From Owenia fusiformis (taxonomy: Eukaryota; Annelida; Polychaeta; Sabellida; Oweniidae), in NCBI GenBank assembly GCA_903813345.2, contig CAIIXF020000010.1:12343181-12407180 (forward strand): a stretch of 64,000 nt of DNA, read 5' to 3'. The notes beneath the pieces are model-generated. The model was not told the DNA's origin and did not search any database. It was given only the letters and a program-made list of their open reading frames with translations. The position numbers and the translations under genes were made by a program. Below, piece by piece: positions 1-64,000 of the stretch (positions are counted from its first letter, which is position 1; each line of letters begins with the position of its first letter).

Positions 1-449
1 GTAAGAGTTACCACAAAAGCAGCGTTTCCCATTCTGTATACCTCCGAAAATGTATCCCTGAAAATAATGTTCATAAAAAGAATGAATCGAAAATGTATAT
101 AGCTGAAAAGTATGCAACATTGACAATACCATGCAGTGACGATAACATTTATTAAACAAAACATATTGAAGCGTTAAACACAATGAAAGATGGAAATGTT
201 TATGACATATCATATCATAAGCCTACATCAAAATTGAAAATTGTATATTGGATGTACGTTTTGCCCTAAAAAGGCATCAGTACTAATAAAATCCTATTAT
301 ATATTTTATATATAAGCCTACATTTCTGAAGCAATGGTTAATACATCCTCTCGCAGTAGCTCCGTTCGGCCAGAATATGGGGGTATATGGCAAATCTCTA
401 TTCTCGGGGTTGTCACCAAAACATCCAACTGGTGCTGTTACACTAGAAT
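1..449 (-). other. Gene A WSC domain, cut by the window edge
   Basis: Exon 449-322 encodes GCFGDNPENRDLPYTP, then ARGCINHCFRN. The next exon begins at 57 and reads GYIFGGIQNGKRCFCGNSY before the edge. This is the WSC pattern (Gly-Cys-Phe/Tyr, Arg-x-Leu, Cys-x3-Cys, then CFCG), found in polycystin-1, kremen and fungal wall sensors and thought to bind carbohydrate. The final cysteines lie off the window. Confidence 0.85.
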
Positions 450-3400
450 CTGGATAACAAACCATTTGTACAGCACATGTACATAATCAAACAAAGCATG
501 TATTTCATTTATTTGGATAGATGTTTGGAATACTGACAGAACTTTACATGTGTCATAATGAATGAATCTATATTTCGGTCTAATTCTGCAAAGATTTACA
601 CTCTACTGCACTATATATTAAATAGAAATATTACATGCATATTCTTACCTGGACAGCCATAGACTTCCCATCTCATAGAAATGTGACCACTCCATCCCAA
701 TGCCCATAACCTAATTATCTGCGCTGAGAATGGGTTTGCTAAATATTGTTTCCTCAACTGCCTATTCTCATAGTTACCCTCAAATACCTACCAAAGATGA
801 AAAATACACTTAAGATAATTGTGCAATATTAATAAGTTTTATTTCTCGCTAAAACAGACCAAATTGGGCAACACACACGATCTTTCATTAGAATAAAATC
901 CATACACCACCAGAAATGGTGACATATTGTTATGGTCTCCAACTTTTTTGTTGACGGTGGTAGATGATCAGAGTCTGTAACAAATGGCAGATGGTTATAT
1001 TTTGCATGTTCATGCCTTGTATAAAACTGTTTTGCATTGTGTGAAACGGATTTAAGCACTGAAATCAATGCTTCGTTTGTAAAATATATCACAAGCAAAG
1101 CATTGAGTTCAGTGCTTAAATCCTTAAACCAAGAAAATGGTACATTCGCGGTAGTTACGAAACTATGATTTAATGTTATGAAATATTACCTTTGGCGTCC
1201 CATCTTCATAATACATCTGCATATCTCCCACGCCACCATGTAGTTTGTAGTAGAGGTTATACTTCGTGACCCATTGGAGAGTGTCATCACGACCTTTGGT
1301 ACCAATGGCTCGAATGTGGATATTGGTCAAAAGATCGACCTACGTGGATAAAGTAATAATTTGGTTGATACTTTTGTGTCACTTGAATTTGTTTGATTGG
1401 TTTGTGTTCTTAAGTTGTTTTTTGACTTGTTTTGCCTATTCTCCCTAATGTCAACCCTCTGTTCTTTACTAGTATTTCAAAGCTATTTTCAAAGCATTTT
1501 TGTGTACATGTATGCTTTTTATGCTGCGTTTTACATATGCTGTCCCACCTGTATGTATTGATTCTTGTCATTGTATTTTGCCGACCATGCACCCCTGAGT
1601 TCACCCACTCTGACAGCACTCAACCTCGACCTGTGTGCGCCATGGTTGCTGTCAAACACAGAGGCTGCAGTAAGCTGGTGGTCGTCTACAGGATTTGGTC
1701 CGTCAATCAGTGCCGCTGGTTGACAGCCTTCGGGATAAGAAAAATGAACATATACATGAATTTGGAAATGTTTATCACTTTCCTAGGGTAATCATTTCTC
1801 ATTGTTATGGCATTGTATGAAGAAATACGTTAAACCAAAGAAGCCATGGCTAAACATACATTTAGAATTTTTTCATTTCAATACAGTATGATTGCCTAGG
1901 TTTTGCAACATTATCAGCAATTGATTAATTACATGAAAATCACAAGAAATACAATTTCAGAGTTTAACAGGGAACTCAGTATTCTAACCTGATAGACATC
2001 CAAGTACGTCAAACCTCATGGCGATGTGGGCATTCCAGGTCAATGGATTCACTCGAACATACCTTGCCCAGAATGGAGAATCTAACATGTTTGTAACCAG
2101 TGTACGTCTGTCAGAATTACCTTGGAAAACCTACATAATGAAAATACAGCGAATTGTAGTTGTGAAGATGTTTCTCTGTTTTTTTATGTCAACACCACAA
2201 GTGGTGACATAACAACTTTTTGTGGACGGTGTTCGGTGGTTGGCATTCGGTGTTCGGTGTTCGGTGTTCAGAGTTCCTTAATGCACACTAGTACTCCACA
2301 GGTATTTGTGGTATGTTTTAATGCAATTTCATTATGAAACATACGTACCACTGGGTTGTTATATGGTGACTGATACTCGTGAAAGTTTGCATTATCGACG
2401 CTATAGTAGACCTTGTATGATGTTACCCATTGGTCGAGGTCGTCCCGTCCCTGAGTAATGATGCCTAGAAAAGTTTTGACAATTGATTTACCCAACCAGT
2501 TATCAAACTACAAATATCTCTTCACATCCCGTTTCATCTCTATTTAGCGAAATCAGAAATCACAATCCAATGGACCTATGGTTCATATTCACCTGTAATT
2601 CGCATGTTCAGTCCAAAATCAGCTTGTATGTACTGCACCTGGTCATGATATGGCTCGCCTGCCACCCATGCCCCACGCAATTCACCGACTCTATAGAAAT
2701 ATATGGTACCACAGAATTTAAAAGTTCTATATCTCTATCAGATCCAGCTAACGTTTTACAGCAATAAAGCTGTGATTGTCGATTTTAGTCTTGACCCGTT
2801 ACCGTGTAAGACTAATAATATTATTTTGCTAATTGATGATTATAAAAGACACGCACAATGTCATTACAATTAAAATGATTAACCAATGTTGATTGTATTG
2901 AGAACTTTCAAACCAATTCTCACCTGACTGTGTCAAGTCTTCCCTGAGCTGGACTGTGCAGGGCATCCCACATAGAGGACGCTGTTAAACTCTCATCAGG
3001 AACAATACTAGGCCCAGTTACCAAACGCTCAGACGTGCATTCCTCTAAAAATTCAAAGAATTTGTGTTTACTAGTTACTAGTATTAGAAGCTTATAAAAA
3101 AATTACAATGCAAATTGTTGCATTGACTTTTGATAGTTGTAAGCTGGTGTATATTATACACTGAGCAATAACAGTCTATGTATAAGAATAATGAAGATAT
3201 GTTGCATCTGGGAATTTAGAAGCAATGAAAATTAGATGAGAGGATGTAGCTAGGGATATAGTTGATGTCACTCCTTCATTAAGGCAACCAACCAATCAAC
3301 CAACTCCAACCGACTGACCAACTAGCTGAAACCAACCCCAACCAACTAATTCAACCAGCCCCAACCAACCAACAGCTTGACGTTTTCAAAAGTTAAGTTT

Positions 3401-6400
3401 ATACTTATGTGACTGAGAAATGAATTGTAATTAAGTCAATACATACTAGCAATACAGCCCATCACCTCCCATCTCAGTGCAATGAAGTTGAACCACTCTG
3501 TCGGGTGAAGACGGATTCTACGAGCAGTTACTGGGTATTTGAACGTATGAGACACTTTGGTCTGCTGGTCAGTGTTACCATCAAACAACTGAAAATCCAA
3601 AATTAGAAACAAATAACATGGTGATCTCTCAAGACATCTCAAGTGGTGTAATAATGCCATACGTCTTGAAATATGGTTCGTTTCAAACACATATGGTGTT
3701 ACTTACTATATATCTTCTGTAACCAATTTAGGTGGTTAACTATTATTTTCAGATGAATGTTAACCATTTATTTAATTACCTTAGCATTACCTACAGGTTC
3801 CTCATACCATTGGAAGTTGTACGTATTATCATACTTCCAGGAGATTCTATATTTTGTCACCCATTGCTGTTCATCTTGACGACCTTGGGTAATAACCCCT
3901 TTCACCAGCATTGGAAGGATAAAATCTGCTTCAATCCATTGAGCTGCATTATGGTCAGACAGATGTGGCACCCAACTTCCTCTCATGTCACCTGCAAGAA
4001 ATTAAACAAGCAATCCCTAATACCCCGGGAGGTACACTAAAATGTCAGTAATATATAGAAAAAATTGACGCTCATGGGTGTCGTGGCAATAGTTAAGACT
4101 TTTTGTCAGGAAGAACAATCATTCTAAATGTGTGTTCGATTAACTAATAATGGACTTTACCACAGTGTTTTTCATAGAGATCTATTGCAGGGTTTTTGTG
4201 AACAAGATTCGGTGGTGCCGTGTCTGAGTTGTACTTGGATATTGAACATCTCATTCTGTTTGAGCCTCCGACCCAGTATTCTATGCTCTTGCAAGCGGGG
4301 TCTAGTGTGCAGTATTGTTTACATTGCTCCAACTGGACATTATCGTACACCTTGTCGTTCTGTCCATTGATAGCTATACCGATGAGAAGTTTCCACACAC
4401 ATTTCGCTATAATGCAACATTGATAAATGACGCCTTTTGGTAATATTTTGATATTTAAGTAACATCGAAAATAAGGAATGGAAAAATTATAAGCTGTAGT
4501 CTATGTTTGCATGAATGTTACTTGTCCATTTTTATTCAACTTTATTTGCGCGTATCTGAGTTATCTTAACACATTTGGTTGCATTGCTTGGATTCTTGTC
4601 TAATCTCTTTCCATATATGTAATGAAAAATGCATACACAATGCCTATTATTAAATAGGACGGAAATACCATACATAAAACAATTGATCCTACTTTGTCTT
4701 TGAAAGTCTAGTCTAGAGTTCCAAGGTCCATGCTCGTTGTCCCATATTGACGAAGCCTTTAGAAGCTCATCCTGTATGTTGTGTTTTCCAGATATCATCG
4801 CATCAGCAACACAATCAGCTGGGCAATAGAATATAAATGCATATTTCTGAATGTGGTTTGCAAAGTTAAGACATTTATTGTGAAGGCTATCAAATAAAGA
4901 CGAAGTGCTCCTTGTATTTAGGGACAACATTGCGAGGATGGGTATCGTAAACGTGACTTACGTGCTGCTGTAGGCGTGACAGGTGGTGGCAGCGTTGTTG
5001 ACCCCTTCGCTGAAATATTATCAAAGAGTAAATGAATCAAATTATGATGTTATTTGGGATGCGTCTCATCATTTGGCTAATGATAACAGAGACCATATGA
5101 GTAACCTACTGGCTTTTCAGACAACGGTAAAAACAACGAGACCAAGACGAACATCCATACCATGCAGAGATACAAAAAATAATGGAAATTCGTCACATAC
5201 TGTCGAGTTCTTGCCTTATTTTTGAGGTTCATTGAGTTACCATTTAGCTACCACTTACCGAACTTTTTGCAAATGTACGGCATCTTTTTAGCACAATTGT
5301 TGTCATTCCATCTACCGTCATTAGCCTGTATCTCGACACAATGCTCCCTCCCACCTGAGTTACTAGGGTTACCAGGCTTCCAATGGACATAATTGAAGGG
5401 AGTCCCATCACTCCAAGCATACCCTCCCTCCAGATCACGATCGTTACCACCGAACCAGAATCGCAATCGACCGTGTCCATACGAACTTGCTAATAATGCT
5501 GAAATAAATGGCATAATGTCATCAAACTAAATTCATTATATGATGAATCATGACTGGTTGTATATTCCACATTATAGAGTTTCTCCAATCTTATCAAATC
5601 CTGAATGATCCCTCCATATACAAGCAGAAAATCAGAGACCATTCTTTAAATACAAACCTCCAACATAAGCCTGTTCGTGTGGTCCGTGTATACTAGCCAA
5701 TTCTCCCCCTTTAGCCAGACAGTCCGCTCTTCCAGTCACCCAGTTTGACGGTTTATCCACAATTTGGTAGCACATGTTTCCAACACTGTCATATTTCCAC
5801 TCTGGTCCACATCGACGTGAAAATGGTTCTAAAAATAAATAATTTTCCAAATAAAGTTATTTACGATTGTGAAGATACTTGACTGATTGTATTTAGCAGC
5901 TATTGCTCCGTCGTGCATAATCACTGTTTAAATTATGTTTAGGACGCTTTTTTTTCTTTGAACTTTTAGAAAAATTCCTGGACAGAAAGAATGTACAAGT
6001 AGAATACATGGATACTAAACAATGGTCTTATGTATGCAATAACGTAACTTTTATATATCTAATTAATGGAGTGTAGAAAAGAATGTTTCATTCTTCATTT
6101 TTGTTAAAACAATGTTTTCAAACTTTCTATGGGGCCTTGAACTATATTATATCGACATCATTTGTAATGCGTATGCTTACTTGTCACTGGCTTGGTTGTG
6201 GGTGGTGGATCATATGGAACTGAAAGAGTAAAATATCATTATTCAAAATCAAACAGAAATGTGGAACTATATTATTGTTCAGATATAAAATCCGAGAAGA
6301 TCACAATCGTATCCGATGATCAATAGTACAATAACGTCATTTCTTAATTCTGGGGGCAATATTGTGAACGATATGGTAAAATAAATGCCTTCTAAACTAG

Positions 6401-9400
6401 CACTAAAACCCTTAGAACAGGTCTGGCAAGGTGGTAATAATATTACGCTTTTTCAATTCTATGGTCGATGTGCATCTCAACTCATTTGAGAGAATTATGT
6501 GAAGACTTTATGTGAACAAGACATTGAAATGCTAGATGTCACCATCTGCCATTTGTTACATACACCGACTGCCAACCTCAGGACGGTGTCACAAAAACCT
6601 GGAGACAATGTTTCACAACTTTTGGATGCTTACTTGCTGGTTTTCTGCAGATGAAACTTTTATTTCTCCCCTCGCATACGTCATCATTCCAAGCCCCTGG
6701 GTAGAAACCCCCACCCCAGGGATACTCCCCAGGGCCGTGTACCTCAACACAGTCCTCGCCGGGGTAATAATTATTCGGTTCTCCACGCATCCAGTTTGTG
6801 TAGTTAAGCTGTGAAGGCGTAAATATACATTAAAATATAGTTTCGATATGGCCTATGGTGTTTAAATTGTATCAAAATTCGACATCTTAATATATTAATG
6901 TGATATCTCTAACACACTGAATAGCGTCTAGCAGAATACAAACACAATCCGTGTGATTTCATACACGCTTTGTTCGAGTTTGCCCACACTATGTGAGTAA
7001 AATCACACTTTGAATTGGTTTCCAAGTTGCATATGATGATGCCAGTTCCAAATTATATAGTTCGAGTGTCGCATCATATGGTTTCACTTTTCACATGGAT
7101 TTTGTATTGTACAATTTTGATACAAAATAAATTCCATAATGGCCAGGTGTCATGGGATCATTCAACAAAAAACAGAAAATCAAGAAAAATTGAGTTATAA
7201 TTATAAATTAGTTTGACTATATATTTGATACAAGGCATTCGTCTCTTACCGGAGAACCGTCGACCCAATAATATTTTCCCTGTTCGATGGTATCCCTGAG
7301 GCCTATCCATCCACGCCATGGTACAATTTCTGTAAGAATTCGAAATCATACGGAATATTAATGGATACACACATTTGATGCGTGAGCACCATGTGGTGAC
7401 GTATATGCTGTTATGTAACTCATAAAATTGCATGTTTTATTAATGTTTGTGAACCATTTTTTGTTTTTGTGTTTAGGAACCATTGCCTTATTTTGAGATT
7501 TCATATTAATTTGGTTTGGTTTTCTGACTCTATGTACTAACTAGAAATAAAAGACTGTTCGTCCTCTGTGTTAATGGTAGCTAGGTCAGCGTTCATATTC
7601 TGACATTGTGACCTGGCCTGACTCCAACGCATCCTATCATCCCCGAAGTAGAAACAAGAAGTCTCGTACTGCTCCCAGCCGTCCTCACACCTGTAGATAT
7701 CTGAGAAAGAGGAACAGCATAGATTATTAGAAAGTATATAGAGTACAGTGTATGTGTTATATCATTCGGATATCATACGAGTGATTTAATAAACAAATTG
7801 TAAAAAGCAACATCAGCACTTAGAGCGAAACTGTTGTTGAATTGTGTTGTTGTCGAGTGTTGTTGCCACAGATTTGCTGAAACGAAGCCGACTACTGCAT
7901 GTCGACTATTGGACCCTTTTCTACGCATGCGTTCTAAATATATCCATATCACAAAAAAAACATATCAAAACGACTAAATGCCAGGTCCAGGTGCGATGTG
8001 GCTATACAACGATACCAAGAGAGTATTATCGTATCACAATTCATTACCATGACAAAATGGTATATCACAGTACTCCCATCTTGTTTTCGGGTCATTCGTG
8101 TAACACCACGGTCCATACGGTGTACGATCAGGATTGCGACATTTGTTAGCAGCAGTGGCAAGGTCGGCATCAGGGAAGTTAGCTGGGTTATTCCTCGTGT
8201 GTTTGTGGGGCTCTTGGGAATCCCATCTATAGATAATTGCTCAAATGCAGATATAACCAAGAAATATGAAAATAATTCCAAAGCTTTATCTATACATGTT
8301 GTTGAGTAAACAAGGGTCCGAGGAATGATTGTTTACTCTAGGGTTTTAATGTGATTCATATTGGAAAGGATTGCGAGAGTTATCTTCATCAAACTGATAC
8401 TTTACCTTTGGCAAGTTCTGCCGGATCTTGTCTTTGCTAATTCACCATTCCAGTCCTGTCCCATCGTGTTCTTCTTGCAAAGCGCTGTTTAAGTATAAAC
8501 ATTCAATGTTATAAGACAAAATGCTAGTGAGAGTACAGTTGAAAGGTAATTTCTTTCAATTCAGGACAAGTCTTGAATGCGTAATATATATATAATCAAC
8601 TCTGATTCAATTTATAATGTATAAATGTTACTACAGTTACACACTGCTCTTTGCCATTTCTCTGAAGTGAAAACCTCAAATTACCATTCCAGAATTTGGT
8701 ATTTACAGGTAACAATCAAAACATAAAAAGGAGGAAACGATTAAATCATTTGCATTTTCAAATTAAGAGGGAAATGTTTTATTAGACGTACTTGGTGGTT
8801 CTTTTGGATCTGGAGCTATCCAAATTGGATGTTCACAAACAAAAGCTTTCTTTGTAAAGCAGTAAGAGGTAGTCCATTTCCCAGTGGCATCACCTGGTTA
8901 TGAAAAATACATCAAGAAAACAGCTCAATATATACATGCACAGGTATGAAGTTTTGTGTCAGACGTGGGATGTAAAAATGTCATTACTAGGTAAAATGGT
9001 GTTTCGCGTGATTCGATTCCTGATACGGGTGGCGCGCAAGTGCGATCAGTCAACATGTAGGTCACGTCACTCGCCCATCCATCAAAATAATGTATCAATT
9101 ATAATTAGTTATATGTTAAAAAGTGTGATATCGCGATGTCCAAAGGCTGAACATTCGTACTCGTCAAATGCTTTTAGCATGAGGCTACCTAACCTCTTGC
9201 AAGTAAACAACTTCCTTAAATGATATGGAAATGGAGAAGTAAATTCGAATCGATAACTTCATATTATACTTTCTGGTGGTGGAAACGCGTAGAGTATTTT
9301 CATTCGAAAAGCAGGTAAATATAGGTGTTACTGTAGTTTGTGAACGTTTTATAGTGATTCCTCACCTGCCTAAGCGATCATCACGTTGCCAGTACTTCGG

Positions 9401-12400
9401 GAAAACATTCCATTGTGATAAATTGACAGCTACCCATCTATTTTCTATTGGGATTAACCAAAGAAATATTTTGATTTTGTAATATTTTGATTTGTGTTAA
9501 AGGAATGTTTCCCCAATGTATTGGGAATGTGATGAGCCTATTGGTAAGTGAGAACGTATTAAAAGTACGTTCATAGACGAAAAAATAAACTACACCTACC
9601 TATTTTTTTAATAAAAATATTAATGGCGATTTGTATAATGCATTTCCTGTGTACTCCTCGCCTTGAAAATACGTATACTCGAGGCGTTTCCACCTCCTGA
9701 CTTTGGAAAGATGGTAATAGAAACAAACCTGTCTGCATGCTTCCACAGTCCATTGCCTTTGCGGTGTTTCTAGGCTGATTTTTACCCCAGTTAGGTATCA
9801 ACACAGGGTTCTTGTCCCACCATACAAAGGAACCATCAATGTCACGATCAGATAGACCAAGCCAAATAGATTCTATCTCGTTGTCCTTTAGGGTGGGAAA
9901 AACTTTCTCCACGATGACAGCATTTTCCTGTGGGCTGGTGAAATTAAATGAGCAATACGAGAGTAAATATGAGATTGCCGGTTTATGCAGGGAGTCATTC
10001 TTTTAAGGTCTCATGGAAGTTAACAGGAAATGACAAAACAAAAAATGACAAAGCCATGCTGGATTTTGAAAAATTTTTGAACCAAGATAACAGAGTTCTG
10101 TTTGGACCTCCAGTCAGTTTAACTAGTTCCACATATCATTTACATGACCGGGAACACAGTTGAAATGGTCAGAATGACCATAAACATGATAGAATAACCT
10201 TTTCAGCCCTCTGAAAATGTGACTAAAAAATAGCTAAGAGTAGGTGCTCAGGAAAGGTCACTGAACAGAATATTTTGACTTTTTCAGAAAATGTGCCCAA
10301 TATATTGCTCTAAATGATACAATTCAAAAAAATTTGATATCATTCTTAGAAAGAGAAAAAATTGAAAAAAACTGAATTGAAAATCGATCTATTTTCCTTT
10401 TTACTACAGCCATTATTGTTTCAGACAATTTTTTAAAATTTCAAAGATTGTGTCATTTAGAGCAATATATTGGACACATTTTCTGAAAAAATCAAAAGAT
10501 TCTGTTCATTGACCTTTCCTGAGCACCTACTTTTAGCTATTTTTCAGTCACATTTTCAGAGGGCTAAAAAGGTTATTTTATCATGTTTATGGTCATTCTG
10601 ACCATTTCAATTGTGTTCCTGGTCATGTAAATGATATTTGGAACTAGTTAAACTGACTGGAGGTCCAAACAGAACTCTGTTATCTTGGTTCAAAAAATTT
10701 TCAAAATCCAGCATGGCTTTGTCATTTTTTGTTTTGTCATTTCCTGTTAACTTCCATGAGACCTTAATATAAGCACCCTAACCCAGACATTGCCCTCGCC
10801 CAGCGATCATTCGAAATGCTAATTTGAAAAACGTAGATTTATCACACCTGTCTTACCAAACCTCTCTTTCCTCTGAATTTATTGAACGGATTTTTGTGAC
10901 AATGTACAACAAAAAGAAAGACAAATAAAATGGGTTATGACTAATTTAAAAAGAATTAGCCTAGTCTAAAATACATATGATATTTATAAGGTTGTGCTAC
11001 CTCTCGAGTTTGAGTAGTCCTGCTTTCTGGCCATGGCAGGTGTGTTGAGCTTCTGGCCATGTGTTTATATCTCTGTCCAACCCGTAGGTCTTATAGCAGT
11101 TCTCGTTCAGCTCCTGCCATCCTTCCAAACATTTCCCTGAATAAAATATACTATGAGATTAGAATTTTGTTTGTGAAATTGATATGCATTCAAGCATAGC
11201 TGTAGGCAAGGCGTGGCAAATTCCAGCCAATCAGAACACGCTATTTCATAAACTGCATTGCATTATATTACCAAAAACCCACCCAGGGTCATTTTTAGAT
11301 TCTAGTCAAACTAATGAAACCGATAGCGCTGATCAATAGTATAGTTTCTAAATAGCTAAATAAAGCTGAATAAAGCTGACATAATAGATGTCACCTTTGT
11401 TCATCTTGGGCCAACCTTCCATTGAGTTCTATGCTAAAAGCTTGCAATAGTCACTTAATTTCATGATTTATCAAAGAGTGTTAGTTAAATCTGTCTGAAA
11501 TTTGAATGGCATACTATTAAATGACCCTGTCAATGAACATATTGTGATAAAACATGAAAATGTTGGTTGTCATACGGTTAAACCATGGCTTTAAAGAATT
11601 TTAGCATAACATCAATGGAGATTTGGCCCAAGTTTTTTAAAAATGTCATGGAGAATGATTTAAATGACATAAATGTGTAAATCAAAGCTATTATTGTAGG
11701 TAACATATCACTGAATTCAAATATGCTATTAAAAAGAAAGAAAAGTAAGTCATTAAAGGTAAAATGTGAAACTCCTCTGTTTCATAGTTGAGTAAACATC
11801 CGTGAATAGTTAGTTAGGATATACAAGCCAGGTTCTTTTGCAGGTCCAATATGGTACATGTAAGTGCTGAATGGTTGTCAATGTGACGAGTGGACCCTTG
11901 AAAAAATTCTTTGAAATACATTCGCATCTTTTAAGTGATATCGTATAAAATAGTTTGCATATTGTTTAGAGAGAATTAAAGCCCGCCAGTGCATTGCTAC
12001 TGATTCATTCCACTAATGCGTTGTTTCCTTAACTTAGCACTCGATACTACGCATCACGCGTTAAGTTTGAAACAACACCTTAGAAGAATGGCAATCAGTC
12101 CACAATGCACTGAGTCCAGGGCTTAAATCCTTAAATAATCTACGCCAATGCATAGTGTAGCCTACATTCTTATCCTAATACATAGGAAGAGGTTACCTTT
12201 TTTGGCTCGTGCTGAGGCAAGAGCCATATAGTCCATGGTATGACTTCCGAATACGAAGGATCCGTAGCACACTATAGTGCAGCAACATTTGAAGCAATAT
12301 TTATGAAGGTGTACATGTCTTGATTCTTTTAAAATACCATTTGCTGAAAAAACTTCCGGCTTTCGGGTCGAAAAATGTCTTTCAATACAAGGGGTCAAAA

Positions 12401-15400
12401 AACATAAATATTTTGATTCGAACTTTTATACATTTTATAAGCCGATCCAACAAAATTGTGTGGAATATTTAGGTAATTTATGATTGGGAACATATTAGTT
12501 TTCTTACCATTTAAAACATTTTATTACCAGAATTTTTCCATATAATCGCAAGGGGTCTAACAACAAATTATTGTTCATGTTTTATAAAACATAATACAAT
12601 AACAAATAGGTTAGATTTATATCTAATTAAATGTTTCAGAGGTATTGGAATGTTCATATATTCCAAAGGCATGTCTAATAATCAATTAGAGTCATATGCA
12701 ATCGAACGCCTTACAATTCTTCCTCGACGTTACTTGTGGCTGTCATCAAGTTTTCTGACGGCTGTTTCTTCTTTGACCTTACCGCTGGATACAATCAAAT
12801 TTCAGGAAGATAATGATAACGATTTTACTCAATTATTCATGAATTCGACCAAGTCTTGATGGTTGTTTTATAAGCAACTGAGCTATATCTAACTACGGGA
12901 AATAGAATTTTAGCTGTAGTCCCAATAAGTCAAGGAAGAGCAATAGGCGCTCCTTTATTGATAATTTTCACCGCTGAATAAAAGTCCATATCTCAAAATG
13001 TATTGAGAACCATTTTGTGAAAAACTAGCATAATTTAAGCATTTGTCATTCCAATGTAAAAGCTATTCATTTGTAGCATTTATCTTATCAATACCTGAGA
13101 AACAATACAAAACGTCGATACACTGATTGCATATTTTTTGGTATTGATAAGAAAAAATAACCTCAAACTTATAGCTTAGAAACCTAAATCATATTTTGAA
13201 AATCATTTTGTATTATTTTCTGTTGCATTGTGTACTCCAAATTGTGAAAAATTGGGATTTTATTTTTTGGTGATTTTTTGACCTCTGTTAATGGCAGGCA
13301 TAATTCAGCCTAAAAGCCGGAAGTATATTGAACGGTTATAATAAAAATTATTAGGGAACATATGTAGGTATGTAAATGTAAGGTCAAATATCGCTGCGCT
13401 ATAGTGTGCTACCAGCTCCTTTATTAGACGTCCTAGAGATTTCATACCATGGACTAATATCTCACTTGGGTTTAAGAGTAAGTGATAACGACAATTGACT
13501 GAGGTTTAAACGTTAGTTTAATTACTAGTAGAAAACCTGATGGGTTAATATTTATTGATGAAAATGAGTTAATTCCTCGAGCAAAAGTTTAACCCTAGCC
13601 AAGGTGTTAGTTTAGTGTTAGTTTCAAACGACATATACGCAATTTTACAACAACACCATGAACACTGTGCACTGATTTTCGGCAACGTGATTTCCTAAAT
13701 ACGACAGAAATACGAGCGACTTCTTGATTTAGAATTGTGAACAATTTACAGCATTAAAAAAACTCCGAACATTTAACTATTTTGTTAATATCTTCGGAGA
13801 ACGAGAATCAAATTGACCCATCGTCACTCCTTGATATGTTTGGATGTTTTCTAAGAGGTCCAGGTACTCAGACCTTCATAATTTAAAGATCTTAATCAGT
13901 TCAAAATGTTCGGATTTTTTCTACTTTTGCCGTTCGGTAAATTACAACCGCGTTAAAAGTAAGCTTGGCAATTAATTACATATACAGTGAAACTTGACTT
14001 AGAAAAAACTTTTCTGTAAGGAACACCTGCTTTACAAGTTATAGAACTTCTTTCAAGATATGCATAAATTTCAATTTTTCAGTCTGTGTCAGGAACACCC
14101 GTATATACATGCCTGTAGTTCACATATTCATAATCAAGTTTTACATCTTTTTTATCTTGTGTTATATTTTCCTATTTATCAATACAATTCATTACAACAC
14201 TGCAAACATCTCCTTCACACGATCCTCCATTTTTTAAATGATCTCTTATTTCTTAATAGTTTTGATTGCCATGGCACTGGCGGAACCAGAAGCTAAAAAG
14301 GGAGGGCGGCCACATTTCAAGTCAGGAAAAAATTGCGCGAAAAAATGTTAGGCTTCTAAAAACAAAGATTGGACCAAATTTTGAAAATTAAGGTCCCGAG
14401 GGTAGATATATTATATTGACTAAGGGATGATACCAATATCCTGAACCGACTATAGGATGATCTGCTTTTCAACATTTAACCGTGTTGTGTATTAGTGTAC
14501 AAATAGTGACTGCCATTGAGGGAAATAGTGCAAAATATTTTCCTCAAGGGAATATCCTGTCCACTGACAAGTCAGTGGACAGGATATTCCCGAGAGGAAA
14601 ATTTTTACACTATTTCCCGAAAATGTGGCAGTCACTATTTGTTTTATTATATACCTGATAAGTACTCTGTAAACAAAAACAAAATGAGAAGTCTTTTCAT
14701 TTCAATATCAAATGTTCACAGGTTCTTACTGGCATTTAAAGGCATTTTACCTTTCAACTCCTATAATCGCAGATTTGGGGAAGATAAAACGTACTATTGA
14801 CTGGTCACATGACCCAACTGCTGATTAGTACAATTCATCTTCCCTGAAAGCAGGGATTTAGGACTTTCCAGGGAATTAGTTCATCTATTCTATGTTATGT
14901 GACCATGAATAAGCCAATGAGCATCTAAAATACATTTGAGGTATATAATAATAAGATATATTCTGATTTCGCTGTTTCATACTACGATCGGTTGAGATGA
15001 GAATACAGATCCCATTAACGGAACCAATGGCTAAAACATCTATTTTATTAGGGAGATGATTGCGATTTGGGGATTATTCGGGCACTTCGACAAGTTTAAT
15101 CAAACCAGATAAAGTAAAATCTGTATGTAAAAGGTATTTACAAGAACACTAGATTGGTTGGCAAGCTCCAGCAATCATAATGACAAGTCGGCATAATGAC
15201 AAGTCGGCATAATGACAAGTCGGACCACACCTATAATGTAGTGATCAACACTGGCTGTATATATTAAACTAGTTAAGTAATAAAGAATATTCTTTTAATT
15301 AATTGTCAGATTAGTGCCTTTTGACACCCCGTTCACCATGTCAAATCTCACAAACCTCTTACATATATATATGGGAGTAATTTGATACAAGTATCTCGCC

Positions 15401-18400
15401 AACTCGTTAAACTAAGTACTTTCACTTTTTAGAGCCGTTTATTTCATATGATTCTAGTCTATGACATTTTAAGGAAAATTACGAACAAAAATATTGATGA
15501 ATTGATCATGAAGAACACGAGGCGTCTTTAGATTATCTGAGCATCGAAATAGAAATTCAGGAAACTGCTAAAATCATTTTTTAAATAAGCAAAGTTTTTA
15601 CTGTTTTTAAAAAACCAAAACGAGTGCTATTTAACATGTAAAGAAAAAAGGTTTCAGAACTTTTGGAGTAGAGTGTCCCGGCTTTTTCACGTAAACAACT
15701 GCGAGCTTGAGAGCATGCTCGCAATAGCAAATATAAGTGACCCCATCATTGTGAGACGTAAAATTTTTAGCTTTAGAGCATCTAACCCAGGGCTTATGGG
15801 ACAGCCCTCGTACATGCAAAAATAGTTGCTTGCGCATGAGCACTCCTATTCAACATATATATTTATGCAAATCTACCATATCATCATTCATCGAAGTCGA
15901 AGTCGGCAAAGCAACAGAAATGGCATCAAACAAAGCATCTGACATTTGGAAGAAAAAAATGAAAACATTTCATACTGTCTGTGATAGAGATAACGACGGT
16001 GTCCTAACACGAAAGGACTACGAAGACATCGTCGTAAGGATGACTGCGTATATGAAGGAAAGAGAAAATGAGCCATCACAATCGATGCTAGAAGCTATCC
16101 GAAGAAATTACGTCGACGAAATGTGGTGTGAGTTTGTTGCACTTGGACCGAATAAAGGTGACACGCGTAAAGTGAGTGTTGAAGAATTCACTAACAACGT
16201 TTTTCGATCACTTGCAATTGGTCTACCAGAATCAGATAAAGAAAAAGTTGCAGCAATATCGCTCTGCAGTAACACCGCCGCATTCTATTTTGACGTCATC
16301 GACTTTGATGAGAACGGCACTATCTCCTACGATGAGTATGAAGATTTTCTTAACCTGATTGGTGCTGATCCTCGACAAGCAAAAACCGCTTTCAAATCAA
16401 TCGACACCGATGGCAATGGCACCATCAGCCGTGAAGAATTCGCCAGTGCGTTCCTTGACTTCTGGCTAAATCCAAGCAAAGGAGGTGTGGGGGAGTTGCT
16501 GTTCGGGAAACTGGTCGGCTAGGTGCAAACACGCGATTAAGGTGTACGTGACTTATGAACCCCTCTCTGCGATCATGTCATGATTCGTTCGGACAATTTA
16601 CTTTGGCAACAATATATTCGACTTCGATACTTGGACAAAATATAAATCAATTTCACTTTGGAAGTCAAATTGTTTTTCTTCATGACATTGGCGACCGATC
16701 GACATAATAGTGGTTAAATATGGCCTGTGTATACAATTAGGGGGAGTGCAGAGAAGGACCTAACAAAATCTAACATAGATATTGACATTTAATTTAACAT
16801 ATGTATATATATACTGGCTTAAAAACGGGACACCTACATATACTCTTAAAATATTGAATGAGAACCGAGTGCCATGAAAATTGATCAGCATGTAGTTACA
16901 TTTGTGGATAAAAAAAGCATTAGATATAAATGATAAATGAAAACATGTCATTAAAGCTAATCGAGTGGATCACCAGTGTTTTCCAGGGATCTAATCCCCC
17001 TTTCACACCAAACTAGTTCTTACCCGTTCTTGCCAGTCCTACGAAAACGTCGTAAAACGGGCTCAATCTGGCTGTGGTTGGGAGATATGTCTGAAATAAT
17101 TAGCTTCTTCGTTCTTAAACAGTCTTCAATACGTCCATCTCGTTCGCAGTTCGTTCAGGTCGCACCACGTCGGTGTGCAACGTAGTAGAACGCGTCCCTT
17201 AGTCTAGAAGGTCAACATGACCTGATTACAGAACGGTATGGTCGCCATCGAATTTTGAATCGATTCAAAATTCTAAAATCACATTCCCGCCTGAGAACGT
17301 TCATAAAGTTCGTAAATAGACCTTAGAAAGTTGCAGCTACGTTCATTCCGTTCGCACACAGTTTAAAACCAGTTTTGAAGAACGCAATGGCAACTTGTTT
17401 GGTGTGATAGCTATATTTTTGCTAACTCGTTCATAAGCAGTGTTAAATACGTTCTAAATCAGTTTAAACCCGTTTGCAATTAGTTCTACCTCGTTCTCAA
17501 CACGTCCTCAGACAGTTCAACTCGTTGTTAAAACGTCCCTGTACTAGTAGGATTGAAGTACGACGGTTCGTAGTACGTCCAGCTTGTCGTTAGTACGTTG
17601 TCACTCGTTCTAATTGTAGAACGTGACGACCACGAGAACATTTTGAGCATTGTCTAGGTTCTAGAGGACCTACCCGTTCGAGTACGTTCGATGAAGTTTG
17701 TAAATAGATCCCAAACGGTTCTTAGTAGGTCCAGTCCGTTCGTACACAGTTGAAGCCCGTTTTCGAGAACGTAGTGAGAACTAGTTTGGTGTGATAGTAG
17801 GGTTATTACAATCATTTCCCGTATATCGTTATACTCAGTCGGCCAAGTAAACACTACGGGACAACTAATTCACAGTGGACCATAATTTTACACGTTTACG
17901 TACAAGTTTTTTAAGAAACTAATTAAGTGTGGCTTGAGATTAAATCTCCCTATTTAACGATAGATTGAGTTTGTTTTGAATTCAATCATTTAAGATAAAA
18001 AAAACTGTCATTATTATGTATTTGAACTTTCGAAATAGATTTTTAGACTTATTATTTGTTTGTCTTTTCATCACTATTTAATGCAATTGTTGAATTTTAA
18101 CTATTATGTGGAGGTAGGGTCCCAATCCATGCTTTTTGGAGTCAAATTGATACTTTTACTATACTGGGGACCAAACGAAAATACCCATGGCCTGTCTAAA
18201 AAGTCATTTGCCATACCATAATTTTAACTTATCACTTTTGAGAGTCGTCAAGAGATTGCATCTGTCATTTGATCAACGCATTTAACCCGTGAACTTAATG
18301 AATAATTGGATGATTTACAGTAGCTACAAATGCCTTGTCTTAAGACTTTGAATGAGTATTTAGTTTTGCAATATATCTTGGTCCCAGTCAGTGAGATTTC

Positions 18401-21400
18401 CTGAAATATTCATAAGTATGATTTAATTGTATCTCAGAGTGGAATCAAATTATTTGTGGAACTCTGAGACATAATTCCCACACTTTTACTAAGAGATTGG
18501 TAACAAAACATAAAATATTAAATTGAATAGTTAATGAAGTGTTTCATTGAAGCCCTATTTTAAAGACATGAAAAAAAATTTATGACCTAAAGGTTGCGAT
18601 AGGTTAGGTCGACGCCAGCAAATAATTCTGATGAACAGAAAATATTTAAATGGTCTTATTTACATGAATATGTAATAGTTGTTTGCGTGTTAAACATTCA
18701 CCGAGCAAATAGAACATAAAAGATATACGTATAAAGCCGTATTGTTATGACACGAAATGCAAGACAACATAAGAACCAAAATGAAAGAAAGAGATTTCCA
18801 TTGTACACAATAAGGTCTAAAATAAACATCTCTTGCTACATAGAACTCATTGAAGTAAAAGGAAATACCACCTTGATAATTCTACCAAATTATTATCTTA
18901 AAATAAATCTTTTTGAGTTGAGACAAGAAATAAATTGATGTATTCTGTGGAGTTTTAGAGTTTAGTTCCTATAATGTTCAGATACTGTAAATGTGGGAAC
19001 TGGGATATAGATAAAAAAGGACATATCTTAACATCAGGGTCTTCATTGTATCCATACCATTGGGGTAAAACCTGTTCTTTCTTCCAATGGAAGGTAACGA
19101 GTGTGATATACATTTAGTTGTCTTAGCGCTTCTTGGTGTATTCTTCTATGGGGAACGCTTTTAAATTATTTTTGCATTCTTTTTTCCACATAATTCTTAC
19201 ATCTTCTTACATTATTTTCAACACTGCAAAATATCTCGTACGAAATCATCTTAAAGATGCGAAATCACTAAAAGAACATATTTTCAGTGAAACATTTTGC
19301 AAGGGTCAAGATGACAAAGCATCAATTTTTATCTGTAGAGTCGTTGTCACCTTGACAACCAACGAATGATCTTGGGTGAGTTATTGGTTGTATGACCATA
19401 ACTGGTATGACCACACCTTGCCCAGATATATGTGGATATTTTCCTAAAACTGTCAAGAACAGCTTTGAAAAATCATCAAAGGACACATACGAGATTTATA
19501 GTTGTTTTTGTGTTTTTTATAGTTGATACGGCGACGATACGTGACAAAAGTAATACTAAAGTATGACATTCTAAGTCGGTCAAAACATTTTTCACAAAAT
19601 AAAGAAACTATTCAGTCTGTTCAGAAATTCAAATTCAATTTGATCTTTTCGGTGCCCTAATTTTACTCTCTATGTAAAAAACAAATGTCATTAACTTCAT
19701 TTCGACTTTTCTTAGCTACGCCCAACGATAATTTTGAAAGGAGAGTATAAAGTGAAAAATAGATATAGACTTTTGTAAAAAATCATATTTACAGAAGATG
19801 CAGACTGACTGAATAAAACCAAGTCATTGATAAAGAACATTCGGTTGTGAAGTTGGAGAAGTAGGATGCACAAACTTCCCAGAAGTCATCTGGATTGGTG
19901 TAGGCCAATTAAGTGTATCTCTTTCATATATGTGCTTCTCTGCACTGGAGTGATCTAAGATGCCTTCTTTCATTGTTGTGGTACATGAATGATAATAAAT
20001 TATTTGGCGTAGTTTTTCACTACACGTGCACGGGAATATTGTATTATGGCTCTCATTTTCTTCGTATGTCTTGTTTCTTAACATTATAGATGAAAATCTG
20101 ATGGGCTTTATGTCCTGTGAGCGTCGTACATTTCGGCATTTGGGGCATGTTTTGTAAGTGGCCATAAAATCGTGACAATTACAGATAGAAAATTGAGGAT
20201 TGGTAGAGTAGAAGGAAAAAACATTGAACAAGGTTTAATTGTGCTAAAAATGACGTTAAACCAATGCTTAGTTATTGACATACATTTGTTTTGGTTACCT
20301 TTTTTGGCTCACCCTCAACTATCTTAATGTTGGGGCGGCCACAATTTTTTCCATTTCACAAACGTTTCGGTGTTAAACTTTTGATAGTTACTATATGTGA
20401 TGGAAACGTCTTGGTTTTTAGTGTATGTTGCTATGTTGTAATCTTTGTAAATTGTGAATCATAATTAACATGCTTACGAGAAACTGATTATAAGAATTAT
20501 ATGTCTAGACAGCATAGAGTGCTTTTGCAGTTGTTCTAAAGACCTCCTTTTAATAAGGTTTCACCTCCTATCACAACTGATTTCAATACTTTGAACGATT
20601 ATATAGACACTCTTTGATTTATTTTACTGAGCAAAACATCTAAAAACATCAATGTACAGATTCACTTCGTAATACTGTGGTAAAGTTAAAATTTATGTTA
20701 TTTTTTAATTTAAATAAACCATCTCCAATTTACATCCCATGCCTTATAAGGCGATCTATTTATGTAAGTGATCAATCATTGTCACTTACCATGACATACC
20801 ACAGGCCTTCTGTTTGAGTGAGTTTAGGACCAACTCCAAAATAACTAACATGCTCACATAATATCTAGAAGCTTTAGAAGCCAGACGATTATCACACATA
20901 GGTGTGTTAATGTTCAAGGTAAAACATAATATGTGCCCTTCATATATCAGAGATATTTTTAGACTTTTGACACCTGTACCAATAGGAATAGAGTTAAGGG
21001 ATAGGCCAACCTATCACATCCCATTACATATTTCTACCAGGTTCAAGGATAGTGGAGCTATCCTTTTTTCTAAAATTTGGGACTCCTTACCATTACAGCT
21101 CAGGCAGGTGCCTACTATCTCTTCTTTCAAAGGGCAAATCAAAAAGCACTTCCAAAATTTTCAAAATATTCAGACAAATTCACAAAATTTATCTCTTCCC
21201 CGTAATTTAGAAATCAAACTGAACCAATTACGTGTTGGCCTCTTGTTAAATGCACATAAAATGGCCCACTCTTTTACAACTATCGATTCTGATGTATGTA
21301 GATGTGGTTTAAAACAAACCACAAAGCATTTCCTCTTACACTGTCGCCTCAACAATGATATAAGACACCAAATGCTTGACAGGCTAAATGGATTATTTAC

Positions 21401-24400
21401 CATGCATGACATAAATTTCTCCTTTAACAATTTAAAACAAGATGATAAAATTGAAACTCTTTTGTATGGAATTAACTTTTTAAATATTGAAACAAATAGA
21501 GAAGTTTTGTCTAAGTACCTTTATTAATGAATCTATCAAACTTGTTGAATAAGATCATGCTACCTATTCTTTTCACCTACTCCAACCAAACTACCAACCA
21601 ACCACTAGCAGCCCATTTTTGTATTGTCAAAATCTGTCTATTTTTGTATAATTTTATTGTAGTGTGTTTATATGTATAGTTGCCAATAATGTTTGCTTCG
21701 GCAACTTTTTGAAAAATCTTTGTAAAAAAAATTACTATGATAATAAAAAAAAACAAAAAAACAACATAATATCTCTTAAGGATAAAATAAAGAACTTATA
21801 TAAAACAAAATTATAAAGTAGTCAGTTGATCAATATAAACAAGGAAGTTTAAGCCTTTGTAACAATACTCCCTCTTTGGGGTCGTAGCCACTGTAGCCTC
21901 TAAATATGATTTATATTTGATTTCAATGAAAAAACGTACACGCTTTACCACTGGGAAGCAACATACACTCGCCTCCAAAAGTTTGGCTGGCAACCTTAGC
22001 TCCCTCACTGCACCACTCTTTATGTTTGAATTCTTATTTACATAACCTGCGAGGAAAATACTCAAAAATTTGGATTGAAAGGGTGAGGGAAGTTAGTGCA
22101 ACAGATTTTTGACAGGTGATAATTTTTTGGCAAGTAGTTTCTGGCTGTAAAAAATAAATGCATATGAAAGAGCAATGCATAATCTTCAAGAAAAGTTCAA
22201 AGAAAGATTCCAAGATCAATTGGATTATCTCATAATTCGTGTTTAATCCACCCACTAACAACTTTTTTTCAAAATAAAATCGTTATTTTCACCATCATCC
22301 ATCAATTTTTTACAATTTTTCATTCAAAATTACATTGTGCTTGAACAAATGTTTCATCACACAAAATATGTAAATCATTCCATAAAGGGATTTAAATTTG
22401 TTTTGTTTTTTTCGAAAAAAAACAATTTTTAAAAATGCATGTTTACAGAAATAATTTAGAAGTGATGCAAAAGATGGCAATGTTTTTCAATAACATAAAT
22501 AGTTTGGTGATTTACTCATGTGTGCTGTGTTTTAATCTCTGCATTCACTGACTAAGTTAGCCTATTGACACTGTGGCTAGTCGATCAATGTGGATGCAGT
22601 CATGTATATGCAATGTTTCGTGAGTTCTCGCGTACATTATAGTGAATGGGGTCGTTGAAAAAATATGACAGAAAATCGAGGTAAGTGATCTCAGAGTTTC
22701 TACTTAACATATTGACTTGAAATCTTGCATACATATTCAATATACATAGTATGACAATGTGTGAAAGTTTCAGCTAGCATATTCCTGTTATAGGGAAGAT
22801 ATTTGAACAAAATTTCGTAAACGTCAACATATATGTATCAAATGGATTCAACTATGTATCATTTGGATTCAGAACGGTAACAAATGGATGCTATAATAAA
22901 TTATGCTTTTATCATGATGATTTATTTACAGATGGACAACTGGCCAGATTTTCCTTGTATCCATTGTTCGGATAAACATTCCTTATTCAGTGAAGTAATT
23001 AGCCACACCATTACAATACACCCTCATGAAGAATTGAAAATTGATAGACTTTATATAGACCCGTCATCTGGAAAATGCCATTACAGAAGGAACAACTATG
23101 GTTTCATACCTAATACTGTTAATTTGAAAAACGGGTCCATAACATGTAATGATGACAATGAAGATGTTGAAATTAGGTACGCCAATCAAGTGAATTCAGA
23201 GCCCAAGAACCATCAACCCACTGAAATACCCACAGATCAAGTTTCAGAGCCATTAACATTCCTTGAAAGTGACAATGAGCAGCCAACAGATGGACCATCT
23301 GTAAATCTTGGTGATTTTGTCAGCTCAGCTGAAAGAGCCTACAGATTCCTTGAAACAAATTACCCAAATTCAAGAATTATATCATCTATTTACAATTTTT
23401 TGAAATCGTGGTAAGTGGAATCTTTCCAATTACCAATATAGGATTATTATTGTTTTTGGACACTGTGGACTATTTCACCGCTCCATGTGCCAAACAAGTA
23501 AGATACAGAAAGGAAACTAAATACTTTTGGTTCATGGGCTTTCGTCTGTTTCATGGGAAGTTTCTGAGGTAAGACTTCATTCATTTTTACTTTTAATTCT
23601 TATGATAATAAAATAAAACTAGACTTTGGAAATTGAACAAGTTCAATTTCAGACTCCAGATCTAGACTTTTTTAAGCCCAGTCATCCAGAAAAAGCCGAG
23701 TCATCCAGAATAAGCCGAGTCATCCAGAATAAACTGAGTCATCCAGAAAAAGATGGATGGATGGATGGATGAAATAGGAAGGAGGGAATATTCGAAGAAT
23801 TTCGAAGAATATAATTAAAGTGTAGTGTCAGAATCGAAAAAATGAGGAAAAGCTTTGAATTTGACCTAGATTTTGACCTAGGCCCTGGACTGGACTTGGA
23901 CCTAAACTTGACTTGGACCTAGACAAACACTGGACTTGGACCTGGACTGGACCTTGACTTGAACCTGGAAATGGACTGGAAAGGTATTTTTTCAATTTTT
24001 TTCACTTTTCTTGACTTTCTATAAGGTTATCATCAGATCGATTTTTCTCGAAATTTCAAAGCGCCATAACTTCCGAACCGGAAGTCGGATCGAAATTTAG
24101 TTTGCAGATTTGGATTCCTGAGAAAATTCCATCCTTAATTCATAACTCATACGTTGAATTTGGAGAACTTTTTATTTTGACCTACTTTTCGGACGCCATA
24201 TCTCAAAAGTTGGTCAAAATACTTTCTGACGGCAAAAGGCTAACACTATTAGCACACTCTTGGCTACATGTATACACCATTTCGAAGAACATAATTATAG
24301 TGTAGTGTCAGAATCGCAAAAATAAGGAAAAACTTTGAATTTGACCTAGATTTTGACCTAGGCATTTTGGTGTCCAAATTTTGAGCTAGATGGCTTTTGA

Positions 24401-27400
24401 GGTTCCATTCTTTTAAAAGCTTTCATTGTATTTAGCTGAACTCAGTCTACATTTCGTATTTTTCACTTCAAAAAAATCTTTTTTCCCATTGACTTAACAT
24501 GGGCGCCAAATTTAGCGATTTTTGAGTTTTCAAAACGCAATAACTTCCGAACCGGTAGTCTGATCCAAATTTGGTTTGCAGATTCGGATTCCTGAGATTA
24601 TTCTACACTTATTTCATAACTCACATGTTGAATTTGGAGAATTTTTTGTTCTGACCTACTTTCCGGACACCATATCTCAAAATCGGTAACAGTAATCAAA
24701 AATCTGATGGCACACTTATGAAAGGGCTGTTTCTAAGCTACATGATGAAAAAAAGACAAAGTTGTTTCGATAAATAACGACGAAGATAATAGACAGATTT
24801 AAAATTTGACCTAGTTCTTGACCTTTGACCTAGATAAAAATTAACCCAATTTGCGAGAAACTAGATACTGGACCTAAATTGACCATATACAGGACTTGAC
24901 TCAATGTCTTCTAGTTAAGGAGAAAACGTGTGTAGAAGAATAAAGAAGAAGAAGAATACTAACAAAAGCTATAGACTCCAGATTTATATCTGGAGTCTAA
25001 TAAAAATGGTCCTGATCAACACAGGCTTCGCTATAAGTATTGCAGTAGCACATTGATTGAGGAGGCCATGGTTCTTTACCATGCGTTTTTAGTGCGCTTT
25101 TGCTATTGAAAAGGTTGCCGCATTCATCGCACATGTGGCGTGTTGGGGCAGTTTCCTCCACTGGCTGTACGACAACCAGATCCATCTACAAAATAATTGT
25201 GATATATATTGAAAATAAAATCAAGATGATCACATCAGATTATCGTTGGGCATCAAATATTCACCATATACTACTGTAAAATTATATTTTTGTTGAATTA
25301 TTGTCCCAACTCAAATTTATATGTAACCATATTTGTTTCTTCCTGATGTATCCAATGAGAGCGTTTAAGAAATATATGTAAAATATTAAAAATACACACA
25401 TTCAAAATGATTCAATTAAAACCTAGCCAGTCTGTTCATTGAATCCAATTAGAACGTCTACTAATCCACATGATACATCATAATTAAATTGCTTTTTTAA
25501 AGCTGATATTTCATACCATAACCCCAAAAATATTATAAAATGCGTTGTATTTGTATTTTACTTCACACAGACATATTTGTGTACGTGAAATAATTATATT
25601 ACTTGAATGTTTTATTCCCCATTATAAGGTAAACCTATGGCAATTATACATACCTTCTCACAGCTATGAGCGAGGTGATAAAACTGGTCAAGTGAACTCG
25701 TTTGAGTTATCTATTCGCTGTAAAATTATCAGAGAATGTGTGTTTATAGCGTTGCTTTGGTTTGGTAAATCAATGAAGTATGATATACACGGATGAGTAA
25801 ATGTAGATTATTTAAACAAAAGTGCAAATTTCTTCCATTGAAAAGTACAGAGGCGGGTACTCACGAAACATTACATGTGCTTTACTGCATCCACATAGAT
25901 CGACTAGCCACAGTGATTGAAAAACCATAGAGGTTAATAATACAAACACAGTAATACTGTAAACACTTTGTACTCCAAGCTCATATTCACACTGCTATAG
26001 CATGACGGTTGCAGGGGCATCAAAAGGATTTGCCGAGGGAGGGACGACTTTTGGGTATGGATAGGTCATGCGTAAAGCGCGCTGCGCGTAAAGCGCAATT
26101 TAGGGGGATCAGGGGGCATGCCCCCAGAAATTCTTTTTAAATTTAAACCCCCTCTAGTTCATTCTGAACATATCTCAGCATAACATTTCCAATAATAAAA
26201 AGAAGAAATATGTTTTTAAAAATCTTAACTTGACTTTGACTAAAAAGAACTTTGTTTTTACTAAAATATACATCAAAGTGTTTACATGCTGTATGGGTTC
26301 CTGAGAAACTATACATGGTATATAATTAAATATAATATGAGAAATGAGATCTTCTATGCCTGATGTAGACTATGTACTAACATAGTGTCATTTCTGTCAA
26401 TATTACACTTTGACTTTAATTAGCTCTAGAGCTTTCAATTCTAGGCTCAGTTTCAAATCAAAAAAAATCTGTGAAAGGGGGAGGGGGGTGTCGTCTCAAC
26501 GACAATGCGGTTATGCCACCTCTGCAAACGAGGTTGGACTGCTACGTTCACTGATTTATCCAATAAAATGGCCACGATGGAACAGAAAATTAAGCTTTGT
26601 GCATTACTTTATACTACTCTGACGGGATACCAACTATACGGGAAGTATCGAAACCACTACGTCCCGCAAAACCGTTATTTTGAATTTTAAACCTACCAGG
26701 CGTTTGAAAATCAAGGATTGTAAATCCCATACTGCACCACTTTTATTCAAACTTATGCCATTCAAAGCAAAAAATGCCTCTCTGTCTGTCTCTTAGTGTA
26801 CACAGTTCCTCGTTCCAGCTGTGAGATTAAGCAAATTTTCATAGCTTTCAACTGTAAGTCTAGTTATCTCGCCAGTCCTTAACTCATTTTTGCCCATAAT
26901 TTCAGAATGGACCCTCATTTCAACCCTCCATCGCTACGTCTTCATGTTTGGGCATTAAACGCTGCAGTTTCGAAGTCACCCACACATCTGTTCAAAATTA
27001 ACCAATATGTTCTGTTGTCTTCCACATCGTCTTTGCAGTCATAAACTCAACAGGGCATAGTGGAAGACGACGGGACGTTATATAATAATAATGTGGAAAG
27101 AGGCTATCAGATCTAGCAACCTTGACCTGACAGGTGTACAGGTTTACTAACAGATAATATTTGGAGTGGCTCTGAGGCACATATACTGAGAGAATGGACT
27201 AAAAATTATGAACATGGATATATTATCTCAGTTTATGTTCTGCTTCTTGAAGACCACCTGGCAGATTTGACCCATTCTTTATATTCATCCATATATACGT
27301 CACCGAATGGAACTAGTTTAAAAAGAAATCTTATCTGCGAATCTTGCCTACAGGCGAGAAAGAAGACATGCTGTCTTTCTCATCCGTCATTTTTTGTTAT

Positions 27401-30400
27401 CGTTACTGCAAGATTTTGCAAATCACCTTGACGTAACCATCATGCTATAACAGCGTGATATAGGACTTTTAGGGTCCAGTGTTGAAATTCTAGATCACTT
27501 TATATATGCCTGCATTTAATATGTAAGGAATCAAAAGAAACTATTGTACCAACAGAAAAATTATAAACCATCATCCCAACATAACTTTAAAAGTACTTAA
27601 ATGGTGAAAAACTGCAGAATGTTGATGGAAAATGTGGCTAGGGGATAGGGGTGTCTCTCAACCCCCCCCCCCCAGACTAGTAAATGTGGTATGCCAAAGT
27701 CCAATTCAGTTCTACATATGCTAGGTTTTGCGATTTGTTGGCCTTTTTAGCTTTTGTCGATAAGATCAGTACATCAATACAGAAAACTCCCCTATAACTT
27801 CTGGATCAGAAGCTCGCCCATTTTCAAAATGGCTGGCATGTTTGTTTTGCAAAATTTACTTTTGGACCATTTGGTAGCTTTATAAATAAATTCAGGTGTC
27901 TTCCATTGTAAAAACACATGTTAATGTAAAGAGTAGTAGTATGTAATAATTTTCTTACAAAAAGTTGCCCAAAAATTATATCTGTTTTTTTTTATTTTCA
28001 GCTATTTTAGTTAACGTTGATTTGTCCATCTGTCTCTCAGTTAGTCCACAATAGTGGCACGTTCTAAAACCTCTGTCGATAGGATTCCCGTTTTAAATTA
28101 TTTCTCTTGAAAATCAATCCAGAAAGCTTCCCTATGACTCTTGGTTCAGACCTTGACTATTTTCAAAATGGCTGACATTTTTGTGTCACAAAATACACTT
28201 CAATCAGTTGATCCATAATAGTGGCATGTTTTAAGACCTTAGTCGATAGGACTCCCATTTTATTTTTTGTCTGCCATTTTAGCCTCATTCCCTTTTTGAG
28301 CAACACCATGTGAGCTCAGTATTATTAGTAGAGGTCATGGTTTGTTAGTATTGAACTTAAGACATTAGAGAGGTTACACACATTCGGGAGAACTAGTACC
28401 AGAATTGTTGTCCACCCGCCAACTGGTTTAACTTTGGACCTTATTATTAAAGATATCTTCCCTCACACCTTCATTCTTAATCAGGCAAATGAAGTGATGT
28501 GAAAAATAGCAGATGGGGGACCATAAGTTTAAACGTTTCAAGAACAAGTTAATCAAAATAGTGCGATCTTAACCTCCCTAATAAATGTAATTGTTGACTC
28601 AACTGGTCCGATAGAATCATTTTTTGTTTGTGTATAGTTTTTTACAATAATTTGGAATTAAACCGGATATTTCATTATTTCATATTATAAACCTTAGAAA
28701 TGATGATTGTGATTTATACGAAGGTAGTATACACCACACACTCAATGGAATTAATTGTGGTGTTTAGACATTTCAAAGATTTCTCAATGTTTAACATTTA
28801 AGCTAAGTTTGTATGTTTGGAATATTTAATCCTGATTGGAGTCACATATTGTATTTTCAACTCATTCCATTAATATGATGTGAATCATGAAAAGACTGAG
28901 AAGAATATTGGTTTTATAAAATTCAGTTATCTTATTATTTTTTCTTGCATTTATGCATTAGTTCCCAGCATTTATTTTACAGAGGAGACAAGGTATATAT
29001 AGTATATATCATGTTCAATACTACTCGTGTATGTAATACCTCATGTATCATCAGTGATCAACCAGATACAGAAAACCTGTTCAAAGTAAATATGCTATAT
29101 AAGGACAGTATAAAAATATCATATAGAGAGGTATTCAAAATATCTTAGGTGCTCACATTGGCAAAGATTACGCACATACAAAGGTTTAACTGCACTCAAA
29201 CTGCACAAAACAGTCAACTTGACATTTATAATTGATTGGGGAATTCAGGGGATATGCTCCATTGATTGAACAGGGTATTAGTCACAATCATCCATTCATG
29301 AAAATATAGGCAACTTGAAATAAACCTTATCTACACTAACGACATCTTATCTGGGTTTGCTGTACTAGAAGCATAGTCCCATTGAACCCCATTATATAAG
29401 ATTATCATAATCCTAATCCGAAAGGAATGATTAAAATATTTTAAGTGATGAAACATACGGTATGGTACAATGTAACTTTGCATGAAAAATTGTAAAAAAA
29501 ATTGATGGATGATGGTGAAAATGATGCATGAATTTTGAAAAATGCTTGTTAATGGGTGGATTAAACACAGATTATGAGATAATCCAATCCAATTCTTTGA
29601 ACTTTTCTTAAAGATGACACATTGGACTTTCACATGCATTACTACTCGTAAAAAAAGTATGAACTGTCAAAAATCTGTTGCACTAACTTCCGTCATCCTT
29701 TAACTAGACTTCATTTTTAATGGCTCCAAATTTTCAAAAATGATGGTAAAGGATATGTATCGATATGGTGAACTGAATTCAACAATGTTTTTCTCTTAAA
29801 CCAATTATTGAAAACATTCTGTAAAAAACACGGTCCTTTATGTAATGTTGACTGATTGGCAACAATTTAATGCAACAATCATTTATAAATATTTTGTTTT
29901 TGTTAACATTTTTTGCTTTTTAGTGCAATTGTTTTTTGTTCCTTTCTACAAATTCTTGAGAATGAAATAAAATGTCTTTCCGAACCTTGATTGTTGGAAC
30001 AAAATAGCATATACAACATTTTTTACAATAGGTCAAAAATGATGATAAAGGATAGGTATCGATATGGTGAACTGAATTCAACAATATTTTTTTCTTAAAC
30101 CAATTATTGAAAACATTCTGTAAAAAACACGGTCCTTTATGTAATGTTGACTGATTGGCAACAATCTAATGCAAAAATCATTTATAAATATTTTGTTTTT
30201 GTTAACATTTTTTGCTTTTTAGTGCAATTGTTTTTTGTTCCTTTCTATAAATTCTTGAGAATGAAATAAAATGTCTTTCCGAACCTTGATTGTTGGAACA
30301 AAATAGCATATACAACATTTTTTACAATAGGTCAAAAATGATGATAAAGGATAGGTAGCGATATGGTGAACTGAATTCAACAATGTTTTTCTCTTAAACC

Positions 30401-33400
30401 AACTATTGAAAACATTCTGTAAAAAACACGGTCCTTTATGTAATGTTGACTGATTGGCAACAATTTAATGCAAAAATCATTTATAAATATTTTGTTTTTG
30501 TTAATATTTTTTGCTTTTTATTGCAATTGTTTTTTGTTCCTTTCTACAAATTCTTGAGAATGAAATAAAATGTCTTTCCGAACCTTGATTGTTGGAACAA
30601 AATAGCATATACAACATTTTCTTAGATCTCTCAATATTATATTATACAAAGGAAATTTTGGTTGATTTTACAAAAAGTATACAAAAACTCAAAACAAAAC
30701 CTCCCAAAATAGATAACAATTAAGATAAACCTTTTATTTCGCTAACAAGATACCTTTTTAAAATCAACCAAATTTTCCTTTGTACATTTACAATATTGAC
30801 AGACCTAAACACGTTGTGTTTATGTCGTTTTGTTCCAATGAGGTTCGGATAGATGTTTCATTTCATTCCGAACCTATGATACCAAGAACAAAAGAAGTGT
30901 CTGATCTGTTTTCTAAAACAATATTGAGAAAAGTATATGTTACCATCCAAAAAATGACCATTAAATTGACGATGTGTAAAAATTTTCAGAATGTTTTGAT
31001 GACTGGTTTAAGAGAAACGCGTGTTCAAAAAGTTCACCATATCGATACCACTCCTTTGATGATTTTTTTAAAATCGTCATTCCCATGTAAACCACTGGGA
31101 AATGGTGGGTTCGGGGCAAATCTAATTTCAAGATATCTATCCAGTAAAAGATTCACCAAAAATATTTTTATATAGAAAATTGAATTGTCTAACTTTTTCG
31201 TCCGCTAAGTGTTCAGTTTACTTAATGAGTACTATAGTTACAGAGCTTCAAAGTGTTTTTTGAAAAATATTTTTCGCCTCCTGTGTTATTCCAATGGGAA
31301 GAGTTTTTCTGAAAAATAATTTTGACTTTGAAGGCCTATAACTTTTTAAACCTGAGAAACATACCAATTTTGAATTAAATAAAGTTAGCATATTCAATTG
31401 ACTACAGTGTACCTAACTTTCATTTTTGCAAGAACTCTGATGGATGCATATTCTGTGATATGACTTGTGGCAAACCTACCATTTCCCATTAGTTTACATG
31501 GGAATGTCGATTTCAAAAAAATTCATCAAATTTATCATCAATTTTCGACCAATTGTAATTGAGGAAAAAACTTTGAAAACTTGGAGGCATTAGAAATGAA
31601 GTCAAGTTGAATATTCATCAATATCATTAGTTTTTTCCTCGTAGGTTATGTAAATAAAAATTCAAACATAAAGAGGCTTAACACGAAGTTCAATGAGGGA
31701 ACTAAAGTTGCCAAACTTTTGGAGGGGAGTGTAAATCGTCAAACGATAAAACCAGTGATTATAACATCTATTTCGAACTTGAATCCAATAAAATTGTAAC
31801 TCATAAATCATTGATTGTTACATTGTTTCTGATATTCTAGTTAGAAAATACCAAAATATGAAGATTGCTCTGTTTGATAAAAATTCATTTAGCATATTCT
31901 CTTTCCAATATGCTTTATTTCATGAAATTGATAATATATATTGATTGATATCAAAATATTGAAATCAGACAAGAAATAAAAAATCGCAACTTAGTGTTAT
32001 AAAACATAGCAGACATTAGGGTTAATATCGAACGATCCATCATTTTCTATTTCATGGACAACTCATTTCACAATCAATAGAAAGAATTCATTAATAGAAA
32101 GGGTGACGTTCTTAAAAACAAAATACATGTAGGCATACCATTATCAATTAATGGTGAAATTGCAGATTTTATTGATAATGCTATACAGCGTATTCAATGC
32201 CTACCAAAATTCTCAGATAACATATTCGCCACCGAGCCTCTGTGTTGGTTGAACTTTGAATTTAGAATTGTAATAGACAAACTGATGTTTTTCTTAATGC
32301 TAATGAAATTGCCGATCAAAAATATTTACAAACAAATCCTCATATTTCGAGCCACTGAATTAGAGCATAATGGTAACATTGGAGTTGTATCACCCATTAA
32401 TACGATTTGGTACTCTGATAAGGTTCAAATTATTGGACACGGCAAAAAACATATTAAACACTGGAATTCATCCTTCAAAACCAGAGTGGCACAAATTAGT
32501 ATTAGGACGGGTGAGATACACTCAGAATTTAATAATTAACTGCACTTTGAAATATTCTACACATTTGTATGTTCGAATAAGTTGTTCTTTTGCTCTGCAA
32601 CAGATATCCTGATAAATGTATGAATTTTAAACTTATGGTTAAGCTATTAACAAATCAAATATTGAATGGAAACAATAAATGGGGCAAGAAAAATGCCATA
32701 TTTGTACATGTATTTCCGGCGATATTGGAACCTTAGAGCATTTTACTCTATTTTGTAGTTCTTGATATGCTGAAAGGGTAGCTCTATTGGCTCGATCTTT
32801 TCTAAATGGGAGAAAATAATGTACTCCAGATTTTTAAAGAGGATGATGATTTTAATATGATTTTAAAGGCTAAGGCAATTTACTCTATGTATAAAATCGC
32901 AATCTTTTGATGTAAATATGTTTTTACCAAAACAATGAAAATTGTAATTGTACACACATGGAAATAATTTGGTTAAAAAGGATACAATACAATAGAACCT
33001 GCCACTGTTCTATTCATATTTAAATGATTTTGTTATCAAATGGTATGTTTATCCGAATAGTATGTTAATCGCGAATACAAGATTACATCCCTGCATGTGA
33101 ACCATGCCATCTATAGATACTTAAAACAACTAACATATAACAATTCTCGTTAGTGATTAGCCGAGTGGATACTGAACAAATATTTCACTCTATTGAGGTG
33201 AATATTTACACTGAACGAAAACAAATTCTTTGAAAATTCCCGGGAGCGTGGGATATCGCTAGATATCTCACGGTTGTCTTATCTGAGTAGCATTGCCATT
33301 GAATATCGCCAGATATCCCACGACATGTGACCCGGTTTTGACCAATCATACTGTCGCTAGCTAGATAGTGATATAATAATGATGCATATTTGATGTTATA

Positions 33401-36400
33401 TTAGGCTAAATGTATCAAACCTAGTACATTAAACCACACTCAAATCATTGAGAAATGGGCTTAAATCCTTTCTTAAAGCATTATATAAATATATCTATAA
33501 TATATCTAAATGCCAGATCTTATCCAGAATATGCACAGTCACTACGATTTAAAGAAAACCATTGGATATTGAGAAGAAACTGCGTGACCTGGGAAAGAAT
33601 CATCCCTCTAAGCAGGTATCCAGAATCCGTACCTCCTTCTTCCCCCTGCTATAGCCAATTTGGAAGCGCCCGATTAAACTGAATCACGTGATCTTATTAT
33701 GTGCAATGACTTATACATGATTTCTGTCGCAGTGTTGCGACAGCCAATCATATTGCAAGTTCTTATATAATCGGGGAAACTGCTTATCGCAGGGGGTAAA
33801 AAGAAAGAATATATTCTGGATTTTGAAGCCCTGTGATCGGAGGATGGCAAAGAATAAGCAGCAGGAATGATTTTGGAGAATCAACATACCCGGTGGTTTT
33901 TGGCACATAAATTTCTTCCTCACATTACAGGCTGAAGTTCTCCATTTGAAGCCCGCCATAGCCACGACCTCGACACATGTGTTTCCTGGATCGCTGGAAG
34001 TACATTGGGATTGTATTGACACTATGAATACAAATAAAATCCAATACATCGATTTAATTAAAAGCTATTCTCAAATATCTGAAGAGGCAGAAGCACATAA
34101 TATAATTCCGAAAGCAAATTTCAAATGCATGCAAAACTTACACGTTCTTAGGCATCCCGTCATCCCAGTTTGTTATAGTAATTGGTGATCCGTCAACCCA
34201 GATGTATGTACCAGGAAACCCGTTCTATGAAATGAAGATGTTTATTGGCAACATGATACAAGCAAGCTAATGTAATTTCATACACCAGAGCCAGAGTATC
34301 AATGCTCTAAACCATGTAGGATAGTTCATAATTAAATTAAAACTATGTTCCTTTTAATTACTTTTTATATAATAATTATATCATATGTAACTGTCTTGTT
34401 TTAGAGTCAAATAATACATATATACATACAATATATTTTAAAGACGGACTAGATGGCTCTGTCTTCAACTTTCAAATAAAAACGTACCGTATCTGACAGT
34501 CCAATCCAGAGGCTTGACGATATCTCCTGACATGTTACGCTGTCAGTTAAAATCTGTAATTTATCCGGGGTATCCACTATCAAGAGATTCCCATCATATC
34601 CACTGCACGTGTCTTGGGCATCAGAAAATGTCGCTGTATCCGTGAAAAACTTGTAACATCTGTCACCGAAACCATGCCAACCGTCCTCCAAGTCGCACCT
34701 GTCGATGTATTCTGTGGACATAACAATATACGTTATAATTCTTGTAAAGGGTCGCTACGTACCAAAATAATGGGCATCATCGCAAATTTTTTATTTTGGA
34801 AAGTATTATCCAAATTGACTGTAAATGCCTTGGGGCATTGATTTTTAAATTCTAAGTCATCCACAATGGGTAAAGTCGATCAATATGATAAAATATACGA
34901 TTCAAAAATGAACAAAATGAACAGTTCTTCAAACTCCAAAGGTTTCGAAGCTTAAGGTGCAGTGGTATTTAACAAGAAATGACAAAACAGGAAGTGACAA
35001 TACCATGCTTGATTTCAAACGTTTTTTGAAACAAGATAATAGAGTTCTGTTTTGACCTCCAGTCAATTTAACTAGTTGCACATATCATTTACATGACCAG
35101 GATCACAATGTTCATGGTCAGAATGACCCCAAACATGATGAAATAACTTTTTAAGCCCTCTAAAAATGTGACCGAAAAATAGCTAAAAGTAGGCGGTTAG
35201 GAAAGGTCACTGAACAGAATCAAAAACATTTTTGAAATCAAGCATGGCATTGTCACTTCCTGTTTTAGTCATTTCCTGTTAAGTTCTACTGCACCTTAAC
35301 ATATTCTATTTCCGATGAACCAATTACCACTGACTCGATGCGTAGTTTTGCATTCTAAAATCAAATCTATCCTTTCGATGTCATTTTTGTGAACAATTGA
35401 TTCTACCATAAAGTGTTATATACCATCCAGATAAGAGTCCCAAAAGCTTAGTCTCATTTCATAGTCGTAATTTTATTCATGTAAAGGACATCTACCTTTA
35501 TGGTTAAGGACAACTGACAACGTTTGGATGATCTTTATTGGATATGAAACATCCCCAAACCACAGTTTGGTAACAGTAAATTTCAATTGGACGACATGAT
35601 ACGATGTCTTAATTTCGTTCCTTATTGCATGACAAAAATTATTTTTATCGCCTAACAGAGAGAGTGAGACTGTGATACATAACGATGCAAATGGGGATTT
35701 CAGTCAAACTTATGGAGGGGAGTTTGTCGCAAAACAAATCTATAACAGATAAAGGCTGAGGAATCGATAAATTAAACAAAGAGTTATTCTGAACAAGAAA
35801 ACAGGACTTTATCTAAAACGCCATGAAGTACCCTAATATCATTGACAATCGGTACACATTTCTTTTTAAACTAGATAACATTATCATATGAGATGCCTCT
35901 TAGTCTACTTATCTCGTTTTTACAGTTAACACACTTTTAATGACATTTATCAAACCTACTGTATGTTTTGTCCTTATTGGTACAAGCTAGAGCTTTTGTT
36001 ATCTGACATAATTTCTACACTACATTTCTTTTTGCATTATGTTCTGAGACTTCTTGTACTTGGATATTGAATATTGTGTCAATTTTTAGGTATACATAGC
36101 CTACATTTCACTTGTGTTTGTGTTTTCAAATGCCGCCAAATTACTTGTACAATACACGATGCGTAAAAAGTATCAACTGGCATGGGATTTTGAGTAAATG
36201 CGTATTACCTGTTGGTCTCTTGCATATGTAGCGAAGGTTCGCAGTGCAACCAATGTCGTTCCAATCGCCATTGGTGCGGGCCATGGCACAATGTTCCTTA
36301 TCGTTCCAGTTATCCGGCTGACCCTTCGCCCAAGATGCCTTTCTGAAGATGAAATAAAAATAGGTAACAAAATATAAGATATATTCATTTTTTGTTTAAT

Positions 36401-37472
36401 AAATAATTCCTGACTCCTGCGCATTCTTATCACAGGTCTTTTGATTGGCTACATCATCTTTGTTATGATATACCACATTCATAGATTGTAACACTCCTAA
36501 ATCACTTATACAACACGTCAAATCATCATGAAGTAAAGTTACCAATAGTCTTATTTGCCGTGAAGATATTTAAAAATGCAATACTTACGCGAGGGCGGGA
36601 TCCCATGGTTTCCCATCCACCCATCGCCAGTTAGCTTCGTCACCCTCATCAGTTGCACCGATCCAGAAATATTTTTTTCTAAGCTTTACCTGGGCTTTCA
36701 CAAACTCCTAAAAATGAGTAAGCGGAACAAGCGTTGCAGAGATGTTACCTGGTATCCAAGTAATTTTCTTTGTCTTTAAATATCCAAAGGTATGAGGTTG
36801 GAATCTGAGAATTAAATTGCTTTTAACTGAAATCGTTCTTCTTTCTCTTTCGTCAAATATATTCAAGAATTTTTGATGTGAAGCATTACAACACACCTTT
36901 TTTGCAACTTGAACACTGTCTCTTAAATTTAATGTAATATATCAAAGCAAAATGAGTAACATCAAATTATACACGAAATTTTACCAAAATTCAAAATAAA
37001 TCCTTAGTCGTATAACGTATAAAACAATTACATATTGAGAGTATATTTGATTCTTACCCATTCTGCTTGGTCGACAAGGCTTGGTAAATCACCTCCCCTC
37101 TTTTGACAAACTGCCCTAGAGTCATTAAATGTGTATGGTGAGTCACTGAAGTAGTAGCAGTTGCTATTGTACATTACCCAGCCCTGTGGACATCTCGCAG
37201 AGGCTAGGAGAAACATAAATATATAATTTAATGAATATATTCAGAATTCGCTGTTTTCAATTGAGAAACTCTAAATAGCTCTGTACATATATACAGACAC
37301 GAAATTGTACACCAAAAAGGAGGCGTTCTTACAACATATCCAATTATATATTATTATTACATTCATAATTTACTCACATTATTTAATTTGTAAATCCTAT
37401 TTTGAAAATAGATAACGTACCTTGATGAATAACGAATAACAGTGAAAGTATTAAGAATATCTTGTGTAACAT
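1..37472 (-). CDS. Gene A: mosaic secreted lectin-like protein (CTLD x5, kringle, F5/8C x3, PAN, WSC); 3' end outside window
   Basis: Exons, 5' to 3' on the minus strand: 37472-37421, 37203-37058, 36707-36589, 36342-36209, 34711-34488, 34224-34142, 33993-33890, 11136-11001, 9934-9729, 8893-8792, 8484-8406, 8226-8048, 7700-7542, 7329-7250, 6808-6634, 6219-6181, 5828-5658, 5498-5259, 5009-4962, 4818-4693, 4406-4161, 3991-3780, 3588-3447, 3044-2924, 2690-2593, 2464-2349, 2130-1989, 1727-1549, 1339-1190, 787-649, 449-322, 57-1. All borders are GT/AG and all phases match, giving 1444 residues. The start is the only ATG followed by a signal peptide and a good donor. Domains of these families bind sugars, lipids or proteins outside the cell, so a recognition or adhesion role is inferred. 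No transmembrane segment is seen before the left edge. Exons 1-7 could be a separate gene if the 22.75-kb intron is not spliced; both sides are phase 1, so joining is possible. Exon calls are by eye. Confidence 0.85.
649..1727 (-). other. Gene A discoidin (F5/8C) domain 3 (three exons)
   Basis: Exons 1727-1549, 1339-1190 and 787-649 encode GCQPAALIDGPNPVDDHQL, TAASVFDSNHG, VGELRGAWSAKYND, then GTKGRDDTLQWVTKYNLYY, VFEGNYENRQ and RLWALGWSGHISMRWEVYGC. It shares RVGELRGAW with domain 2, pointing to tandem duplication, but lacks the intron that domain 2 has just before that block. TQGR has drifted to TKGR. Confidence 0.9.
1989..3044 (-). other. Gene A discoidin (F5/8C) domain 2 (four exons)
   Basis: Exons 3044-2924, 2690-2593, 2464-2349 and 2130-1989 encode ECTSERLVTGPSIVPDESL, TASSMW, GRL, VGELRGAW, GIITQGRDDLDQWVTSYKV, then VFQGNSDRRTLV, ARYVRVNPLTW and MRFDVLGC. 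All F5/8C landmarks are present. Homologous domains bind phospholipid heads, collagen or sugars through spike loops. Confidence 0.92.
3279..3375. repeat. CAACC-rich simple sequence in a gene A intron
   Basis: Irregular CCAAC/CAACC repeats lie between discoidin 1 and discoidin 2. Confidence 0.7.
3447..4818 (-). other. Gene A discoidin (F5/8C) domain 1, split around a PAN exon
   Basis: The N-terminal third (4818-4693) reads DCVADAMISG...KASSIWDNEHGPWNSRL, the family's ASS...RL start. The remainder follows at 3991-3780 (GSWVPHLSDHNAAQWIEADF, then ITQGR and QWVTKYRISW) and 3588-3447 (LFDGNTD, ARRIRLHPTEW, ALRWEVMGC). A complete PAN/apple exon lies in the intron between the first and second pieces. 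The RL-to-GxW junction is one continuous loop in this family, so the PAN exon interrupts the fold if included. Confidence 0.85.
4161..4406 (-). other. Gene A PAN/apple domain exon inside discoidin 1
   Basis: A 246-base symmetric phase 1-1 exon encodes one full PAN/apple module of 82 residues. It starts KCVWKLLIGIAINGQND, then has EQCKQYCTLDPACKSIEYW and a Cys in RMRCSISKYNSDTA, ending LYEKHC. PAN modules bind proteins or sugars in plasminogen, HGF and many invertebrate surface proteins. Borders are a good AG acceptor and GTAAAG donor. Inclusion and skipping both keep the frame, so a cassette exon is likely. Confidence 0.82.
4962..5009 (-). other. Gene A Pro/Thr linker exon 2
   Basis: A 48-base phase 1-1 exon encodes an Ala/Lys/Gly/Ser/Thr/Pro stretch including TTLPPPVTPTAA. 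It joins the C-type lectin half of the protein to the discoidin half. It resembles linker exon 1 in size, phase and composition. Confidence 0.72.
5259..5828 (-). other. Gene A CTLD5 (two exons)
   Basis: This domain spans residues 673-809. It opens CGPEWKYDSVGNMCYQI, contains RLRFWFGGNDRD and AWSDGTPFNYVHW, and ends GRWNDNNCAKKMPYICKK. WND is intact, but the first motif reads NPS instead of EPN or QPD, so sugar preference cannot be predicted. The second half is one exon here, whereas CTLD1-4 divide it. Confidence 0.88.
6181..6219 (-). other. Gene A Pro/Thr linker exon 1
   Basis: A 39-base phase 1-1 micro-exon encodes IPYDPPPTTKPVT. It sits between AG and GTAAGC borders and keeps frame between CTLD4 and CTLD5. 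The composition suits an extended, possibly O-glycosylated spacer. As a symmetric exon it could be skipped without a frame change. Confidence 0.75.
6634..7700 (-). other. Gene A CTLD4 (three exons), EPN-type
   Basis: This domain spans residues 522-659. It opens CEDGWEQYETSCFYFGDD, holds GWIGLRD and YYWVDGSP, and ends AWNDDVCEGRNKSFICRKP. The loop has EPN followed by NYY, with WND downstream, the set used by mannose-type C-type lectins to bind calcium and sugar. The loop before WND is long and Gly/Pro-rich. The three exons cover 7700-7542, 7329-7250 and 6808-6634 and join in frame. Confidence 0.9.
8048..8484 (-). other. Gene A kringle domain (two exons)
   Basis: This domain spans residues 436-521. 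It has the six kringle cysteines and near-consensus blocks: SGRTCQRW, then CRNPDRTPYGPWCYTNDP, then WEYCDIPFC. The intron splits an Arg codon just before the Trp. Kringles are disulfide triple-loop modules that bind lysine-bearing proteins or lipids in plasminogen, ROR receptors and related proteins. A kringle between C-type lectin domains is uncommon. Confidence 0.93.
8792..11136 (-). other. Gene A CTLD3 (three exons)
   Basis: This domain spans residues 288-435. It opens CLEGWQELNENCYKTYG, contains IWLGLSDRDIDGSFVWW, and ends WTTSYCFTKKAFVCEHP. The sugar loop reads QPRN rather than QPD and there is no WND, so canonical calcium ligands are incomplete. The middle exon begins at 9934, since an alternative acceptor six bases further in (CCCACAG) gives the wrong phase. 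The first intron (9935-11000) carries a 765-bp TTAA-flanked foldback element. A short Pro-rich tail leads into the kringle. Confidence 0.85.
10003..10767. mobile_element. TTAA-flanked foldback element, copy 1
   Basis: Two near-identical inverted arms of about 320 bases (from 10003 rightwards and from 10767 leftwards) surround a loop of about 100 bases. Both ends read TTAAGGTCTCATGG in inverted orientation, so TTAA may be the duplicated target, as in piggyBac-type elements. It has no coding capacity and lies in the gene A intron between exons 8 and 9. A shorter relative is at 34952. Confidence 0.8.
12229..13456. mobile_element. Probable 1.2-kb TIR element
   Basis: TAGTCCATGGTATGA (12229) and GTAGCACACTATAGTGCAGC (12264) recur in inverse order and orientation at 13393-13456 with few changes. 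There is no convincing coding frame inside. True ends and target duplication could not be fixed by eye. Confidence 0.45.
14496..14949. mobile_element. Hairpin-headed dispersed element, copy 1
   Basis: The first 144 bases (14499-14642) form a near-perfect hairpin with ends ACAAATAGTGACTGCC and its inverse; its core repeats GTCCACTGAC and its inverse around a two-base loop. About 300 more bases to 14949 are shared with the copy at 62272-62952. Confidence 0.7.
15176..15223. repeat. Three exact 16-bp tandem units
   Basis: CATAATGACAAGTCGG is repeated three times without interruption, 700 bases upstream of the EF-hand gene start. Confidence 0.85.
15855..15872 (+). promoter_or_regulatory. TATA-like box and octamer upstream of the EF-hand gene
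   Basis: TATATATTTATG is overlapped by the POU octamer ATGCAAAT about 50 bases before the ATG. Spacing would put transcription start near 15885 and leave a leader of about 35 bases. A promoter here argues against a dead retrocopy. Confidence 0.45.
15920..16522 (+). CDS. Sarcoplasmic calcium-binding protein-like EF-hand protein, intronless
   Basis: This 200-residue cytosolic protein has four EF-hand positions. EF1 (DRDNDGVLTRKD), EF3 (DFDENGTISYDE) and EF4 (DTDGNGTISREE) carry calcium ligands; EF2 (around GPNKGDTRKVSVEEF) is degenerate. The start SDIWKKKMKTFHTVCD and the Trp/Phe-rich C-terminus match invertebrate sarcoplasmic calcium-binding proteins, which buffer calcium in muscle and other excitable cells. 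MASNK at 15920 is preferred because the family starts there; the frame stays open upstream, through two in-frame ATGs from 15836, into 5' leader sequence. The gene lies on the strand opposite gene A inside its largest intron and has no introns, so it may be a retrocopy that gained a promoter, although no poly(A) tract or flanking duplication was seen. Confidence 0.9.
   Translation: MASNKASDIWKKKMKTFHTVCDRDNDGVLTRKDYEDIVVRMTAYMKERENEPSQSMLEAIRRNYVDEMWCEFVALGPNKGDTRKVSVEEFTNNVFRSLAIGLPESDKEKVAAISLCSNTAAFYFDVIDFDENGTISYDEYEDFLNLIGADPRQAKTAFKSIDTDGNGTISREEFASAFLDFWLNPSKGGVGELLFGKLVG
17000..17797. repeat. CGTTC-rich repeat, tandem dimer with inverted ends
   Basis: It starts CTTTCACACCAAACTAGTTCT at 17000. 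The inverse of that end occurs at 17392-17410 (diverged) and 17777-17797. The second half repeats the first half's right part at a spacing of about 387 bases. The interior is dense in CGTTC, AGTTC and CGTCC words at irregular spacing. No coding frame. Confidence 0.6.
20877..21750 (+). mobile_element. LINE (non-LTR retrotransposon) 3' fragment
   Basis: An open frame to 21527 encodes the C-terminal end of a LINE polyprotein: ARRLSHIGVLMFKVKHNMCP, then LFSKIWDSLPLQLR, then CRCGLKQTTKHFLLHC, a CCHC-type finger typical of this region in CR1/L2-like elements. The reverse-transcriptase core is absent, as expected for 5' truncation. A 3' region follows with a small GCC...GGC hairpin near 21680-21705 and an A-rich tail. 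It is not a host gene. Confidence 0.75.
22932..23410 (+). CDS. Transposon-borne exon, unknown protein (partial)
   Basis: An open exon follows TTTACAG, starts MDNWPDFPCIHCSDKHSLF and ends at a GTAAGT donor. It encodes about 159 residues: an N-terminal Cys/His-bearing part (PCIHC, then ITIHPHEE) with KCHYRRNNYGFIP, then an acidic, Pro/Glu/Thr-rich part. The frame also runs upstream to an ATG at 22884. A further open stretch at 23444-23571, in another frame, ends KYFWFMGFRLFHGKFLR before a second GTAAGA donor. I do not recognise the family. Its position just inside the left TIR points to a transposon protein. Confidence 0.4.
23680..23753. repeat. Short tandem repeat, about 20-bp unit, four copies
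   Basis: The unit AGTCATCCAGAATAAGCCG recurs four times with small changes, followed by a GATG microsatellite (23754-23771). Confidence 0.7.
24052..24720. repeat. Two diverged tandem units of about 480 bp
   Basis: AACTTCCGAACCGG, GATTCGGATTCCTGAGA-like and GACCTACTTT...CATATCTCAAAA words recur in the same order about 480 bases apart (near 24065 and 24545). The stretch lies in the non-coding centre of the 22569-25915 transposon. Confidence 0.6.
25080..25185 (-). CDS. Transposon-borne C2H2 zinc-finger exon (partial)
   Basis: The exon follows TTTGTAG, begins MDLVVVQPVEETAPTRH and contains CDECGNLFNSKSALKTH before a GTAAAG donor that splits the finger before its last His. It lies just inside the right TIR and points inward. 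No downstream exon could be found in the repetitive centre, which suggests that the rest has been lost. Confidence 0.4.
26086..26126. repeat. GC-rich palindromic repeat
   Basis: GGGGGCATGCCCCC is a perfect palindrome in otherwise AT-rich DNA, preceded by CGCGCTGCGCG. Such GC-rich palindromes are common ends of dispersed repeats in marine invertebrates; the full element was not delimited. Confidence 0.4.
29736..30620. repeat. Tandem array of three 299-bp units
   Basis: Units start near 29736, 30035 and 30334 and differ at only a few bases each. Just after them, 30645-30671 and its inverse at 30753-30783 form a stem, followed by a degraded inverted copy of the unit to about 31070. The array is non-coding. 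Confidence 0.85.
32694..32766 (+). mobile_element. LINE C-terminal finger remnant
   Basis: The stretch encodes CHICTCISGDIGTLEHFTLF followed by Cys, the CCHC pattern of LINE C-termini, with stops close by. Upstream open frames (32249-32612) may belong to the same decayed element but show no motif. Confidence 0.4.
33248..33321. repeat. Short palindrome near CTLD2
   Basis: GTGGGATATC (33248) and its inverse GATATCCCAC (33312) bracket a second overlapping palindrome. No function assigned. Confidence 0.5.
33890..34711 (-). other. Gene A CTLD2 (three exons), no classic sugar motif
   Basis: This domain spans residues 151-287. It starts CDLEDGWHGFGDRCYKF, holds LWIGLSD and YIWVDGSP, and closes with CNVRKKFMC. 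The place of EPN/QPD reads MPK and the WND triad is replaced by WRT, so classical calcium/sugar ligands are missing. The third exon must begin at 33993 (acceptor TTCCAG) to keep frame; an apparent acceptor near 34021 gives the wrong phase. A protein-binding or structural role is more likely than sugar binding, by inference from the family. Confidence 0.85.
34952..35299. mobile_element. TTAA-flanked foldback element, copy 2 (internally deleted)
   Basis: Ends read TTAAGGTGCAG and its inverse, and the body matches the arms of the 10003-10767 element (shared blocks such as GGTCACTGAACAGAATC and CCTCCAGTCA). Most of one arm and the loop are missing. It sits in the gene A intron between CTLD1 and CTLD2. 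Confidence 0.75.
35703..35732. repeat. Solo end of the same TIR family
   Basis: CAAACTTATGGAGGGGAGTTTG matches the inner-to-outer right end of the 129-bp MITE. No partner end was found nearby. Confidence 0.45.
36209..37203 (-). other. Gene A CTLD1 (three exons), QPD-type
   Basis: This domain spans residues 18-150. It opens with CPQGWVMYNSNCYYF, the usual two-cysteine start of a long-form C-type lectin fold. It contains WIG and a Trp-Val-Asp-Gly strand, and ends GDWNDIGC...YIC. The loop carries QPD followed by NWND, and WND lies downstream. In characterised C-type lectins QPD plus WND binds calcium and prefers galactose-type sugars, so this domain may bind sugar in a calcium-dependent way. 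Exon phases are 1-0, 0-2 and 2-1. Confidence 0.88.
37421..37472 (-). other. Gene A exon 1: signal peptide
   Basis: The exon encodes MLHKIFLILSLLFVIHQ and then splits a codon (phase 1) at a GTACGT donor. It has a short basic start followed by a hydrophobic core, as in a cleavable signal peptide. Residues ASA at the start of the next exon would suit a signal peptidase site. Confidence 0.8.
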
Positions 37473-39642
37473 TGTGATGAGATTCTGCTTGCTTACGCAA
37501 GGTATATGCAGTGTTCCATTTGAGAATTAAAATCCGCTTTTGATACTGTTTGGGCCAATATGTCAGCAGGATCTTAAGTTATGAACATGTTGTGAAATGA
37601 TTGGTCTAGAATTTCAAGTATCCTGTCATTGTACGTTCAAGACTATAACAAGACACTTTATGAGATAACGAGAAAGGAGAACATTTCTAAAATGGTATAT
37701 AAGCAATTCTTTAGACGGGATTGTCGTGGGAAATGGGGAAATCAATTTGATTGCGTCTTGTAGTAAATACGTGATATACAAATAATATAATAATATGAAA
37801 ATTCACATAATAGATATTAAGTAAAAAAATGAAAGAAGAATCGCCAATAATGGAAGATGTGTTTGAAGAGTGTTTCAAAATGAAAATAAAAGTAATCTTC
37901 ACATGAAAAAGAGTGAATATAAAGTAAGAGTGTATTTGGAATATACAATGTACAGTGTCTACTGAAAATGTGGCTATGTTAAGAGGTGCTCGGATTACAA
38001 TGGTGTTCAGATATATAGGTTTTGATTAATTGTACGAGTTTAAAAGATTATGCAATATACAGATCTGTTCATGTTACATATCTTAATATTTTATTTCGTT
38101 CATTTTCATCAGATTAAAGGAAATTTTGAAAAAAGCGCGCATGATCGAGAGTAAAAGTGAAAATTGCACTTTTTGAAATTACAAAAGGTTTCACATATCA
38201 CATTTTTATAAAATTCGGTAAGACTACAATTATAATGTAGTTTAAACTTTACATGAGGCCTTTAGGGTAATTGTATCCTGGTAGTAAATGGTTCCATGCA
38301 TAGGAGCAACGATTTGATGAGTGTTTAGCTTCAGGACATATGAATTTCGTGATATCAATCTTCTGGAAATTGAGTATTTTACCTCATAATGTTACATAAT
38401 TTTGTTGTATATAATGAATTATATTCAGTATTGGCATTTTGAAATATCTTTGTTGCGCTTTGACCATTGACAAAAACACACAAAAATTGAAAAATTGTAT
38501 TTTTCAAAGAGCAATAACAAAGAATGCCTTGGTGTCTATTGGTTGAGTAAGTTACATATCATAATAAACAAAGATAGTTTGGGATAATTTTGTATCACAA
38601 TTCTGATACTGCGAGATATAAACAAACTCTAGGCATTCCCTTTAAAATTAAGAGCCAATTAATTGCACGTGTCGGTATTTTGTCTACAATTGCCAAATGC
38701 AAACAATGAGATATTTCATAAAGATTATATTTGAAATTCGGGGTAATTGAACAAATCTAACAGCTACATTTAAGCTTTAATATTTTGTTTCACATTATAT
38801 TTTATTGCTTTACTTTATACATGAATAGGCAGGACATGTTCATGAAATATGTACATAATATAAAGATTGATATACAGTTCATTTGTTATCGATTGTCTGT
38901 GATGGGAGCCTTTGCATAAAGTGTCATCTTTTATTGGCTCTTTAGATGTCATGGCATAACATATAAGTCAAGTACAAAAATAAAGCTAGCTACACTACAT
39001 TAAACTATGAAATCATTTTAAAAATACGTACGTAAACGTACATTATATGCAAAAGCATGTTGTTTACATATATTACATAATACTTCGAGTAATGGGATAC
39101 ATCCAGAATAGTCTTCAGGCAAGTTCATGTTTTTGAATGTTTTGTTAATAAAACACCATACTTGTTTTAGACATCGTTTTTGAAGACATTAACATTAAAT
39201 GAATTTTCTATTTATCGGTGCGTTTTGCCAATTAATCACGAAACTGATTCCATTGTCTTTTTCTCCACAAAAGTTACATTATCGTTCATTTTCAGGTTTG
39301 CCTTGGTTCTACATGTCTTCCCAGCTCTATTTGCAGTCTATGCGAACTTAATCTCAATCAGGTAAAGGATTGGCTGTGCTTTTTGTTCTGGAGGCTAAGA
39401 TATTATTGCATGCTGATCAAAATTTATCAGAACTGGATACAATTGTAAACCACACTTCCATTTGTCCTTTCAATTAGTTAAAACGAGTATAATACAGTCA
39501 TATAGTTAGCTTCAGCTTCAGAGGAGTATTGTATTAAACAGTAAAACCAATAAATTGGAACACTATTTAGAGATCGTGGAGATGCTCAACTCACACAGGT
39601 TTTACTTCATCTCAGATTTGTATGATCGTGTCAGATATATTC
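37473..39642. other. Intergenic region between genes A and B
   Basis: This region upstream of gene A and downstream of gene B is AT-rich, with no recognisable exon, RNA gene or well-bounded repeat. A weak match to a block near 55361 (shared GTAAGACTACAAT and TTTACATG words around 38219) suggests an old dispersed repeat. Confidence 0.5.
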
Positions 39643-39754
39643 TTAATAATTCTCTTCACCAAGGTCGTACATGTCATACACATCCTCATTCGAGTAGTCA
39701 TCCGCGGTTATAGTTGTAGACTTAGGGGTTGTAGGTGCAGCAGCTGTTGTTGTC
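39643..39754 (-). other. Gene B terminal exon
   Basis: It encodes TTTAAAPTTPKSTTITADDY, then an acidic Tyr-bearing tail ending DLGEENY and a TAA stop. The Thr/Pro start matches the opening of the acidic A spacers, so this exon is probably a shortened spacer. Confidence 0.8.
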
Positions 39755-42700
39755 CTGAAATTGACAAGGGACCACAATTTAAGATCGTTGATGTATGAAC
39801 AACTGAAAGTGCTCAAAAATGCTGGACACTTTCAGTGAAACTAATCTATTGAACTGTGTACCGTCTGGTGAACTGTCTCAAGAAAATGAACAATAAAAAC
39901 TAAATAAATGTAATATTTTCGGTAATATAAGAAGCCATTTTCATGACACTTCAAAGCAATAACGTTGATAAACAAATAACAAAAACAAGAATGAGTTTTG
40001 TTTGGCGATATTACATAATGCTACATAATATATTTCTAAGTACAAATTGAAATAAATGATTATACCATAACTAATTGACTAACTACCTAAAGATTATATA
40101 ATAAGTGTATATGTAGTTATGTAATTCAAAAAACTTCCTCTGATTTTGAAATGTAGCTATGAATTCTGAGAAAACAAATCTCTGCTTTTGGTTAATCAAC
40201 AACATGCTACTAAATGCTTAGTTACGACAATTCCAAAATAGACCGACGTTAGTTCTTTTTTAACTTACCTCGGTTCATAACTACAACACTTTTTGAAGCT
40301 GAAGAAACAAATCCTCTTTGCGAATGGTCCAACTCTCTTTAGTCTCTTCAAGAAGCCAAATGCATCACTCTTGCAGACTGCTATCCCGTTGGTATTCTTC
40401 TTTCTGGCCTGCATGCGTCCTGCTCTACAACATTTTCTCTTCAGAAGAGGTATTTCTGTAATATAAATTGTTGTTCATTGATTGAAAGACCTGAATAGTA
40501 TTGCATTGTAGATTTACATAGGATACTGTACACAATAGATTCTATGGGTGGCAATTGTGTTTCAACCAGTGATTATTTGCTCTATCAGATATTTCTTGAT
40601 TGTAATTTATCAGAAATTATCATTATATCAGTGTGTGTCAGACTCGACATTATGTCCTATTATGAATTATTGTCATTTCTTGATTAATTGTATCATTCTT
40701 TCAAAATCTTACTTTTTCCTTTACGTCTACGATGTTGTTCTTTCTTATGTTCACGTCCCGTGTCTTTCTGTATTCTCTCTTCTTCCTGTTCGTCATCTGT
40801 GTCATCAGCTTCCAGCTCAGCAACACTTTCCTTTTCTGCCTGCTCTATATCGGCATCACTGATCTCACCTCCGGAGAACTCTATTTCAGAGATTTCATTG
40901 GCAACTTCCTCTAAATCTTCTTCCTGATTAAAAGAAAATGCAACTGTCTACACGGGCTTTAATTAACAAAAGGACTTTTCAAATTGAATAATCTGAATGA
41001 TATGTAATGCTTGAAGAACTGTTGTTGTCTAGTTCATTGAATGCAATTCTTCCTTGGTGGTAATGATGATTATATTATTCACATATAGGTATTTTATATC
41101 AATACACCTTACCTCTGTGGTAGTCTTGTACATTGCCGTTGTGGTAGTGGCTGGTTTAATTGTTGTTGTCGGTAGTCTGTAAAAATAAAATTCAACCATT
41201 TTATTCATGATTCACTATAAGAAGGTTGCCCAGAAACATTACGTGATAAGATATGGTTAAATAATTTGCAATAGTTAGCCTGAAAATCGTTAATTTCAAC
41301 ATTGCAAACAAATTCCCAAATGATGATTTTCTTATCACTAATATGCCAAGTTTATATCATTTTAGTGATTCTTTACATTTATCGGGAAGAAGTTCTAAGT
41401 TTTTTTTAAATAGGATAGAAGGGCCCAAAATTTACAAATGGATAAATAATATTCATGCATCATTTTGGTGATAAAAAACATTATCGAGTTCAAAATAATA
41501 AAGCTTACCTTGGAGGAGAAATTTTGCTGCAGCATTTATTGAATGATACGAAACAGATTCTCTTGGCAATTCCTGCCAACTTTCTGAACTTCATGACAAA
41601 ATGGTTGGCTCTGTTCCTACACACTTCAGTCCTCTTGCTCTTCTTTGCAATGATGAATCCTGCTCTGCAGCAGTAATGCTTCAATACCATTGCTGAAATG
41701 AATATGATTATATAAAGTTGATTTAATCGGAGTGATGGAATATGAATTTTTAGGGAAATGTGATATTGGCCAAGGAGAGTATCATATTACCATGCGCGCA
41801 GAGTCTAGTCATAAACTACGAAGACGAAGCTCTCTTTTAAGAAGTGAAGTCGAACGAATGCAAAGGGTAGTATCATATCAATAGGGCGACAGGATTTTGA
41901 CTTGAATATCAATTCTATTTTCTGCTTATTTCCAAGGAGAACACGTTATTATGGAATGGATACAGTTATATCGTGTCATATTTCCTCACCACCTGAAAGA
42001 TGTTATAATTTTAATTGCGTTATAAGTATTCAACCAAACCTTAATGTTTTAACATGAACCTTTCCAATAAGCAACTTATTAATAAGTAAAGGTTTTTTGA
42101 TTTTTTAAAGCTGACCCTACTCACCTCTCCCTCTTCCTCTTGGGTGGTTTTTATGTTTTCGTATTATGCCTTTTGGTTTCTTCACTTCCTTACTAGAGTC
42201 AACATCATCACTGTCACCATAAGTGGCCCCAACACTCTCATTAAGTTCATCAACTGTGTCATCTTCCGCTTCTTTTAGATCATCTATCGTTAGTTCATCC
42301 TCGGAGAATTCTAGTTCAGCAATTCCACCCATAACAATGTCAATGGAATTATATAATTCTTCCTTGGAGCCTGATAAGGATATTTCTGATGAGGATTCTG
42401 ATGTCGTAGCAGTTGAAGGCATATGAGTAGGAGATGAAGTAGGTGTTGTTGTCCTGAAATTGTCAAGGAATCACTTTAAAAGTGAAAATAGTTGAAACGT
42501 TAACCGAAACGACTCGGGAAATTCTGATACATAGCTAAATGCATTGGTTCACTGAAAGAGTGACCTATTGTACAAGACCAGGCTGAGCAAAGGTACTCTA
42601 ACTAAGTAAGATAGATTTCAATACGTTTTCCAACATGTAGAGGTTTAAAATTGACACGATTGTGTCGTTTTTCTGTTTGCTATTTATGTTGTTTCCTAAA

Positions 42701-45700
42701 CTGGGAAATAGTATTCACACATCATTTGGGTGACCTAAAACTGATAATTAAATATAAAATATCAAAGCTTACTTTGGAGGTGACATTTTACTGCAGCATT
42801 TATTGAATGATATGAAACAAATTCTCCTGGCCATTCCTGCCAACCTTCTGAATTTCATGACAAAATGTTTGGCTCTGTTCCTGCATACTGCGGTTTTGTT
42901 GCTTATCTTTGCTATGATGAATCCTGCTCTACAGCAGAAATTCTTCAATATCTTTGCTGAAATAAACATAAATGTATATAATTATACTGTGTCATATTTC
43001 ATTACCATTTGAAACGTATTACTATTGTTTATAATTGCATTATAAGTCATCAGTTGTTGTTTCTGATTTGTCGATCTTACACTAAATGTTTTAACATGAC
43101 CTTTTCGAATAAGTAGCTTATTGATTTTCTTTTGATCTTTTAAAGTTGATCCTGCTCACCTCTTCCCCTTCCTCTGTATCTTGGGTGGTTTTTATGTTTT
43201 TGTCTCATGCCCGATGGTTTCTTCATGTCCTCAACGAGGTCATCTTCATCGCTGTCAATATCAGTGATCTCGACACTCTCATCAAGTTCATCAACGGTGT
43301 CGTCTTCCGCTTCTTTTAGATCATCTATTGTTAGTTCATCCTCGGAGAATTCTAGTTCATTAATTTCATTCATCACTATGTCAATGGAATTATCTAGTTC
43401 TTCGTTAGAGGCTGATAAGGATATCTCTGGGGAGGATTCTGATGTGGTTCTAGTTGTAGGATTATGGGTAGAAGTTGTAGTAGCTGTTGTTGTCCTGAAA
43501 TTGTCAAGGAAGCACTTTAAGAGTGAAGATATTTGATACATGAAGAACTGAAGCGACTCAAAAAATGCTGATACATAGTTCAATACGCAGGTCATACTGA
43601 AAGTTCGAACTATTTCAAACAGTTGAACAATGAAAACTGAATAAGGAGCTTGACTTTAAAAATATTAGTAGATCCATATTTCCTCAAATTAGATCTGGGG
43701 TCAATTTTTACACTGTACCTAACAATTCTTAGAGAAAATCTCTGCTTTTAGTTCATAACTTTACACAATATCCTAAGTTACAACAATTCCAAAATTACAC
43801 CCACCTAGGTTCATAACTACAACATTTTTTGAAGCTCAAGAAACAAATCCTCTTTGCGAATGGTCCAACTCTCTTTAGTCTCTTCAAGAAGCCAAATGCA
43901 TCACTCTTACAGACTGCTATCTCGGTGATATTCTCTTTTCTAGCCTGCATGCGTCCTGCTCTACAACATTTTCTTTTCAGCATAGGTATTTCTGTAAAAC
44001 AAAATATTGTTCGTTTAGTGAGACCTATATTAAACACTATATTCTAGGATAATATCAGAAACAGTTAATATATGTTTCACTGACATGTACCTTTCAATCA
44101 CTGGGGATTTGTCATGCCATTAAACTTGCTTCCATTCCATCGTTTTTTTATTTTAATTCCCCCAAAATTATCACAACATTAATGTTTGTCTGTTCGACTG
44201 ACACTGTTATGTTAAATGCCATATTTTTAATTATTGTTATTTCTTGATTGAATTGTAATTCTTTCAAACACTTACTTTTTCCTTTACGTCCACAATGGTG
44301 TTCTTTCTTATGTTCACCATTAATTGGTCGTCTCGTATCTTTATGTATTTTTCTCTCTTCCTGATCAGCATCTGTGTCATCAGCTTCTAGCTCAGCAACA
44401 CTTTCCCTTTCTGCCTTCTCTATATCGGCATCACTTATCTCACCTCCGGAGAACTCTATTTCAGAGATTTCATTGGCAACTTCTTCTAAATCTTCTTCCT
44501 AATTAAAAGAAAATGAAACTGTCTAAATGGGCTTTAAAATTTGAAATGTATTTAAAAAAGGCTAATTCGAATTGTGTAATGCTAGAAGGACTGTTCGCTG
44601 AATACAATCCAACCTTGATGGTAATGATTGTAAAACTCATTTGTTCATACGTGAAATGAATTATAGTCTATCTTGTATCAATACACTTTACCTCTGTGGT
44701 AGTCTTGTAGATTGCAGTTGCTGTGTTTGATGGATTAACTGTCATTGTTGTAGGCCTGTGAAAAATAAAATGCAATAATTTTTATCTAAGATTAACTATA
44801 TTGTCGAGAAGCGTCTAGTTTATTGAGAGGCTTTACTTTACATATTACTACACATGATAACTAATGGTTAAATAATCTGTAATGATTAGCCTAATAATGG
44901 TAAAAATTTAACCTTACAAACAGCCTTTCCAAACTGAGAAATAAATTATATCATTTTAGTGACAAAAAATCATCATCAGATTTAAAATACCAAGTCTTAC
45001 TTTGGTGTTGAAATTTTGCTGCAGCATTTATTGAATGATACGAAACAGATTCTCTTGGCCATTCCTGTTAACCTTCGCAACTTCATGTCAAAACCTTTGG
45101 CTCTGTTCTTGCACACTACAGCTCTCTTGCTCTTCTTTGCTGTGATAAATCCTGCTCTGCAGCAGTAATGCTTCAATATCTTTGCTGAAATAAATATTAA
45201 TTAATGTAATTATATATATTATGTCATATTTCCAGAAACATGTTCTTATCGTTCATTTTAATTGCACTTTTTCTTACTCTTGTTTCTGATTTGTCAACTT
45301 ACACTTAAAATGCAACTTTTATTTTTTGATTTTTTTTAATTGAATCTCCTCACCCATTCCTCTTCCTCTTTGTCTTGGGTGGTTATTATGTTTTCGTATG
45401 ATGCCCTGTGGATTTTTCACTTCGTCACTGGAATCCTCATCATCGCTGTCACCATCAGTGACCTCAACACTCTCATCAAGTACATCAACTGTGTCATCTT
45501 CTGCTTCTTTTAAATCATCTATTGTTAGTTCATCCTCGGAGAATTCCAGTTCATCAATATCATCCACCACAACATCAATGGCATTATCAAGTTCTTCGCT
45601 GGAGCCTGATAAGGATATTTCTGATGAGGATTCTGATGTCTTAACAGTCGAGAGCATATGAGTTGGAGATGAAGTAGGTGTTGTTGTCCTGAAATTGTCC

Positions 45701-48700
45701 ATGAATCACTTTAAACGTAAAAATAATTGATACGTGAACTGAAACGACTCTGGAAATTTTGATACGTAGCTAAATGCATTGGTTCTACTGAAAGAGTAAC
45801 CTATTGTACAAGATCAGGCTGAGCAAAGGTACTCTAACTAGGTAAGATAGATTTCAATACTTTTTCCAACATATAGAAGTTTAAAATTGACACAATTGTT
45901 TCGTTTTGGTGTTTGCTATTTATGTTGTTTCCTAAACTGGGAAATAGTATTCACACATTATTTGGGTGACCTAAAACTGATAATTTAATATAAAATATCA
46001 AAGCTTACTTTGGAGGTGACATTTTACTGCAGCATTTATTGAATGATATGAAACAAATTCTCCTGGCCATTCCTGCCAACCTTCTGAACTTCATGACAAA
46101 ATGGTTGGCTCTGTTCCTGCATACTGCGGTTTTGTTGCTTATCTTTGCTATGATGAATCCTGCTCTACAGCAGAAATTCTTCAATATCTTTGCTGAAATA
46201 AACATAAATGTATATAATTATATTTTGTCATATTTCATCACCATTTGAAACGTATTACTATTGTTTATAATTGCATTATAAGTCTTCAGTTATTGTTTCT
46301 GATTTGTCGATCTTACACTTATTTTTTAACATGACCTTTACGAATAAGTAGCTTATTGATTAGTTTTTTTTATTTTTAAAGTTGATCCTGCTCACCTCTT
46401 CCCCTTCCTCTGTATCTTGGGTGGTTTTTATGTTTTTGTCTCATGCCCGATGGTTTCTTCATGTCCTCACTAAGGTCATCTTCATCGCTGTCAATATCAG
46501 TGATCTCGACACTCTCATCAAGCTCATCAACTGTGTCGTCTTCCGCTTCTTTTAGATCATCTATTGTTAGTTCATCCTCTGTGAATTCCAGTTCATCAAT
46601 TTCATTCATCACAATGTCAATGGAATTATCTAGTTCTTCGTTAGAGGCTGATAAGGATATGTCTGGTGAAGATTTTGATGTGGTTCTAGTTGTGGGCTTA
46701 TGGGTAGAAGGTGTAGTAGTTGTTGTTGTCCTGAAATTGTCAAGGAATCACTTTAAGAGTGAAGATATTTGATACATGAAGAACTGAAGCGACTCAAAAA
46801 ATGCTGATACATAGTTCAATAAACAGGTCCTACTGAAAGTTCGAACTATTTCGAACAGTTGAACAATGAAAACTGAATAAGGAGCTCGACTTTAAAAATA
46901 TAAGTATATCCATATTTAATCAAATTAGATCTTGGGTCGATTTCTTCACTGTAGCTAACAATCCTTAAAAAATATCTCTGCTTTTAGTTCATAACTTGAC
47001 ACTTTATCCTAATTTACAACAATTCCAAAATTAGACCCACCTAGGTTCATAACTACAACATTTTTTGAAGCTGAAGAAACAAATCCTCTTTGCGAATGGT
47101 CCAACTCTCTTTAGTCTCTTCAAGAAGCCAAATGCATCACTCTTACAGACTGCTATCTCGGTGGTATTCTCCTTTCTAGCCTGCATGCGTCCTGCTCTAC
47201 AACATTTTCTTTTCAGCATAGGTATTTCTGTAATACAAAATATTGTTCATTGAGTGAGACCTATGTTAAACACTATATTCTAGGATAAAATCAGAAACAG
47301 TTACTATACTTTCACTGATATGTATCTTTCAATCACTTTGGATTTGTTATGCCATTAAACTTGCTAATATTCCATCCTGTTTTTTTATTCTAATTCCTCC
47401 AAAATTATCACAACATTAATGCTTGTCTGTTCGACTGACACTGTTTGTTAAATGCCATATTTTTAATTATTGTTATTTCTTGATTGAATTGTAATTCTTT
47501 CAAACACTTACTTTTTCCTTTACGTCCACGATCGTGTTCTTTCTTATGTACACCCTTAATTGGTCGTCTCGTATCTTTCTGTATTTTTCTCTCTCCCTGT
47601 TCATCATCTGTGTCATCAGCTTCTAGCTCAGCAACACTTTCCCTTTCTGCCTTCTCTATATCGGCATCACTTATCTCACCTCCGGAGAACTCTATTTCAG
47701 AGATTTCATTGGCAACTTCTTCTAAATCTTCTTCCTAATTAAAAGAAAATGAAACTGTCTAAATGGGCTTTAACATTTGAAATGTATTTAAAAAAGGCTA
47801 ATTCAAATTTTGTAATGCTAGAAGGACTGTTCCACTCTAATTAATTCCTGTTGTTGTCTGGCTCGCTGAATACAATCCAACCTTGATGGTAATGATTGTA
47901 AAACTCATTTGTTCATAGGTGAAATGAATTATAGTATATCTTATATTAATACACTTTACCTCTGTGGTAGTCTTGTAGATTGCAGTTGCTGTGTTTGATG
48001 GATTAACTGTTACTGTTGTAGGCCTGTGAAAAATAATATGCAATTATTTTTATCTAAGATTTACTATGGTAAGATTGTCGAAAAGCGTTTAGTTTATTGA
48101 AAGCCTTTACTTTACATATAACTACACATGATAAGAAATGGTTAAGTAATCTGTAATGATTAGCCTAATAATGGTAAAAGTTTACCTTACAAACAACCTT
48201 TCCAAACTGAGAAATAAATTTCACTCCTCTCCATAAGTTTGGCAACCTTAGCTCCCCCATTGAAATTACTTATAAAAATTCAAACGTAAAGAGGCTTTAA
48301 CACGTAGTTCAATGGGGAAGCTAAGGTTGTCAAACTTATGGAGGGGAGTGTATATCATTTCAGTGACAAAAACTCATTATCAGATTTAAAATACCAAGGC
48401 TTACTTTGGTGGTGAAATTTTGCTGCAGCATTTATTGAATGATACGAAACAGATTCTCTTGGCCATTCCTGTTAACCTTCGCAACCTCATGTCAAAACCT
48501 TTGGCTCTGTTCTTGCACACTACAGTTCTCTTGCTCTTCTTTGCTGTGATAAATCCTGCTCTGCAGCAGTAATGCTTCAATATCTTTGCTGAAATAAATA
48601 TTAATGAATGTAATTATATAATGTCATATTTCCCAAAGCATGTTCTTATTGTTCATTTTAATTGCACTTTAAGTTTCTTACTCTTGTTTATGATTTGTCA

Positions 48701-51700
48701 AATTACACTTAAAATGCAACTTTTATTTTTTTAATTGAACCTGCTCACCCATTCCTCTTCCTCTGTGTCTTGGGTGGTGATTATGTTTTCGTCTCATGCC
48801 CTGTGCATTCTTCACCTCGTCACTGGAATAATCATCATCGCTGTCACCATCAGTGACCTCAACACTCTCATCAAGTTCATCAACTGTGGCATCTTCTGCT
48901 TCTTTTAAATCATCTATCGTTAGTTCATCCTCGGAGAATTCCAGTTCATCAATATCATCCACCACAACGTCAATGGCATTATCAAGTTCTTCGTCGGAGG
49001 TTGTTGATATTTCTAATGAGGATTCTGCTGATGATGACCTAGATGATGATCTGGATGTTAGTGAGTCTTCAGATTCTTTCGAGTGCTTGTCAGAACTCTC
49101 CTTTCTCCATCTAGTGTTAGTCATTTTGGCGTTAGCCTTCCATTCTTGTTTGGTGTCATTGAAGCAGTCATAACGATCCTCACCTGGACAGATGGATAAT
49201 TCAAAACACGTTCATGTGTATTCTGTTTGTAACATGAATATAGAAGCCTACTTTGAAAGTTGTTCCTTATTAGAAATACTTTTTGTCTTGTTCTAAAGTT
49301 TACAATTGATTTAGCCAGGGTGTTTAGTTAGGTATATTCTCTAGATAGCAAGCAAATACCACAACATACACATTACTTGGGTAAAACAATGGTTTACTGC
49401 GTATGGCTGTTCAAATGAGTTGTATATGTGTTAAATGTTTTACCTTCAAAGTCGCAGCATTTTTCAATTGCAATATTTAGGCTGGGCTTGATCCATCTTC
49501 CACTATTTGTAGGTAGTCCCTTCTCGCACATCATGTCTACTCTCCGTTCCTTTAGATCTTGGAAACAATCCAACCGTGCATCATCAGCCTACAACATCAT
49601 ATTAATGTCCATTAATGTTTTAAAATGAATTGTGTAATAGATTTTAAAAGATGAAATAAAATGACCGTTGTCCACTTATTACATACAATCAACAAGTCAG
49701 TCAGTCAGTACATACGTTTATATGTAAGCTTCTTTATCTTTAGTTATCACACCACATACCTGAGCACAACATTTTTTGGTAGCATTCAGATTTTCCTGAG
49801 CTATCTCGTCAATGTCTGTCCCTTCATCCCCATTTAACTTTGCCCAGAACTGTTCAATACGGTGCCACATGACTTTCCATCCCCATCGATTTAAGGTACC
49901 CATCTCTGTGTCACTTTCCTCTCTTATCTTTGAACACATGTGCTCCACTCTTTCACTCCAGTCTTTGCTTCTCTAAAATGAATATTATGTATATATGAAT
50001 AAAATGTCTATAATTATATCAAATCAATGAGCAGAAATAGTTTTTGAACCAGCCATCCATCAATGTCTTGCAAGATGCCTCATCAACATAATGACCACGT
50101 TGCTCAAATGTGTACAAAATACTTAATTTTCATAGGTTTACTTACATACATCAGACAAATTGATTATTATTTTGATATGTACCTCATGGTGTCTGTGTCC
50201 TTGTCTCATTCTTTGTCCCCTGTGTGGTTGCAATCTTCCCATATCTGGTTTAAAGACCCTTTTGACTGCCTGTATACCCCGTTCTATATTTCTCCTCATT
50301 CCACCAGGGTTGCTATTTCCAGTCCTTTTTATCGTACCCTTTGCATTGTCTAAATGTGTTTCAACTTTGTCAACCATTGCATCCTCATCATCATCCATGT
50401 CATAATGTGATTCCTCATCTTCAAGGCCAATCATTTCCTTTTCATCACTCTGTACATCTGGGTCGTTAACATCATCAGTCATCGGAGACGGTACAACATG
50501 ATTGACAGATTTCTCTGGTATTTTGGGCTCACCTGCGATATAAAATGCGTTGTGAATTTTTTCTTTCGACAAAATGTACCTTAGTTCCAGCAGTGAAGAA
50601 ATGATGTTTATAAATAATATTGATAGAAATGATGGACAAAGTTATTTGTATTAAAATCTGCATATTATATGATAGAGCATCTCTTTGAACACAATACAGA
50701 AATGACATTGCAAAGACATGGCAGATAATGGCGATGCATGAATTAAATCCTGGAGCCAAATTACTTCTCAGTTTAGAATTTCAATTATTTTATGGCCCGC
50801 TAGACCTTGTATAATTTTGAAAAGGATGAAGCTGTATAGATAAAATGTAGCTTAGATTGTGTAGAAAAAATAAATGTTCGATAAAGTATCGTATTATTTT
50901 TTACCTTGTATACATACTCTCTTTGTTAAATGGTCATCGTTGGCAATGTGACTGGTCTCATCGTCTGAGATAATAACAGCGCTGAAATCAAACATCATGG
51001 AGATTAATATTGTATTAGATCATATTCAGTGAAATTAGCATTATCTATTACTGATCGATGGATGGATCATAATAAATGGAGATAGCATACAACATATCAC
51101 ACTTAATGAAAATAATATTAACTAGAATTATCAATCTAAAAATATATGAAAATTAAAATTATTTTCTTATGAAATGTTTCATGAAAATATTGGGATTTGT
51201 ATATTTTTAATACCTTAATCTGACACATCCACATTCAGGAGTCGTCCATCTAATTGTTATTTTGGACATTGACTTTATATTATCACCTCGATTTGTAATC
51301 ATAAAAGGACATTCATCCAGTGCTTGGTACTTGTCATACGGCTTCTGGCGGAAATTGCCGAAACCACAAACTTCATCTTCGGACTCGGAGACAAGTCGAA
51401 ATTTCAGGAAAAACTTCTTTGGGTTAAGAGATCTAACAGCAACTAAAAATATACAATGTAAGTTAAGTACAAAATGTACATTTTTACATAAAGCTATAAT
51501 CCCTTTACACAAACATTATTATATCAAGTATATTTGATAAGATATAAGCATTATCACCGTCTTTAGTATTTTTGTCGTCATCATTACAGGTCATTCGAAT
51601 CTATCATGAAGCACAACAGTTTTTACTTTATTCATGATAATTCCCCGATTTGAAAGTCACCTATATCTGACAAAGAATATGGCAATCTGCTTTCTCATTT

Positions 51701-53600
51701 TTAATGAATTTGAACAGTGTTGCATTTTAAATCTTCAGTTTTCAATATATTATATGATTAGATTATCTCAATTCTGTTTTAATACCACAATCTAGTGCAA
51801 AGATATGTTTTCAACTTGTATAATCAATTCCCGTCATTTCATTGGCCTTATAAAGGAACTTTCAGAAGAAGAATCAGAATGACAGAAATGAACAAACCTT
51901 TAACATCCCGGACAATGACCTGGGTGCCATTTGAAACATTGTCCAAATAGGCAAACTGAATGACTTACCATTGTATTCTTTTGATGGCATGAGTTCTTCT
52001 CCAGGCTTTGTACCATAGATTATCAGGTCATACATGGGAGTATTAATTCTCCACAGTTTGTTTTCCTCGGGCTTCGAGTATTCTGGTACACGAGGGGGAC
52101 ATTGTGCAATTACTGGAATATAGAATATAGTTTATTAGTAAACTATTAGACGGTGTTGGGAAACAGTTGTTACACCACATTCCAATGCGGATCCGATTTC
52201 ACTAAACACTTAATGCATTTACAATACGATACTCGCTGTATAGTACGAGTTTTATGGAAGGTTCTTGATTCGAAGACATTGTTTATTTGAACAAGTGAAG
52301 AACGGTGCTTTCTACTTTGAAGTCACTTGTCATTACAGATAATTCATACACTACAAACAAAGATTACATGTACTTGGTGCTAAGCTATTTGTATAAGTTT
52401 ACTGATCTTGTATTGGCGAACTAACTAACGGATGCAACTAACGCCTGTCGATCGTCTACCAGATTAACTTCTATTTTATGGCCAACTCATTTAAATATGA
52501 ATGAAAAGTGGCAGGTACTATTTATATTTAAATGGGTAGGTTAATCCGGTAGCCGACAGGCGTTAGTTGCATTCGCGAATACAAGTTTAGGCCCTGCGTT
52601 GGGTGATTTCGACCAGGCAGAATCAGATATATTAGGGGATGACAAAATTGTAAGCAACACATGCAACTGGCCTACCAATCCATTCCTTATGAACTCAAAT
52701 ATAATATCTCCCAAAAGATCCGCGATATGCAATAAAGTTATCGACTCGGAGGATTCAAAGTGCAGTAGGGGAATAATAAAAATGTTAACCATTTAAAAAT
52801 CTTTAGTTTTCCTGAAATAAAGTATGAAATTTGGGATTTAAATATTAAACAATTGAAAGGATTTTCTGTTTTTTCTTCCTATACTTTGCTAGCTTTAAGT
52901 GCATAGATATTTTCAATGGAGAATGACATTAAATCTGAATCAAAATGTGAACTAAAATGCAAATTGCTATTTCTATGTGCTATAGTGATTCATTAAATGA
53001 TTTGTTGATATATTTTGTCGAGATTTCTTGCTAGACCCGAGATGGGGCGCTAACGTAATGTCAAAATTATGTTATCGATGTTATGGTTATTGGAAGAAGA
53101 GCGAAGCTGGCTAGATTTTACAATATCGAGTTATTATTTGCTCCCCCGAATTTTTGATCTCACTTTGATAAAACGAGAACATTAACTAAATTCGACTGAC
53201 GCCCCATCACAAATGGCATAAGACCAAAGAATTTCATAAAACACAGCAAGAAAAGAAACATTAAAGATGATAATCGGTTAAATGTAAAACAAACCCCAAA
53301 TATCCCAAAATACATATCCTTAGGTATGGAGAAACAACGGACATAATATTAATACTTCCATTCTCTACCATTCAGGAAACGTTATTACAATATAAACCAT
53401 TCGACCTTATATATTTAAAGAACAAACTAAAAAAAATATTCGATTTTTTTTTATCTTGCAGATACTGTTGTAGTAAACAAGATATAGTAGTCTTAGTTTC
53501 AAATGATGAACGGACAAACAAAATCCATAAGATACAGTGATTCAGTCTGCTTACCTTGCTGAATGACTATAAGACACACTGCCAAAGTTATGGACCCCAT
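39643..53600 (-). CDS. Gene B: Reeler plus tandem anaphylatoxin-like modules with acidic spacers, complete
   Basis: Exons: 53600-53555, 52112-51969, 51442-51214, 50981-50905, 50532-50183, 49972-49760, 49588-49444, 49183-48749, 48588-48405, 48023-47960, 47734-47512, 47227-47041, 46730-46396, 46192-46009, 45688-45354, 45184-45001, 44755-44692, 44498-44276, 43991-43805, 43494-43160, 42956-42773, 42453-42125, 41692-41509, 41176-41113, 40923-40713, 40455-40269, 39754-39643. All 27 exons join in frame to a TAA stop (1804 residues). The product is secreted. Residues 1-16 are a signal peptide, 16-165 Reeler-like, 166-282 acidic, 283-410 a degenerate Cys-pair region, and 411-1767 acidic spacers alternating with eight basic six-Cys modules; an acidic Tyr-bearing tail follows. 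Function is unknown. An immune peptide precursor or an extracellular/mineral matrix protein would both fit. I know of no described protein with this layout. Confidence 0.85.
40269..40455 (-). other. Gene B six-Cys module 8 (type 2)
   Basis: Reads LKRKCCRAGRMQARKKNTNG and ends CFFSFKKCCSYEPR. It is the last module before the terminal exon. Confidence 0.6.
41509..41692 (-). other. Gene B six-Cys module 7 (type 1)
   Basis: Reads HYCCRAGFIIAKKSKRTEVC and ends CFVSFNKCCSKISPPR. It combines features of modules 1 and 3, so it may be close to the ancestral type 1. Confidence 0.6.
42773..42956 (-). other. Gene B six-Cys module 6 (type 1)
   Basis: Reads NFCCRAGFIIAKISNKTAVC and ends CFISFNKCCSKMSPPK. 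It is the block 2 partner of module 3. Confidence 0.6.
43805..43991 (-). other. Gene B six-Cys module 5 (type 2)
   Basis: Reads LKRKCCRAGRMQARKENITE and ends CFLSFKKCCSYEPR. It is the block 2 partner of module 2, with two or so residue changes. Confidence 0.6.
45001..45184 (-). other. Gene B six-Cys module 4 (type 1)
   Basis: Reads HYCCRAGFITAKKSKRAVVC and ends CFVSFNKCCSKISTPK. It is the block 2 partner of module 1. Confidence 0.6.
46009..46192 (-). other. Gene B six-Cys module 3 (type 1)
   Basis: Reads NFCCRAGFIIAKISNKTAVC and ends CFISFNKCCSKMSPPK. Nearly identical to module 6 at 42773-42956. Confidence 0.6.
47041..47227 (-). other. Gene B six-Cys module 2 (type 2)
   Basis: Residues 704-765 start IPMLKRKCCRAGRMQARKEN and continue CKSDAFGFLKRLKRVGPFAK, ending CFFSFKKCC. 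The Cys pattern is that of type 1 with a two-residue longer first loop. Strongly basic. Confidence 0.6.
48222..48350. mobile_element. 129-bp MITE in a gene B intron, TA target
   Basis: The ends are CACTCCTCTCCATAAGTTTG and its near inverse, and most of the element folds back on itself. TA follows the right end, and the left TA reads TT. The matching intron of block 2 reads straight through the TA at 44947-44948 without it. The ends belong to the same family as those of the composite at 21966-31731. Confidence 0.85.
48405..48588 (-). other. Gene B six-Cys module 1 (type 1)
   Basis: Residues 547-607 read CCRAGFITAKKSKRTVVC, then a basic stretch, then CFVSFNKCC. The CC-xx-G, C, C-x6-CC spacing recalls the ANATO domain of complement C3a and fibulins, with longer inner loops. 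By my count it has about 18 Lys/Arg and one acidic residue. Confidence 0.6.
49109..49972 (-). other. Gene B Cys-pair region, two diverged copies
   Basis: Exons 6, 7 and the start of exon 8 encode two similar units. One runs HMCSKIREESDTEMG...NATKKCC then LDCFQDLKERR; the next MMCEKGLPTNSGRW...IAIEKCC then YDCFNDTKQEW. Both follow Cys, Trp, Lys-Cys-Cys, about eight residues, Asp-Cys-Phe. They may be an older relative of the six-Cys modules or a separate helical Cys domain. Confidence 0.6.
50183..50532 (-). other. Gene B acidic exon 5 with basic tail
   Basis: The exon encodes 117 residues: an acidic first half (including YDMDDDEDAMVDKVE) and a basic second half (GIQAVKRVFKPDMGRLQPHR, ending in His/Arg/Gln). 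The acidic-then-basic polarity foreshadows that of the repeated spacers downstream. Confidence 0.7.
50905..52112 (-). other. Gene B Reeler-like domain (exons 2-4)
   Basis: The order of features follows the reelin N-terminal (Reeler) fold: CPPRVP, MYDLIIYG, a KFFLKFRLVSE strand, VCGFGNF, a mid Cys (DECPFMITNRGD), then ITIRWTTPECGCVRLRSAVI. Reeler domains occur in invertebrate secreted defence proteins such as insect noduler/Hdd11 as well as in reelin and spondin. The N-terminal HG/GAP motif is weak, so the call rests mainly on the W..P..GCV..R ending and overall length (about 150 residues). Confidence 0.6.
52407..52585. mobile_element. Small TIR element in gene B intron 1
   Basis: CTTGTATTGGCGAA and GATGCAACTAACGCCTGTCG on the left recur inverted on the right (CGACAGGCGTTAGTTGCATT, then CGCGAATACAAG). 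Related words appear at 33000-33100 in gene A's large intron, so the family is dispersed. Confidence 0.6.
53555..53600 (-). other. Gene B exon 1: signal peptide
   Basis: It encodes MGSITLAVCLIVIQQ and then a phase-1 split at GTAAGC. The hydrophobic core continues into VIAQ of exon 2, with cleavage likely near there. Confidence 0.75.
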
Positions 53601-53736
53601 ACTGGATGTTACGTCCGTGAACGTCGTGATCTTGAATGTTGACGTTCGGTAAATCACTGCTTTTGTTCTTGCTGCAGAGTGTTCTTTGGCTCAGATCGTC
53701 TGTCGCTGTTGTGATACTCTTTAATCTGGCACTTCG

Positions 53737-53745
53737 ATTTATATA
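53737..53745 (-). promoter_or_regulatory. Gene B TATA box
   Basis: TATATAAAT on the minus strand lies 137 bases before the gene B ATG, placing transcription start near 53710 with a leader of about 110 bases. Confidence 0.55.
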
Positions 53746-56700
53746 CAGTTGTAGACAGGATGTCACTCATGAATTATCATGTAATTCGAAGAACTGAGAT
53801 TGGAAGTCAAAAGCCGTTGTGTGATAAACAATGTTAATCTAGTACTAGTAAAGAGCCCTTGATTGATACCGTAATCTCTCTAAAACTTTAAGAAGTAGTC
53901 AGATTTTAGGATTTTAGGAAGAGGTCAGGCTCAATAGTGATAATAAATAGTTTCGTCTAGAATATCAAAATGTTATTGGTGGTTGTTTTTTTAATTTTAT
54001 TTCAATCATAAACTGCAGTCCAATTCCAAGTACAAAAAGAAAAAATACAAAAAATGAAGAGATCAAAACTTTGTACACGTTGCGTTAATTGAATTTGGCT
54101 AAGCCCATGCTGTCTCTTGAATATGTATATATTGATGCGTTTCTAAATCTTATTTTTGAAAGATCGTTTCAAAATTGAGATGGCTGAAAGTCTCACAAAA
54201 AGAGGACGCAGTTTCATTGCACATTATACCGTACATAAAAAAGCTAACAGCAAGATGTTTGCATTTTTCATCTAGAATTACACAGTGGTGCATTGGTAAA
54301 TCTCTATAGTTTATTGCAAGATGAGACCCTGTGTGACAAGGTTTCACCATCGCCCATATGATCAATACGATATAGGCGTATGTTTAGATATATTTAATTA
54401 AACGTTTTTGAGCTAACTGAGGAAAAATATTTTCTTTATTTATGACTTATTGGCAGCAATGACCAGCGGGTACTTGGATTTGGTCCCCGGTGGTCATTGA
54501 CCCCCGGACGATTACAGAGCTACAAGGGACAGTGATCAACATAATACACACTCAAATCCTTTGCACCTGGGCTCATCATTTTAATCAAATTGTCTAGATA
54601 TCAAATAGTAATTATCTGCATTATAGATACATTAATGTTATAAACAATCTTGAATGCCCAGCTGTGTTTGAGCAATTCTTATGGAACGGAAGCCCGTATT
54701 AAAGAAAGAGATACTTTTGAAACAATTAAAGGCAATAATGGAATGGTCAATTGTTATTACTTAATAAATGGTTATCAATAATCAAATAAAATGTTTACAA
54801 TAAATGGACAATGGCAACGCTACGGAGTAGTATATCCAGTTGATGAAGACGATACAATAACATCCTTGGTCCAAGGGTATTTCACTTCTTTCCATGATTG
54901 AGTAATAAATGAAGTCCTTTGAATGAAGGATGATACAATAATGATTACTCTAAAATAAATGCTTATTACACATGTAAACATGATTCGAAGCTTCTCGCCG
55001 GTTGAGTTGAAAACATTCATTTCTATTTGCTAAGATCATCTGAATTCAGGGTTCATTTTCAAAATGCATCATTTTTTCTTTTATGAATCTTTTCTTTATA
55101 CCAAAATAAGATAATACTATCTGGTATCCATCGTCTTCATAAGCTGAAAAGAAGTGTTCTTGTGTTTTCATTTCTGTACCAACATTTTAAAATGTCTTCA
55201 CTTTGCTGCGATTGTGAGTTAATTTTTCTTTCAGTTTTCATCAAATTATCTTTATTTTGCAACACAAAATATATTAGAATAGACGCTTTGTCTTGGTGTA
55301 AACTATTGCATATATCATTATTGTATGTTTGACATCCCGCATTTTGAAATTGAAACATTTTGTAAGACTACAATATAAGCCAAAGTGGTTTGACCTTTAC
55401 ATGGGACCTTTAAAGCATGTTTTCTTAATGCCGGCCTAAAAGCATTACTTTTGATTGAATTTACATGAACAAAATGCAACATAATTATTTAATACCCAGA
55501 CTATCACTAAATGTAATATTCCTAGAGGATAAATTTCACAATTTCATATAATCATGTCACGTGATAATGCATTTCCATCAAATACTTACTAGCAAAGTCG
55601 GCCCACTGATGCTTGGGTTACAATCAAGACGGACAGACTGACGGAGTGCATTTCTTTAACCGTACCGAACGCTTGACCTTCCGCGTCAGACAAACAAATG
55701 CATCGTGCGGCCTGCAGGTGTACAACTTCAAAGAGATATATCACCATTTGCTATCTATGTATACCACTTGAAATAGACCATAACTATTACGTTAACACTG
55801 ATATAACTGAGAACCAGTGTGAGTTCTAAGAATAAACATCGATGTGGCAGAGTGATAGAGATCCAATTGTGAGAGTAATCATTAGAATACATTTAAAAAG
55901 TTAACAAACTGCATTACATAAAATGCGTACATGTATATTCCAAGCGACCGCCCCCCCCCCCCTTACCAAACTTACCATGGCTCTAAGATATGCTCAAAAT
56001 GTACCAGAGAGGGACTAAATTTCATTTATCTAGGGCCCGTTTTACTTTTCGGCACTATGCACAGTCAACGCTTTGAATGGGCGTATCGGCGGCACAACCC
56101 ATCCGTAGGTGAAATCGCCCCCCGGGGCACATTTCGAGTCAGGCAAAACATTTTGGGCCCTTAAAACCAAAATTTGTTAAAATTTTAAGGTCCAGTTTTG
56201 ATAATGCCTATGCCCCCCCCCCCCCCCCCCCCCCGGATCCGCCAGTGGTCAATTGACCATATTGCAACAGTATACGTAAAAATAGAAACATATGCAAAAG
56301 GCCTAACTTTTGTATATTTCAGATAGTTAATTAGGTATAATGTGCAGCAAAGATGTGGCCTTTTGAAGTTTAGGGAGTTTCAGCCATGTTATTTTTTCGA
56401 AAATAACATGACAGAGAAGCATCAAAATGTAAAAGGCCACACATATGATAGTCAAACTATAAAACAAACCACAATATACAAGTACTTGTACAATGAATTT
56501 ACAGATTTTTACATGATAACATTCTTTAAATAATCTTGGAAATTCCCTCGTGGGCAAAAATCCGTCTTCTATTTGACACTAATGGAATACGGGAAAAATA
56601 CTACAACTTGACTTGTGTTAAAAACAATAATAATTGCAATTTTATGAAAATGGCGGCCATTTTGAATTATGAAGCCATCTCAAATATTCCTTTCCGTTTA

Positions 56701-57049
56701 AAAATTTGAAACAAATCCGACAGTCCAAGAATGACCAAATATAGTTGTTTTACATCAGCAATTGAAAACTTGGCATTGTCGCCCGATAGACAGAGACGTT
56801 AGTTAATTCATTTAGATTATATGGTCTTTGTGACCGTTGGCGACATTGATAAAAATCAGGCAATAGAAATACTCATATTTTGATCAACAATTTTATTTGT
56901 TCAGTTCGAAATGTTCACAAACAGTCATTACAATTTAGGGAATATTGCTTCGATGTGACATGAAAATTCATGGATTTGTATCTTGATCATAGTAACGGTT
57001 CATAAAGTCCATGTCCAAACAAGTGGTCTGTTTTGAAATATGTTCTGCT
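53746..57049. other. Intergenic region between genes B and C
   Basis: No gene was recognised. Contents: pure C tracts near 55951-55963 and 56212-56234, the latter followed by GGATCCGCCAGTGG, a dispersed-repeat end whose diverged inverse lies near 14275. The remainder is AT-rich with no structure I can support. Confidence 0.5.
56892..56897 (-). terminator. Possible gene C polyadenylation signal
   Basis: AATAAA on the minus strand lies about 153 bases past the gene C stop codon. Confidence 0.4.
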
Positions 57050-60000
57050 TTACGGAAGTTTGTAGACGTTAAGATCTGGTATCAAAACGGATAATGACAA
57101 GAGTCTGTAACACGTTCTAGGAAGCGGTCTTCTGCAATACCATCTATGCCATTCCTCAGGTCCAAGAGGATGTGCTGTGTTATCTTCAAGTTCAAGAGTT
57201 GTACCATTATCAACAACAGCTTTTGCCTGGTTCTCAACCGCCCCTGAGTGAAAACATAAAATATATAATTCAATCTGTGAATGTGGTAATATATGGACAA
57301 GAGGCACTCTATGTCGGTATAACCCTTGAGAATTTCTACTCCTCGGCCCAATCGGAAACTCGGAAACTGATTTCAACGTACCCATTATTCCTTGTAAGGC
57401 CCCTTTCGGCACTTGTCTCAAGATCCTAATGTATACAAATATCTTGTTAACTTTTGCACGCAGGCATATGTATACATTGCCGTCGATTTTGATGATAATT
57501 TCTTTTAAACCCAGCACGTCGATTGTCACCTGTATCAGATATTTCATTTGTTTTATATTTTAATTACATACATGTACAGTATGTCATATACGTCATATAT
57601 ATACATAAATACAGGATCTTAGTGGATTTAGGACCATGGGATTTTCTTAAAGTATAAACACATGTTAGAAGAATTAATCATATTTCTATTATGCTATTAA
57701 TGATCTTGAATGTAATTGTATAGATTACCTACCGACCCAGTTCCTCCTTTAACAAGTCCGGCTAAATGGACAAGTCTGTTACCAACCAATTTCACATTCA
57801 CATCTCGGTAACTCGCTATAATATTGACTTCATCAATATATAAGGCATTTCCTGGTATCGGTCTGTTGAAGTGACAGTCTACTTCTACCCCTAAATAACA
57901 TGGTAAAATTTCAAATCAAGTTTCTTAGCATGTGTCTTTTCTTATTTATTTTTTTGTTTATATAATAAATGTAACATTAAGTGCATAATAATAACCTTGA
58001 CATGTTCATTTCGAAATCTTGCAAGATAGACACGATGAGAAGTATTTTGGCGTTATTTACATTGTTTGTTTATTTTGTGGCTTTTGCACGTAAGGTATAT
58101 GTAGAAAAGTGTGCACTATATGCAATATTTATAAAGGAATGTTATAAACCAATCTCCGAGCCTTTCGTCCAGTGCAATCCGTACCTCCTGTGCAGGTACG
58201 CAACGAACGAAATGAATTTTGAGAATGGTTATAAACAAATCTCCTCAAAATAACGAACGAACTATTCGCATACAAAGGAGGATTGGCATATATTTCGTTA
58301 CATCTGTTACGTGGAATATGGCATATATTCATGGTTGTGCGGCATATGTGATATGTGTCATATATATATATAAAACTCGTAATTTTTTAGGTTTTTATCT
58401 GACTTTTGTCAACTGTTGATTTGGTTATAAAAGTCACTTATAAGCTTCACGAACGTAGGTTCGTTTATTTATGCATATAATGTTTCACTTTGAGTGTGTT
58501 TTTGCGTCTAACACATAACTTATGACAACGTCAGACAAAACAGCTATACAGGTACCACTGGTGTATGTTATTCAATTGTATTCGTTGATATAATCGATGC
58601 ACTAACAAGTTGATTCAGTAATCATATAATAATTTATAGGTTGGGCCGTCGTGACTACAGATTAAAATCTTGTCATGTTTTTGCCCAGTTGTTTTAGACC
58701 CAACTTGCATAATTATGTATAGCGTCTTGTTGCACTTATGATGTGCAAAATAAAATATTATCAGCAATATAGGCTTTCTTGTCTTTTTGCAACGAGCAAG
58801 CAATTTGAGAGACTGAATCATAAATATTCACTTATTCCAAATCAGTGTTTTTATGAACATGGCGTCTTGTCTATTATCACAGTCATTATTATAATTAGTT
58901 GGCGGAGCTTGGAATGTGAGTGGATCACATTCTTTATTTCTTAAAGCAGAGACGTACACAACAGAAGAACACTTCAAATATATTTTCTGTGTTAATACAA
59001 ATTCATGAAACAATTTTATTAATATTATACTAGTATTCATACTTTATCAGTTTATATTGCTATATTTTAAAATCCACCCATTCACGCGATACTAACTTCG
59101 ACCGTTAATTTGAATTTTTGACCTACCAGATGCTCGAAAATCAAGGATTGCGAGTCTCATACTGCACCGTTTTTCTTAAAACTTATATCATTAAAAGCAA
59201 AACAAAATTGCCCTTCTGTCGCTGCATTGCTTTATTGTAAAGAGTCCCTCGTTCTAGCAGCGTTTTGGTCCCCAGCTGTTAGAAGGCCTTCTTACAGCTG
59301 GGGACCAAAATGCCGCTGGAAGTAGTGACTCTGTTTATGAGAATAATGTACCAACAGAAAGGGATTTTTGCTATGCTTTGAATGGAACAAATTTGAAGAA
59401 AAACTGTGCAGTATGAGATTCGTAATCCTTGATTTTCAAACATCCGGTAGGTCAAAAATTCAAATTAACGGTCGAAGTTAGTACCGCGTGCCATTCCCCT
59501 CCTCCACCCGTCAGTTGTTTTAGACCCAACTTGCATAATTGTGTATAGCGTCTTGTTGCACTTATGATGTGCAAAATAAAATATTATCAGCAACATAGGG
59601 TTTCTTGTGTTATCATCTTGATGCAACAAGTAAGTACCTAACAGCAGTTTGAGCGACTGAATCATAAAATAATTTCGTTAAATCTATGTAATTGAAATAT
59701 TGCGTACTTCCGTATCGCGTTCTCATTGGTTAGTGTGTATGCCATATACTGCAGGTAAAATCTGTCATACACCTTGCGGAATATGACATATATTTGTATC
59801 GTGTCTACCGCGTAACAACATCCCTCGTCCGCACGAAATATGTATTATGTATTTCTTTGGGTTAGTCCAAGGGAAAAATCAATTACCGGGAGGTTACGTT
59901 TGGTTCAGTGCAGTGAGGTGCGCGCGAACGAATCTGATATAGATATAGACGTGTACTGCACGAACCAATAATTTCCCGGTTATTGTGACGCCCTTGAATA

Positions 60001-60813
60001 GTGTGGAAGTTCACATTTGTATTTACCAAATACTGTGTGGTTCCAGATGTTGTACCAAGCATCCGAGTCACCTCTAACCCTATAGCAGATTTCATCATTT
60101 CCTAAGCCAGTAGCATCTGCGAACACAGACTGGTAGCAATGGGGGTCACCGTAACCTGAAACATCACCGGTGAGCTAAAAACGTCCACTAGGGAAAGACT
60201 ACAATATCCTTAACATTAAATAATAATCTATGACAATATTTATAAATCAATAATTTTGTATTTTGTAAATTAAGATCAAAAAAGAAAGAATAATAGAAAA
60301 GTATACTCACATATGTACTCGTTACGTTTCACCGTCCACGAAGCATTGGGATAATTAGAATCAGGATCGTCAGCTAGGAATCCAAATTCATCTAATAATT
60401 GTAAAACAAATAAGGCAATGGCTGAACATTTGTGAGTATGGAAAGGCCTGTGACCGAAATGTGAAGAAAAGCAACGTGTAGGTACAAAAGAAATACCATG
60501 GAAACTATTCGAGAATTTTCGCAGTGATTGTCTACATTGAATATGGTTTTACACAATTTGACCTAAAACGATTTGTTTGCAGAACATTAATTTCCCCCAA
60601 AAATACGAATCTCCGGAAGACTTTATTCAGTAGATGACTTTACAAAATGTTGTGTTTTCATTAATCATCAAACTTCAGTAACTCGTGTTCAAAAGTTAAA
60701 ATTTTAGATTTCTTACTCAAGGCCGGGTCCGGCTCCACGGTCGGTTCGGTTTGGCACCGACCCACAGCTACGAGGTAAGCAAATAACGTCAACTTCAACA
60801 AATCAGTCATCAT
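57050..60813 (-). CDS. Gene C: secreted protein of about 268 residues, possibly VWD-like
   Basis: Exons: 60813-60717, 60391-60311, 60155-60027, 57890-57733, 57529-57382, 57243-57050. All join in frame. The protein starts MMTDLLKLTLFAYLVAVGRC, a signal peptide, then an acidic/Pro stretch. Exon 3 encodes YGDPHCYQSVFADATGLGND and later CYRVRGD. Later exons are rich in alternating hydrophobic residues (IDEVNIIASYRDVNVKLVGN, TIDVLGLKEIIIKIDGNVYI), suggesting beta sheet. GDPH is the start motif of von Willebrand D domains and of the RGM C-terminal region, but the cysteine pattern is not convincing. The last exon's frame is fixed only by phase, so the C-terminus is the least sure part. I do not recognise the family. 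Confidence 0.65.
58686..58824. repeat. Direct repeat, copy 1 (gene C intron 3)
   Basis: About 140 bases starting CAGTTGTTTTAGACCCAACT match 59512-59668, which carries a 17-base-scale insertion near its end. Confidence 0.75.
59092..59481. mobile_element. TA-flanked foldback element, 390 bp
   Basis: CTAACTTCGACCGTTAATTT at the left returns inverted at the right; TA flanks both ends. The arms match for most of their length, and the centre holds CAGCTGT...ACAGCTG around a short loop. A related half-element lies at about 26676-26840. It has no coding frame. Confidence 0.75.
59512..59668. repeat. Direct repeat, copy 2 (gene C intron 3)
   Basis: The partner of 58686-58824. It lies directly beside the TA-flanked palindrome at 59092-59481. 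Confidence 0.75.
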
Positions 60814-60863
60814 TGTTCTTTCTTGATTCAACCACGAAGATGAATGTTGATCTCCATGTCTAC

Positions 60864-60872
60864 ATATATATA
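60864..60872 (-). promoter_or_regulatory. Gene C TATA-like box
   Basis: A TATATATA run on the minus strand lies about 50 bases before the gene C ATG, which would give a leader of about 25 bases. Confidence 0.4.
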
Positions 60873-62271
60873 GAGATTGCATGTCACTAATTATGATATT
60901 ATCAAACATAAATCTGTTCTTCATAACAAAGAAAACATCGATGGTAGACTAATATGTTTTTAATGTAATACCAAAACGTATATTTTAAATGTTAATATAT
61001 TTTTGGCATATCCAGGAACCAAGTTCATATCAAGCTAAAATATGGCAGATCATCTCAACCTTAAGTCGACTCAACCCAGGCCAATTAAAGTCAACTCAAC
61101 CAAGTAAAACTCAACCCGAAGTCAACTTAACCTCAGTAAATCCCAGCCCCGGTAAAATGGGAAAGTATAATCATTACATAATATCAAGAATAAGTGGTGA
61201 ATTGCGAGGAAATAGTTCAGAAATAACTCAGCCCAATTTTTTTTAGAATGTAAGTCACGATTAAGTCCCGAGAAACGATTACATGAAAATTAGGTAGTAT
61301 CTCCGATTCTAAAATAACTGTCTGTGTCTATTTAATTATTTACAAGGTATTGGTTTATTAAAAAACAGAAATAGATACATTTTCATCAAATATTTGATTT
61401 ATCAAAGTTATATATTATTAACTGTACTATCAATAATTGAGCGTGGAGGCTTGTTGACTGAAAACGAAAACTCTATAGATTAACAAATAAAAGTTGAGTT
61501 CAAATTCTAGTAACTTTTTCTTTCATGAAAATTGAAAATACAAATAGATGCTAATTGAAAATCCGACCTATTGATAAACGGTATTATGTAGTTTTGTTAA
61601 TTTCAGTCTTGATCTTCTTTCAATACATTTTATTTTGTTATCATACTTCACTATTGATTCAATTACATATCTGTTTTGTTATGACGAACCTGTCTTGAAT
61701 ACAATTGATAATTGAAACATTAACCTTCAAGTTAGATCATTTTAACCTCGTATTTCTACATTGAGAAAGTCCATAGCAACGATGGATTATAATTTATTTC
61801 AAATACTCATTCCGAAATCTTGCAAGATAATTTGAACAAACAAATAAGTATATACAGACAATGAGACAATCGCGCATTATTTACTGATTTGCAATTGATT
61901 CGACTTCAGATATACTCTGATACTGTACATCACTGTGTGACATTTATCCCGATAAAACATGGGTTTGTGTGAAAAAAATTCAAATACCAAAAGGGGAATA
62001 GTTAACGAAATATTGAGATGATTAACTTTGACGTATGGTTTTCGATTTTTTTCCCTTTACATTTGAATTTCAAGTATGAATTTATATTTGAAAAAGTGAA
62101 AATCTCGAATTAAAAATTATATTTTGGAAAAATTAAAATTTTGATTTTTTTTTAAAAGACGTGAAACAATAGGAACTGAAATATAAGTAAGAACGTGGTT
62201 TAGAATAATTTATATATCTCCTAATCTAATGGTACTTCTTTAAAATACATACTAATGTTTATAAAGGTTAT

Positions 62272-62952
62272 TGTACAAATAGTGACTGCCATTGAGGGAA
62301 ATAGTGCAAAATATTTTCCTCAAGGGAATATCCTGTCCACTGACATGTTCCCGATGCTGCAGGCCGAGGGAACAAGTCAGTGGACAGGATATTCCCGAGA
62401 GGAAAATTTTTACACTATTTCCCGAAAATGTGGCAGTCACTATTTGTTTTATTATATACCTGATAAGTAATCTGTAAACAAAAACAAAATGAGAAGTCTT
62501 TTCATTTCAATATCAAATGTTCACAGGTTCTTATTGGCATTTAAAGACATTTTACCTTTCAACTCCTATAATCTCAAATTTGGGGGAAGATCAAGGAGGA
62601 TTGGCTCCCAGAATGCAACACCAATATTCTGCAAAACAATCACCTAGCGATAGCTTTGTTGGAGAGTATCGGGTCATTCTCCATGCAGTCGTACAAATTA
62701 TACAGACACGAATAGCAAATGACGCATGCGTGGAGATTAAAGAATATCGAGTTGGAACCCTGGCTTCCAATCCTCCTTGGGGGAAGATAAAACGTACTAT
62801 TGACTGGTCACATGACCTAACTGGTGATTAGTACAATTCATCTTCCCTGAAAGCGGGGATTTAGGACTTTCCAGGGAATTAGTTCATCTATTCCATGTCA
62901 TGTGACCATGAATAAGCCAATGAGCATCTAGAATACATTTGAGGTATATAAT
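62272..62952. mobile_element. Hairpin-headed dispersed element, copy 2
   Basis: It matches 14496-14949 along its length. The hairpin head (62275-62446) has a longer tip in which TGTTCCC and GGGAACA extend the stem. It is interrupted by a 188-bp insertion at 62592-62779. Confidence 0.75.
62592..62779. mobile_element. 188-bp nested TIR insertion
   Basis: Ends CAAGGAGGATTGG and its exact inverse. GGGGAAGAT flanks both sides, and the copy at 14496 has a single uninterrupted GGGGAAGAT, which confirms the duplication. An 8-9-bp duplication suits hAT or Mutator-type elements. Confidence 0.85.
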
Positions 62953-63101
62953 GAAACTAAATATATAATGTCACAAAGATAGGGGTGTTCCGTCTTGCCC
63001 TAGAATGTACTGTTTGTATGTAAGTTCTATAAAAAGTTAATTTTAGAATATTATCGCTTTTATCATGAATTCCATGATTAGAGGCCACATTTGCCAAAAT
63101 G

Positions 63102-63172
63102 CTTGCAGCGAGAAGACGGACCGGTTCGGGGCAATCTCCTTGCAGCGAGAAGACGGACCGGTTCGGGGCAAT
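63102..63172. repeat. 34-bp exact direct repeat, GC-rich
   Basis: CTTGCAGCGAGAAGACGGAC and the following 14 bases are repeated exactly at 63139, 37 bases on. It stands out from the AT-rich surroundings. Confidence 0.8.
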
Positions 63173-64000
63173 AGCTGATGAAATCCTTTGTCACAAAGTT
63201 TGGCATTTTTTATAAAATCAAACGCGCGTCATTTTTAATTACTTGGGGTCTCATCTGCAAAACGCATGCTTGTTTTTGATGGCCATCGGAACTTGTAGAC
63301 AGGGTAACACAAAAATATGCAATAAAAAGTCGTCACCGCAACATATACCCACTCGGGTGTCTAGCGGCTTGTTTTTTTGTGTATATTATATAAGAATTGT
63401 GAAATAAATAAATTGAATTGAATTGAAAATTTCGTATTTTAATTTGCGATGTCGGTGGTATTACTTGAAACGTTATTTGAGTCTTTTCATACGAATTGAC
63501 AAATTCTATCTCTCAGAAAGAAACAATTTTTATAGCCGCTGGCATTTACACTGCTGTTCCAAAATAGAAATAATCACACTTGAAAATCGGAGAGAATATG
63601 AAAAGTAAGAATAAGAGTAAGTTTTCGTAAAATATTCTCTGATATGGGTGGCCATCGAACCTATATCGCGTGTTTGTCTGATTTCCAGGGTACAAATTTC
63701 CGACTCGACAGTGCAGTACATAAATTGAAGTACAAGTTCAGAGACTGTGGCGTGGGTAAGTGAAGTTGGTAGCCTATACGCATGCGCATATATTTTTCTC
63801 ATCAATTCGAGCTGATTAATTAACACGATTTAGAGGGCCCTGGTGGATGTCATAGCATCAACACATAGACAGGGAAACAATTATTATTGAAACAACAATA
63901 TTCAATATACTTTATTGATTTTATTATCATTTTCATTTTTTCATAAATTATTAACCATATTTTTGTCATTAATCAACGCTATCGAGATATAAATTGCAAG

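What the first reader, a model, noticed from the sequence alone, without database searches (positions are those of the whole stretch)
39643..53600. Undescribed-looking polyprotein: Reeler plus eight anaphylatoxin-like modules separated by acidic spacers
Seen: 27 exons join in frame into one secreted protein in which a basic six-Cys module recurs eight times, each followed by an acidic spacer. Known: the CC-xx-G ... C-x6-CC arrangement is that of ANATO domains (C3a/C4a/C5a, fibulins), and Reeler domains occur in secreted invertebrate defence proteins. Inference: a precursor that carries many anaphylatoxin-like units, used in immunity or in an extracellular matrix. I recall no described protein with this layout.
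Basis: partly seen in the sequence, partly recalled or inferred. Interest (0 to 1): 0.88.

Follow-up and report, generated by a model that had tools for sequence, protein, structure and literature searches.

The report
Worm protein of alternating charged modules
A tube-building sea worm carries a small family of related genes for secreted proteins in which short, positively charged, cysteine-locked blocks alternate with strongly negative stretches, and copies of the gene differ in how many blocks they hold; what the protein does is not yet known.

Summary
On the minus strand, 27 exons (53600..39643) join in frame through 26 of 26 GT-AG introns into 1804 aa with eight basic six-Cys modules separated by acidic spacers. 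The genome is inferred to be that of the annelid Owenia fusiformis. It holds at least four such genes, with 2, 5, 8 and 8 modules; the other 8-module gene repeats all 27 exons. dN/dS against the three paralogues is 0.28-0.50.

The reading is partly supported. The Reeler domain passes Pfam's cut-off. An albumin/ECM1-like cysteine region was missed (below cut-off). The modules resemble ANATO domains at both ends of the cysteine pattern, but 0 of 22 scanned match Pfam ANATO, both inner loops are longer than I recall for ANATO, and fold comparison is inconclusive (one weak C5a row). Nothing shows immunity.

Best explanation: a secreted block-polyampholyte matrix or adhesive protein. Main rival: cationic defence modules masked by acidic pro-pieces. 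Three protein searches with limited reach found only P0001 of the same species.

The parts
53555..53600 (-). exon 1: start codon and signal-peptide-like stretch (MGSITLAVCLIVIQQ..)
   Evidence: counterparts in the three paralogues
51969..52112 (-). exon 2: end of signal-peptide-like stretch, start of Reeler domain
51214..51442 (-). exon 3: Reeler domain
   Evidence: PF02014, 27.2 bits on the joined exons, cut-off 21; 19.3 bits for this exon's piece alone
50905..50981 (-). exon 4: end of Reeler domain
50183..50532 (-). exon 5: acidic then basic linker
49760..49972 (-). exon 6: region leading to the first CC of the albumin/ECM1-like part
   Evidence: PF00273 E=4.9e-6, 26.8 bits, below its cut-off 34.4
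49444..49588 (-). exon 7: albumin/ECM1-like cysteine region; with exons 6 and 8 the pattern is CC-x9-C-x12-C-x22-CC-x9-C
48749..49183 (-). exon 8: last cysteine of the albumin-like region, Ser-rich acidic spacer, basic patch
48405..48588 (-). exon 9: module 1 (class A)
47960..48023 (-). exon 10: Thr-rich linker
47512..47734 (-). exon 11: acidic spacer with basic end
47041..47227 (-). exon 12: module 2 (class B)
46396..46730 (-). exon 13: Thr-rich and acidic spacer with basic end
46009..46192 (-). exon 14: module 3 (class A)
45354..45688 (-). exon 15: Thr-rich and acidic spacer with basic end
45001..45184 (-). exon 16: module 4 (class A)
44692..44755 (-). exon 17: Thr-rich linker
44276..44498 (-). 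exon 18: acidic spacer with basic end
43805..43991 (-). exon 19: module 5 (class B)
43160..43494 (-). exon 20: Thr-rich and acidic spacer with basic end
42773..42956 (-). exon 21: module 6 (class A)
42125..42453 (-). exon 22: Thr-rich and acidic spacer with basic end
41509..41692 (-). exon 23: module 7 (class A)
41113..41176 (-). exon 24: Thr-rich linker
40713..40923 (-). exon 25: acidic spacer with basic end
40269..40455 (-). exon 26: module 8 (class B)
39643..39754 (-). exon 27: Thr-rich then acidic tail ending in a stop codon
   Evidence: similar ending in P0001
45354..48588 (-). first A-B-A repeat unit (exons 9-15)
   Evidence: compared with exons 16-22: six introns 92-96% identical
42125..45184 (-). 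second A-B-A repeat unit (exons 16-22)
   Evidence: its A-to-B part groups with that of the first unit of the same gene, support 0.991

Best explanation
A secreted, multi-domain block-polyampholyte protein of the annelid Owenia fusiformis. SHOWN by sequence: a signal-peptide-like N-terminus, a Reeler domain, an acidic/basic linker, an albumin/ECM1-like cysteine region, then eight copies of a basic six-Cys module, each preceded by an acidic, Ser/Thr-rich spacer that ends in a basic patch. INFERRED: the spacers are phosphorylated at S-x-E sites by a FAM20C-type kinase in the secretory pathway; acidic spacers of one chain pair with basic disulfide-locked modules of others, with Ca2+/Mg2+ bridging, so that chains condense in secretory granules and set into an extracellular matrix or adhesive (tube, mucus or cuticle), while the Reeler and albumin/ECM1-like part anchors or recruits partners. 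Module number is a tunable valency that changed by tandem doubling of an A-B-A unit, giving 2, 5 and 8 modules.
For: Gene architecture. Module cores carry net +10 to +13; the seven spacers, without their last 30 residues, -16 to -28; the 40-residue charge variance is 112, against a shuffle mean of 14 and maximum of 23 in 500. S-x-E motifs: 27 against a local-shuffle mean of 16.4, reached in 0 of 500; in P0001 25 against 12.9, reached in 1 of 500 (repeats within the protein are not independent). Modules number 2, 5, 8 and 8, with recent unit doublings. dN/dS against the most distant paralogue is 0.18 (A), 0.16 (B), 0.19 (Reeler) and 0.28 overall. By analogy, sabellariid tubeworm cement is made of oppositely charged proteins with phosphoserine, and FAM20C kinases are proposed for it (PMC12621633, abstract and passages seen); Owenia collaris lives in a tube with sediment grains and secreted ridges (PMC4375521, passages seen).
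Against: No expression, localisation or protein data. Tyr is low (1.4%), so a DOPA-type glue is unlikely. Structured disulfide modules are not typical of cement proteins (recalled). The Reeler domain also occurs in immune-induced proteins (PMC1939704, passages seen). Three protein searches found no relative in any other species, though their length and word limits are strict. S-x-E enrichment may follow from duplication of a few ancestral sites. Constraint is not uniform: dN/dS of the A modules is 0.61 against C10b and 0.96 between the two units of the window gene (dS only 0.014), and of the Thr linkers 0.74, 0.99 and 1.1 in three comparisons.
Confidence: 0.45

Rival explanations
1. A precursor of cationic antimicrobial or otherwise host-defence modules. 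Each acidic spacer acts as a pro-piece that neutralises the basic module until a trypsin- or dibasic-type protease frees it; the Reeler domain targets the precursor to microbes or is a defence domain itself.
For: Basic modules beside acidic spacers of similar charge; 28 dibasic pairs, overlapping ones counted, lie in the 35 residues before modules; a Reeler protein was in a subtracted cDNA library of the immune-challenged annelid Platynereis (PMC1939704, passages); C-type-lectin exons lie about 3 kb downstream and beyond.
Against: R-x-[K/R]-R occurs only inside modules, 4 sites; the looser R-x-x-R has 8 sites, 7 inside modules and one in the linker at residue 270, none at a module boundary. 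Spacers are conserved in order and charge. Neighbouring lectins prove nothing. No expression data.
Confidence: 0.25
2. A carrier of many anaphylatoxin-like signalling units, released on challenge and sensed by receptors on immune cells.
Confidence: 0.08
3. A calcium-binding, mineral- or chaeta-associated matrix protein in which acidic spacers bind Ca2+ and basic modules bind polysaccharide (chitin or sulfated glycans).
For: Acidic S-x-E-rich spacers and basic modules; an EF-hand gene lies in the same window but without shown relation.
Against: No mineral-related domain in the Pfam scans; oweniid tubes carry collected grains (sediment grains in PMC4375521 passages), and I recall no secreted carbonate.
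Confidence: 0.12
4. Not one gene: a chance chain of exons, or a decayed duplicate.
For: No transcript evidence; only P0001 was found among public proteins, so no listed annotation of this gene turned up within the lengths searched.
Against: Same 27 exons, phases and splice sites in a second gene, open throughout; purifying selection; public model of a shorter paralogue.
Confidence: 0.03

Closest known systems
P0001, unnamed protein of Owenia fusiformis (1044 aa), encoded on contig C11 of the same assembly
   Same: Signal-peptide-like start, region aligning to the window gene's Reeler exons, albumin/ECM1-like cysteines, one A and one B module, acidic spacers, similar C-terminal ending.
   Different: Two modules instead of eight; a longer acidic linker after the Reeler region; Pfam Reeler not reported for it at E<=1.
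ANATO domains (C3a/C4a/C5a, fibulins)
   Same: Six cysteines, CC-x2-G at the start and C-x6-CC with a Phe at the end (ANATO side recalled); helical in low-confidence models.
   Different: No Pfam ANATO match (0 of 22); intervals 15/17 and 21 are longer than I recall for ANATO; found in a different architecture.
Reeler-domain secreted proteins (insect defence proteins, reelin, spondins)
   Same: Reeler domain at the N-terminus.
   Different: Known ones, as I recall, lack the acidic/basic repeat and six-Cys modules.
Serum albumin / ECM1 cysteine-pair regions
   Same: CC-x9-C repeats; Pfam Serum_albumin E=4.9e-6 on exons 6-8, E=2.4e-5 in P0001; ECM1 E=0.045; serum albumin the only PDB sequence listed for the P0001 stretch, E=3.1, not significant.
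   Different: About one subdomain only; below Pfam's cut-off; part of a longer matrix-like protein.
Sabellariid tubeworm cement (Pc/Sa proteins)
   Same: Strongly acidic and strongly basic elements in a tube-building annelid; Ser in acidic context; FAM20C proposed there (PMC12621633, abstract and passages).
   Different: There the charges lie on separate proteins; here they alternate in one chain with disulfide modules. No sequence relation was tested or shown.

Membership tests
Reeler domain (PF02014) | Profile score above the curated cut-off | tested here: met
   27.2 bits, cut-off 21, on joined exons 1-4; the exon 3 piece alone 19.3. P0001 as a whole gave no Reeler hit at E<=1.
ANATO domain (PF01821) | Six cysteines with CC-x2-G at the start and C-x6-CC at the end | tested here: met
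   23 of 23 modules of the four loci; the ANATO form is recalled.
ANATO domain (PF01821) | Profile match | tested here: not met
   0 of 22 modules at E<=10 (the 23rd module spans two fetched pieces and was left out; HMMER's filters drop most matches above about 0.1). 0 matches in the whole genome at E<=0.001, where no control genome rang either.
ANATO domain (PF01821) | Spacing of the inner cysteines | tested here: not met
   CC-x15-C-x21-C (14 modules) or CC-x17-C-x21-C (9); a PROSITE-like pattern written from memory matches 0 of 23.
ANATO domain (PF01821) | Four-helix fold | tested here: inconclusive
Anaphylatoxin (C3a/C5a-type peptide) | Release by a convertase and an active C-terminal Arg | not testable with these tools
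   B modules end CCSYEPR before a Thr-rich run; no cleavage data.
Serum albumin / ECM1 family | Profile score above the curated cut-off | tested here: not met
   26.8 bits against 34.4; 24.6 in P0001, though the database's precomputed Pfam column lists PF00273 for P0001.
Serum albumin / ECM1 family | Paired CC with C about 9 residues later | tested here: met
   Cys 350/351-361 and 397/398-408; the family pattern is recalled.
Sabellariid-type phosphoserine cement | Secretion by tube glands, phosphoserine, coacervation | not tested
   Only S-x-E counts and charge blocks were computed.

The most novel reading that the evidence does not exclude
A gene family, so far seen only in Owenia, that strings up to eight anaphylatoxin-fold modules on one chain, outside complement, with acidic spacers that keep the cationic modules masked until cleavage, so that one secreted protein delivers a burst of C3a-like antimicrobial or signalling units; module dose evolved by repeated doubling of an A-B-A unit.
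Probability: 0.15. Interest if true: 0.85.

Novelty: new variant of a known kind. Interest (0 to 1): 0.55.

Why it matters
If the matrix reading is right, this is a single-chain block polyampholyte with defined disulfide modules and natural length variants (2, 5, 8, 8 modules) from an early-branching annelid line, a ready-made series for testing how valency sets condensation of underwater secretions. If the defence reading is right, it would be an array of cationic anaphylatoxin-like modules outside complement. Either way the module has no Pfam family match of substance, and the paralogue ladder shows exon-unit doubling at work, apparently twice in parallel or kept alike by gene conversion.

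Tried and rejected
Rejected: chance exon chain (a paralogue with the same 27 exons). Rejected as evidence: the Ribonuclease_P profile hits on basic modules (best E 0.00023, 6 of 22 members), which I take as composition; the weak HIV gp120 match to one module (E=1.1), chance.

Led nowhere: PDB sequence searches with modules (none; the chance match), with P0001 (two weak matches, E 0.16 and 1) and with the albumin-like alignment (none). Foldseek and VIA with the module model and Foldseek with the P0001 model (18 matches, best E 4.1) listed no ANATO or albumin structure; an unlisted family is not excluded. The alignment of P0001 with exon fragments misplaced several fragments, so P0001 was folded alone (mean pLDDT 43). 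NCBIfam gave nothing relevant. The albumin-region search and the module search returned P0001 only.

Left out of counts: the exon 5 counterpart in the C11 locus did not align end to end, so only 10 of 12 introns of my automatic C11 chain were GT-AG; that exon was dropped from the C11 dN/dS (12 exons compared). The C3 dN/dS used 19 exons, without exon 1, which I found later. Window exons 15-21 have no partner in C3, and 9-22 none in C11.

Papers: searches for Reeler with anaphylatoxin gave 0 papers; Reeler with annelid gave 2; serum albumin with annelid and others 0; Owenia with anaphylatoxin 1, whose only mention of Owenia is in its list of species. Owenia with tube and proteome or gland terms gave 16 and 23 papers, ANATO domain in invertebrates 5, cement terms 4; of these I saw listings only, except passages of PMC4375521, PMC8960428, PMC4224354 (one mention, a fibulin-2 ANATO gain) and PMC12621633.
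Full report
WHAT WAS CHECKED. The finding claims 27 exons that form one protein with a Reeler domain and eight six-Cys modules. I built the chain from the raw sequence on the minus strand. All 26 introns are GT-AG, the phases are continuous, and the joined sequence is 5415 nt with one terminal stop, 1804 aa, from 53600 to 39643. Eight modules fit CC-x15/17-C-x21-C-x6-CC. They fall in two classes: A (exons 9, 14, 16, 21, 23) and B (exons 12, 19, 26).

ORGANISM AND PARALOGUES. A protein search returned one hit, P0001, an unnamed 1044-aa protein of the annelid Owenia fusiformis, on a contig of 37,288,061 bases. The window's own genome has a contig of exactly this length (C11) that matches P0001 in ten places at 79-99% identity, the lower values in short or edge matches, so I infer that the window is Owenia fusiformis. 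The genome search found four such loci (it scored 44 of 76 candidates, so four is a lower bound): C11 with 2 modules (A B), C3 with 5 (A B A, A B), the window gene on C10 with 8 (A B A, A B A, A B), and a second C10 gene (C10b) about 455 kb away in the opposite orientation with 8 in the same order. The module numbers seen fit 2 + 3n. C10b repeats all 27 exons with 26 of 26 GT-AG introns and encodes 1806 aa with one terminal stop. C3 gave 19 exons with 18 of 18 GT-AG introns, and its first exon was found further upstream. C11 gave 10 of 12, the two misses flanking an exon that did not align to its ends.

SELECTION AND HISTORY. dN/dS of the window gene against C11, C10b and C3 is 0.28 (bootstrap 0.22-0.37, 669 codons), 0.38 (0.30-0.48, 1777 codons) and 0.50 (0.37-0.68, 1252 codons). 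Against C11, the lowest values are the 60-site Thr linker (0.15), modules B (0.16) and A (0.18) and the Reeler exons (0.19). Constraint is not uniform: A modules give 0.61 against C10b and 0.55 against C3; Thr linkers 0.74 and 0.99; exon 8 gives 0.86 against C3; and between the two units of the window gene A modules give 0.96 and the Thr linker 1.1, on very few changes. Within the window gene, the two A-B-A units have introns 92-96% identical. In a tree of nine A-to-B segments, the two inner units of the window gene group together (0.991), as do those of C10b (0.976), while the terminal units form their own clade next to C11 (1.000). So the second doubling happened separately in the two genes, or gene conversion has made the units alike; I cannot separate these. 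The acidic spacers of the two exon types are also related: P0001 residues from 702 to 788 or 793 match the other spacer type at 32-34% identity.

DOMAINS. Reeler: 27.2 bits on exons 1-4, above the cut-off of 21; P0001 as a whole gave no Reeler line at E<=1. Serum albumin was also the only PDB sequence listed for this stretch of P0001, at a non-significant E of 3.1, and a profile of three paralogues found none. I call it albumin/ECM1-like, not a member.

HOW IT PROBABLY WORKS. Shown: charge alternates in blocks. Module cores are +10 to +13; the seven spacers between modules, without their last 30 residues, are -16 to -28; those last 30 residues are +7 to +11; windowed charge variance is 112 against a shuffled mean of 14 and maximum of 23. 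S-x-E motifs exceed local shuffles (27 against 16.4, 0 of 500; P0001 25 against 12.9, 1 of 500). R-x-[K/R]-R sites occur only within modules. Inferred: secretion from the signal-like start, phosphorylation, inter-chain pairing and condensation into a matrix or adhesive. The comparison is sabellariid cement, where oppositely charged proteins, phosphoserine and FAM20C are reported (PMC12621633, abstract and passages). The main rival is a defence precursor with acidic pro-pieces; a Reeler protein was found in a cDNA library of another, immune-challenged annelid (PMC1939704, passages). I put the matrix or adhesive reading at 0.45 and the defence precursor at 0.25.

NOVELTY. Three protein searches returned only P0001. 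Their reach is limited: proteins of about 482-1535, 574-1827 and 992-3157 residues, shared 5-residue words, and in the first only the 7993 candidates sharing most words were scored (111 and 18 candidates in the others). Four paper searches for the layout found none. I rate it a new variant of a known kind: a modular secreted protein built from a known domain (Reeler), a distant albumin/ECM1-like region, and a module family that may be new or a strongly diverged ANATO.

LIMITS. No transcript, expression or protein data; organism inferred; function inferred; the ANATO profile search of the genome at a relaxed E-value did not complete (see Tried and rejected).

Noticed in passing
window 9574-10002, 34452-34754, 36141-36395 (minus strand): Pieces with C-type lectin domains above Pfam's cut-off lie downstream of the gene on the same strand; a further piece near 37.1 kb matches Lectin_C below the cut-off (17.5 against 22.6 bits); one at 33714-34064 that looked similar by eye has no Pfam match at E<=0.01. 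Probably one or more multi-CTLD genes.
   Followed up: partly
window 15755-16519 (plus strand): An open frame with EF-hand domains (EF-hand_7, 54.6 bits), by eye like a sarcoplasmic calcium-binding protein.
   Followed up: partly
window 4147-4500 (minus strand): An open frame with a PAN domain (44 bits).
   Followed up: no
window 48222-48350: Intron 9 holds a palindrome-like element of about 130 bases, read by eye; the counterpart intron 16 is shorter (245 against 381 bases). It looks like a small inverted-repeat transposon that came in after the unit doubling.
   Followed up: no
window 52430-52590: A second long inverted repeat by eye, in intron 1.
   Followed up: no
window 20862-21524 (plus strand): A 221-codon open frame that reads by eye like a piece of a retroelement; no Pfam match at E<=0.01.
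   Followed up: no
papers PMC8960428 and PMC11312191: The two papers disagree on annelid C3: one reports loss in representative annelids, the other lists C3 in Annelida with Owenia among the genomes screened.
   Followed up: partly
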